Part shown: one piece after another, positions 1-64,000 of the stretch
Layout of the letters: each line of letters begins with the position of its first letter
Numbering within the stretch: position 1 is the stretch's first letter
Origin: Stenotrophomonas sp. ATCM1_4
GTDB taxonomy: Bacteria; Pseudomonadota; Gammaproteobacteria; Xanthomonadales; Xanthomonadaceae
DNA length: 64,000 nt
Reading direction: 5' to 3'
NCBI RefSeq assembly: GCF_004348115.1
Contig: NZ_QPFB01000001.1
Coordinates: forward strand, 1,279,978 to 1,343,977
The notes under the pieces: model-generated
What the model was told of the DNA's origin: nothing
What the model saw: only the letters and a program-made list of their open reading frames with translations
The model's database searches: none
Translations under genes and position numbers: made by a program

Positions 1-762
1 GTAACCGGTGGCGCGGATCCAGTCCTTCGGCACCTGCAGGTGGCCTTCCACGAACTTGCGCATCATCCGTGCGCGCTTGGACTCGGTGGCAATCCAGTAG
101 AACGCGTCGCCGTCGGGCTGTTCGAAATCCACCAGCGCGTCTTCCAGCAGCGTGCTGCTGGCCGCATCGAAGCCATTGCGCTCGAACCACGACACAGTGA
201 CCTGCGCAGCGCTGTGCAGCGGCTGGCGGTCGCCCTCTTCCGGAATCTCGATGAACACCTCGGCCACTGCACCTTCGGGCAACTCCTCCAGGCGGCGAGC
301 AATGGCGGGCAGGGCGGTTTCGTCGCCAATCAGCACATAGGCGTCGTAGTCATCGGCGATGACGTGCGAGCCACGCGGGCCGGCCACCACCAGTGCATCG
401 CCGGCCTTGGCATGCGCGGCCCACTGTGTGGCCGGGCCGTCGCCGTGCAGCACGAAGTCCAGCACCAGCTCGCCGGCGTCGGCGTCGTACAGCCGCGGGG
501 TGTAGTCGCGGGCCGGCGAGGGCAGCTGGCCTTCCGGGTAACGCGGGCCCTGCTCGGTCAGCACCGGCAGCACGAACTGGCCTTCGGCGTTGGGGAAGAA
601 CAGCTTGACGTGGTCGTCCGGTGCGCGGCTGTCGAAGCCTTCCAGCGCATCGCCTCCCACCACGATGCGCTGCATGTTCGGGGTCAGGCGTTCGCTGCGC
701 AGCACCTGCAGGTGGCGGAAGCGGGGAGTGAAGCGGATCAACTGGGTTTCATGCGAGGACAT
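1..762 (-). CDS. Siderophore-interacting protein (ferric-siderophore reductase), 3' end outside window
   Basis: Reading from ATG at 762 gives 254 codons with no stop before the window edge, so the C-terminus is missing. The protein fits the SIP/ViuB/YqjH family, cytoplasmic flavoproteins that use NAD(P)H to reduce ferric siderophores and release iron. Seen: an N-terminal FAD-binding beta-barrel with RDYTPR near residue 100 (the family RxYTxR flavin motif), a Gly-rich AGPRGS segment, then a NAD-binding half with GDETALPAIARRLE. It follows the PadR gene on the same strand with an 85-bp gap, so the two are probably co-transcribed. In E. coli yqjH is controlled by the neighbouring PadR-type repressor YqjI; this pair looks like the same partnership. 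Substrate is not determinable. Confidence 0.9.
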   Translation of the reverse strand, partial: MSSHETQLIRFTPRFRHLQVLRSERLTPNMQRIVVGGDALEGFDSRAPDDHVKLFFPNAEGQFVLPVLTEQGPRYPEGQLPSPARDYTPRLYDADAGELVLDFVLHGDGPATQWAAHAKAGDALVVAGPRGSHVIADDYDAYVLIGDETALPAIARRLEELPEGAVAEVFIEIPEEGDRQPLHSAAQVTVSWFERNGFDAASSTLLEDALVDFEQPDGDAFYWIATESKRARMMRKFVEGHLQVPKDWIRATGY

Positions 763-847
763 GGCAGTACCTGGGGTCAATGACGGCATGGGCCGGGGTG
801 ACCTGGCTGGATCGCTCTGGCTGGGTCGTAACGAAAGGGGGGAGGGC

Positions 848-1342
848 TTACTCGGGCGGGGTATCGCGCACCAGCGCGGTGGCCTCGTCCAGCAGTGCGG
901 TGATGCGTTCGACGTCGGCACCCTGCCAGCGGCCATGGCGCTGCATCATCGAATGGGTGAGTTCGCGCATGGCTTCGCGCACCGACGGCGGCAGGTTGGC
1001 CTTGGTGATCACGCGCGCGCTGTGGCGCGCGCGCAGCAGGGCGTCGTCCACCTCGCCCTGGCGCAGCTTCAGCTGGGCCTGGCCGACAGCGGTGATGTGG
1101 TAGCGCTTGCGGCCGCCTTCCTCCTCGGCCTGTACCCAGCGCTGGTTCTCGAAGTCGGCCAGCAGCGGGTACACCGAGCCGGCGCTGGGCGTGTACACGC
1201 GCATGAACATCTCGCTGACCTGCTGGATCAGCTCGTAGCCATGGCGCGGCGCCTGGCCGATCAGCGACAGCAGCAGCAGGCGCAGGTCGCCCCGGCCCAA
1301 GGGGCGGGGGGAAGGGCGGCGACGGGGTTCGGTGGCGCTCAT
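848..1342 (-). CDS. PadR-family transcriptional regulator (YqjI-like)
   Basis: 164 residues. The N-terminal winged-helix domain has the PadR signature: GDLRLLLLSLIGQAPRHGYE, then SAGSVYPLLADFENQRWV and GRKRYHITAVGQ. The C-terminal ~70 residues are the helical dimerisation part. The reading frame is open upstream to 1630, but the start is placed at the ATG at 1342 because the PadR fold begins just after it and a double palindrome (1351-1384) lies immediately upstream. E. coli YqjI is a nickel-responsive repressor of the ferric reductase yqjH with a His-rich N-terminal extension; here the extension is short and Arg/Pro-rich with no His cluster, so the same metal response cannot be assumed. Probably autoregulated together with the downstream reductase. 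Confidence 0.9.
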   Translation of the reverse strand: MSATEPRRRPSPRPLGRGDLRLLLLSLIGQAPRHGYELIQQVSEMFMRVYTPSAGSVYPLLADFENQRWVQAEEEGGRKRYHITAVGQAQLKLRQGEVDDALLRARHSARVITKANLPPSVREAMRELTHSMMQRHGRWQGADVERITALLDEATALVRDTPPE

Positions 1343-1350
1343 TGGGTCTT

Positions 1351-1384
1351 TTCGATATATCGAAACGTGCGAAACGATATATCG
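1351..1384. promoter_or_regulatory. Tandem palindromic operator for the PadR regulator
   Basis: TTCGATATATCGAA (1351-1364) is a perfect 14-bp palindrome. A second copy of its core, CGATATATCG, lies at 1375-1384. The two centres are 22 bp apart, about two helical turns, which would put two dimers on the same face of the DNA. The site begins 8 bp upstream of the padR start codon. Repeated TATA-rich dyads are typical PadR operators; the assignment is by position and symmetry. Confidence 0.75.
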
Positions 1385-1665
1385 AAAACTCCGGCCGGGC
1401 AACACCCGGCGCCTGCGGGCGGCCAGACAGAGCGTTTCGCCAGCGGGATGCAGCACGCTGGTCGGAAATTGCTGCGATGCAGCATGGCCGCGCCTGTCAC
1501 GCCGCTGACCCGCTGCGCTGCCAGCCTGCAGCCGCGTCGCTGCCTTGGTTCTGCCGCAAGGCCCTCCCGGGGTTGTCCCGTGGTGTCCCTGATCCAGCTG
1601 CATCGCTGTCGTCATCTGTCTTGCGGACACTGGCTTTTACGCCTCCATACGTATGCGTAGCCCGC

Positions 1666-1692
1666 TTGGCAAGGGGTCGGGTGCGCTACACT
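1666..1692 (+). promoter_or_regulatory. Possible sigma-70 promoter of aceE
   Basis: TTGGCA (1666-1671) and TACACT (1687-1692) are separated by 15 bp, shorter than the usual 17, about 58 bp before the aceE ATG. A perfect palindrome CATACGTATG lies just upstream at 1646-1655 and could be an operator. The rest of 1385-1749 contains no gene that I can recognise. Confidence 0.3.
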
Positions 1693-1749
1693 TTGGAGTT
1701 CAAAACAACGAACAAGCGCGCGTGTGCGTGCAGCAACTTGGGAGCGCTA

Positions 1750-4437
1750 ATGAACTGGTTGAATGAGGTGCTGAACAACGACCCGAACCCCCTGGAGACC
1801 CAGGAGTGGATCGAGTCGTTGAAGGCCGTTATCGATGTCGAGGGCCCCGAGCGCGCGCATCAGTTGCTGGAAGGCATGGTTGAACTGACCCGTCGTTCGG
1901 GTGCGTTCCTGCCGTTCTCGCCCACCACCGAATACGTCAACACCATCGAGCCGCAGCTGGAGGCCAAGAGCCCCGGCAACGCCGAGCTGGAATGGCGCAT
2001 CCGCTCCATCATCCGCTGGAACGCGATGGCCACCGTGGTGCGCGCCAACCGCAAGCCGGGTGACCTGGGCGGCCACATCGCCTCGTTCGCCTCCGGCGCG
2101 ACGCTGTACGACGTGGGCTTCAACCACTTCTGGCGCGCCCCGAGCGACACCCATCCGGGCGACCTGCTGTTCATCCAGGGCCACAGCGCCCCGGGCATCT
2201 ACGCGCGCGCGTTCCTGGAAGGCCGCATCGACGAGCAGCAGCTGGACAAGTTCCGCATGGAAGTGGACGGCGGTGGCCTGTCCTCCTACCCGCACCCGTG
2301 GCTGATGCCGGACTTCTGGCAGACCCCGACCGTGTCGATGGGCCTGGGCCCGCTGGCCGCCATCTACCAGGCGCAGTTCATGCGCTACCTGGAAAACCGC
2401 GGCCTGATCGAGAAGAGCGACCGCAAGGTATGGTGCTTCATCGGTGACGGCGAGTCGGACGAGCCGGAAACCCTGGGCGCCATCGCCCTGGCCGGCCGCG
2501 AAGGCCTGGACAACCTGATCTTCGTGGTCAACTGCAACCTGCAGCGCCTGGACGGCCCGGTGCGCGGCAACGGCAAGATCATCCAGGAACTGGAAGGCGT
2601 GTTCCGTGGCGGCGGCTGGAACGTCATCAAGTTGCTGTGGGGCTCGTACTGGGATCCGCTTCTGGCCAAGGACACCAACGGCGTCCTGAAGAAGCTGATG
2701 ATGGAAACCGTCGACGGCGAGTACCAGAACTGCAAGGCCTTCGGCGGCGCGTATACGCGCGAGCATTTCTTCGGCAAGTACCCGGAAACCGCCGCGATGG
2801 TGGCCAGCCTGTCCGACGACGACATCTGGCGCCTGAACCGTGGTGGCCACGACCCGCACAAGGTATACGCCGCCTACCACCAGGCCGTGAACACCAAGGG
2901 CATGCCGACCGTGATCCTGGCCAAGACGGTCAAGGGCTACGGCATGGGCAGCGCCGGCGAGGCACTGAACCCCACCCACCAGACCAAGAAGCTGGACGAC
3001 GAAGCGGTGCGTCACTTCCGCGACCGCTTCAACATCCCGGTTACAGACGAGCAGCTCAAGGACGGCCAGGTGCCGTTCTACCACCCGGGCCCGGATTCGC
3101 CGGAAGTGAAGTACCTGCAGGAGCGTCGTGCTTCGCTGGGTGGCTACCTGCCGCAGCGTCGCCAGAAGGCCGACAAGTCCTTCACCGCCCCGAAGCTGGA
3201 AACCTACGAGCGCCTGCTCAAGGAATCCGGCGAGCGCACCTACTCCACCACCATGGCCTTCGTGCAGACGCTGAACATCAGCCTGCGTGACAAGGAGCTG
3301 GGCCCGCGCCTGGTGCCGATCGTCGCCGACGAGGCGCGCACCTTCGGCATGGAAGGCCTGTTCCGCCAGATCGGCATCTACGCCCCGTACGGCCAGAAGT
3401 ACAAGCCGGTCGACGCGGACCAGCTGATGTACTACCGCGAGGACCAGAGCGGCCAGGTGCTGCAGCAGGGCATCAGCGAGCCGGGCGCGATCGCCTCGTG
3501 GATGGCGGCCGGTACCAGCTACTCGGTCAGCAACGTGCCGATGCTGCCGTTCTACATCTACTACTCGATGTTCGGCTTCCAGCGCGTGGGCGACCTGGCC
3601 TGGCAGGCGGCGGACATGCGTACCCGCGGCTTCCTGCTCGGCGGCACCGCCGGCCGCACCACGCTCAACGGCGAAGGCCTGCAGCACGAGGACGGCTTCA
3701 GCCACATCGTGGCCGGCGGCATCCCGAACGTGCGCAGCTACGACCCGACCTTCGGCTACGAAGTCACCGTGATCCTCCAGCATGGCACCAAGGCCATGAT
3801 GGAAGACCAGATCGACGAGTACTACTACATCACCCTGATGAACGAGAACTACACCCACCCGGCCATGCCGGAAGGTGCAGCCGAGGGCATCATCAAGGGC
3901 ATGTACCTGCTCACCGACGCCGGCAAGCCGAAGAAGGGCGAGCTGCGCGTGCAGCTGCTGGGCAGCGGCACCATCCTGCGCGAGGCCATTGCAGCGGCCG
4001 AGCTGCTGGACAAGGATTTCGGCGTCACCGCCGACATCTGGAGCTGCCCGAGCTTCAACGAACTGCGTCGCGACGGTTTCGACGCCGAGCGTTGGAACCG
4101 CCTGCACCCGGAAGCCGAACAGCGCAAGCCGTACGTCACCCAGCTGCTGGAAGGCCGCCAGGGCCCGGTCATCGCCGCCACCGACTACGTGCGCGCCTAC
4201 ACCGACCAGATCCGCGCCTTCGTGCCGGGCACCTACTCGGTCCTGGGCACCGACGGCTTCGGCCGTTCGGACACCCGCGCCAACCTGCGTCGCTTCTTCG
4301 AGGTTGACCGTTACTACATCGCGCATGCGGCGATTGCCGCGTTGGCGAAGGATGGGAAGATGACGGCTAAGGATGTTGCGAGGGCGATCAAGCAGTATGG
4401 GATTGATCCGGAGAAGAGTAATCCTGTTGGGGTTTGA
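1750..4437 (+). CDS. aceE: Pyruvate dehydrogenase E1 component, homodimeric type
   Basis: 895 residues, the normal length for the single-chain E1 of proteobacterial pyruvate dehydrogenase. It decarboxylates pyruvate with thiamine diphosphate and transfers the acetyl group to the lipoyl domains of E2 (AceF). The thiamine-diphosphate motif starts at GDGESDEPE near residue 231 and ends about 30 residues on at the NCNLQRLDG segment. The transketolase-like central domain and C-terminal domain are complete. The frame is open far upstream (to 1342); ATG at 1750 is chosen because the N-terminus MNWLNEVLNNDPNPLET is typical of the family. aceF and lpd are not adjacent; a terminator follows directly, so it is transcribed alone. 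Confidence 0.97.
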   Translation: MNWLNEVLNNDPNPLETQEWIESLKAVIDVEGPERAHQLLEGMVELTRRSGAFLPFSPTTEYVNTIEPQLEAKSPGNAELEWRIRSIIRWNAMATVVRANRKPGDLGGHIASFASGATLYDVGFNHFWRAPSDTHPGDLLFIQGHSAPGIYARAFLEGRIDEQQLDKFRMEVDGGGLSSYPHPWLMPDFWQTPTVSMGLGPLAAIYQAQFMRYLENRGLIEKSDRKVWCFIGDGESDEPETLGAIALAGREGLDNLIFVVNCNLQRLDGPVRGNGKIIQELEGVFRGGGWNVIKLLWGSYWDPLLAKDTNGVLKKLMMETVDGEYQNCKAFGGAYTREHFFGKYPETAAMVASLSDDDIWRLNRGGHDPHKVYAAYHQAVNTKGMPTVILAKTVKGYGMGSAGEALNPTHQTKKLDDEAVRHFRDRFNIPVTDEQLKDGQVPFYHPGPDSPEVKYLQERRASLGGYLPQRRQKADKSFTAPKLETYERLLKESGERTYSTTMAFVQTLNISLRDKELGPRLVPIVADEARTFGMEGLFRQIGIYAPYGQKYKPVDADQLMYYREDQSGQVLQQGISEPGAIASWMAAGTSYSVSNVPMLPFYIYYSMFGFQRVGDLAWQAADMRTRGFLLGGTAGRTTLNGEGLQHEDGFSHIVAGGIPNVRSYDPTFGYEVTVILQHGTKAMMEDQIDEYYYITLMNENYTHPAMPEGAAEGIIKGMYLLTDAGKPKKGELRVQLLGSGTILREAIAAAELLDKDFGVTADIWSCPSFNELRRDGFDAERWNRLHPEAEQRKPYVTQLLEGRQGPVIAATDYVRAYTDQIRAFVPGTYSVLGTDGFGRSDTRANLRRFFEVDRYYIAHAAIAALAKDGKMTAKDVARAIKQYGIDPEKSNPVGV

Positions 4438-4446
4438 TTAATTAAG

Positions 4447-4472
4447 AGAGCGGCCATAGGCCGCTCTTTTTT
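4447..4472 (+). terminator. Rho-independent terminator of aceE
   Basis: Perfect 9-bp stem AGAGCGGCC / GGCCGCTCT with loop ATA, followed by five T. It begins 10 bp after the aceE stop. Confidence 0.93.
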
Positions 4473-4540
4473 CTATGGCCTTGGGCAGCACGCGCAAGGG
4501 AATTGCATCGAGTCGAATTGAACGAGCTCAGGGGGAGCCA

Positions 4541-5005
4541 ATGCCCGACCGTTTTGCATTTAGGCAAGTGGATCAACGCGATCTTGCGACTTTCTTCAGA
4601 GATGGTGAGGTTCGCGCGAAGCTTCATGAGGATCCACAAGCATGCCATCAAACGAGCTACGGCAACATCGTCCAAAGGCGGAGCTCAAATTTGGTGGAAA
4701 TGCCTCATGGCGGGGTGGTTAATAATTACGTTGCCTTCTATCTATCTCCCGTGACGGCGTTTACGTACGCAATCCATCAAGGCAGGGTGGAGGTCAGATC
4801 GCCATCCGATCATTTACTCGGTATGTCTGAGCTTTCTCAACGCGCATTTCTCGTCGCAAGCGTGTCAACGCTCTTCAGGAACTATCCGCATGTTTGCTTT
4901 AGTAATTACGCGCTGAATACCAATGTGCCTTTGCCTGTGGTAATGGCTGATCAGAATCAATTTGAAACACATGTAAACTGGTCGGGTAATCCCCCCGCAG
5001 ATTAG
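4541..5005 (+). pseudogene. Truncated DarT-like (DUF4433) ADP-ribosyltransferase toxin remnant
   Basis: 154 residues from ATG 4541, preceded by a good GGGGGAG ribosome site at 4531. DarT enzymes ADP-ribosylate thymidine in single-stranded DNA and are neutralised by DarG. Seen: QRRSS near residue 45, then GGVVNNYVAFYLSP and TYAIHQGRV, matching the family block GGxLxDYVPFYFxPxSPMLYAIHxG, and a later CFSNYALNTNVP / FETHVNW stretch matching the region before the catalytic segment. Missing: the N-terminal His-x-Thr NAD-binding motif and the C-terminal RQAEFLV segment with the catalytic Glu. After the stop, the bases at 5021-5041 read KVEF in frame and LVPL in the +1 frame, as if that segment survived with a frameshift. 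No DarG macrodomain gene is adjacent. Base composition is visibly more AT-rich than the flanks. Probably a horizontally acquired, decayed gene. Confidence 0.6.
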
Positions 5006-5046
5006 CTGACGCCAAAAGTGGAATTTTCTCGTACCCTTGAGCCACC

Positions 5047-5068
5047 TTTCTTTGCTTGTGCAAAGAAA
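5047..5068. repeat. Hairpin TTTCTTTGC/GCAAAGAAA
   Basis: Perfect 9-bp inverted repeat with a 4-base loop, followed closely by another GCAAAGAAA half. It lies in the gene-free stretch 5006-5412 between the DarT remnant and fliP. Confidence 0.7.
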
Positions 5069-5142
5069 CCTGGCGCAAAGAAAGCACACCCTGTCTACGC
5101 GCCTTCCGCGCTGCGCGCTCCAGGTCCACTGCGCTGTCGGGA

Positions 5143-5197
5143 TTTTTCGACGGGACGTCCCTGTCCCGTCGAAAAACGACGTGCATCCATGCACGTC
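5143..5197. repeat. Two back-to-back strong hairpins
   Basis: Stem 1: TTTTTCGACGGGAC (5143-5156) pairs perfectly with 5163-5176 around a 6-base loop; with A/T runs at both ends it could act as a bidirectional terminator. Stem 2: GACGTGCAT (5178-5186) pairs with ATGCACGTC (5189-5197). Function unknown; probably a dispersed intergenic element. Confidence 0.7.
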
Positions 5198-5261
5198 GCC
5201 CCTGCGGGGTCTTGTCCGTCAGCTCCGTCGCTACGGAAGGGAACCCGGCACGTCAAAATCC

Positions 5262-5305
<44 letters not shown>

Positions 5306-5360
5306 CGCCGAAACCAAACTCAAACCCAAGAAGCCGCCGTCGGTTGCTGGGCCGGAAACA

Positions 5361-5389
5361 ACGAAGCCGCGAGGTGATCGCGGCTTCGT
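5361..5389 (-). terminator. Terminator downstream of fliP
   Basis: Perfect 11-bp stem ACGAAGCCGCG (5361-5371) / CGCGGCTTCGT (5379-5389). On the minus strand it is followed by TGTTTCC, a weak T tract. It lies 24 bp past the fliP stop and marks the end of the flagellar operon. Confidence 0.75.
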
Positions 5390-5412
5390 GCAATGACTCC
5401 ATGAGCGGTGGC

Positions 5413-6195
5413 TCAAACGGCGTTGAAGCTCGCAGCAAGCGTGCCGACCACCAGCACCCAACCGTCCACCAGCACGAACAGCAGGATCTTGAACGGCGCC
5501 GACACCAGCATCGGCGAGAGCATCATCATGCCCATCGACATCAGCACGCTGGACACCACCAGGTCGATGATCACGAACGGGATGAAGATCAGGAAGCCGA
5601 TCTCGAAGGCGGTCTTCAGCTCACTGGTCACGAACGAGGCGACCAGCACCGGGAACGGGATCGCATCCGGGCTGGCATAGGCGCCATGACCAGCCAGGCC
5701 GGCGAAGGTCAACAGGTCGGTTTCGCGGATCTGCGCCAGCATGAAGGCGCGCAGCGGCTCGGTGGTCAGCGTCCAGGCGGTCTGGAAGTCGATCTGGCCA
5801 TCCAGGTACGGCGCCATGCCGGTGGACCACGCTTTGTCCCAGACCGGCATCATGATCATCGCGGTCAGGAACAGCGACAGGCCGAGCAGGATCTGGTTGG
5901 ATGGCGTCTGCCCGGTGCCCAGCGCCTGGCGCAGCAGGCCCAGCACGATGATGATGCGGGTGAAGGCGGTCAGCACCAGCAGCATTGACGGCAGCAGGGT
6001 GATCGCCGTCATCAGCAGCAGCGTCTGCAGCGGCAGGCTGACCGGCGCGCCGCCGACCTTGCCGACGTTCACGTCCGGAAGCGACGGCAGCTGCGGCGCG
6101 GCGGGCGCTGCCCAGGCGAACAACGGCAGTGCCAGCAGCGCCAGCAGCGCGAACAGTTGCCAGCAGGTGCGGGAGTTGAAGCGGTGGACCGGCAT
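5413..6195 (-). CDS. fliP: Flagellar type III export protein FliP
   Basis: 260 residues. FliP forms, with FliQ and FliR, the membrane export gate through which flagellar subunits pass. A cleavable signal peptide (residues 1 to about 29, ending AWA) is followed by the FliP core: TAITLLPSMLLVLTAFTRI, the conserved QTPSNQILLGLSLFLTAMIM block, and the C-terminal helices with ELKTAFEIGFLIFIPFVIID. The start is 3 bp past the fliO stop. It is the last gene of the operon; fliQ and fliR, which usually follow, are absent and a terminator comes next. Confidence 0.97.
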   Translation of the reverse strand: MPVHRFNSRTCWQLFALLALLALPLFAWAAPAAPQLPSLPDVNVGKVGGAPVSLPLQTLLLMTAITLLPSMLLVLTAFTRIIIVLGLLRQALGTGQTPSNQILLGLSLFLTAMIMMPVWDKAWSTGMAPYLDGQIDFQTAWTLTTEPLRAFMLAQIRETDLLTFAGLAGHGAYASPDAIPFPVLVASFVTSELKTAFEIGFLIFIPFVIIDLVVSSVLMSMGMMMLSPMLVSAPFKILLFVLVDGWVLVVGTLAASFNAV

Positions 6196-6197
6196 GA

Positions 6198-6608
6198 TCA
6201 GGAGTCCTTGCGCAGCTTCTGTGACAGCAGCTGGGCGAAATTCGGGAGTTGTTTGAGGTTGGGCAGCGTCGGTGCCGGTGCCTGCGGCAACGGCTCGGGC
6301 AAGGCATGCAGGGTGCTGATGCCGCCGGGGCTCACGCCCAGCAGCAGCTGCTGGCCGTTGACGTCGACCACCACCACGCGCTCCTTGGCGCCCACGTTGA
6401 GGCTGGCGACCATCTTCAGGCCCTCGGCCGGGCGGAACTGGCCGCCGGGCAGGCGCTTGAGCAGCCAGCCCAGGCCGACGATCAGGCCGAGCACCATCAG
6501 CAGCATGAACACCGCGCCAAACAGGCTGGGCGTGGTCGCGGCATGCTGGCCGACCGGCGTGGCCAGCTTGCCGGCGGCCGGTGCGACGGCGGCGAGCAAT
6601 GCGATCAA
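6198..6608 (-). CDS. fliO: Flagellar biosynthesis protein FliO
   Basis: 136 residues. FliO assists assembly of the FliP ring in the export gate. One transmembrane helix at about residues 28-50 is followed by the cytoplasmic FliO domain with the typical LKMVASLNVGAKERVVVVDV strand pattern. It overlaps the end of fliN by 4 bp and precedes fliP by 2 bp, so translation is probably coupled. Confidence 0.93.
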   Translation of the reverse strand: MIALLAAVAPAAGKLATPVGQHAATTPSLFGAVFMLLMVLGLIVGLGWLLKRLPGGQFRPAEGLKMVASLNVGAKERVVVVDVNGQQLLLGVSPGGISTLHALPEPLPQAPAPTLPNLKQLPNFAQLLSQKLRKDS

Positions 6609-6952
6609 CGCAGTCTCCGGATCCGCTCGCTGGGGCTGACCACGTCGGTCAGGCGCACGCCGAAGCGGTCGTTGATGACCACGACCTCGCCATGCGCGAT
6701 CAGGGTGCCGTTGACGAACACGTCCAGCGATTCGCCGGCGCCACGCTCCAGCTCCACCACCGAACCCTGGTTGAGCTGCAGCAGGTTGCGGATCGGCAGG
6801 CGCGCGCGGCCTACTTCCAGCGACAGCGTGACCGGAACGTCCAGGATCACGTCCAGGTCCAGGTCGGTGCCGTTGCCGCCGTCGGCCTGCAGGTTGGCGA
6901 ACTGCGCCGGGGTGGCGGTGTTGCCGGTCGCGTTGGATTCGATGTCATTCAT
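6605..6952 (-). CDS. fliN: Flagellar motor switch protein FliN
   Basis: 115 residues. FliN forms the bottom of the C-ring with FliM and FliG and docks the FliH-FliI export complex. The N-terminal ~30 residues are variable; the C-terminal SpoA domain carries DVPVTLSLEVGRARLPIRNL and VNGTLIAHGEVVVINDRFGV. It overlaps fliM by 8 bp and fliO by 4 bp. Confidence 0.97.
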   Translation of the reverse strand: MNDIESNATGNTATPAQFANLQADGGNGTDLDLDVILDVPVTLSLEVGRARLPIRNLLQLNQGSVVELERGAGESLDVFVNGTLIAHGEVVVINDRFGVRLTDVVSPSERIRRLR

Positions 6953-7961
6953 TGGATGTTTCCTGGATCACTGGAACGTTGGGTCGCTTGCCCGGGGGAT
7001 GGGTGGCGATGATCTTGATCGCGTTGCGGTCGTTGGCCACGCCGAACTCACCGGTGAACACCGGGATGCCTTCCACGCACAGCGGCACCTGCTTGGGCAT
7101 GTCGATGGGCAGGATGTCGCCGATCTTCAGCTTGGTCAGTTCGCGCAGGCTCATGCGGCGGCTGGCCAGTACGCTGGACAGCTCCACCTCGGCGGTATCG
7201 AGTTGCTCGCGCACCATCACCGCCCAGCTCTCGTCGCGGTCGTTGCGGTCGCTCTGGATGCCGGCGTCGAGCAGTTCGCGGATCGGCTCCAGCATCGAGT
7301 ACGGCAGGGTGATGTGGATGTCGCCGCCGCCGCTGTCCAGCTCCACGTGGAAGCGGCTGACCACCACGTACTCGCGCGGGCTGACGATGTTGGCGAAGTG
7401 CGGGTTGATCTCGGAGTTGATGTAGTCGAAGTCGACGTTCATCACCGGACCCCAGGCCTCGCGCATGTCGGCGAAGGTCTGCTTGAGCATCAGCTGGATC
7501 ACGCGCATCTCGGTGGCGGTGAACTCGCGGCCCTCGATGCGGGTGGGGTAGCGGCCATCGCCACCGAAGAAATTGTCGACGATGGCGAACACCAGGGTCG
7601 GCTCGAACACGATCAGCCCGGTGCCGCGCAGCGGCTTGAAGCGGATCAGGTTTAGGTTGCTGGGCACGTACAGCGAATGCAGGTAGTCGCCGAACTTGAT
7701 CAGCTCGATGCCGCGCACCGACAGCTCGGCCGAGCGCCGGATCAGGTTGAACAAGCCGATCCGCCACAGGCGGGCGAAGCGCTCGTTGACCATCTCCAGG
7801 GTCGGCATGCGGCCGCGGATGATGCGGTCCTGGCTGGCGAAGTCATAGGAGCGGGCCTCGCCCGGCGCCGGGCCGGGGTCCACGGTGTTGACGCTGCCCG
7901 AGTCGACGCCGTGCAGCAGGGCATCGATCTCGTCCTGGGACAGCAGGTCGTTGATGCTCAT
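6945..7961 (-). CDS. fliM: Flagellar motor switch protein FliM
   Basis: 338 residues. C-ring protein that binds phosphorylated CheY and switches rotation. The N-terminal CheY-binding peptide LSQDEIDALLHG (residues 7-18) is intact, followed by the CheC-like middle domain and a C-terminal SpoA domain with LKIGDILPIDMPKQVPLCVE. The gene starts 9 bp after the fliL stop. Confidence 0.97.
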   Translation of the reverse strand: MSINDLLSQDEIDALLHGVDSGSVNTVDPGPAPGEARSYDFASQDRIIRGRMPTLEMVNERFARLWRIGLFNLIRRSAELSVRGIELIKFGDYLHSLYVPSNLNLIRFKPLRGTGLIVFEPTLVFAIVDNFFGGDGRYPTRIEGREFTATEMRVIQLMLKQTFADMREAWGPVMNVDFDYINSEINPHFANIVSPREYVVVSRFHVELDSGGGDIHITLPYSMLEPIRELLDAGIQSDRNDRDESWAVMVREQLDTAEVELSSVLASRRMSLRELTKLKIGDILPIDMPKQVPLCVEGIPVFTGEFGVANDRNAIKIIATHPPGKRPNVPVIQETSNE

Positions 7962-7970
7962 GGCGGCGCC

Positions 7971-8486
7971 TTATTGGGTGACGAAGCTGGTGAACAGCAG
8001 TTCGTCGACGCTGTTCTTGCCGGTCTCGGCCTTCATCAGCTTCTGCACCTCGACCAGCGCGGCGGCCTGCAGCTTCTCCTTGCCGGCACGGTCGGCGATC
8101 TGCGCCGGCTCGACCTGGGAGAACAGCATCAGCAGCTTGGCGCGGATGGCCGGGGCGTGGGTCTGCAGCGCCTGCAGGGCCAACGGGTCGCGGGTCATCA
8201 GCTGCACCTCGACCTGCAGGTAGCGCGGGCCGTCGATGGAACCGTTGAGGTTGACCACGAAGGCCGGGTCCAGCGCGAAGTACTGGGCCGGGGCGGGCAG
8301 GGCCGGGGTTTCCACCTTCGGCGTGCTGGCAGGCGCGTTGTCCCGGGTGTAGTACCAGACGCCGCCGCCGGCGGCACCGGCGGCGATCACGGCGATGAGC
8401 GCGGTGATCAGCAGCGGACGCTTGGACTTGCCGGGGGCGTCCTTGGCGGTTTCGGGTTTACGGGTTTTGTCTGCAGCAGCCGCCAC
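7971..8486 (-). CDS. fliL: Flagellar basal body-associated protein FliL
   Basis: 171 residues from a GTG start at 8486. This start is chosen over upstream ATGs because GAGGAG lies 6 bp before it and the sigma-54 element at 8520-8534 would be inside a longer gene. A Lys-rich cytoplasmic N-terminus is followed by a transmembrane helix (about 24-46) and a periplasmic FliL domain with LNGSIDGPRYLQVEVQLMTR and the C-terminal VDELLFTSFVTQ. FliL associates with the stator and supports torque. First gene of fliLMNOP, separated from fliK by the RAYT insertion. Confidence 0.95.
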   Translation of the reverse strand: MAAAADKTRKPETAKDAPGKSKRPLLITALIAVIAAGAAGGGVWYYTRDNAPASTPKVETPALPAPAQYFALDPAFVVNLNGSIDGPRYLQVEVQLMTRDPLALQALQTHAPAIRAKLLMLFSQVEPAQIADRAGKEKLQAAALVEVQKLMKAETGKNSVDELLFTSFVTQ

Positions 8487-8519
8487 GTTGAACTCCTCAG
8501 GAATGCTGAGTCCATACAT

Positions 8520-8534
8520 GCAAGCGGCGTGCCG
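8520..8534 (-). promoter_or_regulatory. Sigma-54 promoter of fliLMNOP
   Basis: The minus strand reads CGGCACGCCGCTTGC, with GG/GC at the invariant -24/-12 spacing (consensus TGGCACG-N4-TTGC). It lies 34 bp before the fliL GTG. It gives this operon its own promoter despite the transposase inserted upstream. Confidence 0.85.
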
Positions 8535-8592
8535 TAGCGCGGGCGTCAGGACCTTGGCGCGTCGTCGGCTGTGCGCCGGGAGGCGCTCCATC

Positions 8593-8662
8593 GTAGGAGC
8601 GGCCTTGGCCGCGAAGCCGGGGCGGCTGGCATTGCATGCCGCGTGTCAGCAGGCGCTCCTAC
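8593..8662. repeat. REP pair (BIME-like) downstream of the RAYT gene
   Basis: First REP: GTAG head at 8593, then stem GCGGCC-TT-GGCCGC (8599-8612), ending GAAG at 8616. An inverted GCTCCTAC (8655-8662) closes the unit. The inverted head supplies the TAG stop codon of the RAYT gene (8659-8661). Confidence 0.88.
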
Positions 8663-9126
8663 AGCCAGATCGCGTTCCAATAGGGATAGAAACGAGGCGA
8701 GCTGACCAGCCCGGCCCTGACCGGGTTCATGAGGAGGTAGCGGGCGACTGTCCGGAGATCCTCTTCCCGGCGCAGGGCACGGTCATGAAAAGCACGTGCC
8801 CAGACCGGACGCTCGACGGTGGCCGGAAGGTGACGCGTGGTGTTGGCCTTGAGCCGGGCGATGGTCCTGCCTATCGGTTCGAGCCCGTTTGGCGCGATCA
8901 GGCCATGCCAGTGGTCCGGCATCAGCACCCAGGCCATCAGACGGGCATGGGGCCAGTTGCCAGGATCGTGGATGGCGCGTGCGACGTGGGCGGCAAGGGC
9001 GTGTTGGCCAAACAGCGCAATACGGTCTCGGGTGGTGAAGGTGATCAGGCTGATCTGGCCGATCTGGGTGGTCCGGCCGCGGCGCAACGCCTTGTGGCCA
9101 GGGGGTTGTTCGGGTGACAAGGGCAT
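8659..9126 (-). mobile_element. REP-associated tyrosine transposase (RAYT, TnpA_REP / IS200-like)
   Basis: 155 residues. RAYTs are single-domain Y1/HUH endonucleases that nick and spread REP sequences. Seen: an N-terminal LITFTTRDRIALF strand, the HUH motif in VLMPDHWHGLI (His-Trp-His), the helix IGRTIARLKANTTRH, and the catalytic Tyr in VARYLLMNPVRAGLV. All expected catalytic residues are present, so it may be active. It sits between fliK and fliL, flanked by inverted copies of the same 24-bp REP (8593-8616 and 9201-9224). Its stop codon lies in the GTAG head of the downstream REP. It is a chromosomal domesticated element rather than a full insertion sequence. Confidence 0.93.
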
Positions 9127-9200
9127 GCCCCAGCGTGATGTGGTGGCTTGCCGCTGGATGTCGGGCGATGTGGCGGATAGCAGTCGGGAAGCATTGCCGG

Positions 9201-9224
9201 CTTCGCGGCCAAGGCCGCTCCTAC
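9201..9224 (-). repeat. Inverted REP between fliK and the RAYT gene
   Basis: Exact reverse complement of the 24-bp REP at 8593-8616 (GTAG head, GCGGCC-TT-GGCCGC stem). It ends 14 bp before the fliK stop codon position and may also work as a transcription attenuator after fliK. Confidence 0.9.
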
Positions 9225-9237
9225 CATGGGGGAGGCT

Positions 9238-10299
9238 TTACGCGTAGGCGTCGAGCAGGCCGCGCAGGCGCAGGGTCTGCGGCCGGGCGACGGGCAGGTC
9301 CGTGCTGTCCTGGGCATGTCCGAGATCACCACCGCTCCCGTGTTGGCCTTCCTGCTGCGGGGATTGCTGGCCGACGTCGGCATGGGCCAGTTGCAGGCCC
9401 TGCTCGCCGAGCATCTCGCGCAGGCGCGGCAGGCTGTTCTCCAGCGCCTGGCGCACTTCCGAATGGGCGCTGGTGAAGCTGGCATGGACGCGGTCGCCGT
9501 CCAGCTGCAGCTTCACGTCCACCTGGCCCAGGTCGTGCGGCGTGATACGGATCTGCGCGTGGCCGATCTTCTGCTCCGCCAGCCAACTGACGCGGGCGCC
9601 GATGGCGTCGTCGAAGTCGTCGCCCTGCAGGTCGGGGGTGGGCGTGGGCGCCTCCAGCCGGACAGCGCTGGTGCGCAGGTCCGGGCCGTTCTGCAGTTGC
9701 AGCAGCTGGTTGAAGGCGGTGGACTTGGGATCGACGTTGATGTCGACGTCGATGCCCTTGTCGCCGCCGGTCTTGTCGCCGATGAGGGTCTGCTCGACCT
9801 GTTCCAGCGTGGCGGTAAGCTCGGCACTCTCCGCAGCAGGCGTCGCCGCGATGCTGGCGGCGGTGACGGGCAGGGTCGCGGTCGGCGCAGCGTTGGCCGG
9901 CGCCGGAGCGGGGGGCTGGACCGGCGCCGGGACGGGGGCCGGTTCAAGCGGCGCGGCCAGCAGGGCGGTCAGTCCCAGTGGCGGCCAGGGCGCGTCTTCC
10001 ACCGGCGCGTCCTTGTCGGGCGTGGCGGGTGTGTCGGTCGCCGGGCTGGCCTCTGTGGCAGGGCTTTCCGTCTCGCTGGCTGCGTCGGCGTTGCCTTTGG
10101 CGGGGGCCGTACTGGTGTTGCCGTCCTCGGCAGCGACGCCGCTGTTGGATGCCTGCGCGGGGGCGGGCTTGTCCTGCAGCAAGGCATCAAAGCGGGACGG
10201 CTTGCCGCCGTCGCTGCCGCCACTGGCGCGGTTGCTGCCGGTGCCCGTGCTGCTGGCGGTGTCGCTGCTGACCAGTGAGGCAGTGCCGAGCACGTTCAT
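9238..10299 (-). CDS. fliK: Flagellar hook-length control protein FliK
   Basis: 353 residues. FliK measures hook length and switches export specificity from rod/hook to filament proteins. The N-terminal ~200 residues are low-complexity, Ala/Pro/Thr-rich, as expected of the ruler part. The C-terminal Flg_hook domain (about 220-320) has IRITPHDLGQVDVKLQLDGDR and FTSAHSEVRQALENSLPRLR. It overlaps fliJ by 4 bp. It is the last gene of the fliE-fliK run, with the REP/RAYT insertion directly downstream. Confidence 0.95.
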   Translation of the reverse strand: MNVLGTASLVSSDTASSTGTGSNRASGGSDGGKPSRFDALLQDKPAPAQASNSGVAAEDGNTSTAPAKGNADAASETESPATEASPATDTPATPDKDAPVEDAPWPPLGLTALLAAPLEPAPVPAPVQPPAPAPANAAPTATLPVTAASIAATPAAESAELTATLEQVEQTLIGDKTGGDKGIDVDINVDPKSTAFNQLLQLQNGPDLRTSAVRLEAPTPTPDLQGDDFDDAIGARVSWLAEQKIGHAQIRITPHDLGQVDVKLQLDGDRVHASFTSAHSEVRQALENSLPRLREMLGEQGLQLAHADVGQQSPQQEGQHGSGGDLGHAQDSTDLPVARPQTLRLRGLLDAYA

Positions 10300-10748
10300 G
10301 CGCCGCTCCCGTCATCGCCGTTCCTGGCTTCGCGGGCGCGGCGGGCGCCGAGATCGTCCATCTCGCGCTGGTCGCGGCGGTTCTCTGCCTGCTTTTCCTG
10401 CGCGCGGTAGCTGGCCGCCAACTGCTCCAGCACCTGCTTGTCGCGGCTGGCAAGCAGCAGGCGGGCGCGCTCGGCGTCCACGCGCTCGCGGTTGCTGTCC
10501 ACGGTGCGGCTCTGCGCCTGCACCGCGTTGTCCAGGCGGTCGAGGAACGCGCGGCGGTTGAGCAGCTGCGCGGCGCTGGTGGTGGCCAGCTGCGCCGAGG
10601 CGTACTCGTCGGCGTACTGGCGCAGCTCGGCCAGGCGGCTCTGGTGCATGTCCAGGGCCTGCTGGCGCTCGGCCAGGGCCTTGGCGACTTCATCTTCCTT
10701 GTCCTGCGCGCGGCGCAGCAACGGGTCCAGGCGACGGGACGGGCTCAT
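10296..10748 (-). CDS. fliJ: Flagellar export chaperone FliJ
   Basis: 150 residues, almost entirely charged heptad-patterned helix (two long coiled-coil helices), as in FliJ, the stalk-like partner of the FliI ATPase. Overlaps of 4 bp with both fliI and fliK support the assignment, since sequence conservation in this family is low. Confidence 0.9.
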   Translation of the reverse strand: MSPSRRLDPLLRRAQDKEDEVAKALAERQQALDMHQSRLAELRQYADEYASAQLATTSAAQLLNRRAFLDRLDNAVQAQSRTVDSNRERVDAERARLLLASRDKQVLEQLAASYRAQEKQAENRRDQREMDDLGARRAREARNGDDGSGA

Positions 10749-12130
10749 GCGGGCTTCTCGCTATCTACCAGTTGTTGCAGGGCATCGAGGCTGTGGGACA
10801 GGTCGGCCGAGGCGTGCACGTCCTGGCCGAGGAATTCCATGATTTCCGGCCAGCGGTCCAGGGCCTCGTCGGTGACCGGGTCATTGCCGCGCTGGTACGC
10901 ACCAATGGCGATCAGGTCGCGGTTGGCCGAATAGGCCGAGACCAGGCGCTTGAGCTTGCGGATGCGCGCGCGCCAGACATCGTCGGCGATGTCCTGCACC
11001 ACGCGGCTGACCGAGGACTCCACGTCGATGGCCGGGTACAGGCCGCTGTCGGCGACCCGCCGCGACAGCAGGATGTGGCCGTCGAGGATGGCGCGGGCGG
11101 CATCGGCGATCGGGTCCTGCGGATCGTCGCCTTCGGTCAGCACGGTGTAGAAGGCAGTGATCGAGCCGCGGCCCTTGGCACCGTTGCCGGCGCGTTCGAC
11201 CAGCGCCGGCAGCTTGGCGAACACCGATGGCGGGTAGCCACGGGTGGTCGGCGGCTCGCCGACCGACAGGCCGATCTCGCGCTGGGCCTGGGCGAAGCGG
11301 GTCAGCGAATCCATCAGCAGCAACACGTTCAAACCCTGGTCGCGGAACCACTCGGCGATGGCGGTGGCACGGTAGGCGCCATGCAGGCGGGCCAGCGGCG
11401 GCCGGTCGGCGGGACTGGCCACCACCACGGCGCGGCGCAGGCCTTCCTCGCCCAGCGTGGTTTCGACGAAATCGCGGACTTCGCGGCCGCGCTCGCCGAT
11501 CAGGCCGACCACGATCACGTCGGCGGCGGTATAGCGGGTCATCATGCCCAGCAGCGTCGACTTGCCGACGCCGGAGCCGGCGAACAGGCCGACGCGCTGG
11601 CCGCGGCCGATCGGCAGCAGTGCATTGATCGCGCGCACGCCCACGTCCAGCGGCTGGATGATGGGTTCGCGCGCCAGCGGGTTGATCGCCACGCCGGCCA
11701 TGCCGACGTTGCCTTCCGCCCGGATCGGGCCCTTGCCATCCAGCGGCACGCCATCGCTGTCGATAACGCGGCCGAGCAGGCCTTCGCCCACTTCCACGCC
11801 ACCGCGCTTGTAAGAAGGAACTACCCGTGCGTTGGGCAGCAGGCCATGCAGTTCGGCGCTGGGCATCAGGTAGGTGCGGTCGCCGGAGAAGCCGACCACT
11901 TCGGCATCCACCCAACCGCCATCGATGACCTCGACCTTGCAGCTGGCGCCCATCGGTGCCTCGCAGCCGACCGCTTCCAGGGTCAGGCCGATGGCCCGGC
12001 GCAGGATGCCTTCGCGCACCAGGCCATGGCCGGCACCTCCGGTGCCATCCAATGTGATGCCATCCAGGCGCGCGGCCAGGCGCAGGTTGCGTGCGGCCGC
12101 CCATTCGGCCGGGGCAGGGGACAGGCTCAT
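10745..12130 (-). CDS. fliI: Flagellum-specific ATP synthase/ATPase FliI
   Basis: 461 residues. Cytoplasmic ATPase related to F1 beta that helps unload flagellar substrates from chaperones at the export gate. Walker A GSGVGKST at about 184-192, catalytic segment GERGREVRDFVE near 212, Walker B VLLLMDSLTR near 270, and the C-terminal helical bundle with RAILDGHILLSR. The gene overlaps fliH by 4 bp and fliJ by 4 bp. Confidence 0.98.
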   Translation of the reverse strand: MSLSPAPAEWAAARNLRLAARLDGITLDGTGGAGHGLVREGILRRAIGLTLEAVGCEAPMGASCKVEVIDGGWVDAEVVGFSGDRTYLMPSAELHGLLPNARVVPSYKRGGVEVGEGLLGRVIDSDGVPLDGKGPIRAEGNVGMAGVAINPLAREPIIQPLDVGVRAINALLPIGRGQRVGLFAGSGVGKSTLLGMMTRYTAADVIVVGLIGERGREVRDFVETTLGEEGLRRAVVVASPADRPPLARLHGAYRATAIAEWFRDQGLNVLLLMDSLTRFAQAQREIGLSVGEPPTTRGYPPSVFAKLPALVERAGNGAKGRGSITAFYTVLTEGDDPQDPIADAARAILDGHILLSRRVADSGLYPAIDVESSVSRVVQDIADDVWRARIRKLKRLVSAYSANRDLIAIGAYQRGNDPVTDEALDRWPEIMEFLGQDVHASADLSHSLDALQQLVDSEKPA

Positions 12131-12774
12131 GGGGTGGCTCCGGCGCGGCGCAGCACGGTGCCCAGCGCCGCGCGCAGGCGCGCGTCGAGGGTGCCGTCGA
12201 TGCGCACAGACTCGGCGTGCACGCGCAGGTCGCCGCGGCTGAGGCTGGTATCCGGGGCCAGGCGCTGGCCCTCGGGCAGCGCCAGCAGGGCGCTGATGGC
12301 GGCGATGTCGTCCGGGTGCAGGCGCACCTCGACCTCGCGCTGTGCGCCGCTGACGGTCTCCAGTGCTTCGTTGACCAGCGCCGCCAGCAACGACGGGTCG
12401 GCTTCATAGGCCCGGCCGATCAGCGCCCCGGCGATGCGCACCGACAGTTCGCCGAGCGCGCCGACCACCTCGTTTTCCAGCCGCACCAGCGGCCGGCTGA
12501 AGTTGTCCAGGATGCCTTCGATCTGGGCGATCAGGCGCCGCACTTCGGCCTGTCCCTGGGCGTAGCCTTCGCCGTGACCCTGCTGGAAGCCTTCTTCCTG
12601 CGCGGCATCGCGAATGGCCTGCACTTCCTCCAGGGTCGGCAACTGCAGCGGTGGCGGTGCCGGCTCGTGCGCGGTGATGGTCTCGATCTCGTCCGGCACG
12701 CCCATGGGCGCCGGCTGCAGGGGCGCCGAGCCGCGGGTGAGGTCCGGGGCGTGCCAGCGCACGACGTTGCTCAC
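12127..12774 (-). CDS. fliH: Flagellar assembly protein FliH
   Basis: 215 residues. FliH dimers hold FliI inactive in the cytosol and dock it on FliN. Seen: a Pro-rich N-terminus with a Trp (VVRWHAPDL) as used for C-ring/FlhA docking, a glycine-patterned helix GFQQGHGEGYAQGQAEV (the GxxxG repeats typical of FliH, about 75-92), and a C-terminal FliH/YscL domain. Overlaps fliG and fliI by 4 bp each. Confidence 0.94.
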   Translation of the reverse strand: MSNVVRWHAPDLTRGSAPLQPAPMGVPDEIETITAHEPAPPPLQLPTLEEVQAIRDAAQEEGFQQGHGEGYAQGQAEVRRLIAQIEGILDNFSRPLVRLENEVVGALGELSVRIAGALIGRAYEADPSLLAALVNEALETVSGAQREVEVRLHPDDIAAISALLALPEGQRLAPDTSLSRGDLRVHAESVRIDGTLDARLRAALGTVLRRAGATP

Positions 12775-13775
12775 AGCATGGCCTCCGCGCTGCCGCCGAT
12801 GGTGACGGTGCCTTCATCGGCCATGCGCTTGACGATGGCCAGGATCTCGCGCTGCGCGCCTTCCACGTCGGACAGACGCACCGGGCCGCGTGCCTCCATG
12901 TCCTCGAGCAGGATTTCGGCGGCACGCTGGGACATGTTGCGGGTGATCTTGTCGCGCACCTTGATGTCGGCGCCGCGCAGGGCCAGGCCCAGGCGCTCGC
13001 CGCTGACCTCGCGCAGCACCAGCTGCATCTCGCGGTCGTCCAGGTCGACCAGGTCGTCGAACACGAACATCAGGTCCTGGATGCGGCTGCCCAGCGGGGC
13101 GTCCACGCGCGCGATCTCGGTCAGGATCACCTGGTCCTGGCCGCTGTCCATGAAGTTGAGGATGTCGGCCGCGCACTGCACGCCGCCGATGCTGGACGAT
13201 TTCAGGTTCTGGTTGCCGGCGAACTGGCGCTCCATGATCTCGTTCAGTTCGTTCAACGCATTGGGCGGGATGCCGTCCAGGGTGGCGATGCGCAGCAGCA
13301 CGTCCACGCGGGTGCGCTCGGGCAGCAGCTTGAGCGCATCGGCGGCCTGGTCGTTCTCCAGGTGGGCCATGACGATGGCGATGATCTGCGGGTGCTCGTT
13401 GCGCACCAGGTCGGCCACCGCGCGCGGGTCCATCCACTTCAGCGCATCCAGGCCGGTGGTGTTGCGGCCGAGCAGGATGCGGTCGATCAGACTGCTGGCC
13501 TTGTCGCTGCCCAGCGCCTGCACCAGCATGTTGCGGATGTAGTCGTCCGAGCCCACCGACAGCGAGGTTTTGTTGCCCAGCTCGGCGCCGAAGTCGTCCA
13601 TCACCTGCTGCACCTGCTCGCGGGTGACGTCGCTGAGGGTTGCCATGGCGATGCCGATCTTCTGCACCTCCTTCGGCTCCATGTGGCGCAGCACCTCGGC
13701 CGCGTCGGCCTCGCCCAGCGAGAGCAACAGCACGGCGGCGCGCTGCACGCCGGACATCTGCAGGGTGTCAGTCAT
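12771..13775 (-). CDS. fliG: Flagellar motor switch protein FliG
   Basis: 334 residues. FliG sits on the MS-ring and carries the charged residues that take torque from the stator. N-terminal domain (1-110) with AAVLLLSLGEADAAEVLRHM, middle domain with the EHPQIIAIVMAHL armadillo segment, and C-terminal torque domain with MFVFDDLVDLDDREMQLVLR. It overlaps fliF by 8 bp. Confidence 0.98.
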   Translation of the reverse strand: MTDTLQMSGVQRAAVLLLSLGEADAAEVLRHMEPKEVQKIGIAMATLSDVTREQVQQVMDDFGAELGNKTSLSVGSDDYIRNMLVQALGSDKASSLIDRILLGRNTTGLDALKWMDPRAVADLVRNEHPQIIAIVMAHLENDQAADALKLLPERTRVDVLLRIATLDGIPPNALNELNEIMERQFAGNQNLKSSSIGGVQCAADILNFMDSGQDQVILTEIARVDAPLGSRIQDLMFVFDDLVDLDDREMQLVLREVSGERLGLALRGADIKVRDKITRNMSQRAAEILLEDMEARGPVRLSDVEGAQREILAIVKRMADEGTVTIGGSAEAML

Positions 13776-15414
13776 TGGCCACCCATCCCTTCACCACCTG
13801 GGCGACGCGCTTGGAGTCGGAGCGGACCGCCTCGCGCGCCATGCGCAGGCGTTCCTCGTAGGCATCCACCGGCAGCGCCAGCGGCGCGGAGCCGTCGAGC
13901 TGCAGACGGTCGTTGCCGAGGGCATCGGGCATGCGCAGGTCATCGTCCATCACCTGCACGTCGGCGCGCAGCGGGTCCTCGTCCCTGGCCAGCGCCTTGG
14001 GGGGACTGGAGATCTGGCGCAGGGCCGGGCGCAGCACGCCGAACAGCAGTGCCAGCACCACGATCGCGCCCAGGCCCATGCGCAGCCAGTCGCGCAGCTG
14101 CGGGTTCTCCCACAGCTTGGGTTCTTCCACCGGCAGGGCCTCGCGCACGAACGGGGCATTCATCACCGACACGGTGTCGCCGCGTTCGGCGCTGAAGCCG
14201 ACCGCCTGCTTCACCAGTGCCTCCACGCGGGTCAACTCGGCCGCACTGAGCGGCTGGTCGACCGTCTTGCCGTTGCTGCCGGCGCGCGGCACGTGGTCGA
14301 CCAGCACGGCGACGGACACGCGGTTGACCCGGCCCGCCGGCTGGCGGGTGTGCTGCAGGGTGCGGTCCAGCTCGTAGTTGCGGGTGGCGTTCTTGGAGGT
14401 TTCGGTCGGTGCGGCGGCGGTGGGCGCCGGCGCGGCGGCGGGGCCGGGCGGGGTGTTGCTGGCCGCGCCGGGCACGCCTTGGGGGCCGGCCACGTTGCTG
14501 GTGTTCTCGCTGATCTGTTCGCTGCGCACCTTCTGCGGCTCACCGTTGTACAGCTCACGGGCCTCCTCGGTGACCGAGAAGTCCATGTCCACGCTGACTT
14601 CCGGGTTGACCCGGCCGGCACCGGTCATCGGCTCCAGCAGCTCACGGATGCGCTGGTTGTAGGAGTTCTCCAGGCGGCGCACCTGGTCGAACTGGGCGGC
14701 GTTGAGCGCGGCATCGCTGTTGGGGTCGGCGATGGTGAGCATGCGGCCGCTCTGGTCGACCACGGTCACCCGTTCCGGGGCCAGGTCCGGGATGCTGGAG
14801 GCCACCATGTGCACGATGGCGTCAACCTGGTTGCGTTCCAGCTGCTGGCCGCCACGCAGTTCCAGCACCACCGAGGCGCTGGCCACGTCGCGCTGGCGGG
14901 TGAACGCGCTGGGCTTGGGAATGGCCAGGTGCACGCGGGCGTCACGCACCGGGCGCAGGCTGGTGATGGTGCGGACCAGCTCGGTTTCCAGCGCGTGCTG
15001 GTAGCGGGCGTTCTCCACGAACTGGCTGACGCCGAAACCGGGGTCGCGCTCCATCAGCTCGAAGCCGAGCCGCCCGCTGTCGGTCAGGCCGGAGCCGGCC
15101 AGCTTCAGGCGCGCATCGTGCACGTTGGCTTCCGGCACGGTGATGGCGCCGGTGGCCGCATCGAGCTTGAAAGGGATCTGCGCCGCCCGCAGCAGGTCGG
15201 TGGCCTGGGCCGTGGCCTTGTCATCCAGGCCGGTGTACAGCGGCACCATCGGTGCCTTCTGCGACCAGAAGAACACGAACAGGCCCGCCGCCACGGCAAC
15301 GGCGATCATGGCCATCAGGCCCAGCCGGCGGGTGATCTGCAGGCTCTGCAGACGGTCGAACCAGGCCCCGGCCTGCTCGGTGTTCAACGATTCTTTGGAC
15401 AGCGCGAATGCCAT
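13768..15414 (-). CDS. fliF: Flagellar MS-ring protein FliF
   Basis: 548 residues. FliF makes the MS-ring, the assembly base of the basal body. Two membrane helices are visible: about 31-50 (LGLMAMIAVAVAAGLFVFFW) and about 440-458. Between them lie the ring-building domains (PLYTGLDDKATAQ..., YQHALETELVRTI...ARVHLAIP) and a Pro/Ala-rich variable loop near 315-335. The cytoplasmic tail binds FliG. It starts 12 bp after the fliE stop. Confidence 0.98.
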   Translation of the reverse strand: MAFALSKESLNTEQAGAWFDRLQSLQITRRLGLMAMIAVAVAAGLFVFFWSQKAPMVPLYTGLDDKATAQATDLLRAAQIPFKLDAATGAITVPEANVHDARLKLAGSGLTDSGRLGFELMERDPGFGVSQFVENARYQHALETELVRTITSLRPVRDARVHLAIPKPSAFTRQRDVASASVVLELRGGQQLERNQVDAIVHMVASSIPDLAPERVTVVDQSGRMLTIADPNSDAALNAAQFDQVRRLENSYNQRIRELLEPMTGAGRVNPEVSVDMDFSVTEEARELYNGEPQKVRSEQISENTSNVAGPQGVPGAASNTPPGPAAAPAPTAAAPTETSKNATRNYELDRTLQHTRQPAGRVNRVSVAVLVDHVPRAGSNGKTVDQPLSAAELTRVEALVKQAVGFSAERGDTVSVMNAPFVREALPVEEPKLWENPQLRDWLRMGLGAIVVLALLFGVLRPALRQISSPPKALARDEDPLRADVQVMDDDLRMPDALGNDRLQLDGSAPLALPVDAYEERLRMAREAVRSDSKRVAQVVKGWVAND

Positions 15415-15426
15415 GCGTCTGGATCC

Positions 15427-15783
15427 TTACAGCGGCATGTTCATCACGTCCTGGTAAGCCTGGACGAGACGGTTGCGGACTTCCACGGTGGCGCGGAACG
15501 CCAGCTGGGACTGTTGGGCGGCGACCATCACCTTGGCCAGGTCGGCGCCGGGCTCACCGCGTTCGAAGGCGGCCGCCAGCTGGCCGGACTTCTGCTGGGT
15601 TTCGTTGACGCTCTTCAGTGCGCCCTGCAGGGTCTGGCTGAACGACGGTGCATTGACGGCGTTGCCCCCGGTCAATCCCTCGATGGCGTTGCTGCGCGGC
15701 AGGTCGCCGGTCGGCGCCACCTGGCCGACCTGGTTCTGCAGGCTGCGGATCTGGGAAAGGACGGAGGTGATGGAGTGGGACAT
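15427..15783 (-). CDS. fliE: Flagellar hook-basal body protein FliE
   Basis: 118 residues from ATG 15783. FliE joins the MS-ring to the proximal rod. The C-terminal half is the conserved part: FSQTLQGALKSVNETQQKSG and VMVAAQQSQLAFRATVEVRN, ending RLVQAYQDVMNMPL. The frame is open further upstream but the sigma-54 element at 15824-15838 fixes the start near 15783. First gene of the fliEFGHIJK operon. Confidence 0.96.
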   Translation of the reverse strand: MSHSITSVLSQIRSLQNQVGQVAPTGDLPRSNAIEGLTGGNAVNAPSFSQTLQGALKSVNETQQKSGQLAAAFERGEPGADLAKVMVAAQQSQLAFRATVEVRNRLVQAYQDVMNMPL

Positions 15784-15823
15784 CGAAACGGGTTCCGGTA
15801 GCAGTCGATCTGCAGGGGAGGTT

Positions 15824-15838
15824 GCAAGTTGCGTGCCG
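15824..15838 (-). promoter_or_regulatory. Sigma-54 promoter of fliEFGHIJK
   Basis: The minus strand reads CGGCACGCAACTTGC, matching the GGCACG-N4-TTGC -24/-12 element, 41 bp before the fliE ATG. Predicted to depend on RpoN and FleQ, both encoded in this window. Confidence 0.87.
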
Positions 15839-15958
15839 GAACCCGGAGGCCTTGATCTACGTGAATGAGGATGGCGCGGCGTCGGGAAACCGACGGGTTG
15901 ATGGCGCACGACGGTTCGCCGACTGGCCGTCTGGGTGTGGATGCCGCCGTAACGACGA

Positions 15959-15979
15959 ACGCCCGCGCGGGGCGGGCGT
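15959..15979 (-). terminator. Possible terminator after the large glycosyltransferase
   Basis: Stem ACGCCCGC / GCGGGCGT with a 5-base loop, 31 bp past the stop of the 16010-19522 gene. The minus-strand tail (TCGTCGTT) is not a clean T run, so termination may be weak or Rho-assisted. Confidence 0.4.
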
Positions 15980-16009
15980 CGGGGCGGCGACGGATTCCAA
16001 GCACGTGGC

Positions 16010-19000
16010 TCAGGGCAGCCAGGCGTTACGCCATTCCTGCAGGTTCGCCCCCTCCAGCATCCAGTCGCGGTGCACGGCCTCGCGCAACCGAGCACCCGCC
16101 TGCGCGCTGGCAGCGGGGTCGGAGAGATGGTCGCGGATGGCCGCCACCCATTCGCGGTGACGGTTGCGCACGCCGGTGACCGGCAGTGACGGGTCCCGGT
16201 ACGGTCCGACGTCGCTGCACACCACCGGCACGCCGCAGGCACCGTACTCGAGCAGGCGCAGGTTGCTCTTGCAGGTGTTGAAGCGGTTCTCCTCCAGCGG
16301 CGCGATCGCCAGGTCCAGCTGCAGTCCGGCCAGCGCACGCGGGTAGAGACGGATGTCCACGCCGGAATGGAACTCGGCCACGTACGGCAACAGGCGTTCC
16401 GGGCACATGCCGAAGAACACCCAGTCCACGTCCGCGGCAAGTTCGATGACGGCATCGGCGACCAGTTCCAGGTCGCCGGTATGGCCGACACCACCGGCCC
16501 AGCCGACCCGGGGCTTGCCCGGGGCAGGACGCGGCGGATGAGGCAGCGCCGTCCACCATGCAGGTGGCAGCAGGTTGCGTACCACCCGGATATCGGTGTG
16601 CAGGCCGTGCAACGCCTCGGCCAGCTGCGGCGTGGACACCACGCAGCGGTCCACCATTCCCAGCGCCCGGCGCATGCTGCGCAGGACATCCTTGGGCATG
16701 TGCTCGCGATGGATGTTCTTTAGCGGCAGGTTGGGCAGGTAGTCATCGATCTCGTAGACAGTGAAGGCCCGCGAAAAGCGGCGCATGCGCTGGATGCTGG
16801 CCAGGTCCGCGTCGCTGATGCGGCGCTGCAGGATGACCACGTCCGGATCGATGCGCGCCTGTTCGACTGGATCCAGCACGGTGGCGTACAGGACCCCCTC
16901 GGCCAGGCCGGCCTGCTTCAGTGCCTCCAATGGCTGGATCACGCGGTAGTGGCCGCTGCCCCAGGGGTCGGCTGGCTGCGCGAGGAGGCGTGGCAGCGGG
17001 CGCCAGGGCAGGGGCTGCCAGGAGAAATCGGATTCGCCGAGGCGGAAGCCGCCCGGGACGTCCAGGCGCAGGCTGGGGTTGTAGGCCGGATCGTGGGCGA
17101 GTGCGGGCAGCCAGCGCTCCAACAAGGCCGACTCGGCGGGTTCGGGCAACGGCGCGGCCTGGACCGAATGCAGCAGCAGGGCATCGGGCGTCCACACGGT
17201 CAGGTAGCCGCGTTGACGCGCGCGCAGGCACAGGTCCACGTCGGCGCCGTGATCGGCGAAGGTGGCGTGGTCGAAGCCGTCCAGCCCGGCGAACAGCTCC
17301 GCGCCGATCAACAGGCAACTGTCGGACACGGCCGTGTAGTCCTGCGCGACCTGCAGGCGGTGCATGTAGCCCGGCGCGTCCATCGGCATGCCGGCGAAGG
17401 CCCGCCCGCCGCTGCCGAGCAGGCCAGGCACCAGGCCTGCGTGGGTAATGCTGCCATCGGCGGCGATGGTCTTGCCGCCGACGACGCCCACCTCGGGGCG
17501 AAGTGCATGGTTCAGGAGCGCGTCCAGCCAGTGCGGCTGCAACGCGGCCACATCGGCGCGCAGGAACAGCAGGAACGGGCTGCTCGCCTGCCCGGCGGCG
17601 ACATTGCAGGCGGCCGCGTGCGGCAACGGTGGGTCAAAGGCAAAGGCGCGGATGCGACCCCCGGCCAATGGTTCGACCTGCTGCATCCATTGGCTGGCGT
17701 CGGGCCCGGCGCCGTTGTCGATCAACAGCAGCTCGTAGTGCGGGTAGGCGGTCTTCTCCAGCAGGGAGACCACGCAGCGCTCCAGCGACGCCAGCACGGT
17801 GTCGCGGGAAACGACCAGGATCATGGTGACCGGCGGCTGCGCCCGGTGGCCATGGTCGACCCCGTACAGGCCGTTGCCGCGCGGGGTGACCACTGCATCG
17901 GGGTATCCCCGTGCGTGCAGGTGCGCGGTGATGACCTGTTGCCGGGCAGCGTCGTCGGCACGGGGCGGGGCGCAGCTGAGCAGGGGTTCGGGGATATGCG
18001 TGATGCCTTCCAGCCCGCCGTGCTGGACCAGGCGCAGGATCAGGTCGAGTTCGGCTGCAGCACCTGCATCGGCATCCAGCCCGCCGATCGCCAGCGCGGC
18101 ATGCCGGCGGAACAACCAGTGCCCCGCCAACTGCGTCGGGTTTTCCAGCAGCAGGTCCAGGTTGATTCCTGGCCGCAGCGAGGGTGCCAGGTTGTGCTGC
18201 GCATCCACATGCCACTCGTCGCAGTACAAGGCGCGTGCGGGGGCATCATCGTGGGCGAGCGCCGCCAGCAGCCGTCGCAGGCCGGCAACATGGAACTCTG
18301 CACCGGCCTCCACGAACAGCACCCAGTCGGCAGGGCTGGTGCGCAGGGCCTCGTCCAGCGTGGTCCCGGCAGCGAGCCGGCGGTACGCCGGGTCCAGTCC
18401 ATCGGGCGCGTGCCCGGCGCCGAGGATGCAGCGGCAGACCACCTCGGCGGTGCGGGCTTGCAGTGGCAGGCTGCCCAGCGTCCTACGCAGGGCACTGGCC
18501 GGCTGGCCGTCCGCGCGGATCACGATCTCCACGCTGTTGCGTGGAAGCTGCTGCAACGCGGTGTCCAGCGCCTGGCGCTGCGCGGGGTTGAGCTGGCGAC
18601 GTGCCTGCCAGTCGTGCAGCGGCCAGCGTGCCTGCGTGATCAGCAACGCCTGTTCCAGCGCCGAGACCAGGTCCACCTTTTCCGCCGGCCGGTGCCCGTC
18701 GAGCGGTGCAATGGTTACTTGACGGGTGTCGCCGCCGCGATACCAGCCCAGATTGCGCAGCGCCTGGCGGAATGCCTCGTGCCAGTTCTCGGCGACACCG
18801 GGGCGATCCCGTCCGCGCTGGCTGAACTGGTGGCGCGAAATACGGAAGTCGACCAACGGGCGCGCACTGATCGCCACCGGGCCCTGATGCAGCAGTTTGA
18901 CGTACATGGCCACGTCGGCCAGCCAGGCAATGTGGGTGCCGTCGAGCGTGGCCAGCTGCTCGCCCATCGCCAGCAACGGGGCGCGCCGGCACAGCGCGAC

Positions 19001-19522
19001 GCTGGGCTCGCCAAGGAAGTTGAGGGTGTGGTCACCGAAGAAGTCGATCAGGTCGCGGCCGTCGATGCATACGTCATGGTTGGCCGGGAAAGCAGTGGGA
19101 AGCTCATCGGGCAGGGGCATCCCGGCCTCATCGATGAGCCGGCGACGGGTGGTTGCCAGCGCAAGGCCCGGAACGCGCTCGAACGACTCCAGCAGGGTTG
19201 CGATGCAGTCCTCGTGCAGCACGTCGTCATCGTGCAGGAACTTGATGTATTCGCCTTCGGCCAGGCTGATCGCACGCGCGGTGCTGCGCACCTCCCACAG
19301 GCGGGTGGGGTTGCGCGAGTAGCGCACGGGGAAGTCCACCCGTGCAGCGAATGCCTCCACGGCCGTCTGTACGTAACCGGCAGCCGAATCGTCGCAGACC
19401 ACAATCTCCAAGGGGCGATGGGTCTGTCGGCGCACGCTTTCCAGGGCCTGCAGCAGCCAGCGGGCCTTGTAGGCCGGGATCACCACGCTGACCAGCGGAG
19501 CGGGGGAGGGTGGCGGGTTCAT
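16010..19522 (-). CDS. Large three-domain glycosyltransferase (GT2-GT2-GT-B), probable flagellin/glycan glycosyltransferase
   Basis: 1170 residues from ATG 19522, which gives an ATGA overlap with the upstream gene like others in this operon; ATG 19528 is also possible. Domain 1 (about 10-230) is a GT-A fold: VVIPAYKARWLLQALES and a HDDDVLHED metal motif near residue 98. Domain 2 (about 565-790) is a second GT2-like fold: MILVVSRDTVLASLERCVVS, YELLLIDNG, and DVDLCLRARQRGYLTVW, with LFLRADV where DxD would be expected. Domain 3 (about 850-1170) resembles GT-B enzymes: WGSGHYRVIQPLEAL, GWAGGVGHTGDLELV, and a nucleotide-binding-like SNLRLLEYGACGVPVVCSD. No membrane helices or signal peptide, so cytoplasmic. 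It is the last gene of the island, next to fliE. Flagellin or glycan as acceptor is inferred from location only. Confidence 0.85.
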   Translation of the reverse strand: MNPPPSPAPLVSVVIPAYKARWLLQALESVRRQTHRPLEIVVCDDSAAGYVQTAVEAFAARVDFPVRYSRNPTRLWEVRSTARAISLAEGEYIKFLHDDDVLHEDCIATLLESFERVPGLALATTRRRLIDEAGMPLPDELPTAFPANHDVCIDGRDLIDFFGDHTLNFLGEPSVALCRRAPLLAMGEQLATLDGTHIAWLADVAMYVKLLHQGPVAISARPLVDFRISRHQFSQRGRDRPGVAENWHEAFRQALRNLGWYRGGDTRQVTIAPLDGHRPAEKVDLVSALEQALLITQARWPLHDWQARRQLNPAQRQALDTALQQLPRNSVEIVIRADGQPASALRRTLGSLPLQARTAEVVCRCILGAGHAPDGLDPAYRRLAAGTTLDEALRTSPADWVLFVEAGAEFHVAGLRRLLAALAHDDAPARALYCDEWHVDAQHNLAPSLRPGINLDLLLENPTQLAGHWLFRRHAALAIGGLDADAGAAAELDLILRLVQHGGLEGITHIPEPLLSCAPPRADDAARQQVITAHLHARGYPDAVVTPRGNGLYGVDHGHRAQPPVTMILVVSRDTVLASLERCVVSLLEKTAYPHYELLLIDNGAGPDASQWMQQVEPLAGGRIRAFAFDPPLPHAAACNVAAGQASSPFLLFLRADVAALQPHWLDALLNHALRPEVGVVGGKTIAADGSITHAGLVPGLLGSGGRAFAGMPMDAPGYMHRLQVAQDYTAVSDSCLLIGAELFAGLDGFDHATFADHGADVDLCLRARQRGYLTVWTPDALLLHSVQAAPLPEPAESALLERWLPALAHDPAYNPSLRLDVPGGFRLGESDFSWQPLPWRPLPRLLAQPADPWGSGHYRVIQPLEALKQAGLAEGVLYATVLDPVEQARIDPDVVILQRRISDADLASIQRMRRFSRAFTVYEIDDYLPNLPLKNIHREHMPKDVLRSMRRALGMVDRCVVSTPQLAEALHGLHTDIRVVRNLLPPAWWTALPHPPRPAPGKPRVGWAGGVGHTGDLELVADAVIELAADVDWVFFGMCPERLLPYVAEFHSGVDIRLYPRALAGLQLDLAIAPLEENRFNTCKSNLRLLEYGACGVPVVCSDVGPYRDPSLPVTGVRNRHREWVAAIRDHLSDPAASAQAGARLREAVHRDWMLEGANLQEWRNAWLP

Positions 19523-20790
19523 TGGCATCGGGCAGGGCTGTTTGCAGCGATCGCGGCGTGGATCCGTTGCACCACACGGTGGGAGTTGTTGGCATCCAGG
19601 TGCTGGAAGAACAGGCGACGGGCGGTGAGGTAGCGCTCGTCCGGTGGGTGCTGTGGTTGTGCGAGCGCGGCGTCCAGCGCGGTGAGCAGGGCCGGGAAGG
19701 TGGTGGTCATCGGCCCCGGGAACGCCAGCTCCAGGTCGTACAGCAGCCCGTTCTGGCGGGTGCGGTAGTGCTCCAGGTCATAGGCGAAGCCGAGCACCGG
19801 CAGGTCCAGGTAGAGCGCATCGATGTAGACCGACGAGTAGTCGGTGATCACCAGCGCGCTTTCGCGCAGCAGCGGTGCAATTTCCTGGAAGTGCGCGTGG
19901 CCCAGGTCCAGCAGTACATCACCATCGAGATGGCGGGCCGGGTCCAGTGGCGCCGGCGCGTTGACCAGATAGTGGCCGCGCAGGCCGAGCACCGCGTCAT
20001 GGCGGCGCAGTACCTGCTTCAATTGCGTGACCTCGTCATCGCTGAAAAGGTATGCCCGTTCGGTGGCGACGCTGGCATCGCGGTAGGTAGGCGCGTACAG
20101 CACCAGGCGCCGTCCGCCGCGCAGCGCCCGTACCCGGCTGGCTTCCTCGCGCAGGCCAACCGGCAAGGCGTCCTCGGCGATGCGCAGGAAGTCGTTGCGC
20201 GGCAGCCCGGTGACCCAGACATGCGTCGGCGGCAGCGGATGGAAGATGGCCGCCATCGCATAGGCATCGATGGCCGAGGAGGCCACCAGCCCGGTGTAGA
20301 AACGGCGTTCGCGGCGCCGATGCCGGTCGCGGTCGCCGTGCTGGCGCTGGTCCGGGTTGGCCAGTGCGAACAGCCGCTTGAGCGGAATGCCGTGCCAGAG
20401 GTTGATAGTGACGCGCCGGTGCAGCCAGGGCCGAGGCGCAGCGTAGCGACCGTTGCGCCAGGGCAGTGACATGTCCAGGGCGGTGGAGTTGGTCAGCAGC
20501 AACACGCCGCAGCGGGCGAGCGCCCACAGGCCGGCCAGCGAGTCCAGCCGGACCACGCGGACGTGCGCATCATCGTGTACGTCCGGCGGCCGTTGGCCGC
20601 CACGCACAAACACCCGGCAATGGACGCGCGGGTCGTCCTTCACCTGCTCGAAGACCGCGCGCGCGTTCTCGATGAACTGGCCGGGCTTGAGCGGATGGTC
20701 GAAGAATGCCCAGTGATCGCTGCGCTTGGGGACCAGCAGGTCCAGCAGCCGCCACGCCAGCAGCAGCGGCTTCCCCAGCCATGCGGGCAT
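19519..20790 (-). CDS. CDP-glycerol:glycan glycerophosphotransferase-like protein (TagB/TagF family)
   Basis: 423 residues from ATG 20790, 16 bp after the aminotransferase stop (the open frame runs upstream to 20829). The Glyphos_transf family moves glycerol- or ribitol-phosphate from a CDP carrier to an acceptor, classically in Gram-positive wall teichoic acid. Family motifs present in order: NLWHGIPLKRLF, YAPTYRD, RGHYLVN, and VITDYSSVYIDALYLDLPVL near the C-terminus. No transmembrane segments. The partner CDP-glycerol synthase is encoded at 27320-27772 in the same island. The acceptor is unknown; flagellin glycan is inferred from context. Confidence 0.85.
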   Translation of the reverse strand: MPAWLGKPLLLAWRLLDLLVPKRSDHWAFFDHPLKPGQFIENARAVFEQVKDDPRVHCRVFVRGGQRPPDVHDDAHVRVVRLDSLAGLWALARCGVLLLTNSTALDMSLPWRNGRYAAPRPWLHRRVTINLWHGIPLKRLFALANPDQRQHGDRDRHRRRERRFYTGLVASSAIDAYAMAAIFHPLPPTHVWVTGLPRNDFLRIAEDALPVGLREEASRVRALRGGRRLVLYAPTYRDASVATERAYLFSDDEVTQLKQVLRRHDAVLGLRGHYLVNAPAPLDPARHLDGDVLLDLGHAHFQEIAPLLRESALVITDYSSVYIDALYLDLPVLGFAYDLEHYRTRQNGLLYDLELAFPGPMTTTFPALLTALDAALAQPQHPPDERYLTARRLFFQHLDANNSHRVVQRIHAAIAANSPARCQ

Positions 20791-20806
20791 CACGGCCAAG
20801 CTTCCA

Positions 20807-21937
20807 TCACGCGGCGCGGACCCGCGCATGTGCGGTCAGCAGGTCGCAGATCCGGTCCACCTCGGCGTCCGGGAGGTCCGGGTGGATCGGCAGGCACAGC
20901 ACCTGGCGGGCGGCGGTGTGCGCCACCGGCAGGTTGTCCGGCGCCGCGGACGGAAAGCCGCGGTACATCGGGAACTCGCTGATCAGCGGGTAGAAGTAGC
21001 GTCGTACCAGGATGTTCTCGGCACGCAGCAGGTGGTACAGCTCGTCGCGCTGCAACGGGTAGTCGTCGCCGACCAGCACCGGGAAGTAGGCGTGGTTGTG
21101 ACGCACGTCCGATGGCCGGGACAGGCATTTCATGCCGGCGATCCCCGCCAGGCGCTGACGGTACAGCGCATCGATGGCCGCGCGTCGTTCCAGCGCCCGG
21201 TCGATGTGCTTGAGCTGGAGCAGGCCGAACGCGGCGCTGACCTCGTTCATCTTGCCGTTGATGCCGGGCGCCACCACGGTGGTCTCGTTGACGAAGCCGA
21301 AGTTCTTCAGGTGATCGATGCGCTGCTTGGTGCGGGCATCCGGGCAGATGATGGCGCCGCCTTCGAAGGTGTTGAACACCTTGGTGGCATGGAAGCTGAG
21401 CACCGACAGGTCGCCGTGCCGCAGCACGCTGCCACGGGTATCGCCGACGGCGAAGGCATGCGCGGCGTCGTAGATCACGCGCAGGTTGTAGTTGTCGGCG
21501 ATGCGGCCGATGGCATCCACGTCACAGGGCGTGCCGTAGCAATGCACCGGCATGATGGCAGTGGTCTGCGGCGTGATCGCCGCCTCGATCCGGGCCGGAT
21601 CCAGGTTGAAGGTGACCGGGTCCACGTCCACGAACACCGGCTTGATGCCGTTCCACAGCAGCGAATGGCCGGTGGCCACGAACGAATACGGGGTGGTGAT
21701 CACCTCGCCGGTGATGCGCAGTGACTGCAGCGCGGTGACCAGCGCCAGCGTGCCATTGGCGAACAGGGCGATGTGCTCGACCCCGAGGTAGGCGCACAGG
21801 GCCTTTTCCAGCGCCTGGTGCATGCTGCCCCCGTTGGTCAGGATGCGGCTTTCCCAGATCCGTTCCAGGTAGGGAACGAATTCCTCCAGCGGGGGCAGCA
21901 GGGGGCTGGTGACCGGGATTGGCTTCTTGGTCGTCAT
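20807..21937 (-). CDS. DegT/DnrJ/EryC1/StrS aminotransferase (nucleotide-sugar 4-aminotransferase, VioA/FdtB-like)
   Basis: 376 residues from ATG 21937. PLP-dependent transaminase acting on a keto sugar nucleotide. Seen: the N-terminal PVTSPLLPPLEEFVPYLERI, LFANGTLALVTALQSL, the active-site Lys in SFHATKVFNTFEGG (near residue 183), and the aromatic YFPVLVGDDYP segment. The N-terminus resembles dTDP-4-keto-6-deoxyglucose aminotransferases such as VioA, so a dTDP-4-amino-4,6-dideoxyhexose is a plausible product; the specificity is not proven. rmlA/rmlB needed for the precursor are not in the window. It has its own sigma-54 element at 21991-22005. Confidence 0.88.
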   Translation of the reverse strand: MTTKKPIPVTSPLLPPLEEFVPYLERIWESRILTNGGSMHQALEKALCAYLGVEHIALFANGTLALVTALQSLRITGEVITTPYSFVATGHSLLWNGIKPVFVDVDPVTFNLDPARIEAAITPQTTAIMPVHCYGTPCDVDAIGRIADNYNLRVIYDAAHAFAVGDTRGSVLRHGDLSVLSFHATKVFNTFEGGAIICPDARTKQRIDHLKNFGFVNETTVVAPGINGKMNEVSAAFGLLQLKHIDRALERRAAIDALYRQRLAGIAGMKCLSRPSDVRHNHAYFPVLVGDDYPLQRDELYHLLRAENILVRRYFYPLISEFPMYRGFPSAAPDNLPVAHTAARQVLCLPIHPDLPDAEVDRICDLLTAHARVRAA

Positions 21938-21990
21938 CGCAGGCGGGCCCGGGGGCATGGCTTCGGCGGATTGCCGGCGAGCAGGGACAT

Positions 21991-22005
21991 GCAACTCCCG
22001 TGCCT
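21991..22005 (-). promoter_or_regulatory. Sigma-54 promoter inside the glycan island (upstream of the aminotransferase)
   Basis: The minus strand reads AGGCACGGGAGTTGC, a GGCACG-N4-TTGC element in the 84-bp gap before the aminotransferase ATG (54 bp away). It would drive the aminotransferase, the TagB-like gene and the large glycosyltransferase. Confidence 0.78.
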
Positions 22006-22021
22006 GCGGGGGCGGCGCCGG

Positions 22022-23536
22022 TCAGTTGACGGCCAGTCCCATGCCACCGGCCTCGGCCGAGAACAGCAGGCTGCCCAGCGACGAGCGCAACGGGAGCGAG
22101 GCAGGCCATCCGGGCGGCACCATCGCCGGGCCGATCCGGTAGCGGCCATGGATGCCGTCAGCGGTGCGATAGTGCAGGACCAGCCCGTACAGATTGCCGG
22201 GCTTCCAGTCCGGCGCCCGCATGTCCAGCCGATAGCGCCAGCGGTGCTCGGCGGTCCTGCCTTCGGGCTGGAACGCCCAACTGCCTTCGCCCTGGATCGC
22301 ATGCAGCTCGAACCAGACCTGGCAACCGGCCATGATCCGGTCGTGCAGGTCCAGGGTCAGGTCCAGGCTGTCCTCGTCCAGCGAGATGTCCCGGAGGCGG
22401 AAGAAGCCGATGTTCGGGAACTCCAGGCGCATCGCGCTACGCGGCAGGGCGATCTCCGGGTTGTCCAGGAAGGGTTGCTTCCAATAGCAGGCACCCTCGA
22501 TTTCCGCGATCCAGCCCCGTTCGCTGGTCACGCCGAGCAGGAAGCACAGGGCTTCGACCTCGCCGCGCCTGATCAGCTCCAGGTAAAGGCAGCGCCTGGC
22601 ACCGAGCGCCCTGCAGTCCAGCTCGCCATACAGCGCGAGTAGTTCTTGCATCTGCGCGATGAACACCTTGCGAAAGCTCGGAGACGCCACGATGCCAGGC
22701 GCGGCGTGCAGGGCACGCTGCAGGTTGGCCACGGCGATCGCGCGCCGGTAGCCGGCCGCTGCGGGAACGTCATCGAAATCATGCCACTCCAGCTTCATCG
22801 AGCGGATGCGGTCGATGAAGTTGTCGGCCTGGCGGATGTTCTGGGAAATGGACGCAATGGCGCCCTCGGGGCGCCGGCGCCAGTGGTACACCAGGTCCGG
22901 GATGATCACCGTGCGCTGGCTGTACCAGTACGCGCGGTGGACGAACGGGCGGTCCGCGTAGAGCAGGCCCGGGACCATGCCCAACCCGTTCTCCCGCAGG
23001 AAATCGGTACGGAATACCTTGTTCCAGTAGAAGCAGTCGTGGATGACGTCGGGGAATCCGTCCACCGAGTCGAAGCTGCGGCGCCGCGACCAGACATACG
23101 GCTCATACAGGAATGCCACCGACGAGAGCTTGCCGTCCTGCAGCCGCGCCGCCCGGCCGATGACGATGTCGGCGTCGGCCTGCACGGCCTGTTCCATCAG
23201 CAGGCGGTACCCATCGCCGGTGACCACGTCATCGGAGTCAACCAGCGCCACGTAACGACCACGCGCCAGCGACACGCCGAGGTTGCCTGAAACCGCGCCA
23301 CCTTCGTTGTGTTTGCTGATGCAGCGGAAGTTCGGGTGGCGCGCCTCGTATTCCCGGCAGATCGCGAGGCTGTCGTCGGAGCTGGCATCATCGATGGCGA
23401 TGACCTCGATGTTGCGATAGTCCTGTTCCAGCAGCGAATCAAGGCACTCCCGCAGGAACGGGGCGGTGTTGTAGACCAGCACCACGATCGACAGCAGCGG
23501 AGCCGCGTCGGGGCCGGGCAGCGCGGGCTGGGTCAT
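22022..23536 (-). CDS. Family 2 glycosyltransferase with C-terminal accessory domain
   Basis: 504 residues from ATG 23536, overlapping the preceding stop by 4 bp (ATGA). The N-terminal GT-A domain (about 14-240) has LSIVVLVYNTAPFLRECLDS, EVIAIDDASSDDSLAI, and the metal-binding ALVDSDDVVTGDG. Residues about 330-504 form a beta-rich extension (FFRLRDISLDEDSLDLTLDL, YGLVLHYRTADGI) that I do not recognise; similar tails occur in TagF-associated and capsule transferases. Cytoplasmic. Donor and acceptor unknown. Confidence 0.85.
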   Translation of the reverse strand: MTQPALPGPDAAPLLSIVVLVYNTAPFLRECLDSLLEQDYRNIEVIAIDDASSDDSLAICREYEARHPNFRCISKHNEGGAVSGNLGVSLARGRYVALVDSDDVVTGDGYRLLMEQAVQADADIVIGRAARLQDGKLSSVAFLYEPYVWSRRRSFDSVDGFPDVIHDCFYWNKVFRTDFLRENGLGMVPGLLYADRPFVHRAYWYSQRTVIIPDLVYHWRRRPEGAIASISQNIRQADNFIDRIRSMKLEWHDFDDVPAAAGYRRAIAVANLQRALHAAPGIVASPSFRKVFIAQMQELLALYGELDCRALGARRCLYLELIRRGEVEALCFLLGVTSERGWIAEIEGACYWKQPFLDNPEIALPRSAMRLEFPNIGFFRLRDISLDEDSLDLTLDLHDRIMAGCQVWFELHAIQGEGSWAFQPEGRTAEHRWRYRLDMRAPDWKPGNLYGLVLHYRTADGIHGRYRIGPAMVPPGWPASLPLRSSLGSLLFSAEAGGMGLAVN

Positions 23537-24813
23537 GCACGAACCTCCCTCAGCTGCTCCACTGCATCCACATCGAATACCGGGATGCCACGCGTGGAAG
23601 CCACGTCGGCGCGCTCGCGGTAGGCATCGTCGATGAAGATGGCGGATTCGCCTGGCGGGATCACGGCGCTCTTGGGCGAGCCATCGCGCAGGTGCACGAT
23701 CCGCTCGAACAAGTCCGCGCAGATGCGATGCCGTGCGAGCGTCCGCACCGGCTCGGTGGCGTGCCGGGTCACCAGCACCACCGGGATTCCCCGCGTGTTC
23801 CATTGGTACAGCAGCGCCATCACCTGCGGCTCCGGCGCACCCCGCACCAGCAGGGTGTCGTCCAGGTCCAGGTAGACACGCTCATAGGCCAGCTTCGCCC
23901 GCCAGCGGTTGCCGAGCGCGCGGTCCATGACCAACGGGTAGTGCTGGGGCATGACCGTGAAGGGCTTTCCCAGGTAGGCGTAGATGCCCAGCAACGGATA
24001 ATTGATGCCACGCATGCGGTTCAATGCCATCGAGCCGGCGATGCGGGGGGCGACTTCCAGCAGCTTGGGCACGCCGTGCCGGTCACGTCGGGCCTGGAAG
24101 AACCAGGCGCCCTTCAGGCGCAGTTCCGCAGCGATGGCCAGTGCCATCGCCTCCAGCTCGGGGTCCGTGGCCACCGGCTCGGTGCGCACGCTGATCCCGG
24201 ATTTGACCCGCCCGCGTACCCGCGCAGCGGCATGCAGCAGGGTGCCGTCGGCGGTGGAGATGCAGTCCACGGTGTACTCGGTGCCGGGCAGGTATTCGCT
24301 GAACACGTACTCGATGCCACTGCCGGCCAGCCGCCGATGGCGTTCGTCGTTGTCCACCCGCTCGGCGCCCTGGCTGCCCTGGCCGACTGCCGGCTTGGCG
24401 AAGATCGGGTAGTCGGCGCTGCCCAGTTCGACGCGGCGCGGCACGATGCCCAAGCCCTGCAACCGCCCGTAGGTCAGGTTCTTGTTGCGGCAGATCGCGG
24501 CCATGGCCGGCTCGGGCACCATCGCCGGGGCATGCAGCCGCTGCTGGTTGTCGGCGAGCACGGGGATCACGCTGTCATGCGCCGGCACCACCAGATCGAT
24601 GCTCCATGCATCGATCAGTGCGTTGAGCTGGGAAACCAGCTCGGCCGAGTCGGCCTGTGCGGTGATCTGGCGGTACCGCGCATAGACGAACTCGCCATGG
24701 TCCGAGACCGACGAAGCACCGTGCAGGCAGACGTCCTTGGCATGGCGCAGGGCGGCATGGATCTCCAGGCCGATCTCCGAGCCACAGGGGAAGACCAGCA
24801 CGTTCACCGTCAT
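23533..24813 (-). CDS. ATP-grasp ligase fused to a HAD-like phosphatase domain
   Basis: 426 residues from ATG 24813, with 4-bp overlaps on both sides. Residues 1-95 are a Rossmann-like pre-ATP-grasp part (MTVNVLVFPCGSEIG). Residues about 95-290 are an ATP-grasp domain like carbamoyl-phosphate synthase or biotin carboxylase: YPIFAKPAVGQGSQGAERV, SEYLPGTEYTVDC, KLLEVAPRIAGS. Residues about 300-426 are a HAD domain with nucleophile motif YLDLDDTLLV and acidic motif AIFIDDAYRERADV. The ATP-grasp half would join an acid (amino acid or similar) to an amine or phosphate; the HAD half would remove a phosphate. The pair may build and unload an unusual acyl substituent for the glycan; the substrate is not visible in the sequence. 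Confidence 0.8.
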   Translation of the reverse strand: MTVNVLVFPCGSEIGLEIHAALRHAKDVCLHGASSVSDHGEFVYARYRQITAQADSAELVSQLNALIDAWSIDLVVPAHDSVIPVLADNQQRLHAPAMVPEPAMAAICRNKNLTYGRLQGLGIVPRRVELGSADYPIFAKPAVGQGSQGAERVDNDERHRRLAGSGIEYVFSEYLPGTEYTVDCISTADGTLLHAAARVRGRVKSGISVRTEPVATDPELEAMALAIAAELRLKGAWFFQARRDRHGVPKLLEVAPRIAGSMALNRMRGINYPLLGIYAYLGKPFTVMPQHYPLVMDRALGNRWRAKLAYERVYLDLDDTLLVRGAPEPQVMALLYQWNTRGIPVVLVTRHATEPVRTLARHRICADLFERIVHLRDGSPKSAVIPPGESAIFIDDAYRERADVASTRGIPVFDVDAVEQLREVRA

Positions 24814-27320
24814 GCCCGCGGGTCCTCGCAGGGCTGGGCCAGCAGGACGGCTTCCCAGCCCTGTGGCAACTGCACCCACTTGAAGTTGAAGCGGTAGGGG
24901 ATGCCGAGTCCGGCAATGAAGCGGGGGATGGTCAGCACGTCGTCCCACTTGTGGTACAGGCACAGCGCCAGCTTGGGGCGGAACCGGCGGATGGTCTGCA
25001 CGGCCCCCAGCAGCGCGGGGATCTCCGATCCCTCGATGTCCATCTTGATCAGGTCCACGCGCTGCAGCCCGTGCTGGGCGACATAGTCGTCCAGGGTGAT
25101 GGTGGCGATGCGTTCGCCCGGGCCGTCCCCGGCACCGACCGATGTGGCACCTTGCAGCCTGGCCTGCCTGATCAGCAGCGAGCCATCGCTGTGGTCGGAC
25201 AACGCCCGCTTGTTGAGCACGACCCGGTCGGCCACGCCGTTGAGGTGCAGGTTGTGCTCGAACAGGGCGATGTTCTCGTCCAGCAGCTCGAAGGCGTGCA
25301 CCTGGCAATCGTTGCCGGTCTTGGCGCAGAACAGGACGGCGGTGTCGCCGATGAACCCGCCGGCATCGATGATGACCTCGCCCGGGCGGACGCGGAAATC
25401 CTCACTCTGGTACTGGTCGAACAGGATGTCGTGGATGCTCAATGCCCACGCATAGCTGGCCAGGCGGAAGTCATGGCCCTGCGGGCGAAGGTCCTGCAGC
25501 ACGTACTGGCCGTCACCGATGGTGATCGGCGGGCGGGGCTCGGCGCGGATACGATCGACCTCGGCGAGGTAGTGCGCCAGTTCCCCCGGGGCAACGCGGT
25601 CGATGCCGGCCCAGCGCTTGAGGAACCAGACCAGGAAGCGCTCCTGCTCGGGGGGGCTCAGCCGCTCGTACAGCAGCGTCGAGATCGCCTCGGCGTCCGC
25701 CAGATAGCGTTGAATCAGGCCTCGCAGGCGCGCATCGTCTTCCGCCGGGCCGTTGCCAGCCAGTGCCACCAGGTCGGACAGGAACCGGCTGCGTGACGGG
25801 AACGGTCCGAAGAACGCATCGACGACGCGCTCGGCGGCGCTGCCGTCGTTGAGCGCGCAGAAGCGCTCCCGGAAGGCCGCGTAGCGGTCCGCGTGGGTAG
25901 CCTGGACGGCGGGCAGGTCCGCCAACAAGGCCACCAGCTCCTCGGTGCTGCGTGCGATTGGCCCGGGCAGGTCCTGGGCCATGTCCAGGTAGAAGCCGCG
26001 GACCTGTTCGGCGTAATGCTCCAGGTCGTAGCAATAGAACAGGATCGGCCGGCCAGTGGTGGCGTAGTCGAAGAAGATCGAGGAGTAGTCGGTGATCAGC
26101 ACGTCGGCGATCGCGCACAGCTCGCTGGCATCGTCCACCTGCGATACATCGCGCACATTGGCCGGAAGCGTCAGTTCCTGCAGCCCCGTGCTGACCAGGT
26201 GGTGGCCGCGCAGCAGCAGGATCTCGTCCGGAGCCAGGGCCGCGGCGACCTTCACCAGATCCAGTTGCAGGTCGAAGTCGAACTGCCAATGCCCGACCTG
26301 CTGGCTGTCGCGCCAGGTGGGGGCATACAGCACGAAGCGATGACCGGAGGGCAGCGCGAGCCGGGCGAGGGTGTCCTCCCGTGGGCTGACCGGGGCTACC
26401 AGTGGATCGGCCACGGGGTAGCCGGCTTCCAGGATCGGGCCGTCGTAACGGAAGGCCCTCCGGAGCACATCGCTGGAATAGCGGTTCTCGCTCAACAGCA
26501 ATGTCCAGGCACGGGATTCGCGGTACAGGTTGTCGCGTGCCTCCACTTCCGGCCCGGTCACCGTGATGTCGTAGCCCAGCCGCTTCAACGGCGTGCCGTG
26601 CCAGGTCTGCAGGTAGCGTGTCTGCGGCTTGCGCCCGTGCGCGGTGAACAGGATGTTGTTGACACGGTACTTGGCCTGCGCGAGCAGGCGGAGGTATTCG
26701 GCGGAGCCGCGGATCACCCGCTGCGGGTTTCCCGGGATCTGCTCGTCTCCGTTGTAGGCCCAGACGCAGCGCAGGTCCGGGCGCATCCGGCGCAGTGCCT
26801 CGTAGATGTAGCGCGGGTTGCCGGCGTATGCCCTGCCGAAGAAGCTCTCGAACAGGACCAGGTCCTCCTGCAAGGGCAGTTGTTCGAGCAGGGAGGGAAA
26901 TGCAGCGCGCAGGTTCTCCGCTTCGACGGTCATCGCGTGCTGCTCCAGCGGCGCGGTGAACAAGGCCAGCGAGCTGGCGCTGTCGCTCAGGTAGGCCGAC
27001 AGCCCATGGGCCTGCACGGCATCACAAAAAAAGTGGCGGTCCGCGCCATCAGCGGTGATTCCGACCAACTGCTGGAACTGACCCGTATTGCCTACTTCGA
27101 TCTGCACATCCCAGCGCTGGGGGGTATCTTCCAGCAGTGCCGGGCCGGGCAAGCGCGAGCGCGCGGCATCGCCTTCGAGCAGGATGTCCAGCGGCACGCA
27201 GCGCTTGCCGTCACGGCGGCGCAGGCGAAGGGCACTGATGCCACGCGGGGCCGGCTGCAGGTGAAGCCACAGGTCGCGGCCCTCGCCGGCAAGGGCGTGG
27301 ATATGGAAGACAGGCAGCAT
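24810..27320 (-). CDS. Fusion of CDP-glycerol glycerophosphotransferase and FkbM-type methyltransferase
   Basis: 836 residues from ATG 27320, which shares one base with the tagD stop. Residues 1 to about 130 are an unrecognised beta-rich region. About 135-490 is a Glyphos_transf domain: QTWHGTPLKRLGYD, LYAPTWRDS, RGHHLVSTG, LITDYSSIFFDYATTGRPIL. About 600-836 is a SAM-dependent FkbM methyltransferase: VIIDAGGFIGDTAVLF (SAM loop), LIKMDIEGSEIPALL. FkbM enzymes methylate sugar or glycerate hydroxyls. The fusion suggests glycerol-phosphate transfer followed by O-methyl capping of the product, perhaps to stop chain growth. No membrane segment is visible. Confidence 0.86.
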   Translation of the reverse strand: MLPVFHIHALAGEGRDLWLHLQPAPRGISALRLRRRDGKRCVPLDILLEGDAARSRLPGPALLEDTPQRWDVQIEVGNTGQFQQLVGITADGADRHFFCDAVQAHGLSAYLSDSASSLALFTAPLEQHAMTVEAENLRAAFPSLLEQLPLQEDLVLFESFFGRAYAGNPRYIYEALRRMRPDLRCVWAYNGDEQIPGNPQRVIRGSAEYLRLLAQAKYRVNNILFTAHGRKPQTRYLQTWHGTPLKRLGYDITVTGPEVEARDNLYRESRAWTLLLSENRYSSDVLRRAFRYDGPILEAGYPVADPLVAPVSPREDTLARLALPSGHRFVLYAPTWRDSQQVGHWQFDFDLQLDLVKVAAALAPDEILLLRGHHLVSTGLQELTLPANVRDVSQVDDASELCAIADVLITDYSSIFFDYATTGRPILFYCYDLEHYAEQVRGFYLDMAQDLPGPIARSTEELVALLADLPAVQATHADRYAAFRERFCALNDGSAAERVVDAFFGPFPSRSRFLSDLVALAGNGPAEDDARLRGLIQRYLADAEAISTLLYERLSPPEQERFLVWFLKRWAGIDRVAPGELAHYLAEVDRIRAEPRPPITIGDGQYVLQDLRPQGHDFRLASYAWALSIHDILFDQYQSEDFRVRPGEVIIDAGGFIGDTAVLFCAKTGNDCQVHAFELLDENIALFEHNLHLNGVADRVVLNKRALSDHSDGSLLIRQARLQGATSVGAGDGPGERIATITLDDYVAQHGLQRVDLIKMDIEGSEIPALLGAVQTIRRFRPKLALCLYHKWDDVLTIPRFIAGLGIPYRFNFKWVQLPQGWEAVLLAQPCEDPRA

Positions 27321-27772
27321 CAGCGCACTCCGGCGAGCAGGGCAGTGGCCTGCGGTGCATTGTCGGCAGGTGGTGGGTCCAAGCCATGCAGGCGGATGCG
27401 TGCCTTGAGGGCGGAGCTGGAGATGTCCTCGGTGCGCGGCAGATAGCGGACCTGGCAATGGCGGGCCAGCGCATCGAAGTGCCCGGTCCAGTCCGAGCCC
27501 ATCACCAGGATGTCCGCGCCGTAACGCTGGATGTCGATGGCCTTCTGCTCCCAACTGTCCTCGGGGAAGACATCGTCGACATAGCGGATCGCGCGCAGCA
27601 CGGCCTCGCGGTCGGCGTAGCACTGGGTTGCGGTCTTTCGCTTGATGGCGTTGAACCGGTCCGAGGACAGGCCGACCAGCAAGTGGTCGCCCAGTTCCCG
27701 GGCACGACGCAACAGGTTCACGTGCCCCACGTGCAGAAGATCGAACGTCCCGTAGGTCAGAACAAGCGCCAT
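27320..27772 (-). CDS. tagD: Glycerol-3-phosphate cytidylyltransferase (TagD-like)
   Basis: 150 residues. It makes CDP-glycerol from CTP and glycerol 3-phosphate, the donor for glycerophosphotransferases. Cytidylyltransferase signatures are intact: TYGTFDLLHVGHVNLLRRA with HxGH at 14-17, and RTEDISSSALKARI matching the family RTEGISTT motif. Residues after about 135 are a short unconserved tail. It heads a tightly overlapping run of genes (1-bp, then 4-bp overlaps) and is preceded by a sigma-54 element at 27812-27826. Unusual in a Gram-negative flagellar locus. Confidence 0.92.
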   Translation of the reverse strand: MALVLTYGTFDLLHVGHVNLLRRARELGDHLLVGLSSDRFNAIKRKTATQCYADREAVLRAIRYVDDVFPEDSWEQKAIDIQRYGADILVMGSDWTGHFDALARHCQVRYLPRTEDISSSALKARIRLHGLDPPPADNAPQATALLAGVR

Positions 27773-27811
27773 GATGTGCGATTCCAGACGGCCATGATTG
27801 CCTTGTGACAG

Positions 27812-27826
27812 GCAAGATCCGTGCCG
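27812..27826 (-). promoter_or_regulatory. Sigma-54 promoter upstream of tagD
   Basis: The minus strand reads CGGCACGGATCTTGC, a full GGCACG-N4-TTGC element in the 60-bp gap before tagD, 40 bp from its ATG. It predicts that the CDP-glycerol operon is switched on with the flagellar middle genes. Confidence 0.85.
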
Positions 27827-27832
27827 TGGGCG

Positions 27833-28537
27833 TCAATCGCGGGTGGCGTTCCAGTAGGCAGAGCGGGGGACGCTGTCCCCATCGGGCTTGTAGGGCGGCT
27901 GCGCCATTGAAAGGTGCGGACGTTCCCAGGCGACGTCGCGACGCACCACCCGTGCCGGTGTACCCACGGCCACGCAGTTGTTCGGGATGGGCCCGGTGAC
28001 CACGCTGTCCATGCCGATCACGCTGCCATCGCCGATCCGCGCGCCGCCCAGGCAGCATACTCCGAACGCCAGCCAGACATGGGCGCCGATGACGATGTCC
28101 TCGACCGGGTTGATGCGCTGGCCGGTGTGGATATCGAAGATGGGGTGGGCATCGTCACCGCGCAGCTGTACTTCCGAGGCCAGCATGCAGTCGTCCCCCA
28201 CCGTCACCCGGCCGCCTTCGCTGGTGGCGATGAAGGTCCGCGCCGTGGTGGTTACCCCGGCACCGATGGTGATGACGCAATCCTCACCGAGGCGGATGAG
28301 CGCGGACAAGCTGCCGGCGGGGCCGGCGGCGCCGATCCGGCAGTGTGCATTGGAGCCGTGGAACTCGACGGCGGTGTTCACCAGGCGCGCACGCGGGTCG
28401 ATTTCCAGCGTGCAGTTGTGGCCTTTGAACACGGTGGTCAGGCTGTTCAGCCCGACCGGCGCGATGACGCGGTTGCCACGTTCATCGCGCAGCTCACTGC
28501 GTTCGGGCGCGGCGAGTGTTGCTTGCCTGGAATCCAT
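27833..28537 (-). CDS. Left-handed beta-helix (hexapeptide) acyltransferase
   Basis: 234 residues from ATG 28537 (GTG 28540 is directly before it and also possible). The repeats from about 60 to 205 show the [LIV]-G-x4 hexapeptide pattern: LGEDCVITIGAGVTT, VTVGDDCMLASEV, IVIGAHVWLAFGVCCL, ARIGDGSVIGMDSVVTGPIP, ending in NCVAVGTPARVVRR. These enzymes transfer acetyl or other acyl groups from CoA to sugars. It begins 5 bp after the fleQ stop, so it is probably transcribed with fleQ. A role in acylating the amino sugar made by the island aminotransferase is likely but inferred. Confidence 0.87.
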   Translation of the reverse strand: MDSRQATLAAPERSELRDERGNRVIAPVGLNSLTTVFKGHNCTLEIDPRARLVNTAVEFHGSNAHCRIGAAGPAGSLSALIRLGEDCVITIGAGVTTTARTFIATSEGGRVTVGDDCMLASEVQLRGDDAHPIFDIHTGQRINPVEDIVIGAHVWLAFGVCCLGGARIGDGSVIGMDSVVTGPIPNNCVAVGTPARVVRRDVAWERPHLSMAQPPYKPDGDSVPRSAYWNATRD

Positions 28538-28542
28538 CACGA

Positions 28543-30000
28543 TCAGTCTGCTACCTGTTCCCGCTCGATCCCGTACTTGCGCAGCTTCTCCACCAGGGTG
28601 GTGCGGCGCAGGCCCAGCAGTTGGGCGGCATGGGCGACCACGCCCTGGGTGCGTTCCAGCGCCTCGTTGATCAGGGTCAGCTCGATGCCGGTCATGTGGT
28701 CGCGCAGGTCCAGCCCCTCGCTGGGCAGGCTGGCCGGCTTGAACGCCGCCGCCTTGGCCTGCGTGGCGGTCGGCGCACGGGCTGCCGCCAGCACCGCCTG
28801 TACCGCCGGCTCATCGACCGGGTTGGCCGAGGCCGCCATGTTGCCGTCGCCGCGGTAGCGGCTGGGCAGGTCCTGCACGCGCACCAGCCCGCCCGGGTGC
28901 AGGACGGCCAGGCGCTCGACCAGGTTGGTCAGTTCGCGCACGTTGCCCGGCCAGGGATAACCGGCCAGCGCCAGCAGGGCCTCGTCGGCGAAGCGGACTT
29001 CGCCGCGGCCGGTGCGGGCCAGCTGGGCCGCGATGGTCTGCACCAGTGCCGGGATGTCGGCGGTACGCTCGCGCAACGCGGGCACGTCGATCGGGAACAC
29101 GTTCAGGCGGTAGAACAGGTCCTCGCGGAACTTGCCTTCGTTGATGCGCGTTTCCAGGTCACGGTGGGTCGCGGCGATCACCCGCACATTGCAGCGGATG
29201 GTCTGGTTGCCACCGACACGCTCGAAGCTGCGCTCCTGAAGCACGCGCAGCAGCTTGACTTGCATCGGCAGGCTCATGTCGCCGATCTCGTCCAGCAGCA
29301 GGGTGCCACCCTCGGCCATCTCGAAGCGGCCCTTGCGCGCGGTCAGCGCACCGGTGAAGGCGCCTTTCTCATGGCCGAACAGCTCGCTTTCGAGCAGGTC
29401 CGGCGGGATCGCGCCGCAGTTGATCGCCACGAACGGCCCATCACGGCGCGGTGAGCGCTGGTGGATGGAGCGCGAGACCACTTCCTTGCCGGTACCCGAT
29501 TCGCCCAGCACCAACACGGTGGTGTCGAAGTTGGCGACCTGCTCGATCAGCTGGCGCAGCTCGGTCACGGCCGGGCTGGTGCCGGTCGGGCCGTTGTCGT
29601 CGATGGCGCTGGACTGGTGCTCGGTGTCCAGCCGCTTGAGGCTGGCACGGCGCAGCAGGGCTTCCACCTGCGCCAGGCGCATCGGCTGCTCCAGCGGCCA
29701 GACATTGGCTTCGTGCAGGCCGTAGTGGCGCGAGAACGCCAGCGGGTCACCTTCGCCCAGCAGGACCGGCGGCGGCAGCGGCGCGGCGGCCAGCCAGTTG
29801 AAGAAGCCGGCGGCCAGATCGGCGTCTTCCAGCGTGCCGACCACCACGGCCATCCAGTCATTGCTGCGGTGGCGGCTGGTGTCGATGTCCTGCGCGTCGC
29901 TGACCCAGCGCGGGGTGAAGTCCATGAACTCCAGCAGGGACAGGGTCCGCTCGGCGCGAACCGCGTCGGCATCGATGACGAGGATGCGTGACTCACTCAT
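28543..30000 (-). CDS. fleQ: Sigma-54-dependent flagellar master regulator FleQ
   Basis: 485 residues from ATG 30000. Bacterial enhancer-binding protein that activates RpoN-dependent flagellar promoters, and in Pseudomonas also binds c-di-GMP. The N-terminal receiver-like domain (1-120) lacks a normal phospho-Asp site, as in FleQ. The AAA+ domain (about 145-370) has Walker A GESGTGKE, the sigma-54 contact loop GAFTGA in [17 protein letters not shown], and Walker [12 protein letters not shown]. The C-terminal Fis-type helix-turn-helix contains [20 protein letters not shown]. It sits between rpoN and the glycan island and overlaps the preceding receiver gene by 8 bp. Confidence 0.95.
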
Positions 30001-30373
30001 CGCCTTGCTCCTTGAGGGCCTCCAGGATCGGCATGACTTCCTGGATGTAAGAGAGTTTGCTGACGAAGTTGTCGGCGCCGGCGCGCAGGGCGTGCTCGCG
30101 GTGCTCGGAATCGTCGAAGTGGCTGGCGATGACGATGTACGGCGCGTCATCCTGGGTCTTGATCAGGCGCGTGGCCTGCAGCCCGCCCATCTCCGGCATG
30201 GCCAGGTCCATCAGTACCACGCGCGGGCGCAGCGTCTCGGAGCGTTCGATGGCCTGCAGGCCGTTGGCGGCGCTGCCGATCACTTCCAGCCATTCGATGC
30301 GGCGGAAGTGGCGCATGGCGGCGTTGATGAAGCCTTCGTGGTCATCAACCAGCAGTACGGTGAGCTTGCTCAT
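29993..30373 (-). CDS. Stand-alone CheY-like response regulator
   Basis: 126 residues, a single receiver domain with no output domain. The acidic pocket DD at 10-11 and phospho-acceptor D56 ([13 protein letters not shown]) are intact, with a Ser in the switch position of [11 protein letters not shown] and a Lys in FVSKLSY. It lies between rpoN and fleQ and overlaps fleQ by 8 bp. It could phosphorylate-signal to FleQ or RpoN activity; this is inference from position. Confidence 0.9.
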
Positions 30374-30386
30374 GGAATTCCTTTGT

Positions 30387-31796
30387 TCAGCCCGCGCGGG
30401 CCAGCAGCGGCTTGGTGCCCTGGCGGCGGCGATCGCGTGCCGGGGCGATGTCGAGTTGTTCGCGATATTTTGCGACGGTACGACGTGCGATGTTTACCCC
30501 CTGGCGCGAGAGCAGGCCCGCGATGGCCTCGTCGGCCAGCGGCCGGCCGGCCGGCTCGGCGTCGATCAGGCGCTTGACCATGGCCTTGACCGCCTGCCCG
30601 GAGACGCTGGCGCCCTCCAGGCGGACGGCGAAGAAATGCTTCAGTTCGAAGGTGCCGCGCGGCGTCTGCAGGTACTTGCCGGAAGTGATGCGCGAGACTG
30701 TGGACTCGTGCATGCCGATGCTGTCGGCCACTTCCTTCAGGGTCAGTGGCGCCATTGCCTCATCGCCCTGGACCAGGAACGCGGCCTGGCGCTCGACGAT
30801 CACCCGGGCGGTGCGGATCAGGGTGTCGTAGCGCATGGACAGGCCGCGGGTCAGCCAGCGGGCTTCCTGCAGCATGTCGCGCAAGGGCTGCGCGGCCTCG
30901 CTGCCGTTGTCGGCCAGGGCGCGTTCGTAGCCGGCGTTGATGGCGATGCGCGGGGTGGTGGCGGGGTTCAGCGCGACGCGCCATTGCCCGTCCGCGTGCC
31001 AGGCCACCACGTCGGGGAGGATGGCCTCGTCCTGCTGCGGCTGCAGGCTGTCCCCCGGCCGCGGTTGCAGCGACAGGATCAGCCGGAACGCCTCGAGGAC
31101 GTCGTCCTGCTCGGCATCGAGTGCAACGGCCAGGGCGGCGTAGTCATGGTTGGCCAGCAGTTGCAGGTCGGCATCGAGCAGGCGCGCGGCCAGGTGGCGC
31201 GCCGGCACCACGCCGGGCAGCGCTGCCAACTGTGCCAGCAGGCACTCGCGCAGGTCGGTCGCCGCCATGCCGGCCGGCTCGCCGTGCAGCAGGCGCTGGC
31301 GCACGGCTTCCACGTCGCTGGCGGTGCGGTCCAGGCGCGCACTGGCCAGGCGGGTCAGCTCGGCCAGGGCGCCCTGCAGGTAGCCGGCGTCATCGCAGTG
31401 CTCCAGCCAGAAGCTGGCGATGGCCAGGTCGGATGCGTCCAGCTCCAGGGCCAGTGCATTGAGCACGCGCAGCTGCGGGTCGGTGGACTCGCCGGCGGCG
31501 ATGCGCGCCATGCGGTCATCCTCACCGTCATTCCAGCCGCCGCCGGCCACGTCCCACATCGAGCTCTCCGGCAGTTCGTCGAACGCGGCCGTTTCCACCT
31601 GCGCGTCGTTGCCATTGGCCGTGGCCGGGCTCTCTTCCTGCTCGTCCTGCAGCTCCAGCAACGGATTGCTTTCCAGCGCCTGGCGGACTTCCAGCTCCAG
31701 CTGCATGCCATTGAGCTGCAACAGGCGGATCGACTGCAGCAGGGCAGGCGTGAGGTGGAGCTGCTGGCCCAACTGGGCAGAGAGTGTGGCTTTCAT
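30387..31796 (-). CDS. rpoN: RNA polymerase sigma-54 factor (flagellar paralogue likely)
   Basis: 469 residues from ATG 31796. Region I (MKATLSAQLGQQLHLTPALLQSIRLLQL, activator-interacting, first residues) is followed by an acidic region II, the core-binding domain, the helix-turn-helix TLKEVADSIGMHESTVSRI and the RpoN box ARRTVAKYRE near 437-446, which reads the -24 GG. Xanthomonads often carry a second rpoN in the flagellar cluster; this is probably that copy, so another may exist outside the window. The sigma-54 elements found in front of eight genes here are its expected targets. Confidence 0.95.
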   Translation of the reverse strand: MKATLSAQLGQQLHLTPALLQSIRLLQLNGMQLELEVRQALESNPLLELQDEQEESPATANGNDAQVETAAFDELPESSMWDVAGGGWNDGEDDRMARIAAGESTDPQLRVLNALALELDASDLAIASFWLEHCDDAGYLQGALAELTRLASARLDRTASDVEAVRQRLLHGEPAGMAATDLRECLLAQLAALPGVVPARHLAARLLDADLQLLANHDYAALAVALDAEQDDVLEAFRLILSLQPRPGDSLQPQQDEAILPDVVAWHADGQWRVALNPATTPRIAINAGYERALADNGSEAAQPLRDMLQEARWLTRGLSMRYDTLIRTARVIVERQAAFLVQGDEAMAPLTLKEVADSIGMHESTVSRITSGKYLQTPRGTFELKHFFAVRLEGASVSGQAVKAMVKRLIDAEPAGRPLADEAIAGLLSRQGVNIARRTVAKYREQLDIAPARDRRRQGTKPLLARAG

Positions 31797-32059
31797 GCGA
31801 TTCCCCGGCGGCGCTGTGTGAAGGCCGCGTTGTGGAACGCATCTTGCGTGGCGGAGTGCCGACGCTGAAATCAGGGAGGCCCTGAGGGCTGTCCTGATTA
31901 ACCCCACTTTGCGTAGGGGGAAACCTTACAAATCGTCATTTTTCTGGCGCGACGAGCCGCGGAATTCCAGATAGGTCATTGATTCTTATCGAAGTGCCAG
32001 TAAGTGGCGACGGAAATTCGAATCTGTGACAACGAACATGCTCGGTCAGTGACCTGACG

Positions 32060-32692
32060 TCAGCCAAGATCCTTCTCGTGCCGCACGGCGAACAGCAACA
32101 GGTCATTCGCGCGCCGGCAGCCCAGCGCTTCCATCATGCGGGCGCGGTGGGTTTCCACCGTCTTGACGCTGATGCCCAGCTCGGCGGCGATCTCCTTGGT
32201 GGTCTGGGCACTGCCCAGCCGACGCAGGATCTGCTTCTGCCGTGGCGAGAGCGCGGCGATGCCCGTGGGCCGCTCGCGGTTGATCAGCGGGGCCAGCATC
32301 TTGGCCGAGATGTGCGGGCTCAGGAACACCTGTCCGGCGTGCGCGGCGCGCAGTGCCAGCTCCAGTTCGGCCGGAGCGGCGTCCTTGACCACGAAGCCGA
32401 CCGCACCGCGGTCCAGGGCGTCGCGGACGTGGCCGGCATCGTCGTGCATGGACATCATCACCACCCGCGCCTGCGGCTGGCGGGCACGGATGTCACTGAG
32501 GGCTTCCAGACCGGTACGGCCCGGCAGCGACAGGTCCATCAGGATCAGGTCGGGAACGTGCAGCAGGGCGAGGTCCAGGGCCTGCGCGGCGTCGCTGGCT
32601 TCGGCGACCACCTGCACGCCTTCGAAGCTCTGCAGCAGCCTGTTCAGTCCCGCCCGGACCAGGGTGTGGTCATCGACAATGAGAACGCGCAC
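32060..32692 (-). CDS. NarL/FixJ-family response regulator
   Basis: 210 residues. Receiver domain with D7-D8 and phospho-acceptor D53 (LILMDLSLPGRTG), Lys in FVVKDAAP, then a LuxR-type helix-turn-helix: LSPRQKQILRRLGSAQTTKE and IAAELGISVKTVETHRARMM. No kinase is adjacent. A NarX-type kinase without a DNA-binding partner lies at 55106-56338 and could be the cognate sensor. The 263-bp gap to rpoN (31797-32059) holds the rpoN leader but no recognisable gene. Confidence 0.92.
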   Translation of the reverse strand: MRVLIVDDHTLVRAGLNRLLQSFEGVQVVAEASDAAQALDLALLHVPDLILMDLSLPGRTGLEALSDIRARQPQARVVMMSMHDDAGHVRDALDRGAVGFVVKDAAPAELELALRAAHAGQVFLSPHISAKMLAPLINRERPTGIAALSPRQKQILRRLGSAQTTKEIAAELGISVKTVETHRARMMEALGCRRANDLLLFAVRHEKDLG

Positions 32693-32770
32693 GTGGAACG
32701 GTCTTCCCCCTAGAAGTCCCCCACCTTAGCCGAGCGCGACGTGTGACGCCAGTCAACTAAAGGAGGGCAA

Positions 32771-33337
32771 TCAACGATTGCGGCGGCTGTCGGCGATCTG
32801 CCGCCGATGCAGGCGGAACAGGTGCCGTTCGACCGCTGCGTTCAGGTTGTCGCCCAGGCCGGTGAAGCCCAGCCACAACCGGCTGCCGCCCTCAAGGGGG
32901 GCCTCGGCCAGCACGGTGGCGGGCAGTTCGATGTGGTCGGGCAGCCAGTCGGCCGGCTGCAGCTGGATCACCCCGGCGCTGCCGGGTGCCAGTGCGGTGG
33001 TTTGCTCGAGATCCAGGCGCAGGCCATGCCGTGACCAGTGCACCGCTCGGACTGGCAGGGCCGGGTTGGCCTGCTGCAGCAGGCGGCCGAGCAGGACCAG
33101 GGCCAGGTCCATGCGGGCCTCCAGGCGCTGCAGCTGCGCGCTGGTGTCGCTGCGCTCGTCGCCGTCGTCGCTGCTGCGCGAATCCTCGACCAGCGCGACG
33201 CTGCGTAGCAGCATCTCCGAGGTGCCCGGACGGGCGACGCGTGCTCCGGCCGTGAACTGCACCGGCACGACGACATCGCAGCTGAGCGTATCGTCGAACA
33301 GGGTGCCTTCGGCAGCGGCGGCGCCGTCGTGGCTCAT
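32771..33337 (-). CDS. PilZ-domain-like protein of the flagellar cluster
   Basis: 188 residues. An N-terminal segment with a helix (residues 60-90) precedes a C-terminal beta-barrel-like part with VHWSRHGLRLDLE, ITLE-type strands and GFTGLGDNLNAAVERHLFRLHRRQ. This fits the divergent PilZ proteins found next to fliS in xanthomonads. The c-di-GMP signatures are not canonical: no RxxxR is seen and the DxSxxG position reads HWSRHG. It may therefore work through protein contacts rather than by binding c-di-GMP. It overlaps the fliT-like gene by 4 bp. Confidence 0.65.
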   Translation of the reverse strand: MSHDGAAAAEGTLFDDTLSCDVVVPVQFTAGARVARPGTSEMLLRSVALVEDSRSSDDGDERSDTSAQLQRLEARMDLALVLLGRLLQQANPALPVRAVHWSRHGLRLDLEQTTALAPGSAGVIQLQPADWLPDHIELPATVLAEAPLEGGSRLWLGFTGLGDNLNAAVERHLFRLHRRQIADSRRNR

Positions 33338-33645
33338 GCCAGCGTACCGGCCTGCAGGTAGGCGTTCGCCGCGCGGGTGGATTGCCGCTCGGCACGCAGG
33401 TACTGGGCCGCTTCATCGCGTAGCTGGCGCATGCGCGTGGTCAGCGAGAGCTGCTGTTCGAGCAGGTTCTGCAGCGCCTGCGGAGCACTGTGGGCGCCAT
33501 GGGCATGGAGGTAGTCGCGCACGCGCTGGTCGTGTTCGCCGACGATGCGCTCGGTGGTGGCATGGTCCTCGGCCGCGATCGCGTTCTTGATCAGGTCCAG
33601 GTCCACGTGCAGCGCCTGCAGCAGGGCGCTCGCGTCGTTGTTCAT
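33334..33645 (-). CDS. FliT-like flagellar chaperone (small helical protein)
   Basis: 103 residues, predicted all-helical with little conservation. It lies directly after fliS (4-bp gap) and before the PilZ gene (4-bp overlap), the usual place of fliT, the FliD chaperone. Identification rests on position, size and helical character rather than on a motif. Confidence 0.6.
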   Translation of the reverse strand: MNNDASALLQALHVDLDLIKNAIAAEDHATTERIVGEHDQRVRDYLHAHGAHSAPQALQNLLEQQLSLTTRMRQLRDEAAQYLRAERQSTRAANAYLQAGTLA

Positions 33646-33649
33646 GGCA

Positions 33650-34069
33650 TCAGGCTCCGGGTGCGGTGGGCAGGGTGCGCTGTTCCTGGGGAATGGCGTT
33701 CCATGCGCTCTCGATCTCGCCGATCAACGACAGCGACTCCTGCAGCGGTACCGCGTCGTTGTTGAGGTTGGCTTCGGTCAGGCGCTGCATGACGTAGTCG
33801 TAAAGGGCCGACAGGTTGCCGGCGATCTCGCCGCCGGCTTCGTGGTCCAGCGAACCATTCAGGTGCCCGATGATCGCACAGGCTTCACCGATCGCCTTGC
33901 CTTTCAATGCCTGGTCGCCGTTGGCCAGGCAGGCTTCGGCGCGACGGATGCGCTCGCCCGCGCCTTCAAGCAGCAGGGCGACAAGGCGGTGCGGGTCCGC
34001 GTCGACGACGCGGCTGGTGACGCCGACCTTGCGGTACTGCTCGGCATAGTGGCGGTTGGCACCGTACAT
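33650..34069 (-). CDS. fliS: Flagellin-specific chaperone FliS
   Basis: 139 residues. FliS binds the C-terminus of flagellin in the cytoplasm and prevents early polymerisation. Typical start MYGANRHYAEQYRKVGV, then DPHRLVALLLEGAGERIRRA and LNGSLDHEAGGEIAGNLSALYDYVMQRL split across two helices. The last ~12 residues are a loose tail. It follows fliD by 89 bp and is probably transcribed with it. Confidence 0.96.
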   Translation of the reverse strand: MYGANRHYAEQYRKVGVTSRVVDADPHRLVALLLEGAGERIRRAEACLANGDQALKGKAIGEACAIIGHLNGSLDHEAGGEIAGNLSALYDYVMQRLTEANLNNDAVPLQESLSLIGEIESAWNAIPQEQRTLPTAPGA

Positions 34070-34158
34070 GGGGTTCTCCTTGGGGCTTCGTCATGGCCGG
34101 GCCGGCGCTGGCGAAAAGTGGTCGTATTGGTGTGCGTGGGGAAGGGGCTGCCGGCCGG

Positions 34159-35523
34159 TCAGCTCTTCTTGTTGAGCGCGCTGATCTGCTGGCTGAGGTA
34201 ATCGCTGGTGCTCTGCATCTTCGCCACCACCGTGTCCATGGCGGTGAACTGGGCGGTATACCGCGCGGAGACCTTTTCCATCCGCGCATCCAGGTCGTCC
34301 AGGTCCTTCTCCAGCTTGCTGATCTGCTTGGTCAGCGAGTTGGTGCGCAGGGTCAGTGTGCCGTTGCTGCCCAGGTTGGTCTTGAGCATGGCGCTGAGGC
34401 TGGAGGTGAACGAGCCGTCGCTGCCCAGCAGCTTGCGGGCGGCGGAGGGGTCCTCGGCGACCTTGGCGTCGAACGTGGTGGTGCTGAAGGCCAGGGTGCC
34501 GTCCTTGTTGACGGTCACGCCCAGGGCCTTGAGGTCGAGCATGCTGCCGCTGGCTTCGCCGCGCAGCTGCTGCTGCAGGCCGCGTACCAGCGAGTCACCG
34601 GTCAGCGCGGAGGCCTTGTCGTTGGTGGCGTCGTAGGCGCTGCTGCTCTTGAGCAGGCCGACCGTGGTGTTGTAGGCGGCAACGAAGGCCTGGGTGTTGA
34701 TCTTCAGGCCGGAGTTGTCCGCAGCCACCGTCAGCGTGCGCTTGGTGCCTTCCTCGGCCTTGTTCAGGGTGAGGGTGACGCCAGGCAGCAGGTCGGTGAT
34801 GGTGTTGCTGCTGGACTCGCGCTCGAAGCCGTCCACCCGCACCAGTGCGTTGGCCGGTGCGATGTTCTCGGTCATGCCGCCGCTGGTGCCATCCCAGGTC
34901 AGCGCCGACAAGCCACCGTTGCCGCCGCTGGCGGTGACCGTCAGTGCGCCTTCGGTGCCGCCATTGACCGCATTCATCACCAGGTGCTGGCCGTCGTTGG
35001 CGGTGATGATGGTGGCGTTGACCCCCTTGCCGCCAGCGGCCTTGTTGATGGCGGCGGCGATCTGCGTCAGCGTGCTGCCCTCGGCGATGTCCACGTCCAG
35101 CGTCTCTTCGCCCCAGGCGAACGTCAGCTTTCCGTCGCCTACCTTGGCATCGGCGCCGAACGCGCCGGAGCTGAGCTTCTGGCTCTGCGCCAGCCGCACC
35201 ACTTCGACCTCGTAGGTGCCGGCGGTGGCGCTGGTCTTGCCGTTGGAGTCGGTCACCACCGTGGCGCTGAAGCTGGTGGCGGTATCGCTGATGCTGGTCT
35301 TGTAGGCGCCGTTGGTGGCGCTCTTGGCCATCGCTTCCAGCGCCGACTGCAGGCTGCTCAGCGAGTTCTTGATGTTGCCCAGCGCCGAGAGCTGGGTGGT
35401 CGCCTTCGTGCCCTGGTTGTTGATGCGGGTCTCGGCCGGCTTGCGTTCGGCAGCCACGAGCTGGGCGACGAGGGTCGGGATGTCCAGTCCGGAGCCGACG
35501 GCAGCGAGGGATGAGGAGGCCAT
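34159..35523 (-). CDS. fliD: Flagellar filament capping protein FliD
   Basis: 454 residues from ATG 35523. FliD caps the growing filament and helps flagellin fold. FliD_N (about 5-105): SGLDIPTLVAQLVAAERKP, then QLSALGNIKNSLSSLQSAL. FliD_C (about 215-440): VTLTLNKAEEG, AYNTTVGLLKSSSAYDA, and the C-terminal coiled coil SLTKQISKLEKDLDDLDARM. Two promoters lie upstream: sigma-28 at 35571-35598 and sigma-54 at 35630-35644. Confidence 0.96.
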   Translation of the reverse strand: MASSSLAAVGSGLDIPTLVAQLVAAERKPAETRINNQGTKATTQLSALGNIKNSLSSLQSALEAMAKSATNGAYKTSISDTATSFSATVVTDSNGKTSATAGTYEVEVVRLAQSQKLSSGAFGADAKVGDGKLTFAWGEETLDVDIAEGSTLTQIAAAINKAAGGKGVNATIITANDGQHLVMNAVNGGTEGALTVTASGGNGGLSALTWDGTSGGMTENIAPANALVRVDGFERESSSNTITDLLPGVTLTLNKAEEGTKRTLTVAADNSGLKINTQAFVAAYNTTVGLLKSSSAYDATNDKASALTGDSLVRGLQQQLRGEASGSMLDLKALGVTVNKDGTLAFSTTTFDAKVAEDPSAARKLLGSDGSFTSSLSAMLKTNLGSNGTLTLRTNSLTKQISKLEKDLDDLDARMEKVSARYTAQFTAMDTVVAKMQSTSDYLSQQISALNKKS

Positions 35524-35570
35524 GTAGTTTCCTTGGTCGTGGCGTGCGGACGCCCGTACAGGCATCCTCG

Positions 35571-35598
35571 ATATCGGCACGCCCGTGCCGTTTCTTTA
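35571..35598 (-). promoter_or_regulatory. Sigma-28 (FliA) promoter of fliD
   Basis: The minus strand reads TAAAGAAA, 12 bp, GCCGATAT. The elements match the TAAAGTTT / GCCGATAA consensus with a spacer one base longer than in fliC1. It ends 48 bp before the fliD ATG. Confidence 0.7.
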
Positions 35599-35629
35599 GG
35601 CGGGCGCGCGCAGGGCTCCCCGTGTGGAT

Positions 35630-35644
35630 GCAAGTGGCGTGCCG
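35630..35644 (-). promoter_or_regulatory. Sigma-54 promoter of fliD
   Basis: The minus strand reads CGGCACGCCACTTGC, a full GGCACG-N4-TTGC element, 107 bp before the fliD ATG and upstream of the sigma-28 element. fliDST would thus be made both as middle and late genes. Confidence 0.8.
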
Positions 35645-35681
35645 TTGCCGCAGGCCGGCCCCCGGCGCCGCCAACGCACAA

Positions 35682-35703
35682 ACCCCCGCCTTGCGGCGGG
35701 GGT
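35682..35703 (-). terminator. Terminator of fliC1
   Basis: Stem ACCCCCGCC / GGCGGGGGT with a 4-base loop, followed on the minus strand by TTGTGCG. It lies 51 bp after the flagellin stop. The T tract is short but the stem is strong. Confidence 0.7.
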
Positions 35704-35753
35704 CTGCGTTTGTTGCTGCCTCCAGGGCCGCCTTGCGGCGGCGCCGGCGGTGA

Positions 35754-36986
35754 TCAGCCCAGCAGGCTCAGCACGTTCTGGGTGGAGCTGTTGGCCTGGG
35801 AGAGCATCGCGGTGCCGGCCTGCTGCAGGATCTGCGTGCGGGTCAGCTCGGCGGTTTCCTTGGCGTAGTCGGTGTCGCGGATGCGGCTGCGCGAGGCCGA
35901 CAGGTTTTCCGAGGTGGTGGACAGGTTGGAGATGGTCGAGCTGAAGCGGTTCTGGATCGCACCCATGTCGGCGCGCGAGCTGTTGACCGCGGTCAGGGCC
36001 TTGTCGACCACTTCCAGCGCCTGCTGGGCACCGATGAAGGTGGAGATGTCCAGGGTACCGGCGACCTTCTGGCTGGACACGGCGGTGGCGTCCTGGGCGG
36101 TGAAGGCGGTGCCGCCGGAGGTCAGGCCGGTCGCCTGGCCGGTGGTGGCCGGGCTGATGGTGCCGAAGGTGAAGCCGGTGGTGAACTGGTTGCCCTTGAC
36201 CGCCTTCAGGCTGATCGCGCCGTTGCTGTCGACTTCGGCGTAGACGCCGCTCTGGTCCATCTTGTCGTTGATGGCGGCAGCCACCTTCTTGTTGATGGAG
36301 GTGGTGCTTTCACCGGCTTCGAACTTCACGTCCTCGATGGTGATGTCCTTGGCGCTGCTCGCGCCAACGGCCTGCACGCTGACCTTGATGCCGGAGATCT
36401 TGCCCGCGGCGGTGGCGGCGGCGCCGGAGGCAACCACGCTGACGGCGGTGGTGTCGGCGGCGAAGTTCATCTTGCCCAGGGTGTCGATGTTCGAGTCGAC
36501 GATGCTGTTGATGCCGATGGTCTGGCCGGAGTCGGCGCCGACCTGGAACAGCGCGCCGGAGAAGCTGCCGTCCAGCAGTTTGGTGCCGTTGAAGTTGGTC
36601 TGGTTGGCGACGCGGTCGATTTCCTTCAGCAGCTGGTTCACCTCCGAATTCAGCGCTTCGCGGTCGGTGGTCGAGTTGGTGGCATTGGACGACTGCACGG
36701 CCAGCTCGCGGATACGCTGCAGGTTGTTGCCGATCTCGACCATCGCGCCTTCGGCGGTCTGGGCCAGCGAGATGCCGTCGTTGGCGTTGCGGGTGGCAAC
36801 GTCCAGGCCGCGGATCTGGGTGGTGAAGCGCTCGGAGATCGCCAGGCCGGCGGCGTCGTCCTTGGCGCTGTTGATGCGCAGGCCCGAGGACAGGCGCTGA
36901 ATCGAGGTGGCCAGGCTGGTGCCGCTGGTGTTCAGGTTGCGCTGAGCATTGAGCGACATGATGTTGGTGTTGATGACTTGTGCCAT
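35754..36986 (-). CDS. fliC: Flagellin (copy 1)
   Basis: 410 residues from ATG 36986. Filament subunit secreted through the flagellar export system. Conserved N-terminal D0/D1 ([20 protein letters not shown] through about 170) and C-terminal D1/D0 (about 340-410, ending [10 protein letters not shown]) flank a variable surface domain (about 175-335) rich in Ser, Thr and Ala, the region where O-glycans would sit. It has its own sigma-28 promoter and terminator. The N- and C-terminal parts are nearly the same as in copy 2, the middle differs. Confidence 0.98.
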
Positions 36987-37087
36987 GATTCGGATTCCTT
37001 TTTGGCGTTTGATCCGGCAGCTCAACCTGACCGGTACTGGATGCAGTGGGGGTGGCGTAGGGCGCCGCAGTACCGCTGCTGATATCA

Positions 37088-37114
37088 ATAACGGCACACA
37101 CCCCGGCAGCTTTA
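37088..37114 (-). promoter_or_regulatory. Sigma-28 (FliA) promoter of fliC1
   Basis: The minus strand reads TAAAGCTG, 11 bp, GCCGTTAT, the exact spacing of the FliA consensus. The predicted RNA start gives a leader of about 95 bases before the flagellin ATG. Confidence 0.9.
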
Positions 37115-37212
37115 GGCCCCGACGACAAGGTTTTTTTCCGCCGGGCAGGGCGCCGGAAAAAAGCAGCTGGCAGTGCTGGCAAGCGGGTGCTCCGGCATGG
37201 TCGCCCCCAACG

Positions 37213-37239
37213 AAAAGGCCCCGGCATGCCGGGGCCTTT
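37213..37239 (-). terminator. Terminator of fliC2
   Basis: Perfect palindromic stem AAAGGCCCCGG-CATG-CCGGGGCCTTT followed by T on the minus strand (CCTTTTCG). It lies 22 bp past the flagellin 2 stop and separates the two flagellin genes. Confidence 0.92.
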
Positions 37240-37261
37240 CCTGTTTGCCTCGCTGCAACGG

Positions 37262-38476
37262 TTACTGCTGCAGCAGGCTCAGCACGCTCTGCGGCTGCTG
37301 GTTGGCCTGTGCCAGCATGGCGGTACCGGCCTGCTGCAGGATCTGCGTGCGGGTCAGCTCGGCGGTTTCCTTGGCGTAGTCGGTGTCGCGGATGCGGCTG
37401 CGCGAGGCCGACAGGTTTTCCGAGGTGGTGGTGAGGTTGGCGATGGTGGAGGTGAAGCGGTTCTGGATCGCGCCCATCTCCGCACGCGAGTTGCTGACCG
37501 CGGTCAGGGCCTTGTCGACGATCTCCAATGCGCGCTGCGCGCCTGTGAAGTCGCGGATGTCCAGGTCCTCGGCATGCTGGGTGGACATGGTGGTCGGCAC
37601 CGTCAAGGCACCGCCGGTGTAGGTCAGGCCGGTGCCGCCGGTCAGCGTGCCGAGGTTGGCGGCGGTGATGGTCTGGCCGGCCTTGAGCGACTGGAAGGTG
37701 AGCTCGCCGGTGGTGCCGTCCACCGAGGCGTACAGGCCGGTCTGGTCCAGCTTGTCGTTAATGGCCTGGGTGAGCTTGCGGTTGATGTCGGCGGCGGTGT
37801 CACCCACGTCGACCTTGATGTCGTCGATCTTGATCTGGGTGGCGCTGCTGGCACCGGCGGCCTGGACGCTGATGGTGATCCCGGACACCTTGCCGACGGC
37901 GGTGCCGGAGGCGGCCGAGGGCACCGCACCGATGCCGGTCATGTCACCGGCGAAGCCGGCCGTGCCGATGGTGTCGGTGTTGACGTCGACGATGCTGTTG
38001 ATGCCGATGGTCTGGCCGGCGTCGGCGCCGACCTGGAACAGGGCCCCGGCGAAGCTGCCATCCAGCAGCTTGGTGCCGTTGAAGTTGGTCTGGTTGGCGA
38101 CGCGGTCGACCTCCGAGAGCAGCTGGCGCACTTCGGCGTTCAGCGCCTCGCGGTCGGTGTCGGAGTTGGTGGCGTTGGCCGACTGCACGGCCAGCTCGCG
38201 GATGCGTTGCAGGTTGTTGCCGATCTCCACCATCGCGCCTTCGGCGGTCTGGGCCAGCGAGATGCCGTCATTGGCATTGCGCACGGCCACGTCCAGGCCA
38301 CGGATCTGGGTGGTGAAGCGCTCGGAGATGGCCAGGCCGGCCGCATCGTCCTTTGCGCTGTTGATGCGCAGGCCCGAGGACAGGCGCTGGATGCTGGTCG
38401 CCAGGCTGGTGCCGCTGGTGTTCAGGTTGCGCTGGGCGTTCAGCGACATGATGTTGGTGTTGATGACTTGTGCCAT
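37262..38476 (-). CDS. fliC: Flagellin (copy 2)
   Basis: 404 residues from ATG 38476. A second filament subunit with D0/D1 almost identical to copy 1 (first ~60 residues the same) and a different central domain (about 175-330). The C-terminus ends [12 protein letters not shown], slightly longer in Gln than copy 1. It follows flgL with a 79-bp gap. No good sigma-28 element is visible upstream; a weak sigma-54-like element is at 38532-38546, so it may be expressed differently from copy 1. Confidence 0.97.
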
Positions 38477-38531
38477 GGGACTTCTCCGTTGTGTTCTATG
38501 CCTGCATCAGGCGATGCGGTGATTCGGTTTG

Positions 38532-38546
38532 GCAGTGCGGCTGCCG
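38532..38546 (-). promoter_or_regulatory. Weak sigma-54-like element upstream of fliC2
   Basis: The minus strand reads CGGCAGCCGCACTGC. GG and GC are at the right spacing but four consensus positions differ. It lies 56 bp before the second flagellin ATG. Confidence 0.3.
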
Positions 38547-38555
38547 TCAGGTGGG

Positions 38556-39758
38556 TCAGCGGATCATGTTGAACAGCGACATCGACTGCATCTGGGTGAA
38601 GATGGTCTGGGCCGCCTGGAGCGCCGCACCCTCGAGCTTGTATTGCCCGATGGCCTCGGCGTAATCGACGTCGCGCAACTGCGACAGCGAGCTTTTCAGG
38701 GTGACGGTGTTGGCCTCGCGCAGCGAGGCGGCGTCGTCGATGGTCTTCAACTGCGCGCCGCCGGCGGCGCGTGCATCGATCATCGCCTCGGCCGCGCGCG
38801 AGACATCACGCAGGCTCGCTTGCAGCCCGTTCTGCTGCGCGGTACGGCCGGCTTCGGTGGACACGTCCATGTCCAGTGCCTGCACCAGCCGGTCGATGGT
38901 GGAGAACACGTCGCGGCTCTGGGCCTGCCCGGCGCTGAACTCGTCGCCCGCCGCAGGCTCGCCCTCGATGCGCATGCGCAGCCCCCCGAAGGTGATGTCG
39001 TCGCCGCTGGTGTACGTGCCGGTGCTGACCACGGTGTTGCTCGCGTCGACGATCTCGTAGCTGTCGGCGGCGGTGAAGCGAACGGTATAGCTGCTGCCGT
39101 CCCAACTGCCGGAACCGTCGCGGCTCAGGTCGGTGAGCACGCCCTTGCCGGTGTTGGTGGCCGCAGCGCTGCCGTCGACCGTCCCGTCGCCGGTGCGGAT
39201 GCGCAGGAAGATCTCGCTGCCGGGCTGCGCGTCGCTGACGAACGTGCCCGGCGCCACTTCGACCTTGCGCTGGATCTGGTCGCCGTTGTAGGTGACCACG
39301 CCATTGCTGAGCGTGAACGGGGCATCGCCATCGGAGGCCCCGCCGAACAGGTAGCGGCCATTGCCGTCGGTGGTGTTGGCCAGCGCCAGCATCTGTTGCT
39401 TGATCGACTTCAGCTCGCTGGAGACAGCCTTGCGGTCATCGCTGGACAGCGAGGCGTTGTTGGCCTGGATGGTCAGGTCGGAGATGCGCTGCAGCAGTTC
39501 GCCGGCCTGGGCAAGGGCGTTCTCCTGCAGCCCCAGCCGGTTCTGGACGGTGTTGGCGTTGGCGCCAAGCTTTTCCAGTTCGGCCAGCATGCGGTCCATG
39601 CCGACCGCGGTACCGGCGCCGACCGGGTCGTCCTTGGCAGTGACGATCTTGCTGCCGGTGGAGAGCTGCTGCTCCAGGTGCGACAGCTTGCTCTGCTTGG
39701 ACTGCATCAGCGCCACCGAGCGGTCGTAGATCATGCTGCTGGAGATGCGGGTATTCAT
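38556..39758 (-). CDS. flgL: Flagellar hook-filament junction protein FlgL (HAP3)
   Basis: 400 residues. FlgL is a flagellin-like protein that joins the hook to the filament. N-terminal RISSSMIYDRSVALMQSKQS and SHLEQQLSTGSKIVTAKDDP, and the C-terminal SLSQLRDVDYAEAIGQYKLE helix ending QTIFTQMQSMSLFNMIR, match the flagellin-fold ends. The start shares one base with the flgK stop. Confidence 0.96.
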   Translation of the reverse strand: MNTRISSSMIYDRSVALMQSKQSKLSHLEQQLSTGSKIVTAKDDPVGAGTAVGMDRMLAELEKLGANANTVQNRLGLQENALAQAGELLQRISDLTIQANNASLSSDDRKAVSSELKSIKQQMLALANTTDGNGRYLFGGASDGDAPFTLSNGVVTYNGDQIQRKVEVAPGTFVSDAQPGSEIFLRIRTGDGTVDGSAAATNTGKGVLTDLSRDGSGSWDGSSYTVRFTAADSYEIVDASNTVVSTGTYTSGDDITFGGLRMRIEGEPAAGDEFSAGQAQSRDVFSTIDRLVQALDMDVSTEAGRTAQQNGLQASLRDVSRAAEAMIDARAAGGAQLKTIDDAASLREANTVTLKSSLSQLRDVDYAEAIGQYKLEGAALQAAQTIFTQMQSMSLFNMIR

Positions 39759-41635
39759 CAGCCCACCGCCCTGAGGATTGTCTGGAACATGTTTTCTGCC
39801 GTGGAGATCAGCTGCGAAGCAGCCTGGTAAGCCTGTTGCAGGCGGAGCATGTCGGCCGCTTCCTCATCCAGGTTCACCCCGGACACCGAGTCGCGCGCGG
39901 CCTGCGCGTTGTCGTTGATGACCTGCTGGGCCTGCAGCGAATATTCGGCCGAACGTGCCGCCGCACCGACCTGGGTGGTCAGGCCACCGAGGGCACCGTT
40001 GAGGGTGACGGTGCCGCCGCTGAGCGCCTTGGCATCCTCCACGCCGGCCAGGCGCGAGGCGTTGCCGTTGTCACTGGAGCCGGGGGCGGTCTTGCCGATG
40101 GTGAAGGTGTCACCGGCGGCGGGCTTGCCGTCCAGCACCAGGCTCCAGCCGTTCGCGCTGATGGCCTGGCCTGGCGTGTAGGTGAAGGGACCGGCGCCGT
40201 CGATGGTGTACTGGTTGGCGTCGATGAACTCGATGCTGGCGGGGTTGAGCAGGGCCGGGTCGGAGGCGTCGAGCACATCCAGCTTGCCCAGCACGCCGGT
40301 GCCGGTGTTGGCCAGGTCCGCTCCGGCCTTGACCGGGTTGGCCGCGGCGATGCGCGAGGGATCGGTGATGGCCACCGATAAACCGGTGATCGCCGCGCCG
40401 GTGGGCTGCAGCAGGAAGCGATCATTCAATCCCGGGGTACCGCCCACCTCGAAGCGCACGCCATTGACCACGAACGGGTCGGCGGCGGTGCCGGTGCCGG
40501 TCATGGCGACGCTGGCACCGGTGTCGGCGCGGGTGGCCTCCCAACCGGTGCCGTTGTACTTGAGCAGGATGTTCTGGCCATCCAGGGCGGCCAGGTCGCC
40601 ATAACTGGCGGTCAGGGTGGCGCTGCCGGTATTGCCGCTGTGCGCGCTCACCTTGGGCGTGCCCAGGTTGAAGAAGTCCGTGCCCATGTCCCCGTACAGG
40701 TCCATGCCCTCGGCGTGGGCCTGGTTGAACGTGGTGGCCATGCCGACGGCGATCCTTCCCAGTTCATTCTGGGCAGGGGTGAGGACGCGGTCGCGGAACT
40801 CGAGCATGCCGCCGATCTGGCCACCGAGCGCATTGCCATCCAGCACGATGGTCATGCCCTGGGTCTTGATCGCCAGCTGCAGGCGCTCGGGCTGGTAGGG
40901 ATCGGCGGCGGTGGTGATCTGCGAGGCGGTCGAGCCGACCACCAGCGCCTGGCCGCCGGCCGAATAGACATTGGTGATGCCGCCATCCTGGATCACCGCC
41001 GTACCACCGGTGTAGCCGACCAGCTGGGTGATCAGCTGGTCGCGGCGGTCCAGCAGGTCCGGCGCGGCGGCATTGCCCTTGCTGCCGATCGCACCATTGA
41101 GCTGGGCGATCTCGGCGGCCAGCCGGTTGACCTCGGTGGTCGCGGCCAGCAGCCCGTTGTTCACCTCGCTGTTGAGGCTGTCCAGGCTGTTGTTGAGCTG
41201 CTTGAAGCGATCGACCAGGGTGGACGCGCTGTCGAGCATGTCGCGGCGTTCGGTGGTGGCCGCAGCGTTGGAGGACAGGCCGTTGACGGCATCGAAGAAC
41301 TTGGACCAGACCCCGGTGACGTTGGTTGCGGTATCGGAGAGCAGCGCATCGACGCGATCGGACAGCGTGGACAGCTTTTCCAGCCGCGCCAGTTCGCCGC
41401 TGCTGTCCAGCAGCCGCGAGATGGCGAGCTGGTCGGCGACGCGACGGATGTCCACGATGCGGGTACCGGTGCCTACATCGCCATAGCCGACGTTGACCGA
41501 GGGTGCCGTGGCGAAGTCCACGGTCTGCCGGCTGTATCCGTCGGTCTTGATGTTGGCGACGTTGTTGCTGACCGTTGCCAGGGCGCGCTGGAACGCGATC
41601 AGGGCACTGGTGCTGGTGGAAAGAACACTGGACAT
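39758..41635 (-). CDS. flgK: Flagellar hook-associated protein FlgK (HAP1)
   Basis: 625 residues. First hook-filament junction protein. N-terminal rod/hook motif FQRALATVSNNVANIKTDGY and SRQTVDFATAPS, then the long insert typical of FlgK and the C-terminal SGVNLDEEAADMLRLQQAYQ and AASQLISTAENMFQTILRAV. Starts 11 bp after the flgJ stop. Confidence 0.97.
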   Translation of the reverse strand: MSSVLSTSTSALIAFQRALATVSNNVANIKTDGYSRQTVDFATAPSVNVGYGDVGTGTRIVDIRRVADQLAISRLLDSSGELARLEKLSTLSDRVDALLSDTATNVTGVWSKFFDAVNGLSSNAAATTERRDMLDSASTLVDRFKQLNNSLDSLNSEVNNGLLAATTEVNRLAAEIAQLNGAIGSKGNAAAPDLLDRRDQLITQLVGYTGGTAVIQDGGITNVYSAGGQALVVGSTASQITTAADPYQPERLQLAIKTQGMTIVLDGNALGGQIGGMLEFRDRVLTPAQNELGRIAVGMATTFNQAHAEGMDLYGDMGTDFFNLGTPKVSAHSGNTGSATLTASYGDLAALDGQNILLKYNGTGWEATRADTGASVAMTGTGTAADPFVVNGVRFEVGGTPGLNDRFLLQPTGAAITGLSVAITDPSRIAAANPVKAGADLANTGTGVLGKLDVLDASDPALLNPASIEFIDANQYTIDGAGPFTYTPGQAISANGWSLVLDGKPAAGDTFTIGKTAPGSSDNGNASRLAGVEDAKALSGGTVTLNGALGGLTTQVGAAARSAEYSLQAQQVINDNAQAARDSVSGVNLDEEAADMLRLQQAYQAASQLISTAENMFQTILRAVG

Positions 41636-41646
41636 GGACGTCTATC

Positions 41647-42837
41647 TCAACGACGGGTGAGGCCGGTCAACCCGGCGGCGGAAGCGAGGGTCTGGCCGAA
41701 GCGGTTGCCGACTTCGGCAATCGCACCGACCGCGCGGTCGATGGTCGGGCCGGCGGCAATGGCGGCGATCTTGGCGGCGTAGGACGGGTCGGTCGCATAG
41801 CCGGCACGCTGCAAGCCCTGTGCGAAACCACGCACGTCGCCACCGGCCTTCAGCGCGGCCTGGTAGCGCGGGCTGTTCTTCAGCATCCGCACGTAGTCGT
41901 TGAAGCTGTCGGCCACCGAGCCATAGGCACGGAAGCTGGCGCGTTCGGAGCGGCGCTGGCCGTCCACGTACTCATGCGTACCGGCGCTGGCGCGCTCACC
42001 GCTCCAGCCGGTGGCCTTGATCCCGAACAGGTTGTGGCTGCTCTGGCCGTTCTCCCGCTTGATGTGGCGCTTGCCCCAGCCGGTCTCCAATGCCGCCTGT
42101 GCGACCAGGGCGCGCGGGTTCACGCCCAGCTCCTGCGCGGCACGCTGCGCGTGCGGCCAGATGCTGGCGACGAACCCTTCCGGCGTATGCGTGCCCAGGC
42201 TGCTGGCGGCCAGGTTGGCCTGCGTCGTGTCCACGGCGTCACCGCGTTCGGCGGCGGTCATCGCGCTCCAGCGGTCATCGGCCGTTGTCCATTCGGCCTG
42301 CGCCGGCATGCCGCTGCCGTCATACGGATGGGCGCTGCCCAACGCGGCGTGCAGCTCGCCGGTGTCACGCCCGGCGATCAGGTCCAACGCCTGCGATTGC
42401 GGGGCAAGATAGGCGGCGCGTTCGCTGGCGTCGAGCGCGGCGAACGGGTCTTCGCCGGGGCCGGGCTGCAAGGGCAGGGCAGGCGGGCGGATGTCTGGCG
42501 CGGCCAACTGGTAGGCGCGTGCCGCCGCGGCAGGCGTGATCGCCGGATCCACCGGCGCTGCGGTGGCCTGCTGTCCGCCGCCCAACTGCCTTGCGATCAT
42601 CGCCGACAGGCCCAGGCCGCGCCCCCGCGTCATCGCCTCGGCGATGCGCTGGTCGTACATCTCGCGGAACATCTGGTTCTCGCCGGGGAACAGCGAGTCG
42701 CCGAAGCTGGCCTCGCGCATGCTCTTGATCAACATCTGCGCGAACTGGCCTTCCAGCTGGCGCGCGACCTTGTCGATCTTGGCCGGATCGTTGGCCGTGG
42801 CCGGGTTCAGCTCGAACGGCGCAGGAGCGATACGCAT
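41647..42837 (-). CDS. flgJ: Peptidoglycan hydrolase and rod-capping protein FlgJ
   Basis: 396 residues. Two-domain FlgJ: N-terminal rod-binding domain (about 15-105: KVARQLEGQFAQMLIKSMRE, FREMYDQRIAEAMTRG) and a C-terminal GH73 muramidase (about 235-390: VNPRALVAQAALETGWG with the catalytic Glu, NLFGIKATGWSG, FNDYVRMLKNSPRYQ). It opens the cell wall for the rod. The linker between domains is longer than usual and Ala/Pro-rich. One base separates it from flgI. Confidence 0.96.
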   Translation of the reverse strand: MRIAPAPFELNPATANDPAKIDKVARQLEGQFAQMLIKSMREASFGDSLFPGENQMFREMYDQRIAEAMTRGRGLGLSAMIARQLGGGQQATAAPVDPAITPAAAARAYQLAAPDIRPPALPLQPGPGEDPFAALDASERAAYLAPQSQALDLIAGRDTGELHAALGSAHPYDGSGMPAQAEWTTADDRWSAMTAAERGDAVDTTQANLAASSLGTHTPEGFVASIWPHAQRAAQELGVNPRALVAQAALETGWGKRHIKRENGQSSHNLFGIKATGWSGERASAGTHEYVDGQRRSERASFRAYGSVADSFNDYVRMLKNSPRYQAALKAGGDVRGFAQGLQRAGYATDPSYAAKIAAIAAGPTIDRAVGAIAEVGNRFGQTLASAAGLTGLTRR

Positions 42838-42838
42838 G

Positions 42839-43957
42839 TCAGATGACCTCGAGATCGGCGCTCAATGCACCGGCCTGCTTGAGGGCTTCCAGGATGGCGA
42901 TCAGGTCGCCCGGTGCCGCACCCACCTCGTTCACGGCTCGCACGATTTCGTCCAGCGTCGCACCGCCGTCGAAGCGGAACATACGGCTGCCTTCGTTGCT
43001 GGCGGTGATGGTCGATTGCGGGCTGGCCACGGTCTGGCCGTTGCCGAACGCATTGGGCTGGCTGACCTGGGTCGATTCGCTGACGGTCACCGTCAAGGAA
43101 CCGTGCGAGATCGCCGCCGGGCTGACGCGCACCTGCGAGCCGATGACCACGGTGCCGGTGCGGGAGTTGACCACCACGCGCGCCGGCGCGGTGCCGGGGG
43201 ACAGTTCCACGTTCTCGATGCGCGCCAGCATGCCGATGCGCGCGCCCGGATCGGTGGGGGCCTGCACCGCCACGGTGACGCCGTCGACCGCGCGCGCCGC
43301 GCCTTCGCCAAAGGTGGCGTTCAAGGCGCTGACCATGCGCGAGACGGTGGTGAAATCGTTCTGGTGCAGGTTCAGGGTGATCTCCCCGGAAGCACCGAAC
43401 ACATCGGGCAGGGCACGTTCGACCGTGGCGCCGTTGGGCACGCGCCCAACGCTGGGAATGTTCACCGACACGCGTGAGCCGTCCTTGCCCTGCGCGCCGA
43501 AGCCACCCACCACCAGGTTGCCCTGCGCGATCGCATAGACCTGGCCGTCGGCACCCTTCAGCGGCGCCATCAGCAGCGAGCCACCACGCAGGGAGACCGC
43601 GTTGCCCACCGAGGACACGGTGATGTCGATGGTCTGGCCGGGCTTGGCGAACGGCGGCAGCTCGGCGTGGATCGCCACCGCGGCGACGTTCTTCAACTGC
43701 GGGTTGACGTTGGCCGGCACGTTGACGCCCAGCTCGCCCAGCAGGTTCTTCAGGCTCTGCACGGTGAACGGGGCCTGGCTGGTGCGGTCGCCGCTGCCGT
43801 CCAGGCCGACGACCAGGCCGTAGCCGACCAGGGCATTGCCGCGCACGCCGCCGACCTGCGCCAGGTCCTTGATGCGTTCGGCGTGGGCGGGCAGGGCACA
43901 GCCCACCACCAGGGTGAGGAGCAGGCAACGGAAGAGGGAAACGGTTCGCATGGTCAT
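42839..43957 (-). CDS. flgI: Flagellar P-ring protein FlgI
   Basis: 372 residues. FlgI forms the P-ring bushing in the peptidoglycan layer. A signal peptide (about 1-26, ending AHA) is followed by [20 protein letters not shown] and [20 protein letters not shown], both highly conserved in FlgI. The FlgA chaperone needed for its polymerisation is encoded at 50629-51273. Confidence 0.97.
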
Positions 43958-43959
43958 GC

Positions 43960-44649
43960 TCAGAACAGCGCGAAGGCGGAGTTGAAGAAGCGGCCCAGCC
44001 AGCCCATGGCGTTGGACTGGGCAACCGCGCCGCGACCGCCGTAGGCGATGCGTGCATCGGCGACCTTGCTCGAGGCGATGGTGTTGTCCGGCGCGATGTC
44101 GGCGGCGCGGACCACGCCCTGGATCTGCACCAGTTCATCGCCCTGGTTCAGGCGCAGGTTCTTCTGGCCCTGCACCACCAGGTTGCCGTTGGGCAGGCGC
44201 TGGATGACGGTCACCGTCAGGCTGCCCTGCAGGCGGTTGCTCTGCGCGCTGTTGCCCTTGCCGTTGAAGTCGCGCGAGCTCTCTGCCGAGGCTCCCAGGA
44301 TGTCCTTGCCGCCCAGCGTGACCGGGGCACCGAACAGGGTCGGCGTGCCGACGTCCAGCTTGGAGTCCTTCTGGATCGCGGTGCTGGCCGTGGTGGTGGC
44401 GGTGGTGTTCTCGATCAGGGTGATGGTCAGCAGGTCGCCGACGTCACGTGCACGCCGGTCGCCGTACAGGTTCAGTCCCGGGCCAGCGGCATAGATGGCG
44501 CCGGCGGTGGGGGCCGCGGAGGGGGCGATGACCGGCTGGATCGGCGCCATCGGCGCGTAGGGGCGCACGTCGCCGGCCAGCGTGCAGCCGGCGCTGAGCA
44601 CGGCGCACAAGGCGACGGGAAGCTGACGGAAGAATGGGGTGCGGCTCAT
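43960..44649 (-). CDS. flgH: Flagellar L-ring lipoprotein FlgH
   Basis: 229 residues. Outer-membrane ring of the basal body. Lipoprotein signal peptide with lipobox LSAGC (lipidated Cys at residue 22). Core motifs: [60 protein letters not shown]. Confidence 0.97.
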
Positions 44650-44672
44650 GGCATTGATCCTGTGGCGACCGG

Positions 44673-45458
44673 TCAGACGTTGCTGTTGAGGTAGCCGAGC
44701 ATGGCGTCGGTGGTGGAGATGGCCTTGGCGTTCATCTCGTAGGCGCGCTGGGTCTCGATCATCGCCACCAGCTCTTCCACCACGTTGACGTTGCTGCCTT
44801 CCAGTGCACCCTGCACCACGGTGCCCAGCCCGTTGAGGCCAGGCGTGCCGTTCTGCGCCGGCCCGGAGGCCGTGGTCTCCACGTACAGGTTCTCGCCCTT
44901 GGCCTGCAGGCCCGCCGGGTTGATGAAATCAGTCAACGTCAGCGAGCCGATCTCCACCGATGCGGCCTCGCCGGCCATCTTCACGCTGATGGTGCCGTCG
45001 CTGCCGATGGTCAACGATTGGGTGCCCTCGGGAACCTGGATGCCCGGCTGCACCGGGTAGCCGCTGTTGGTGACCAGCTCCCCCTGCGCGTTGATCTGGA
45101 AGCTGCCGTCGCGCGTGTAGGCGGAGGTGCCGTCGGGCATCATCACCTCGAAGAAGCCACGACCATTGACCATCACGTCCAGCGCCTTGCCGGTCTGCTG
45201 CTGCGTGCCCTGGTCGAAGTTCTTGGACGTGGCGACCACGCGCACACCGGTCCCCAGCTGCAGGCCGGTGGGCAGCTGGGTCTGCGCCGAAGAGGAACCG
45301 CCGGGCTGGCGTACCTGCTGGTAAAGCAGGTCCTCGAAGCTGGCACGGTCGCGCTTGAAGCCGGTGGTGTTGGTGTTGGCCAGGTTGTTGGAGACCACGG
45401 ACATGCGCGTCTGCTGCGCATCCAGCCCGGTCTTGGCGACCCACAATGCCTGATTCAT
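44673..45458 (-). CDS. flgG: Flagellar distal rod protein FlgG
   Basis: 261 residues. N-terminal [20 protein letters not shown] and [20 protein letters not shown], middle [21 protein letters not shown]-terminal [20 protein letters not shown] and [19 protein letters not shown], all typical of the distal rod. It starts a second transcription unit (flgGHIJKL) with its own sigma-54 promoter, after a terminator behind flgF. Confidence 0.97.
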
Positions 45459-45511
45459 GACGCGTTCCTCTGCTGCTGATGCCGGCCGATGCGGCCCTTG
45501 CCAGGTTCAAT

Positions 45512-45526
45512 GCATGGGCCGTGCCA
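45512..45526 (-). promoter_or_regulatory. Sigma-54 promoter of flgGHIJKL
   Basis: The minus strand reads TGGCACGGCCCATGC, one base away from TGGCACG-N4-TTGC, 54 bp before the flgG ATG and directly after the flgF terminator. Confidence 0.82.
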
Positions 45527-45612
45527 AAACCGGCGACGGGATGCCGTCGCGAGCAGATCACCGGCGGCAGCGGCCTGGTCCGCGAAGCAGGAAGCCGCCG
45601 AACCGCACGCAT

Positions 45613-45646
45613 AAAAACGCCCGGACGCGATCTGCGTGCCCGGGCG
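45613..45646 (-). terminator. Terminator between flgF and flgG
   Basis: Stem CGCCCGG (45618-45624) / CCGGGCG (45640-45646), extended inward by ACGC/GCGT, followed on the minus strand by five T. It closes the flgBCDEF operon. Confidence 0.88.
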
Positions 45647-45716
45647 ACAGGGAACAACGACAACGTGATCGACTGCGGCCGGGATCAGATCCCGGCCGCG
45701 TGAGCCAATGGCCCGA

Positions 45717-46466
45717 TCAACCGTTCAAGCGCAGCAGGGTGTTCGCGCTGCGCGCGTTCTCGTCGCCGTGCTTGATGACCTTCACCTGCATTTCGAACTG
45801 GCGCTGCAGCTGGATCATCTGCACCAGCGCGCCGGCGGCATCGACGTTGCTGGATTCCAGCATGCCGCTGTCCAGCGCCTTGCCCTGGCGTTGCGCGAAG
45901 GGCTGGGTGGGGTCGGTGTTGCGCATCAGCCCGTCCAGGCCGCGGGCCAGGCGTTCGTCGGGCGCCTCGACGACCTTCAAGCGTCCGATCATCGCCATCG
46001 TCTGCGGGCCTTCGCCCAACGGGATGATCGACACGGTGCCGTCGTGGCCGATCTCCATCGCCTGGTGCGGCGGAATGGCGATCGGGTTGCCGTTGTCGTC
46101 GAGTACGGTGTTGCCTTCGGCGGTGACCAGTTGGCCGTTGGGCGTCATCGACAACGCGCCAGCGCGGGTGTACGCCTCACTGCCGTCGTTGGACTGCACC
46201 GCAAGCCAGCTGCCCGGCTGCAGCGAAAGATCCAGCGCGTTGCCGGTGATCTGCTGCGCGCCGATGCGACGATTGAAGCCGGCATCCACGTGCAGTGCGT
46301 CCACGCGCGAGGCGTAACCCGGGCCCTGGATGCGGAATGCCTCGGTGTTGGCCAGCGCTTCCTTGAAGCCCGGCGTGTCGGCATTGGCCAGGTTGTGCGA
46401 CACGGTCCCCTGCGCCTGCAGCGAGGCGCGGGCGCCGGTCATGGCAACGTAAAGGGCTTTGTCCAT
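45717..46466 (-). CDS. flgF: Flagellar proximal rod protein FlgF
   Basis: 249 residues. Starts MDKALYVAMTGARASLQAQG and TVSHNLANADTPGFKEALAN, and ends with VDAAGALVQMIQLQRQFEMQ, matching the rod protein family. A 134-bp gap separates it from flgE; I see no promoter or hairpin in that gap. The terminator at 45613-45646 follows. Confidence 0.96.
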   Translation of the reverse strand: MDKALYVAMTGARASLQAQGTVSHNLANADTPGFKEALANTEAFRIQGPGYASRVDALHVDAGFNRRIGAQQITGNALDLSLQPGSWLAVQSNDGSEAYTRAGALSMTPNGQLVTAEGNTVLDDNGNPIAIPPHQAMEIGHDGTVSIIPLGEGPQTMAMIGRLKVVEAPDERLARGLDGLMRNTDPTQPFAQRQGKALDSGMLESSNVDAAGALVQMIQLQRQFEMQVKVIKHGDENARSANTLLRLNG

Positions 46467-46600
46467 TCGGGGGCAGGGAACAGGAAGTAGGGAAGGGGAG
46501 GCGGTGCGTCACCGGCAACGGGAAAAGGCGGGTGGGCGGTGGCTCCAGGCGATACCTGAGGCCCTCAACCCACCACCACGTCCTGTTCCCGATCCGGCGG

Positions 46601-47821
46601 TTAGCGGATGTTGATGACGGTCTGCGTGATCTGGTCCTGCGTCGAGACCATCTGCGCATTGGCCTGGAAGTTGCGCTGGGCCACGATCATGTTGACCAGC
46701 TGTTCGGTCAGGTCGACCGTGGACGCTTCCAGCGAGCCGGACTGGATCTGGCCCAGGTCGGAGGTGTCCGGTGCGCCGGTGCGTGCGATGCCGGACGCAT
46801 TGGTCTCGGTCCACACGTTGTTGCCCATGCTCTGCAGGCCCTGCGGGTTGTTGAAGTTGGTCAGGGCAACCTGGCCGAGCGCGGTGTCGGCGCCATTGGA
46901 GTAACGCGCGTAGACCACGCCGGTGGTGTCGATGCTGATTTCGGTCAGCTTGCCCGAGGCGTAGCCGTCCTGGCGGGTGTCGCGCAGCGCGAACTTCTCG
47001 CCGTACTGCGTGGAGCCGCTCACGTCCAAGGTCAGGTTGAGCACGCCGGCGCCGGTGGCGGGCGTGAACGGATCCAGCGTGATCTGGCCGTTGGCCGGAT
47101 TCAGCAGCGCACCGCTGTTGGAGAACTCCAGCGTGGTCGGCGCACCGACGGACTGGCCGTCGACATAGTTGTAGACCTGCCACTCGTTGGCGTTGGCACC
47201 CTTGACGAAGTAGGACGTCTGGGTGTGGCTGACGCCCAGCGAGTCGTACACGGTCACGCCGCCGGTGGACTGGTTGTAGCTGTTGGAGTTGCTCGGGTCG
47301 AACGTTGCGATGGTCGGTTCGCTGGCGTTGGCCGGCAGGGTGAAGGCAAGGTTGACCAGGCCGGTCTGCTTGGGCGCGCTGTCGGTGGCCAGCACCTGCA
47401 GGTCGGTCAGCGTGCCGTCGAAGCGGGTGCCATCGGCGCTCGGCGCGTAGACCTGAAGGCGTGCGCCCTGCGGGTTGACGACATAGCCGCTCTTGTCGGT
47501 CTGGAAGTTGCCGGCGCGCGAGTACACGCGCGTGCCGTTCATGCTCAGCGTGAAGAAGCCTTCGCCCTCGATGGCCATGTCCAGGCTGCGCCCGGTCTGG
47601 TCGATGTTGCCCTGCGAGAACTGCTGCGCCACGCCACTCAGGCGCACGCCCGAACCGATCGCATTGCGCGAAAGCCCGTAGCTGGTCGAGTTGAACAGGT
47701 CGACGAACTCCGCACGCGACTCCTTGAAGCCGGTGGTGTTGACATTGGCGATGTTGTTGGCGGTGACGTTCAGGTCGGCGTTGGCGGCGTTGATGCCGGA
47801 CAGCGATACGTTGAAGCCCAT
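46601..47821 (-). CDS. flgE: Flagellar hook protein FlgE
   Basis: 406 residues from ATG 47821. Main hook subunit. MGFNVSLSGINAANADLNVT and ANNIANVNTTGFKESRAEF at the N-terminus, a long variable middle with NQSTGGVTVYDSLGVSHTQT, and VDLTEQLVNMIVAQRNFQAN with AQMVSTQDQITQTVINIR at the C-terminus. Confidence 0.98.
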   Translation of the reverse strand: MGFNVSLSGINAANADLNVTANNIANVNTTGFKESRAEFVDLFNSTSYGLSRNAIGSGVRLSGVAQQFSQGNIDQTGRSLDMAIEGEGFFTLSMNGTRVYSRAGNFQTDKSGYVVNPQGARLQVYAPSADGTRFDGTLTDLQVLATDSAPKQTGLVNLAFTLPANASEPTIATFDPSNSNSYNQSTGGVTVYDSLGVSHTQTSYFVKGANANEWQVYNYVDGQSVGAPTTLEFSNSGALLNPANGQITLDPFTPATGAGVLNLTLDVSGSTQYGEKFALRDTRQDGYASGKLTEISIDTTGVVYARYSNGADTALGQVALTNFNNPQGLQSMGNNVWTETNASGIARTGAPDTSDLGQIQSGSLEASTVDLTEQLVNMIVAQRNFQANAQMVSTQDQITQTVINIR

Positions 47822-47850
47822 GGTGGTAACTCCTGGCGGGTTCGGGGGGC

Positions 47851-48522
47851 TCAGCTGACGCGGAGCACGTAGTCGAGCGGGGCAGTGCCCAGGCCCTTGA
47901 GGTTCAGGTAGAGGCCGTCGGAACCGACGGTCACGCTTTCCACCTCGGCCTGCACGTAGGTGTTCAGCTTGGTCGAGGCGCCGCTGCTGTCCGAGTGGGT
48001 GGCGGCGATGGTGTAGCTGCCGGCGGGCATGCGGTTGCCGCTGGCGTCGGTGCCGTCCCACTGGAAGTTGACCTCGCCGGCGGCGTCGGCCGGCACGCTC
48101 AGCGTGGTGACCTTCTGGCCGTTCGCATCGGTGATCTCGACGGTGACGGTGCCGGCCGATGGGGCCGCCACGGTGCCGCTGGTACCCCCTTCGCCTTCGA
48201 GGCTGAACTTGGTCGAAGGCACCATCACCTCGTGGCCAACCAGCGAGGCGCCCTTGAGGATCTGGTCGCTGGACATCGCCGACTGGAAGGTCTTGACGGT
48301 GGTGTTCAGGTCGGTGATGCCCTGCACGGTGGACAGCTGGGCCATCTGCGACACCATCTGGCTGTTGTCCATCGGCTTGGTCGGGTCCTGGTGCTGCAGC
48401 TGGGTGGTCATCAGCTTCAGGAAGTCGGCCTGGTCGAGGCTGTCGTTCTTCTTGGTCTTGGCATTGGCCGTGGCGTTCAGGCCGAGCGAGCCGTAGATAT
48501 CGGAGGAGACGCTGGTGGTCAT
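47851..48522 (-). CDS. flgD: Flagellar hook scaffolding protein FlgD
   Basis: 223 residues from ATG 48522 (the frame is open 10 codons further up). FlgD caps the growing hook. N-terminal SLDQADFLKLMTTQLQHQDP and TKPMDNSQMVSQMAQLSTVQ, then a FlgD_ig beta-sandwich (FQWDGTDASGNRMPAGSYTI). Confidence 0.97.
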   Translation of the reverse strand: MTTSVSSDIYGSLGLNATANAKTKKNDSLDQADFLKLMTTQLQHQDPTKPMDNSQMVSQMAQLSTVQGITDLNTTVKTFQSAMSSDQILKGASLVGHEVMVPSTKFSLEGEGGTSGTVAAPSAGTVTVEITDANGQKVTTLSVPADAAGEVNFQWDGTDASGNRMPAGSYTIAATHSDSSGASTKLNTYVQAEVESVTVGSDGLYLNLKGLGTAPLDYVLRVS

Positions 48523-48548
48523 GTCGGTGGGTTCCGGTTGGGCGGGCG

Positions 48549-48956
48549 TCAACGGCCCATCGTCAGCGTGGCCAGGGCCAGTTCCCTGGCGGTGCTGAGC
48601 ATCTCCACGCCGGCCTGGTAGTTGCGGGAGGTCGAGATCAGGTTGACCATCTGCGCCACCGGATCGACGTCGGGCGAGTAGACGTAGCCGTCGCCGTCGG
48701 CCAGCGGGTGGTTGGGTTCATATCGCTTGATCGGCGCCGCATCGCTCTGCGTGACTTCCTTGACCTGCACGCCGGTGAGGTTGGGATCGGTGCGGCTGGT
48801 CACGGCCTGGAACACCGGTTCCAGCGGCTTGTACACCGCCTCCGGCGAACCGGCGATGGAATCGGCGTTGGCCAGGTTGGAGGCGATGGTGCTCATGCGC
48901 ACCGACTGCGCCTGCAGCGCGGAGCCGGCGATGTCGAAGATCGGCAGGTTGCTCAT
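48549..48956 (-). CDS. flgC: Flagellar proximal rod protein FlgC
   Basis: 135 residues. FDIAGSALQAQSVRMSTIAS and NLANADSIAGSPEAVYKPLE at the start, and the family C-terminal block VDPVAQMVNLISTSRNYQAG with VEMLSTARELALATLTMGR. It starts 11 bp after flgB ends. Confidence 0.97.
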   Translation of the reverse strand: MSNLPIFDIAGSALQAQSVRMSTIASNLANADSIAGSPEAVYKPLEPVFQAVTSRTDPNLTGVQVKEVTQSDAAPIKRYEPNHPLADGDGYVYSPDVDPVAQMVNLISTSRNYQAGVEMLSTARELALATLTMGR

Positions 48957-48967
48957 GGCGTCGTTCC

Positions 48968-49366
48968 TTACTGGCCGGTGATGGCGGTGAGCATCGTGCG
49001 CACCTTCGATTCGACGAAGCTCAGCGAGGCGCGGTATTCCAGTGCGGCGCGGCCGTAGGCGGCGCGCTCGGCGTCGGGGTCGACGGTGTTGCCATCCAGA
49101 CTGGGCTGGGCCGCCTCGCGGGTGATCTGGAACGGATTCAGCCCGTCCCCGCCGATGGCGTAGTGCTGTTCGGCCGTGGCGGCCAGCTGGCCATTGCCGG
49201 CCATGCCCTGGGCGTGGCGCAGGGCGGCATCGAAGTCGATGTCACGCGCCTTGTACCCCGGCGTGTCGGCATTGCTCAGGTTGCTGGCGATCAGCTTCAT
49301 GCGCTGCTCGCGCAACGGCATGGCCTGGGCATGGATGCCCAGATAGTCGGAAATCAGGTTGGCCAT
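48968..49366 (-). CDS. flgB: Flagellar proximal rod protein FlgB
   Basis: 132 residues. Typical LREQRMKLIASNLSNADTPG followed by YKARDIDFDAALRHAQG, and a C-terminal helix with ALEYRASLSFVESKVRTMLT. First gene of flgBCDEF, 35 bp downstream of a consensus sigma-54 element. Confidence 0.97.
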   Translation of the reverse strand: MANLISDYLGIHAQAMPLREQRMKLIASNLSNADTPGYKARDIDFDAALRHAQGMAGNGQLAATAEQHYAIGGDGLNPFQITREAAQPSLDGNTVDPDAERAAYGRAALEYRASLSFVESKVRTMLTAITGQ

Positions 49367-49400
49367 GTGGTGGCTCCCACGGAACGTTGCCGGGGAAGCT

Positions 49401-49415
49401 GCAAGCCGCGTGCCA
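49401..49415 (-). promoter_or_regulatory. Sigma-54 promoter of flgBCDEF
   Basis: The minus strand reads TGGCACGCGGCTTGC, a perfect TGGCACG-N4-TTGC element, 35 bp before the flgB ATG. Confidence 0.93.
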
Positions 49416-49514
49416 GAACGCCCAGCACGGGCCCGCTCCGGCTCGGCCCGCCTCAGTCACCTATCGGGCAGCAGGTCAGCCAGGTTGCGGGGAAAGGCAG
49501 GAAGCCGTTCCCTT

Positions 49515-49530
49515 CCCCCGCCTGCGGGGG
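49515..49530. repeat. GC-rich hairpin downstream of cheV
   Basis: CCCCCGC-CT-GCGGGGG in the 207-bp gap between cheV and flgB. It could end cheV transcription, but the minus-strand tail is AAGGGAAC with no T run. Confidence 0.45.
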
Positions 49531-49573
49531 AGGGTGCCCGAAGGGCGGCAGGGGACGCGCTTCCGGCCCCGGC

Positions 49574-50518
49574 TCAGGCCGCTTCAGCTACGTGCCGGAG
49601 GCGCTGCAGCACGAAGTCGGCCAGTTCGTGCGGGCTGTACTTGGCGACGAAGGCGTTGGCCCCGACACGCTCGACCATGGCGTTGTTGAATACGCCGGAC
49701 AAGGAAGTGTGCAGCAGCACGTACAGGCCCGACAGGCCCGGATGGCGGCGGATTTCCGTCGTCAGCGTGTAGCCGTCCATGGCCGGCATCTCGATGTCGG
49801 AGATGACCATGGCATAGCGTTGCGCCGGGTCTTCGCCGGCGGCCTGGATCTGCAGCAGGTGCTCCAGCGCCTGCTTGCCGTCGGACAGCAGGGTGGCGGT
49901 GACCCCCAGCTGGTCCAGCACGCTCCGGATCTGCTGGCGGGCCACGCGCGAGTCATCCACGACCAGTACCTGCATCGGCGGGGCGTCGGCCGGCAGCGCC
50001 ATCGATGGATCCAGCACGGCTTCGCCGCGGACCTGGGCAATGTCGGCCAGCACGCTTTCCACGTCGATGACCTGGATCAGCTCGCCCTGGAAGCGCGTCA
50101 CCGCAGTCAGGTAGGTGGACTCGGCGCCCAGCTCCGGCGGCGGCTGGATGTCCTCCACCGCGATGTTGACGATCCGCTCCACGCCGCTGACCAGGAAGCC
50201 CTGCACCGAGCGGTTGAATTCGGTGACCACCAGGTAGCCCGGGGCAGTATCGGCTTCCGGCTCGCGCTCGGGGTGGCCGATCGCCAGGCCCAGGTCCAAC
50301 ACCGGCACCGAGCGCCCGCGCACGTCGGCGACGCCGGCGAACTGGCCGGGAAGGCCCGGCACCTGGAACAACGCAGGGCGTCGCAGCACTTCCTGCACCT
50401 TGAACACGTTCACGCCAAAAAGCTGACGGCCGCCAAGGCGGAACAGCAGCAGCGCGAGGCGATTGTGGCCGGCCAGCCGGGTGCGCTGGTCGATGCGATT
50501 GAGCAGGTCTTGTGACAT
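49574..50518 (-). CDS. cheV: Chemotaxis coupling protein CheV (CheW-receiver fusion)
   Basis: 314 residues from ATG 50518. CheV links receptors to CheA and can be phosphorylated to tune the response. The CheW-like domain (about 15-165) has QLFGVNVFKVQEVLRRPALF and VPVLDLGLAIG; the receiver domain (about 180-305) has VLVVDDSRV and phospho-site VISDIEMPAMDGYTL. The sigma-28-like element at 50526-50553 lies so close that the RNA would start at or next to this ATG. Divergent from flgA. Confidence 0.95.
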   Translation of the reverse strand: MSQDLLNRIDQRTRLAGHNRLALLLFRLGGRQLFGVNVFKVQEVLRRPALFQVPGLPGQFAGVADVRGRSVPVLDLGLAIGHPEREPEADTAPGYLVVTEFNRSVQGFLVSGVERIVNIAVEDIQPPPELGAESTYLTAVTRFQGELIQVIDVESVLADIAQVRGEAVLDPSMALPADAPPMQVLVVDDSRVARQQIRSVLDQLGVTATLLSDGKQALEHLLQIQAAGEDPAQRYAMVISDIEMPAMDGYTLTTEIRRHPGLSGLYVLLHTSLSGVFNNAMVERVGANAFVAKYSPHELADFVLQRLRHVAEAA

Positions 50519-50525
50519 GCCGCCT

Positions 50526-50553
50526 GTATCGGCGCGGGTCGGGGACAACTTGA
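50526..50553 (-). promoter_or_regulatory. Sigma-28-like promoter of cheV
   Basis: The minus strand reads TCAAGTTG, 12 bp, GCCGATAC. Six of eight -35 and seven of eight -10 positions fit FliA, with the same spacer as fliD. The -10 ends 7 bp before the cheV ATG. Confidence 0.5.
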
Positions 50554-50573
50554 GGCCGGCCTGGGCCGGGTTC

Positions 50574-50588
50574 TGGCACGCCGCTTGC
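50574..50588 (+). promoter_or_regulatory. Sigma-54 promoter of flgA
   Basis: TGGCACGCCGCTTGC on the plus strand, a perfect consensus element, 40 bp before the flgA ATG. Confidence 0.93.
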
Positions 50589-50628
50589 CTGTGACCGGGC
50601 TGGAGTCGTTTGTCCGGAGCCCAGATCC

Positions 50629-51273
50629 ATGCGCCTGTTCCTGTTGGCCAGCCTGCTGCTGCCGCTGAGTGCCCTTGCCACCGAGTTCCAGCCGGTGGAG
50701 AGCATCCGTGTGGCGGCGTTGTCGACCCTGGCGACCGGGGAGCAGGGCGAGGCCGGGGTCGACGCCGGCCTGCGCATGCCGCGCTGCGCGCAGGGGCTGC
50801 GGGCCCAGGCCACGGCCAACACCACGGTGGAAGTGAGTTGCCCGGACGCCGGTGGCTGGCGCCTGTTCGTGCCGGTCAAGGTGCGCCGCGAGCAGGCCGT
50901 GCTGGTGCTGGCACGCGGCGTGGCCGCTGGAGAAACCCTGGCCGCGGCCGACATCAGTACGGTCCGGCGCGACACCGCGCGGATCGCCGGCGCGGTACTC
51001 TCGGCGCCTGAACTGGCGGTGGGACGGGTTGCGCGGCGCACCTTGAGTGCCGGCAGCCTGCTCTCGTCCAGCGACCTGGTGGCCCAGCGGATCGTCCGTC
51101 GGGGCGACAGCGTCGCCCTGGTCTCGCGGCGGGGCGGGGTGGAAGTCCGAATGGCGGGCCGTGCCCTGGGCGACGCCGGCGAGGGCGAGCGGGTGTCGGT
51201 TGAGAACCTGTCTTCACGCCGGGTGATGCAGGGTGTCACCACGGCGGCCGGCGATGTGCTGGTCAGCCGGTAA
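50629..51273 (+). CDS. flgA: P-ring assembly chaperone FlgA
   Basis: 214 residues. Periplasmic chaperone for FlgI. Signal peptide about 1-17 (MRLFLLASLLLPLSALATEF). The C-terminal SAF domain shows VLVLARGVAAGETLAAADIS, GRVARRTLSAGSLLSSSDLV and RGGVEVRMAGRALGDAGEGE. First gene of the flgA-flgM-flgN unit, divergent from cheV. Confidence 0.95.
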   Translation: MRLFLLASLLLPLSALATEFQPVESIRVAALSTLATGEQGEAGVDAGLRMPRCAQGLRAQATANTTVEVSCPDAGGWRLFVPVKVRREQAVLVLARGVAAGETLAAADISTVRRDTARIAGAVLSAPELAVGRVARRTLSAGSLLSSSDLVAQRIVRRGDSVALVSRRGGVEVRMAGRALGDAGEGERVSVENLSSRRVMQGVTTAAGDVLVSR

Positions 51274-51280
51274 ATTTCGC

Positions 51281-51307
51281 TAAAGAACCCCCGGCCGCTG
51301 CCGTTAT
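51281..51307 (+). promoter_or_regulatory. Sigma-28 (FliA) promoter of flgMN
   Basis: TAAAGAAC (51281-51288), 11 bp, GCCGTTAT (51300-51307). The -10 is identical to that of fliC1. It lets FlgM be made late as well as from flgA readthrough. Confidence 0.88.
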
Positions 51308-51338
51308 CGTTTTCGAACCGAATCAGGAATCCCATCAC

Positions 51339-51641
51339 ATGAGCCAGAAAATCGACGGCGGAATCGCAGCAGCGGCGCAGATGCGCAGTATTGCGGTCAA
51401 CACCCGGGTCGCCCCGGCCGGCGAGTCCAAGGCCCAGGCGGTGCAGGCGGCCGATAGTGTCCGCCTGACCGGTGAAGCCACCCAGTTGCAGGCCATGCAG
51501 CGCGAGCTGAGCAACGCCTCGGCCATCGACCCGGCCCGCGTGCAGGCCGTGCGCCAGGCGCTGGAGAACGGCAGCTACCGGATCAACCCCGACGCCATTG
51601 CCTCGCGCATGCTGGACCTGGACCGGCAGCTGCAGGGATGA
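51339..51641 (+). CDS. flgM: Anti-sigma-28 factor FlgM
   Basis: 100 residues. FlgM holds FliA inactive until it is exported through the finished hook. The disordered N-terminal half is followed by the FliA-binding region SVRLTGEATQLQAMQRELSN and IDPARVQAVRQALENGSYRI, ending with the conserved INPDAIASRMLDLDRQL. ATGA overlap with flgN. Confidence 0.95.
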   Translation: MSQKIDGGIAAAAQMRSIAVNTRVAPAGESKAQAVQAADSVRLTGEATQLQAMQRELSNASAIDPARVQAVRQALENGSYRINPDAIASRMLDLDRQLQG

Positions 51642-51976
51642 ACCTCACCATGGCCGATCCGCTGCAGCGGTTGAGCGAGGCGCTGGAAGGCGAGCAGCGC
51701 GCCCTGGTCGAGCATGACGTGCCGGCACTGGTCGCCGCGACCGGCCGGAAGCTCGAAGCCCTGCGCGAACTGGAGCGCAATCCGCCGCTCAACGCTGCCG
51801 GTCGCCTGAAGGAACTGGCCGAACGCAACCAGGCCAACGGCGTACTGCTGTCGCGCCGCCGCCGCGAGGTCAACTGGACCCTGCGCCAGCTCGGTCGCAG
51901 CGAAGATGCCCCGGCATACGACGCCAAGGGCCAGACTGAAACCCTGCAGGCACGCCGACCGTTGGCAGTGGCCTGA
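51638..51976 (+). CDS. flgN: FlgK/FlgL export chaperone FlgN
   Basis: 112 residues from ATG 51638, overlapping flgM by 4 bp (ATG 51650 is an alternative). Helical protein with LSEALEGEQRALVEHDVPAL and LKELAERNQANGVLLSRRRR, fitting FlgN, the chaperone of FlgK and FlgL. Placement after flgM is standard. Confidence 0.92.
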   Translation: MNLTMADPLQRLSEALEGEQRALVEHDVPALVAATGRKLEALRELERNPPLNAAGRLKELAERNQANGVLLSRRRREVNWTLRQLGRSEDAPAYDAKGQTETLQARRPLAVA

Positions 51977-52086
51977 GTCCGGCCGCCCGCTGCGGCGGCT
52001 GTTGAAGCGCGCAAACGCGCAGTCCGGCAGCAAACGCCTGCCGGCATCCGGCTATAGTGACGGCCCCGTTTCAGTGCCGTACCGCC

Positions 52087-53307
52087 GTGACCCAGATCGA
52101 TACCCCTTCCCTGGCCCCCCTTCCGTCGTCGGCCGCCCTGCGCGCCCTCGGTGAGCGGGTCAAGCATGGCCTGCTGGTGTTCAACAACCGGCTGGAGGTG
52201 AGCATCGCCAATGCGCTGGTGCGTGAACTGTTCGGCGTCGATGAAGCCGGCAGCAGCGGCCTGGCCCGCGAGCTGGAACGGCTGTTGCCGTCCTTCGCGA
52301 TCCCGCAGGTCCGCGAGAGTGGCAACTGGAATGGCAGCCTGCCGATCGGCGAGCGCGTGATCACCGTGCACCTGCACCATCATGCCGACGCGGCCGGGGA
52401 ATCCTTCCTGGCGTTGTTCCAGCAGGTGGATGGCCCGGAGGACTACGAGCGCGAGCTGCAGCAGCGCCACGCCGAGCTGCGCCAGGCCTACCTGCGCCTC
52501 AACGGTGCCCAGGAGAAGCTGCTGCAGTCGGAGAAGATGGCCTCCATCGGCCAGCTGGCCGCGGGCGTGGCCCACGAGATCAACAACCCGATCGGTTACG
52601 TGCATTCCAACCTGGGCAGTCTGCAGGAATACCTGCGCAGCCTGTTCACCGTCATCGAGGCCTACGAGCGCGCCTTGCGCGCGCCGGACCCCAAGGCGCT
52701 GATCGCCGAGATCGATGACATCCGCGACCGCCTGGACATCGACTTCATCAGCCGCGATCTGCCGCAGCTGATGGCCGAATCCCGCGAGGGCATCGAGCGG
52801 GTGACCCGCATCGTGCGCGACCTGAAGGACTTCTCGTACTCCGGCCGCGACGAGTCCTGGAAGCTGGCCGACCTGCACGCCGGCCTCGAGTCGACCATCA
52901 ACATCATCTGGAACGAGCTCAAGTACAAGGTCACACTGGAGCGCCATTACGGCGAGCTGCCGATGATCGAGTGCCTGCCTTCGGAGTTGAACCAGGTCTA
53001 CATGAACCTGCTGCTCAACGCCGGCCACGCCATCGCCGAGCGCGGCAACATCATCGTCAGCACCGGGGTGGAGGGCGAGGAGGTCTGGGTGCAGTTCGAG
53101 GACGACGGCGCCGGCATCTCGCCGGAACTGCGCCAGCGCATCTTCGACCCGTTCTTCACCACCAAGCCGGTCGGCAGCGGTACCGGCCTGGGCCTGTCGA
53201 TCTCCTACGGCATCATCAACAAGCATCACGGCCGCATCGACGTGGAAAGCACGGTTGGCGAAGGTTCGCGCTTCCGCATCGTGCTGCCGGTCCGCCAGCC
53301 CAAGTAG
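52087..53307 (+). CDS. PAS-type sensor histidine kinase
   Basis: 406 residues from GTG 52087; a GTG at 52057 is in frame but lies in a TATAGT -10-like hexamer (52053-52058), so it is less likely. A PAS-like domain (about 20-120) is followed by a coiled coil, a HisKA helix with AAGVAHEINNPIGYVHSNL (His near 162), and a HATPase domain with NLLLNAGHAIAERG, FEDDGAGISPEL and GSGTGLGLSISYGIINKHHG. No membrane segments, so cytoplasmic. It is convergent with the EAL-receiver gene, whose receiver could be its phosphorylation target; not provable here. Confidence 0.92.
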   Translation: MTQIDTPSLAPLPSSAALRALGERVKHGLLVFNNRLEVSIANALVRELFGVDEAGSSGLARELERLLPSFAIPQVRESGNWNGSLPIGERVITVHLHHHADAAGESFLALFQQVDGPEDYERELQQRHAELRQAYLRLNGAQEKLLQSEKMASIGQLAAGVAHEINNPIGYVHSNLGSLQEYLRSLFTVIEAYERALRAPDPKALIAEIDDIRDRLDIDFISRDLPQLMAESREGIERVTRIVRDLKDFSYSGRDESWKLADLHAGLESTINIIWNELKYKVTLERHYGELPMIECLPSELNQVYMNLLLNAGHAIAERGNIIVSTGVEGEEVWVQFEDDGAGISPELRQRIFDPFFTTKPVGSGTGLGLSISYGIINKHHGRIDVESTVGEGSRFRIVLPVRQPK

Positions 53308-53351
53308 CAGCACCCCCGGGCGCGAAGCCGAACCGCCCGTCCACGCCGGCG

Positions 53352-55109
53352 CTACGTCGGAATCCCGCCGCGCTTCTCGTCGTGGGTGCGGAAGGCCTGG
53401 CGGATGTGCTCGCGAAGCTCGTCGTCGTTCCACGGCTTGGTCAGGAAGCGATAGATCGCGCCGCGGTTGATCGCGTCGGTGACGGTGTTCAGGTCGGTGT
53501 AGCCGGACAGCACCAGCCGGATCGTGTCCGGGTAGAGCATCTTCACCCGGCCCAGGAACTCGGTGCCGCTCATGTCGCTCATGCGCTGGTCGGACAGGAT
53601 CACCTGCACGTCGTTGATCGCCAGCAGGTCGAAGGCGTCACGCACGTTGCCGGCGGCCAGGATGCGGTAGCCGTCGCGGCGGAACAGGCGCACCAGCGAA
53701 CGCAGCACGTTCTCCTCGTCATCGAGCAGCAGCAGGGTGCGGTCCGGGCGGGTCTCGGCGAAGGCTTCCGGGCGCAGGTAGCGACGGCGCAACGTCATGC
53801 CGGCCGCGTCGGAGGACATCGGCTCGCCGAACAGGTAGCCCTGGAACACATCGCAGTCATTGCGGCGCAGGAAGCCGAGCTGTGCCTGCGATTCCACGCC
53901 ATTGGCGATCACGGTCATGCCCAGCTGGTGGCCCATGGCGATGATGGCGCGGCTGATGGCCGCCTCGCGGTTGGCCGCCGGCGCGCTCTTGATGAAGCTG
54001 CGGTCGATCTTGAGCTTGTCCACCGGATAGCGGACCAACGCGCTCAGGCTGGAATCACCGGTGCCGAAGTTGTCCAGGCACAGGCTGATGCCTTCATTGC
54101 GCAGGTTGGCCAGGGTCTCGTGGACGAAGTTGACGTTGTTGGTCAGCGCGCTTTCGTTGATCTCCAGGGTCAGCATGCGCGGGGGGACGCCGATGCCCTG
54201 CAGCAGCGCCATCACCTCGGTGAAGAAGTTCGGGCGCAGCAGCTGCAGGGTGGAGACATTGACGGCGACGTTGAAGTCCTCGAAGCCCTGGTCGCGCCAC
54301 AGCCGAGCCTGGCGCAGGGTCATCTCCAGTACCCACGCGCCGATCTGCACGATGATCCCCAGCCGCTCGGCGGTGCGCATGAAGCGCTCGGGCACCAGCA
54401 TGCCGAGGGTGGGCGACTGCCAGCGCAGCAGCGCTTCCATGCCGACCACGTGGCCGTCGCGCGCGCTCACCAGCGGCTGGTAGCGCAGGCGCAGCTCGCC
54501 GTTGTCGATGGCATCCACCAGTTGCCGCGAAATGATGCTCTCGCTGTGCGCGCTGCTGGGCTTGTGCAGCACGTGCACGTGCACCGCGTTGCCGCCCTCG
54601 CGCGCGGCCTGGTGCAGCGCATCCTCGGCCAGGTCCAGCAGGGTGGTGGGGTTGGTGGCATGTTCGGGGCACAGCGCCGCGCCGATCTTGCCGGTCAGGA
54701 ACAGGGTGTACGGCAACACCGACAGGGGCAGCTCGATCTGCTGGCGCAGCTGCTCGGCCAGCTCCTCCGGTGGCGGCACATTGCCGCCGCGCTCCACCGC
54801 GATCAGGAATTCATCGCTGCCGTGCCGCCACAGCTTGCCGCGGCCATCCAGGAAGTTGCGCAGCCGGTCGGCGATCAGCACCAGTGCCTGGTCACCCACT
54901 TCGGCGCTCATGTTCTCGTTGACCGAGGCGAAGTGGTCGATGTCCAGGTGCAACAGCATCATCGACGGGCCGTTGCGGCGAGCGGACTCGACCATCGCGG
55001 CGAACTCGGGATTGCCGGCGCCGAGGCGCACGGGGCGCACATCGTTGCGATCGGCAAGCACGGCGGCGGGGGAATTCCACATCGGCGGGGGTCCTGGAAA
55101 ATCGGTCAA
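53352..55109 (-). CDS. GGDEF-EAL-receiver protein with degenerate catalytic motifs
   Basis: 585 residues. Domain order is GGDEF (about 30-185), EAL (about 190-440) and a C-terminal receiver (about 455-575). The GGDEF signature reads HGSDEF (near 98), so cyclase activity is unlikely. In the EAL domain, EALLRW and NVSTLQL are intact, but the metal-binding DDFGTG reads DNFGTG and the AEGVET loop reads ANGVES, losing two acidic residues used for catalysis. It may bind c-di-GMP without cutting it. The receiver keeps its Asp (ILSDQRMSDMSG, near 506) and resembles RpfG-type receivers. Overlaps the upstream kinase gene by 4 bp, so the two are one operon. Confidence 0.9.
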   Translation of the reverse strand: MTDFPGPPPMWNSPAAVLADRNDVRPVRLGAGNPEFAAMVESARRNGPSMMLLHLDIDHFASVNENMSAEVGDQALVLIADRLRNFLDGRGKLWRHGSDEFLIAVERGGNVPPPEELAEQLRQQIELPLSVLPYTLFLTGKIGAALCPEHATNPTTLLDLAEDALHQAAREGGNAVHVHVLHKPSSAHSESIISRQLVDAIDNGELRLRYQPLVSARDGHVVGMEALLRWQSPTLGMLVPERFMRTAERLGIIVQIGAWVLEMTLRQARLWRDQGFEDFNVAVNVSTLQLLRPNFFTEVMALLQGIGVPPRMLTLEINESALTNNVNFVHETLANLRNEGISLCLDNFGTGDSSLSALVRYPVDKLKIDRSFIKSAPAANREAAISRAIIAMGHQLGMTVIANGVESQAQLGFLRRNDCDVFQGYLFGEPMSSDAAGMTLRRRYLRPEAFAETRPDRTLLLLDDEENVLRSLVRLFRRDGYRILAAGNVRDAFDLLAINDVQVILSDQRMSDMSGTEFLGRVKMLYPDTIRLVLSGYTDLNTVTDAINRGAIYRFLTKPWNDDELREHIRQAFRTHDEKRGGIPT

Positions 55110-56338
55110 TGCGGGAGCGCGGGGCAGGGCAGGTGCAGGTCGATGCAGGTGCCTTCGCCCGGCGCGGTTTCGATGCGCAGGCGGCCACCGGCACTCTGCG
55201 CGCGTTCGCGCATCACGATCATGCCCAATCCGCGCGGTCCGTTGGGGTCGAATCCCTCGCCATCGTCGATCACCCGCAGGTGCAGGCCGCCTTCGGGGGC
55301 GTCCTGCAGCAACAGCGAGACCTGGCTGGCACGGGCATGGCGCAGCGCATTGGTCAGCCCTTCCTGAGCGATGCGGAAGCAGGCCTGCTCCACCTCGTTG
55401 CCCGGGCGCTGGCTGAGCGTGCGCACGTCCAGCAGCAGCTCCACCGGCGTGGAGCGGAACAGCATGCCGGCCTGCCAGCGCAAGGCAGCCTCCAGTCCGA
55501 GCGCGTCCAGCTGCGGCGGGCGCAACAGCATGGACAGGTTGCGCAACCGGATCACGGTGCTGTCGGCCAGTTCGATGATCTGGTCGATGTCCTCGCGGCG
55601 GCGTTCGGCCAGCTCTTCCTCGCGGGCGGCGAAGGCAGCCAGCTTCATCGCGGTGATCGCCTGGCCGATGTCATCGTGCAGGTCACGGGAAATCGAGCGG
55701 CGTTCGTCCTCCTGCAGCGAGAACAACCGCCCGGCCATGGCCTGCAGTTCGGCATTGCTGGCCGCCAGCGCGGCGCGTCCCTGTTCCAGCTCGCTCAGGT
55801 CACGGATGACGAAGCGCTCGGCGGCCTGGCCCTCATGAACCACCGGGCCCGCGCTGAGCGATGCCTGGAACGCACCGCCGCACGGGTGATGCAGCAGCAG
55901 GCGCGCGAGCGAGGGCTGTTGGGTACGCGCGGCGCGCAGTTCCGACAGTGCGGTGGCGGGCATCCCGTTGCGGATCCCGAGCATGCGCCCGGCAGAGGCG
56001 TTGGCATACAGCACCTGGTCGGCGCCAGCGATGATCACCGCGTCGGGCAGGTTGTCACTGATCTGCCTGAAGGAAGAGGGCCCCGCCGGTGGGGTGGGGT
56101 CCTGCCGCATGCCGGACGGACGGCACAGCCAGCCGATCAGGATCCCGCCGACGGTCAACGCCACTGCGATGAACATCACATTTTCTGAAGCGCTGCCGGC
56201 GACCAGTCGCATGAACAGAAATGCCATGGCCAGCACCAGCCCGCACACCCGCAAAAGCACGCGGTGCTGTCGCTGGAGGCGACGGACAGGCACGGACGCG
56301 GGTGGAATGGGGGCCTTGCCGGCTTCCATGTTCGACAT
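55106..56338 (-). CDS. NarX-type sensor histidine kinase (HisKA_3)
   Basis: 410 residues. Two transmembrane helices near the N-terminus (about 26-45 and 53-70), with almost no periplasmic part; a PAS-like domain (about 88-190); HisKA_3 dimerisation domain DERRSISRDLHDDIGQAITA with the phosphorylated His near 220; HATPase with EGLTNALRHARASQVSLL and IDDGEGFDPNGPRGLGMIVM. Such kinases normally pair with NarL/LuxR-type regulators. No such regulator is adjacent; the orphan at 32060-32692 is a candidate. Co-transcribed with the GGDEF-EAL-receiver gene. Confidence 0.93.
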   Translation of the reverse strand: MSNMEAGKAPIPPASVPVRRLQRQHRVLLRVCGLVLAMAFLFMRLVAGSASENVMFIAVALTVGGILIGWLCRPSGMRQDPTPPAGPSSFRQISDNLPDAVIIAGADQVLYANASAGRMLGIRNGMPATALSELRAARTQQPSLARLLLHHPCGGAFQASLSAGPVVHEGQAAERFVIRDLSELEQGRAALAASNAELQAMAGRLFSLQEDERRSISRDLHDDIGQAITAMKLAAFAAREEELAERRREDIDQIIELADSTVIRLRNLSMLLRPPQLDALGLEAALRWQAGMLFRSTPVELLLDVRTLSQRPGNEVEQACFRIAQEGLTNALRHARASQVSLLLQDAPEGGLHLRVIDDGEGFDPNGPRGLGMIVMRERAQSAGGRLRIETAPGEGTCIDLHLPCPALPH

Positions 56339-56400
56339 GCTGGGTATGGATTGCGTGATGTCATCTTAACGAGTTGTCCGGGTGCCGCGCGACGTAATGC

Positions 56401-56427
56401 TCAATTCCACCGGATTGCTGCCGTTAT
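56401..56427 (+). promoter_or_regulatory. Sigma-28-like promoter of the PAS-GGDEF-EAL gene
   Basis: TCAATTCC, 11 bp, GCCGTTAT. The -10 is identical to those of fliC1 and flgM and the spacer is exact; the -35 is weak (4 of 8). It ends 39 bp before the GTG start. Confidence 0.5.
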
Positions 56428-56466
56428 CACTCCTGTCCCCGGATTCCCGGGCAGGAGAAAGAGCGC

Positions 56467-59226
56467 GTGGATCGCGGGGTAATCGCAAGCCTGCTTAACC
56501 ACCCATTGAACGCGGCCCTGGTGCTGCTGGACGTGGATGGACAGCCCTTGGCGGCCAACGCCAAGGCCAGGGAATTGCGCCTGCACGAACGCTTGTCGCG
56601 CTATTGCGCGCAGTTGGCGGGCTGCCGGGCGCAGGCGCCCGGGCAGAAGGCGGTCAGCTGCCCGTTGCCGGATGGCCAGGCGCGGCTGGATGGCTGGCTC
56701 AGCGCCATCCACGATCCGGGCGGGAGCCTGCTCGGCTACCTGTATTCGTACTCCACCGACGCCTCCGCGCACGCCGCCCAATGGCTGGCGGCCATGGAAG
56801 CCGGTGGCAACGTCGCCTGGGACTGGGACGTGGCCGCCGACCGGCTCACCCGCCGCGGACCGCACGGAACCCACACCGAGCTGCGGCTGATGGACAGCGT
56901 GCATCCGGACGAACAGCCGCTGCTGCGCCAGTCCATCGCCGCGCACCTGCACGACCCCGCGCAGCCCTTCGCCTGCCAGTTCCGCATCCGTGACGCCCAG
57001 GGCCAGTGGCGCTGGGTGCTGGACCGCGGCAGGGTGGTGGCGCACGCGGCCGACGGCCAGCCGCTGCGCATGGCCGGCACCTACACCGACATCCAGCCAC
57101 TGAAGGCGCTGGAAGACGACCTGCGTGCGCAGCACGCGCTGCTGTGCCGCGCCCAGCGCGTGGCCGGCATGGGCAGCTGGAGCTGGGATTGCGGCCGGCA
57201 ACGGATGCAGTGGTCGCCCGAGAGCCACGCCGCGATCGGCGTGGAGGCAGGCTCCCTGTCATCGGGCTGGGGCTGGATGCGGCAACTCGGGCGCGACGCC
57301 CGTCGTCACCTGCTGACGGTCTGGCGACGCCTGCATGCCGACCCGCAGGCCACCGAATTCGAAGTGTGCTGGGGCCGCGAGCCGGTGCTGCAACAGCAGC
57401 TGCGGGTCTGGTTGGAACCCGAGCACGATGCGTCCGGGCGGCTGCGGCGCGTGGTTGGCCAGGTACAGAACATCAGCGGCCAGCACCGTACCGACGCATT
57501 GATCCGTTGGCGCACCGAACTGCTCAATCGCGTATCCGCGCTGGGCAGGATCGGTGGCTGCGAGATCGACGCCAGCACCCGCGAGATGCAATGGACCGAG
57601 GAGTGCTACCGCATCCATGGCCTGCGCAAGGCGCCGGTCACGCTGGATCAGGCGCTGGGCCTGTACACGCCGGACTCGCGCGACAGCTTCGAGGCGGCCC
57701 TGGCGCGCATCGCCCAGGGCGGGCTGCCCGAGCAGTTGGACCTGTGCTTCTATCGCCCCTCCGGGCAACGTGTCTGGGTGCAGGTGCTGATCGAGCTGGA
57801 CCGCCGCGACGGCCTGCCGGAGCGCCACGTGGTGCTGTTCCGCGACATCACCCGCGAACGCGAGGCCGATGAGCGCCTGGAACTGCTGGCCCACTACGAC
57901 CTGCTCACCGGTCTGCCGAACCGCATGCTGCTGCGCGAGCAGGCCTCCGAGGCCATCCTCGAAGCGCGCGAGCGCGGCGCGGTGCTGGCCATGCTGTTCG
58001 TCGACCTGGACGGCTTCAAGGGCATCAACGACACCTTCGGCCATGCCACCGGCGACATCCTGCTCAAGGCCGCGGCCTCGCGCCTGCACCAGAACCTGCG
58101 CAACGCCGACCTGTTCGCCCGCTTCAACGGCGACGAGTTCATCGTCGTGCTGCGCAACCTGGCCGAGCCGGAGGACGCCGGCCACGTGGCCCGCAAGCTC
58201 ATCGCCTCGTTGGCCGAGCCGCTGTATCGCGAGGACGCCACCCTGAAGGTGGGCGCCAGCGTGGGCATCGCCCTGCTGGACGAGACCCGCAACGATTTCG
58301 ACACCTTGCTGCGCGCGGCCGATGCGGCCATGCATGCCGCCAAGGAAGCCGGCCGCAACACCTACCAGTACTACAGCCAGGATGCGCTGGCGCGCACCCA
58401 GCGGCTGCTCGAGATCGAGCACGCATTGAACGGTGCACTGGACCGGGACGAGTTCAGCCTGGCCTACCAGCCGCTGATCCACACCCGCGAAGGCCATGCG
58501 CCGTCCATCGAGGCACTGCTGCGCTGGAACACTCCGCGCATCGGTCCGTGCAGTCCGGCCGAATTCATCCCTATCGCGGAGAAGTGCGGGGAAATCATCC
58601 GCATCGGCGATTGGGTCCTGAACGAGGTATGCCGCCAGGCCGTGGTCTGGGAGCAGGCCGGGCTGCGTTTTGACCGCATCGCGGTCAATGTCTCGGCCAT
58701 CCAGTTGCGCGAGCGCGGCTTCGCCGAGCGCGTGATCGCGATTTGCGACCGTCACGGCTGGTCGCCGCGGCGCCTGGAGCTGGAGCTGACCGAGTCGGCC
58801 CTGATCCGCGACACCGAGGCCCTGCGTCAGTGCTTCGACGTGTTCGAGCAGCATGGCGTGCCGCTGGCGGTGGATGACTTCGGTACCGGATTCTCCAACC
58901 TGCATTACCTCAACCGGTTCCCGGTGCAGCGGCTGAAGATCGACCGCAGCTTCGTGCAGGGCATGCTGCATGACGCCGGTACCGCCGAGGTCACCCAGGC
59001 CATCGTGCACCTGGGCCACGCGCTGGGCATGCGGGTGGTGGCCGAAGGCGTGGAAACAACCGCCGAGGAAGCCATGCTGCGCCGGCAGGGTTGCGACGAG
59101 CTGCAGGGCTACCTGTACTCCAAGCCCTTGCGTTCACGCGAGATGATGCGCTGGCTGCGCGAAGGGGGCTGCGACACCAGCACGCCTCCTCCGGCCGAAC
59201 ACACTCGGATCACCGCCACCCTGTGA
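56467..59226 (+). CDS. PAS-GGDEF-EAL c-di-GMP signalling protein, likely phosphodiesterase
   Basis: 919 residues from a GTG start. Three PAS-like modules occupy about 1-480 (NVAWDWDVAADRLTRRGPHG; GSWSWDCGRQRMQWSPES; GGCEIDASTREMQWTEECYR). The GGDEF domain follows (LLTGLPNRMLLREQ; signature FNGDEFIVV near 554, first Gly replaced by Asn). The EAL domain (about 660-910) keeps every expected catalytic residue: EALLRW, NVSAIQL, LELTESAL, DDFGTGFSNL, KIDRSFV, AEGVET. It therefore probably degrades c-di-GMP, with the GGDEF half regulatory or weakly active. No transmembrane segments. A sigma-28-like promoter would place it in the late flagellar regulon. Confidence 0.93.
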   Translation: MDRGVIASLLNHPLNAALVLLDVDGQPLAANAKARELRLHERLSRYCAQLAGCRAQAPGQKAVSCPLPDGQARLDGWLSAIHDPGGSLLGYLYSYSTDASAHAAQWLAAMEAGGNVAWDWDVAADRLTRRGPHGTHTELRLMDSVHPDEQPLLRQSIAAHLHDPAQPFACQFRIRDAQGQWRWVLDRGRVVAHAADGQPLRMAGTYTDIQPLKALEDDLRAQHALLCRAQRVAGMGSWSWDCGRQRMQWSPESHAAIGVEAGSLSSGWGWMRQLGRDARRHLLTVWRRLHADPQATEFEVCWGREPVLQQQLRVWLEPEHDASGRLRRVVGQVQNISGQHRTDALIRWRTELLNRVSALGRIGGCEIDASTREMQWTEECYRIHGLRKAPVTLDQALGLYTPDSRDSFEAALARIAQGGLPEQLDLCFYRPSGQRVWVQVLIELDRRDGLPERHVVLFRDITREREADERLELLAHYDLLTGLPNRMLLREQASEAILEARERGAVLAMLFVDLDGFKGINDTFGHATGDILLKAAASRLHQNLRNADLFARFNGDEFIVVLRNLAEPEDAGHVARKLIASLAEPLYREDATLKVGASVGIALLDETRNDFDTLLRAADAAMHAAKEAGRNTYQYYSQDALARTQRLLEIEHALNGALDRDEFSLAYQPLIHTREGHAPSIEALLRWNTPRIGPCSPAEFIPIAEKCGEIIRIGDWVLNEVCRQAVVWEQAGLRFDRIAVNVSAIQLRERGFAERVIAICDRHGWSPRRLELELTESALIRDTEALRQCFDVFEQHGVPLAVDDFGTGFSNLHYLNRFPVQRLKIDRSFVQGMLHDAGTAEVTQAIVHLGHALGMRVVAEGVETTAEEAMLRRQGCDELQGYLYSKPLRSREMMRWLREGGCDTSTPPPAEHTRITATL

Positions 59227-59239
59227 GCGCGCAGGCCCG

Positions 59240-59264
59240 GTAGGCGCGCCCTCGGGCGCGAAAC
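59240..59264 (+). repeat. REP element A
   Basis: GTAG head followed by stem CGCGCCC (59245-59251) / GGGCGCG (59254-59260) and AAACC. It lies 14 bp after the PAS-GGDEF-EAL stop and could end its transcript. Confidence 0.85.
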
Positions 59265-59330
59265 CACGATTGCTTCCGGAGCCGGTAGCCGCATTGCGTT
59301 ACCGACGCACATCGTCTGCATCAACACCGG

Positions 59331-59354
59331 CATCGCGGCCAAGACCGCTCCAAC
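59331..59354 (-). repeat. Degenerate inverted REP
   Basis: The minus strand reads GTTGGAGCGGTCTTGGCCGC followed by GATG, a variant of the REP flanking the RAYT gene (GTAG head changed to GTTG). Confidence 0.7.
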
Positions 59355-59366
59355 AGCACTGACACG

Positions 59367-59392
59367 GTAGGAGCGCCCTCGGGCGCGAAACC
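59367..59392 (+). repeat. REP element B
   Basis: GTAG, GA, stem GCGCCC-TC-GGGCGC, GAAACC. Same family as element A. The gene-free stretch 59227-59499 holds these three REPs and nothing else that I recognise. Confidence 0.88.
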
Positions 59393-59499
59393 ACGGCTGC
59401 AACCAAAGCCCAGGCGCGCTTCCGGCTTCCCCGGCCTACTGCCCCAGGGCAGCGGCAAGTCCCGCAGCCGCGGCGACGACGCCCCGCGTCCGTCGCCGC

Positions 59500-59691
59500 C
59501 TAGACCACCGCCAGGTCCCACTGGATGCTGGTCACCAGCCAATCCTCGCTTGCCACGCCAATCCGTGCATCGCGGTACAGCGCCATCAGCTCGTCGCGGC
59601 TGGACTGCTCCAGTCGCTGCAACTGTTCGGCGCGGCTCAGACAGGAGGAGGCGGCCAAGACCGCCCCGTCATCGGCTGCTTGGTGGCTCAT
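59500..59691 (-). CDS. Small hypothetical protein (63 residues)
   Basis: The start at ATG 59691 is chosen because GGGAGA lies 6-11 bp upstream; a longer frame to 59790 would run through the chemoreceptor terminator. The sequence is mainly helical and acidic (AEQLQRLEQSSRDELMALYR), with no signal peptide, membrane segment or motif I recognise. Bases within it repeat the REP stem GCGGTCTTGGCCGC (encoding GAVLAA), so it may have formed around or absorbed a REP. No function is assigned. Confidence 0.5.
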   Translation of the reverse strand: MSHQAADDGAVLAASSCLSRAEQLQRLEQSSRDELMALYRDARIGVASEDWLVTSIQWDLAVV

Positions 59692-59728
59692 CCGGGTCTC
59701 CCGTGATCCGCCCAGCGACGGACATGAC

Positions 59729-59751
59729 AAAGCCCCGGCTTTCGCCGGGGC
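59729..59751 (-). terminator. Terminator of the chemoreceptor gene
   Basis: Stem GCCCCGGC / GCCGGGGC with a 4-base loop, followed on the minus strand by TTTGTC, 26 bp after the stop. Confidence 0.82.
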
Positions 59752-59776
59752 CGGGTTCTGGACGCCTGGTGGGGTA

Positions 59777-60967
59777 TCAGAACAGCTCAACCGTACCTGC
59801 GCCCATGCTCTGCTGGGTCACCGGCTTGTGCGGCGGGCGCTCCCACTCGCTGCGCAGCTCGCGCAGGCGGCTACCGGTGCGCTGCAGGGCGTTGACCAGT
59901 TCGCCATCGAACACGCCGCCATTGCGGTGCAGCAGCTCCTGCAGGGCCACGGCTTCGCGGTTGATGGTGCCCAGGCGGTCCAGGTGGGTGTGCACGCCGC
60001 CCAGGGTCTGGGTGGCGATGTCCTCGAACTGCAGCGCACGCACCGCTTCGGCGACGCTGCCATCGATGGCGCGGCCGCACTCGGAGATCTCGCGCATGCC
60101 GTCGCCCAGCGACGCGTTGATCGCGGCCACGTTGTCGAGCATGGCGGCGGCTTCGTGGCGGGCTTCACGCGAGCGGTCCATGTCGCGCGAGGCCATGTGT
60201 GAGACGGTCTCGCGCACCTTGGCGATGGCGTCCTTGGAGCTGTGGGCCAACTTGCGGATCTGCTCGTTGAAGGTGGTCGAACGCTCGGACAGGTTGCGCA
60301 CCTCGTCGGCAACCACGGCGAAACCACGGCCGGCTTCGCCGGCGCGGGCCGCCTCGATCGCGGCATTGAGGGCGAGCAGGTTGGTCTGGTCGGCGATGGA
60401 CTTCACGTCCTCCAGCAGCGAGAAGATGCCATCCAGGTGCTGGGCCATCTGGTCGATGTGCTGCACGGTGGTGCTGCTCTGGCCGCTGACTTCCTCCAGC
60501 GCCTCGACCAGCTGTTCCATCTGCTGGCTGGCGTGCTGGGCGAAACGGGCTACGTCCACGCCGGCGCTGCCGTCTTCACCGGCACGGTCGACCACGCGGG
60601 CCAGTGCCTGGCTCTGCTGGCGCGACTTGCGGTTCATCGCATCGAAGCTGCTGCCCAGCCCGGCGACGGCCTGGCGGATCAGTTCGCGAGCGCGCTCGAC
60701 TTCATTGCGCGAACCTTCGATCTCGTTGCTGACGAAGCTGCGCAGCTCGTTGAGCAGCATGTCCTGTTCGCGCATCACGCGGGCATGCTCGGGCGAGCGT
60801 TGGGTCTGCGAATGCACGCTCCACCAGGCAAACACCAGCCAGCTGAGCACCATGGTGGTCAGGATTGCCCAGAGCACCGCGGCGGGCCAGGTGAATGCCA
60901 CGGCGAGCGGCAGCAGGAAAGTAAGGACCAGGGGGGCGGCCAGGCGGATTGCAATACGTGCGTACAT
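59777..60967 (-). CDS. Methyl-accepting chemotaxis protein without periplasmic sensor
   Basis: 396 residues from ATG 60967; the frame is open far upstream but the sigma-28 promoter at 60996-61022 and the membrane N-terminus fix this start. Two adjacent membrane helices (about 8-27 and 30-50) leave no ligand domain, so it must sense something in the membrane or cytoplasm. The signalling domain has the receptor tip [20 protein letters not shown] followed by [20 protein letters not shown]. The C-terminal part has [20 protein letters not shown], as in single-receptor systems. cheA and cheW are not in the window. Confidence 0.93.
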
Positions 60968-60995
60968 GGACGTTCTCGGGAGAGTCACGGTTGCT

Positions 60996-61022
60996 GTATC
61001 GGCCGTGGGCAGGGTGTCTTTA
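60996..61022 (-). promoter_or_regulatory. Sigma-28 (FliA) promoter of the chemoreceptor
   Basis: The minus strand reads TAAAGACA, 11 bp, GCCGATAC, exact FliA spacing. It ends 28 bp before the receptor ATG. Confidence 0.88.
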
Positions 61023-61091
61023 GCCCTGCGCGCGCAATCCGGGGACATCGGCGTGAAGGCCTGCGGCCGGGGAGGGCGGCAGGCCGTTGCC

Positions 61092-61706
61092 TCAACGCAC
61101 GCGGCGCTCGATGGCTTCGAGCATGCTCCGGCGCGAGAACAGGAAATCCCAGTAGGTGCCGCCCAACTGGCGCCACAGCACCGCCGAGCGCACCGCCGCC
61201 AGCAGCAGCGCCCGGATCTCCGAGACCACCGCAGCCTGGCCGAGGTAGTGCGGGTTGCCCTGGACCATGATCCGCGGCTTGAGCTGGCTGATGGTGTCGG
61301 CATACAGGGTGCCCATGGCCATCAACACGTCCGGGTGGCTGCTGTCGCCCAGCTCCAGGGCGCGGTCGGCGGTGCGGCGGATGCCGGCGGTCACCTTGTC
61401 CACGGCCGCGTCCTCGCGGACGAAGCGGCGCTCCAGCTGCATCACCGACAACGCCAGGCGCGGCAGCAGGTCGTCCTTGCCCTGGTTGCGGAAGTAGTCG
61501 CGCACCAGGCGCAGGCCCGGCTCCACCTGCGTGACACTGCCGTACACCGCAGCCGGGGAGGCCGCGTCGATGCGCATCACGCTGTCCATCGCGGTCCGCA
61601 CGATGGCGTTGTCCGAATGGCCGGTTTCGGCGATGCGACGTACCTGCTGCAGCGCCTGGGCAATGCCGGCCACGGCAAGCACGCGGTCATCGATGGAAAA
61701 ACTCAT
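61092..61706 (-). CDS. hflD: High-frequency lysogenization protein HflD homologue
   Basis: 204 residues, all-helical HflD/YcfC family: [76 protein letters not shown]. The E. coli protein is a peripheral membrane protein that modulates lambda CII stability; its normal cellular role is unclear. It follows mnmA as in E. coli, with a 9-bp gap. Confidence 0.95.
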
Positions 61707-61715
61707 GGTTACCTC

Positions 61716-62837
61716 TCAAGGGGAAACGGGAACGCCAAGCCGGCGTTCCAAGGGAGCATCGGTGGCGGCGATCACGGCGCCCCCCAGGCACTCGGCGCCG
61801 TCGTACAGCACCAGCGACTGGCCCGGGGTCACCGCCCGCTGCGGGCGGGTGAAATGCACGTCCAGCGTGCCATCGTCACGTACCTGGACGGTACAGGGCT
61901 CGTCCGGCTGGCGGTAGCGGGTCTGGGCGGTGCAGTCGAAGCGCCGTGCCGGGGGCGCGCCGGCAATCCAGTGCATGGCTTCGCTGCGCAGCCAGTTGGA
62001 CTGCAGCCACGGGCTGTCATGGCCCTGGTCCACGTACAGCACGTTGCGCGCCACGTCCTTGCCGACCACGAACCACGGCGCGGCCGGACGGCCACGCACG
62101 CCGCCGATGTTCAGGCCTTCGCGCTGGCCCAGGGTGAAGTAGAACACCCCCGGGTGGCGGGCGATGACCTGGCCGTCCGGGTCCTGGATCTCGCCCTCGC
62201 GGGCGGGCAGGTACTGGCCCAGGAACTCGCGGAAATCGCGTTCGCCAATGAAGCAGATGCCGGTGGAGTCCTTCTTGGCATGGGTAGGCAGGCCGGCCTC
62301 GCGGGCGATGCGGCGCAGTGCGCTCTTCTCCAGGTGGCCGATCGGGAACAGCGTGGCCGCCAGCTGGGCCTGGCCCAACTGGTGCAGGAAGTAGCTCTGG
62401 TCCTTGCCGCGGTCGGCGCCGCGCAGCAGTCGCCAACGGCCGCCGGACTCCACCACCTGGGCATAGTGGCCGGTGGCGATGCGCTCGGCGCCCAGCTCGC
62501 GGGCCGCGTCCAGGAAGTGCTTGAACTTCACCTCGCGGTTGCACAGCACGTCCGGGTTGGGCGTGCGGCCGGCCGCGTATTCGGCGAGGAAGTGCTCGAA
62601 CACGCCCTGCCAGTATTCGTTGGAAAAATCACGGAAGTGGAACGGGATGCCCAGCCGGCCACACACCGCCACCGCGTCGCGGCGATCTTCCCCGGCGCGG
62701 CAATGGCCGCTGCCGTCATCGGCCCAGTTCTGCATGAACAGGCCGGCCACGTCCAGGCCGTTCTGGACCAGGGTCAACGCGGCGACGGACGAATCCACGC
62801 CACCGGACACCCCTACGACTACACCGGGACTACTCAC
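61716..62837 (-). CDS. mnmA: tRNA-specific 2-thiouridylase MnmA
   Basis: 373 residues from GTG 62837, a GTGA overlap with the nudJ stop. MnmA thiolates U34 of Lys, Glu and Gln tRNAs. PP-loop [16 protein letters not shown] at about 6-21, catalytic Cys in [11 protein letters not shown] and [12 protein letters not shown], and C-terminal barrel [13 protein letters not shown] and [17 protein letters not shown] are intact. The open frame extends upstream inside nudJ, but no other start fits as well. Confidence 0.96.
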
Positions 62838-63295
62838 TGCACCTGCCTCAACATCGACAACGGATAACGCTGGCCAGCCAGCCAATCGGAAACGGTCTGC
62901 CAGACCAGCGGACTGCGCAGGCGGGCCATGTCGGCCTGCAGCGCGGTCGGGGTGAGCCACAACGCCTGCACGATGCCGTCGTCCAGCGCCTGCTCCGGGT
63001 GGTGGCGCAACGGCTCGGCGGCGAAGGCAAAACGCAGGAACGGCGTGCCATCGCCGGCCACCCACTGGTAGGTGCCGATGAAGCCGGTCAGCTTCACCTC
63101 CCAGCCGGTCTCCTCGCGGGTTTCGCGGATGGCGGCTTCCAGCAGGGTTTCACCGGCCTCCAGGTGGCCGGCCGGCTGGTTCAGCACCCGCCGGCCGCCT
63201 TTTTCCTCTTCCACCAGCAGCAGTTGCCCCGCGCGGGAGACAACGGTGGCCACGGTCACGCGTGGCGACCAGCGCGGGGGCTGCGCGGTGTCCAC
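62834..63295 (-). CDS. nudJ: Nudix hydrolase, NudJ family
   Basis: 153 residues from GTG 63295, beginning just after the stop of the upstream gene. The full Nudix box (G-x5-E-x7-REUxEExGU) reads [20 protein letters not shown] then TGW. In E. coli NudJ hydrolyses nucleoside tri/diphosphates and hydroxymethylpyrimidine pyrophosphate and sits next to mnmA, as here. The 4-bp overlap with mnmA supports co-translation. Confidence 0.9.
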
Positions 63296-63297
63296 GC

Positions 63298-63774
63298 TCA
63301 GTATTCGTCCGCCTTGGTCAGCTCCAGCTCGATCTCGTCGGCGCTGGCCGAGGCCGCGTCGATGGCATCGGAAAGCTGCTTGGCAGTGGCGTCGGCGTCG
63401 ATCTTGACCACGAACACCGCCAGGTCCTGCTGTTTCACCCAAGCGCCCAGCTTGGAGGCATTGGAGTCCTCGAGCAGGCGGTTGGCGACGCTGGCCGGGA
63501 AGTCTGGGCTCGGCGACTTGTAGCCGGGCGACCAGATCTCGCGGACGTTGTGGGTGCCGTAGGACTCGACGTTGGAGCGCACGTAGACCAGCTGGGTACG
63601 GTTGTTGTCCAGCTCGAACACCAGCCGGTAGTCACCGTCCTCGTCGACCTCGTACTTGTACTCCAGTGAATCCAGCAGGCGACCGATGGCACGGTCCGGT
63701 TCACCGGCGACTGCGCTTCCTGCGGCTGCGGTCATCAGTGCTGCGATGACGATGCCGGTTACAGACTTCTTCAT
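63298..63774 (-). CDS. Putative periplasmic protein, YbjN-like
   Basis: 158 residues from ATG 63774. Signal peptide MKKSVTGIVIAALMTAAAGS, predicted cleavage after AVA (residue 23). The mature part has EYKYEVDEDGDYRLVFELDN and NRTQLVYVRSNVESYGTHNV, resembling the YbjN fold (a secretion-chaperone-like sandwich), and an acidic C-terminal helix. Function unknown. It heads the nudJ-mnmA-hflD operon and is divergent from clpS. Confidence 0.75.
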   Translation of the reverse strand: MKKSVTGIVIAALMTAAAGSAVAGEPDRAIGRLLDSLEYKYEVDEDGDYRLVFELDNNRTQLVYVRSNVESYGTHNVREIWSPGYKSPSPDFPASVANRLLEDSNASKLGAWVKQQDLAVFVVKIDADATAKQLSDAIDAASASADEIELELTKADEY

Positions 63775-63865
63775 GTTTTCCCCGTCAGTGGTTGGTTGAC
63801 CTGCAAATTGTGCGGGGGGCAGGGGGGTGTCGTCCAATGGCTGAAGGTCGAAGCCGGCAAACCGC

Positions 63866-63871
63866 TATAAT
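63866..63871 (+). promoter_or_regulatory. Perfect -10 box (TATAAT) of clpS
   Basis: TATAAT ends 6 bp before the clpS ATG, so the RNA would start at or beside the start codon. No good -35 is visible (CTGAAG at 63841, spacer 19). Confidence 0.6.
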
Positions 63872-63877
63872 TGCCCG

Positions 63878-64000
63878 ATGCCCCAGAAGCCCCAACATGA
63901 CAACGAGCACGGCCTGCTGGTTGCCCCCGGCAAGCCCGAGATCGCGCCGCCGCCGCAATATCAGGTGATGCTGCTCAACGACGACTACACCCCGATGGAC
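63878..64000 (+). CDS. clpS: ATP-dependent Clp protease adaptor ClpS, 5' part only
   Basis: 41 codons to the window edge: a flexible Pro-rich N-terminus, then YQVMLLNDDYTPMD, the conserved first strand of ClpS with the NDDYTPM motif that forms the N-degron pocket. ClpS delivers N-end rule substrates to ClpA. clpA is expected next, outside the window. Confidence 0.93.
   Translation, partial: MPQKPQHDNEHGLLVAPGKPEIAPPPQYQVMLLNDDYTPMD

Follow-up and report, generated by a model that had tools for sequence, protein, structure and literature searches.

A probable flagellin glycosylation island that includes a CDP-glycerol module, between fleQ and fliE of Stenotrophomonas sp. ATCM1_4

The genes between fleQ and fliE of Stenotrophomonas sp. 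ATCM1_4 probably constitute a flagellin glycosylation island of the viosamine type, which contains a CDP-glycerol module and in which the acyl-ACP step is replaced by an ATP-grasp ligase. This assignment is based on the sequence of a 64,000-nt stretch of DNA (GCF_004348115.1, NZ_QPFB01000001.1, positions 1,279,978-1,343,977, forward strand), which is referred to as the window and to which the coordinates below refer, and on its comparison with the genomes of relatives.

Genes of the island and their enzymes

The island (16010-28537) consists of eight intact genes, all of which are located on the minus strand, as are the other features described below. It is bounded by fleQ for a sigma-54 activator (28543-30000, with a putative start at MSESR; PF00158, 245.8 bits; FleQ PF06490, 54.6 bits) and by fliE (15427-15783; PF02049, 95.7 bits). 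From the fleQ side, the genes encode a WbbJ-like hexapeptide-repeat acyltransferase (27833-28537; Pfam Hexapep, 25.3 bits with a cut-off of 27; NCBIfam WbbJ model, 64.3 bits with a cut-off of 243), a putative glycerol-3-phosphate cytidylyltransferase, TagD, which is predicted to make CDP-glycerol (27320-27772; CTP_transf_like, 78.9 bits), a fusion of TagF-like glycerophosphotransferase 1 with an FkbM methyltransferase (24810-27320; PF04464, 324.6 bits; PF05050, 60.2 bits), a fusion of an ATP-grasp ligase with a HAD phosphatase-like part (23533-24813; PF15632, 78.5 bits), a GT2 glycosyltransferase (22022-23536; PF00535, 107.6 bits), a VioA-like sugar 4-aminotransferase of the DegT family (20807-21937; PF01041, 327.8 bits), glycerophosphotransferase 2 (19519-20790; PF04464, 154.9 bits) and a VioT/FGT-like multi-domain glycosyltransferase of 1172 aa (16010-19528; two PF00535 stretches). 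A gene for an rpoN-type sigma-54 factor of the flagellar cluster (30387-31907; PF04552, 191 bits) and two flagellin genes (35754-38476; Flagellin_N, 162.2 bits each), the products of which are the proposed substrates, are also present in the window.

The Pfam and NCBIfam scores and the reading frames, which are open in all eight genes, bear out the preliminary description in that the named genes are present on the same strand between fleQ and fliE. This arrangement is more than chance, because the genes follow each other in the same order in further genera and in further families. The block was also described as largely overlapping. The genes overlap by 1-10 bases at four of the nine junctions from fleQ to fliE, but tagD and degT are preceded by gaps of 60 and 84 bp respectively, each of which contains one sigma-54-like site. 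The G+C content of the island (66-71%) is not distinct from that of its flanks and gives no support to a recent acquisition from an organism of low G+C content, which was rejected as an origin. PADLOC defence models give no match for four island proteins.

TagD matches TIGR01518 at 158.7 bits, which is 6.7 bits below the curated cut-off of 165.4. It is unlikely that TagD and its partners use another CDP-alcohol or a CDP-amino acid for a type-A-like phospho-modification of flagellin, as proposed for C. difficile. The type A set of C. difficile is consistent with such a use, in that its TagF-like enzyme, nucleotidyltransferase, methyltransferase and phosphoserine-phosphatase-like protein have counterparts in Glyphos_transf, TagD, FkbM and HAD (PMC10714395, available part). 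However, the best solved relative of TagD is a true TagD (1coz, 145.8 bits, as compared to 69.6 bits for the ethanolamine-phosphate enzyme), and the family residues are kept and invariant over 12 aligned rows. Glycerophosphotransferase 1 matches the TagF structure 3l7i at 263.4 bits, and a profile of six sequences of glycerophosphotransferase 2 matches the same structure at 72.9 bits. The WHG and RxH histidines of both proteins (WHG and RxHYL in glycerophosphotransferase 2) align with those of TagF, which we take to be catalytic. The TarF model is matched far below its cut-off when the island proteins are compared with NCBIfam. In the whole genome, TagD is matched once and Glyphos_transf three times, twice strongly by proteins of the island and once weakly (25.5 bits); no second TagD or third strong Glyphos_transf was found elsewhere in this genome.

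The VioA-like aminotransferase (377 aa) matches the structure 2po3 at 233.6 bits and the DesI model at 296.8 bits, far below its cut-off of 650. A strong RmlB match (512 bits) is located elsewhere in the genome, outside the island. The preliminary description proposed a glycan with glycerol phosphate, a 4-amino sugar, O-methyl groups and acyl groups. Homology to TagD, TagF and VioA/DesI makes the first two the likeliest chemistry, and the other two are no more than plausible. The predicted structure of the ATP-grasp-HAD protein (pLDDT 92.3) has 2pn1, PylC and L-amino acid ligases as its top folds; its HAD part, with no Pfam match, is assigned from a DxDD motif, of which D315 and D317 are invariant in 21 rows. 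The 1172-aa glycosyltransferase contains at least two GT2-type domains and a C-terminal part that is GT-B-like by sub-cut-off Pfam matches only, and the top folds for its model (pLDDT 86.6) are K4 chondroitin polymerase, heparosan synthase and GalNAc transferases.

The acylation step was compared among 80 loci, 46 of which passed a VioA filter (50% identity, >200 bits); removal of six duplicate records and addition of the window by hand gave 41 distinct vioA loci. The ATP-grasp-HAD gene is present in 23 of these and a 3-oxoacyl-ACP synthase III gene in 12, with neither in six and both in none. The island contains no 3-oxoacyl-ACP synthase according to Pfam, and the two modules do not occur together in any of the 34 loci that failed the filter. 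tagD is present in 17 of the 41 loci, invariably with ATP-grasp-HAD (17/17). The ATP-grasp match at L062 is weak (29% identity), with the HAD part unmatched. Among the filtered-out loci, L117 and L183 of Thiopseudomonas contain tagD without ATP-grasp-HAD. There, TagD and glycerophosphotransferase 2 are encoded beside the large glycosyltransferase and fliC, and neither a VioA-like nor an ATP-grasp-HAD gene was found in the fetched stretch, indicating that the modules are not always together. The best reading is that an ATP-grasp ligase replaces the acyl-ACP acylation module in a viosamine-type island, and the exclusive occurrence of the two hints at a candidate enzyme for making modified amino sugars.

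Flagellar linkage and promoter-like sites

The fleQ-fliE interval was surveyed in 66 loci, 57 of which have both genes measurable. It holds 4-18 kb in 20 of the 57 and less than 2.1 kb in 37, in a sample that is enriched for inserts because 26 of the 66 loci were fetched for a glycosyltransferase or glycerophosphotransferase match. By this comparison, fleQ-fliE is an insertion hotspot in relatives. A search for the gene set at this position, which the preliminary description had proposed, recovers the cassette in Lysobacteraceae, and the same cassette order is found at a site upstream of fliC in Pseudomonadaceae. The carriers include Pseudoxanthomonas sp. J31 and Stutzerimonas stutzeri 24a13, which are named and partly sequenced. 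The large glycosyltransferase is encoded in 29 of 198 family genomes, and FliE is present in 28 of these 29, as compared to 82 of the 169 others. Fisher values for such counts do not take common descent of the genomes into account. In Pseudomonadaceae, where 40 of 100 genomes with the large glycosyltransferase were inspected, glycerophosphotransferase 2 is present in 11 of 248 genomes, and in 10 of the 11 it adjoins the large glycosyltransferase or lies within 2 kb of it. Flagellar genes are present at 13 of 14 loci with close relatives of glycerophosphotransferase 2 (47-72% identity) and were detected at none of 18 loci with distant relatives (23-29%), using probes from this genome, which divergent flagellar genes could escape. 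The glycan genes are thus placed, relatives included, in or beside the flagellar cluster, as in flagellin glycosylation islands. Related blocks adjoin flagellin genes in other families, so that the cassette looks like an apparently movable variant of this known type of island.

Sigma-54-like sites are located upstream of tagD (27811-27826; CGGCACGGATCTTGCC), vioA/degT (21990-22005; AGGCACGGGAGTTGCA) and fliE (15823-15838; CGGCACGCAACTTGCA). To the extent that sequence can tell, these conserved GG-N10-GC sites at operon heads are as expected of an RpoN/FleQ flagellar regulon. In eight Lysobacteraceae cassettes (L119 was excluded for frameshifts, and L109-L112 and L118 are records already counted), such sites precede tagD in 7/8, vioA in 8/8, fliE in 7/7 of the loci showing fliE and other island genes at 1 of 38 starts, as compared to 3.2% of random 170-bp windows; the distances are approximate, because the starts of tblastn matches served as gene starts. 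The sites in Pseudomonas loci are weaker (vioA 4/7, tagD 1/5), and over the whole window there is no excess (42 sites, 40.5 expected by chance). No sigma-28 pattern upstream of the island was found in the window at two or fewer mismatches, with 1.69 matches expected by chance. The cassette would be transcribed with the flagellum through RpoN/FleQ.

It is improbable that the island makes LPS, capsule or another surface polymer, with its flagellar location accidental. In relatives, genes for TagD and a Glyphos_transf protein are also found together at a distance from flagellar markers (e.g. L031, L033, L034 and L036). Of the 20 family genomes in which TagD is matched, 14 are outside the fleQ-fliE group, indicating a role of TagD in other clusters as well. 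In Xanthomonas hortorum, phage susceptibility is reported to be linked to a putative CDP-glycerol glycerophosphotransferase among LPS genes (PMC12573098, available part). However, the cassette is present at two independent flagellar sites, sigma-54-like sites are common to the cassette and fliE, and none of the eight genes belongs to a polymer export, flippase, polymerase or carrier-priming family according to Pfam, so that LPS or capsule as the main target was rejected. Non-flagellar glycerophosphotransferases also group apart from the 21 cassette-type rows, although with three outgroup rows only. TagB/TagF enzymes classically work on membrane-bound lipid carriers; neither the TagO/TagA undecaprenyl carrier primer nor TagGH export is represented among the Pfam families of the eight genes. 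Flagellin as the target, as the preliminary description had it, is well supported by comparison, namely by the fliC-adjacent and fleQ-fliE cassettes, the sigma-54-like sites and the sole TagD of the genome.

That the cassette is decaying or silent, with no glycan left, is very improbable and was rejected, because its frames are open, its catalytic motifs are intact and its genes are common to distant genera, although the cassette is absent from all six other genomes of the genus with a measurable interval (279-1796 bp between fleQ and fliE).

Proposed pathway

We infer the substrates, products and order of the steps, with flagellin as the acceptor, as follows. Synthesis would start from dTDP-4-keto-6-deoxyglucose, formed via RmlB encoded outside the island, which the VioA-like enzyme would aminate to a dTDP-4-amino-4,6-dideoxysugar. 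The ATP-grasp domain would join the 4-amino group to a carboxylic acid, and the HAD domain would strip phosphate from the acid or the product. Assembly of the glycan on Ser/Thr of flagellin would take place in the cytoplasm and would involve both the large glycosyltransferase and the GT2 enzyme. TagD would supply CDP-glycerol, from which the TagF-like pair would transfer glycerol phosphate to the glycan, forming a phosphodiester. FkbM methylation and hexapeptide acylation may trim the glycan, and expression would be coupled to the flagellum via RpoN/FleQ.

More tentatively, a mobile cassette of Lysobacteraceae, Pseudomonadaceae and two betaproteobacterial families may make flagellin a phosphodiester glycoprotein, in which a hydroxy acid added by ATP-grasp/HAD to the 4-amino-4,6-dideoxysugar, e.g. 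glycerate from a phosphorylated precursor, becomes the acceptor of glycerol phosphate, possibly as short teichoic-like chains. If so, the filament would get a negatively charged coat, and ATP-grasp-HAD would represent a novel type of module for the N-acylation of sugar nucleotides, in place of the acyl-ACP module. Flagellin glycans influence motility, phage adsorption and host recognition. The cassette predicts an increase in flagellin mass of 154.003 Da per glycerol phosphate, which would be lost without tagD.

Comparison with known systems

No system known to the preliminary description combines these genes. As a claim of novelty, this fails in part, because TagD/TagB of enterobacterial flag-2 loci (PMC6993521) and a TagF-like enzyme of C. 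difficile (PMC10714395) are published. In the open-access literature, we found neither a demonstration of teichoic-type chemistry on a Gram-negative flagellum nor a measurement of glycerol phosphate on flagellin. The following comparisons refer to the available parts of the papers cited.

Geobacillus thermoglucosidans has tagD within a flagellin glycosylation island, but paired with a phosphatidylglycerophosphate synthase gene, unlike the present island, and its authors suggest a phospholipid derivative (PMC5109656). The C. difficile type A system resembles the island in that a TagF-like protein, CD0244, which is needed for a phosphodiester-linked group on the flagellin sugar, is accompanied by cytidylyltransferase, methyltransferase and HAD-type partners; it differs in that this group is N-methyl-phosphothreonine, not glycerol phosphate, and that a VioA-like gene is not named there (PMC10714395). 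The Xanthomonas flagellin glycosylation genes gigX1-10 are in the flagellar cluster under RpoN2/FleQ (PMC8657755), and fleQ-fliE of X. campestris pv. vesicatoria contains genes for an aminotransferase, ACP, 3-oxoacyl-ACP synthase, dehydrogenases and a glycosyltransferase beside fliE (PMC3826837). These sets, of which gigX is probably also located at fleQ-fliE, resemble the island in placement and, for gigX, in control, but TagD and glycerophosphotransferase are not listed in them (PMC8657755, PMC3826837).

The aminotransferase and the 1172-aa glycosyltransferase of the island resemble vioA (372 aa) and vioT (1,173 aa) of the P. syringae viosamine island in size and type, but in place of vioS, vioB, vioR and acp for 3-hydroxybutyryl acylation, which are not found, the island contains ATP-grasp-HAD, tagD and glycerophosphotransferases (PMC3927599). 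The pair is also homologous to that of the Pseudomonadaceae locus L175, which contains glutamine synthetase, vioA-like (67%), methyltransferase and VioT-like (38%) genes in this order. At L175, a LacI regulator and a dehydrogenase follow the VioT-like gene and no vioS/vioB/acp-like matches are present, so that L175 agrees only partly with a viosamine island and may differ from that of P. syringae.

The island also resembles variable region 1 of the enterobacterial flag-2 loci, a region of a flagellar locus for which TagD (235 strains) and TagB (65 strains), counted gene by gene, are reported, as are a WecE transaminase, FkbM methyltransferases and a WbbJ acetyltransferase (PMC6993521). It differs in that flag-2 is a lateral-type secondary flagellum of Enterobacterales, and ATP-grasp-HAD and a 1172-aa glycosyltransferase are not named there. 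From this gene content, the authors propose teichoic-like glycopolymers on flag-2 flagellin, and hence teichoic-type chemistry for the flagellum of a Gram-negative bacterium.

Layout of the island and of the fleQ-fliE interval

The island occupies window positions 16010-28537 on the minus strand and is flanked by fleQ and fliE. As the preliminary description claimed, its glycan genes form a same-strand block; they number eight, and every frame is open. These genes encode a hexapeptide acyltransferase, TagD, a TagF-like glycerophosphotransferase fused to FkbM (glycerophosphotransferase 1), an ATP-grasp-HAD fusion, a GT2 protein, a DegT (VioA-like) aminotransferase, a second glycerophosphotransferase (glycerophosphotransferase 2) and a 1172-aa glycosyltransferase (the large glycosyltransferase). 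The block was also called largely overlapping, which holds only in part: genes overlap at four of nine junctions, and gaps of 60 bp and 84 bp precede tagD and degT, respectively. Beyond fleQ, away from the island, lie rpoN and then fliS, fliD, two flagellin genes, and FlgL-type and FlgK-type genes. Beside fliP, a 176-aa ORF (4475-5005, plus strand) gives a DarT-like match (PF14487, 31 bits) and lies in the kilobase where the GC content of the window is lowest (56%); it is perhaps a small toxin gene inserted into the flagellar cluster.

Sixty-six loci were fetched from Lysobacteraceae genomes, and fleQ and fliE are both visible in 57 of them. The gap between these genes is less than 2.1 kb in 37 loci and 4-18 kb in 20, and the large glycosyltransferase lies inside 19 of the 20 long intervals; the exception is genome G188, in which a copy is located beside fliD instead. 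Within the window's own genus, the gap is 279-1796 bp in six genomes, and contig ends cut two more. TagD is matched in 20 of 198 family genomes; it is inside the interval in the window and in G010, G044, G104 (where the contig stops before fliE), G186 and G188, and 14 of the 20 matches are elsewhere or outside the examined loci. A different TagD and Glyphos_transf pair, apart from flagellar markers, is found at loci L031, L033, L034, L036 and L040 of other family genomes, and perhaps serves a surface polysaccharide. In Pseudoxanthomonas locus L028, the first glycerophosphotransferase (6956-10846) is 1296 aa long, combines TPR repeats and a GT4 domain with Glyphos_transf, and adjoins a TylF-type methyltransferase; this variant architecture suggests that cassette parts are swapped between species.

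A sigma-54-like site (GG-N10-GC, at least 9 of 11 consensus bases) is reached by 3.2% of random windows, and shows no excess over the entire window. In Lysobacteraceae cassettes, it is present upstream of tagD (7/8), vioA (8/8) and fliE (7/7), whereas one of the 38 remaining island-gene starts has it. In seven Pseudomonadaceae cassettes, it precedes vioA in 4/7 and tagD in 1/5.

Predicted enzymes for glycerol phosphate and the amino sugar

The closest solved structure to TagD is B. subtilis TagD (1coz, 145.8 bits), whereas an ethanolamine-phosphate enzyme scores 69.6 bits, half that value. TagD residues are kept across 12 aligned rows, and the TIGR01518 score is 6.7 bits below the cut-off. TagF matches glycerophosphotransferase 1 with 263.4 bits and a profile built from glycerophosphotransferase 2 with 72.9 bits; its catalytic histidines 444 and 584 align with histidines in that profile. 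The genome contains one TagD match, inside the island, and three Glyphos_transf matches, two in the island and a weak third (25.5 bits). Glycerol phosphate is a likely decoration of flagellin.

The closest solved structure to DegT is 2po3 (DesI), a sugar 4-aminotransferase-type protein with the entry title '4-dehydrase'; the NCBIfam DesI model is also its top match, though well below the cut-off. The sugar-nucleotide precursor can be made, because a strong RmlB match (512 bits) exists outside the island. Structure prediction places the large glycosyltransferase (pLDDT 86.6) near two-domain GT-A polymerases as well as GalNAc transferases, and ATP-grasp-HAD (pLDDT 92.3) near PylC, L-amino acid ligases and 2pn1, which is carbamoyl-phosphate-synthase-like.

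At L047, a Xanthomonas-group locus from the genus of G186, 3-oxoacyl-ACP synthase III, hexapeptide transferases, a Rieske oxygenase and FkbM lie between the VioA-like gene and the large glycosyltransferase, which adjoins fliE. Among 41 distinct VioA-like loci, for which dropped rows were rechecked, 23 contain ATP-grasp-HAD, 12 ACP synthase III, six neither and none both; tagD is present in 17, all with ATP-grasp-HAD. This module swap is suggestive, not proof, of amino-sugar acylation by ATP-grasp-HAD, and an N-acylation module is a good guess for its role. Outside this set, Thiopseudomonas loci L117 and L183 carry tagD and glycerophosphotransferase 2 by fliC, and neither a VioA-like nor an ATP-grasp-HAD gene is present in the visible stretch.

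The cassette in other families

Scanning named genomes for glycerophosphotransferase 2 gave 32 loci. Fourteen match at 47-72% identity, and 13 of these carry flagellar genes, the remaining one being a 6.6-kb contig; flagellar markers were found at none of the 18 loci of 23-29% identity. The carriers include Stenotrophomonas, Pseudoxanthomonas, Xanthomonas sp. AmX2, Pseudomonas, Stutzerimonas, Thiopseudomonas, Comamonas and one Azoarcus MAG. In genome G568, one stop codon lies within the glycerophosphotransferase 2 match.

Of 248 Pseudomonadaceae genomes, 100 have the large glycosyltransferase and 11 have glycerophosphotransferase 2, which adjoins the former or lies within 2 kb of it in 10 of the 11. 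Glycerophosphotransferase 2 occurs in nine of 40 large-glycosyltransferase regions, and fliC adjoins the large glycosyltransferase in eight of these nine. The order at one locus, L165, is fliC, large glycosyltransferase, glycerophosphotransferase 2, DegT, GT2, ATP-grasp-HAD, glycerophosphotransferase 1, TagD and hexapeptide, and its cassette order is that of the window. In a 24-row glycerophosphotransferase tree, the eight Lysobacteraceae copies group together (99/100), apart from eight of the Pseudomonadaceae copies (92/88) and three non-flagellar rows. Judged by comparison, flagellin as the probable target of the cassette is strongly supported. A 40% relative of glycerophosphotransferase 2 is encoded in Pseudomonadaceae genome G740 (C1:4295570-4296625), which has no large glycosyltransferase match.

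Comparison with published systems

The claim that no such system has been described fails in part, since the general idea is already published for other flagella; the variant found here is new, is more widely spread and has a testable mass signature. TagD and TagB occur in flag-2 loci of enterobacteria, for which a teichoic-like flagellin glycan is proposed (PMC6993521), the TagF-like CD0244 of C. difficile is required for the type A glycan (PMC10714395), and a Geobacillus flagellin island contains tagD (PMC5109656). Also published are viosamine genes of P. syringae (PMC3927599), gigX genes under RpoN2/FleQ control (PMC8657755), the Xanthomonas gene content between fleQ and fliE (PMC3826837), and a 209-Da group containing phosphate on P. 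aeruginosa b-type flagellin (PMC3958885).
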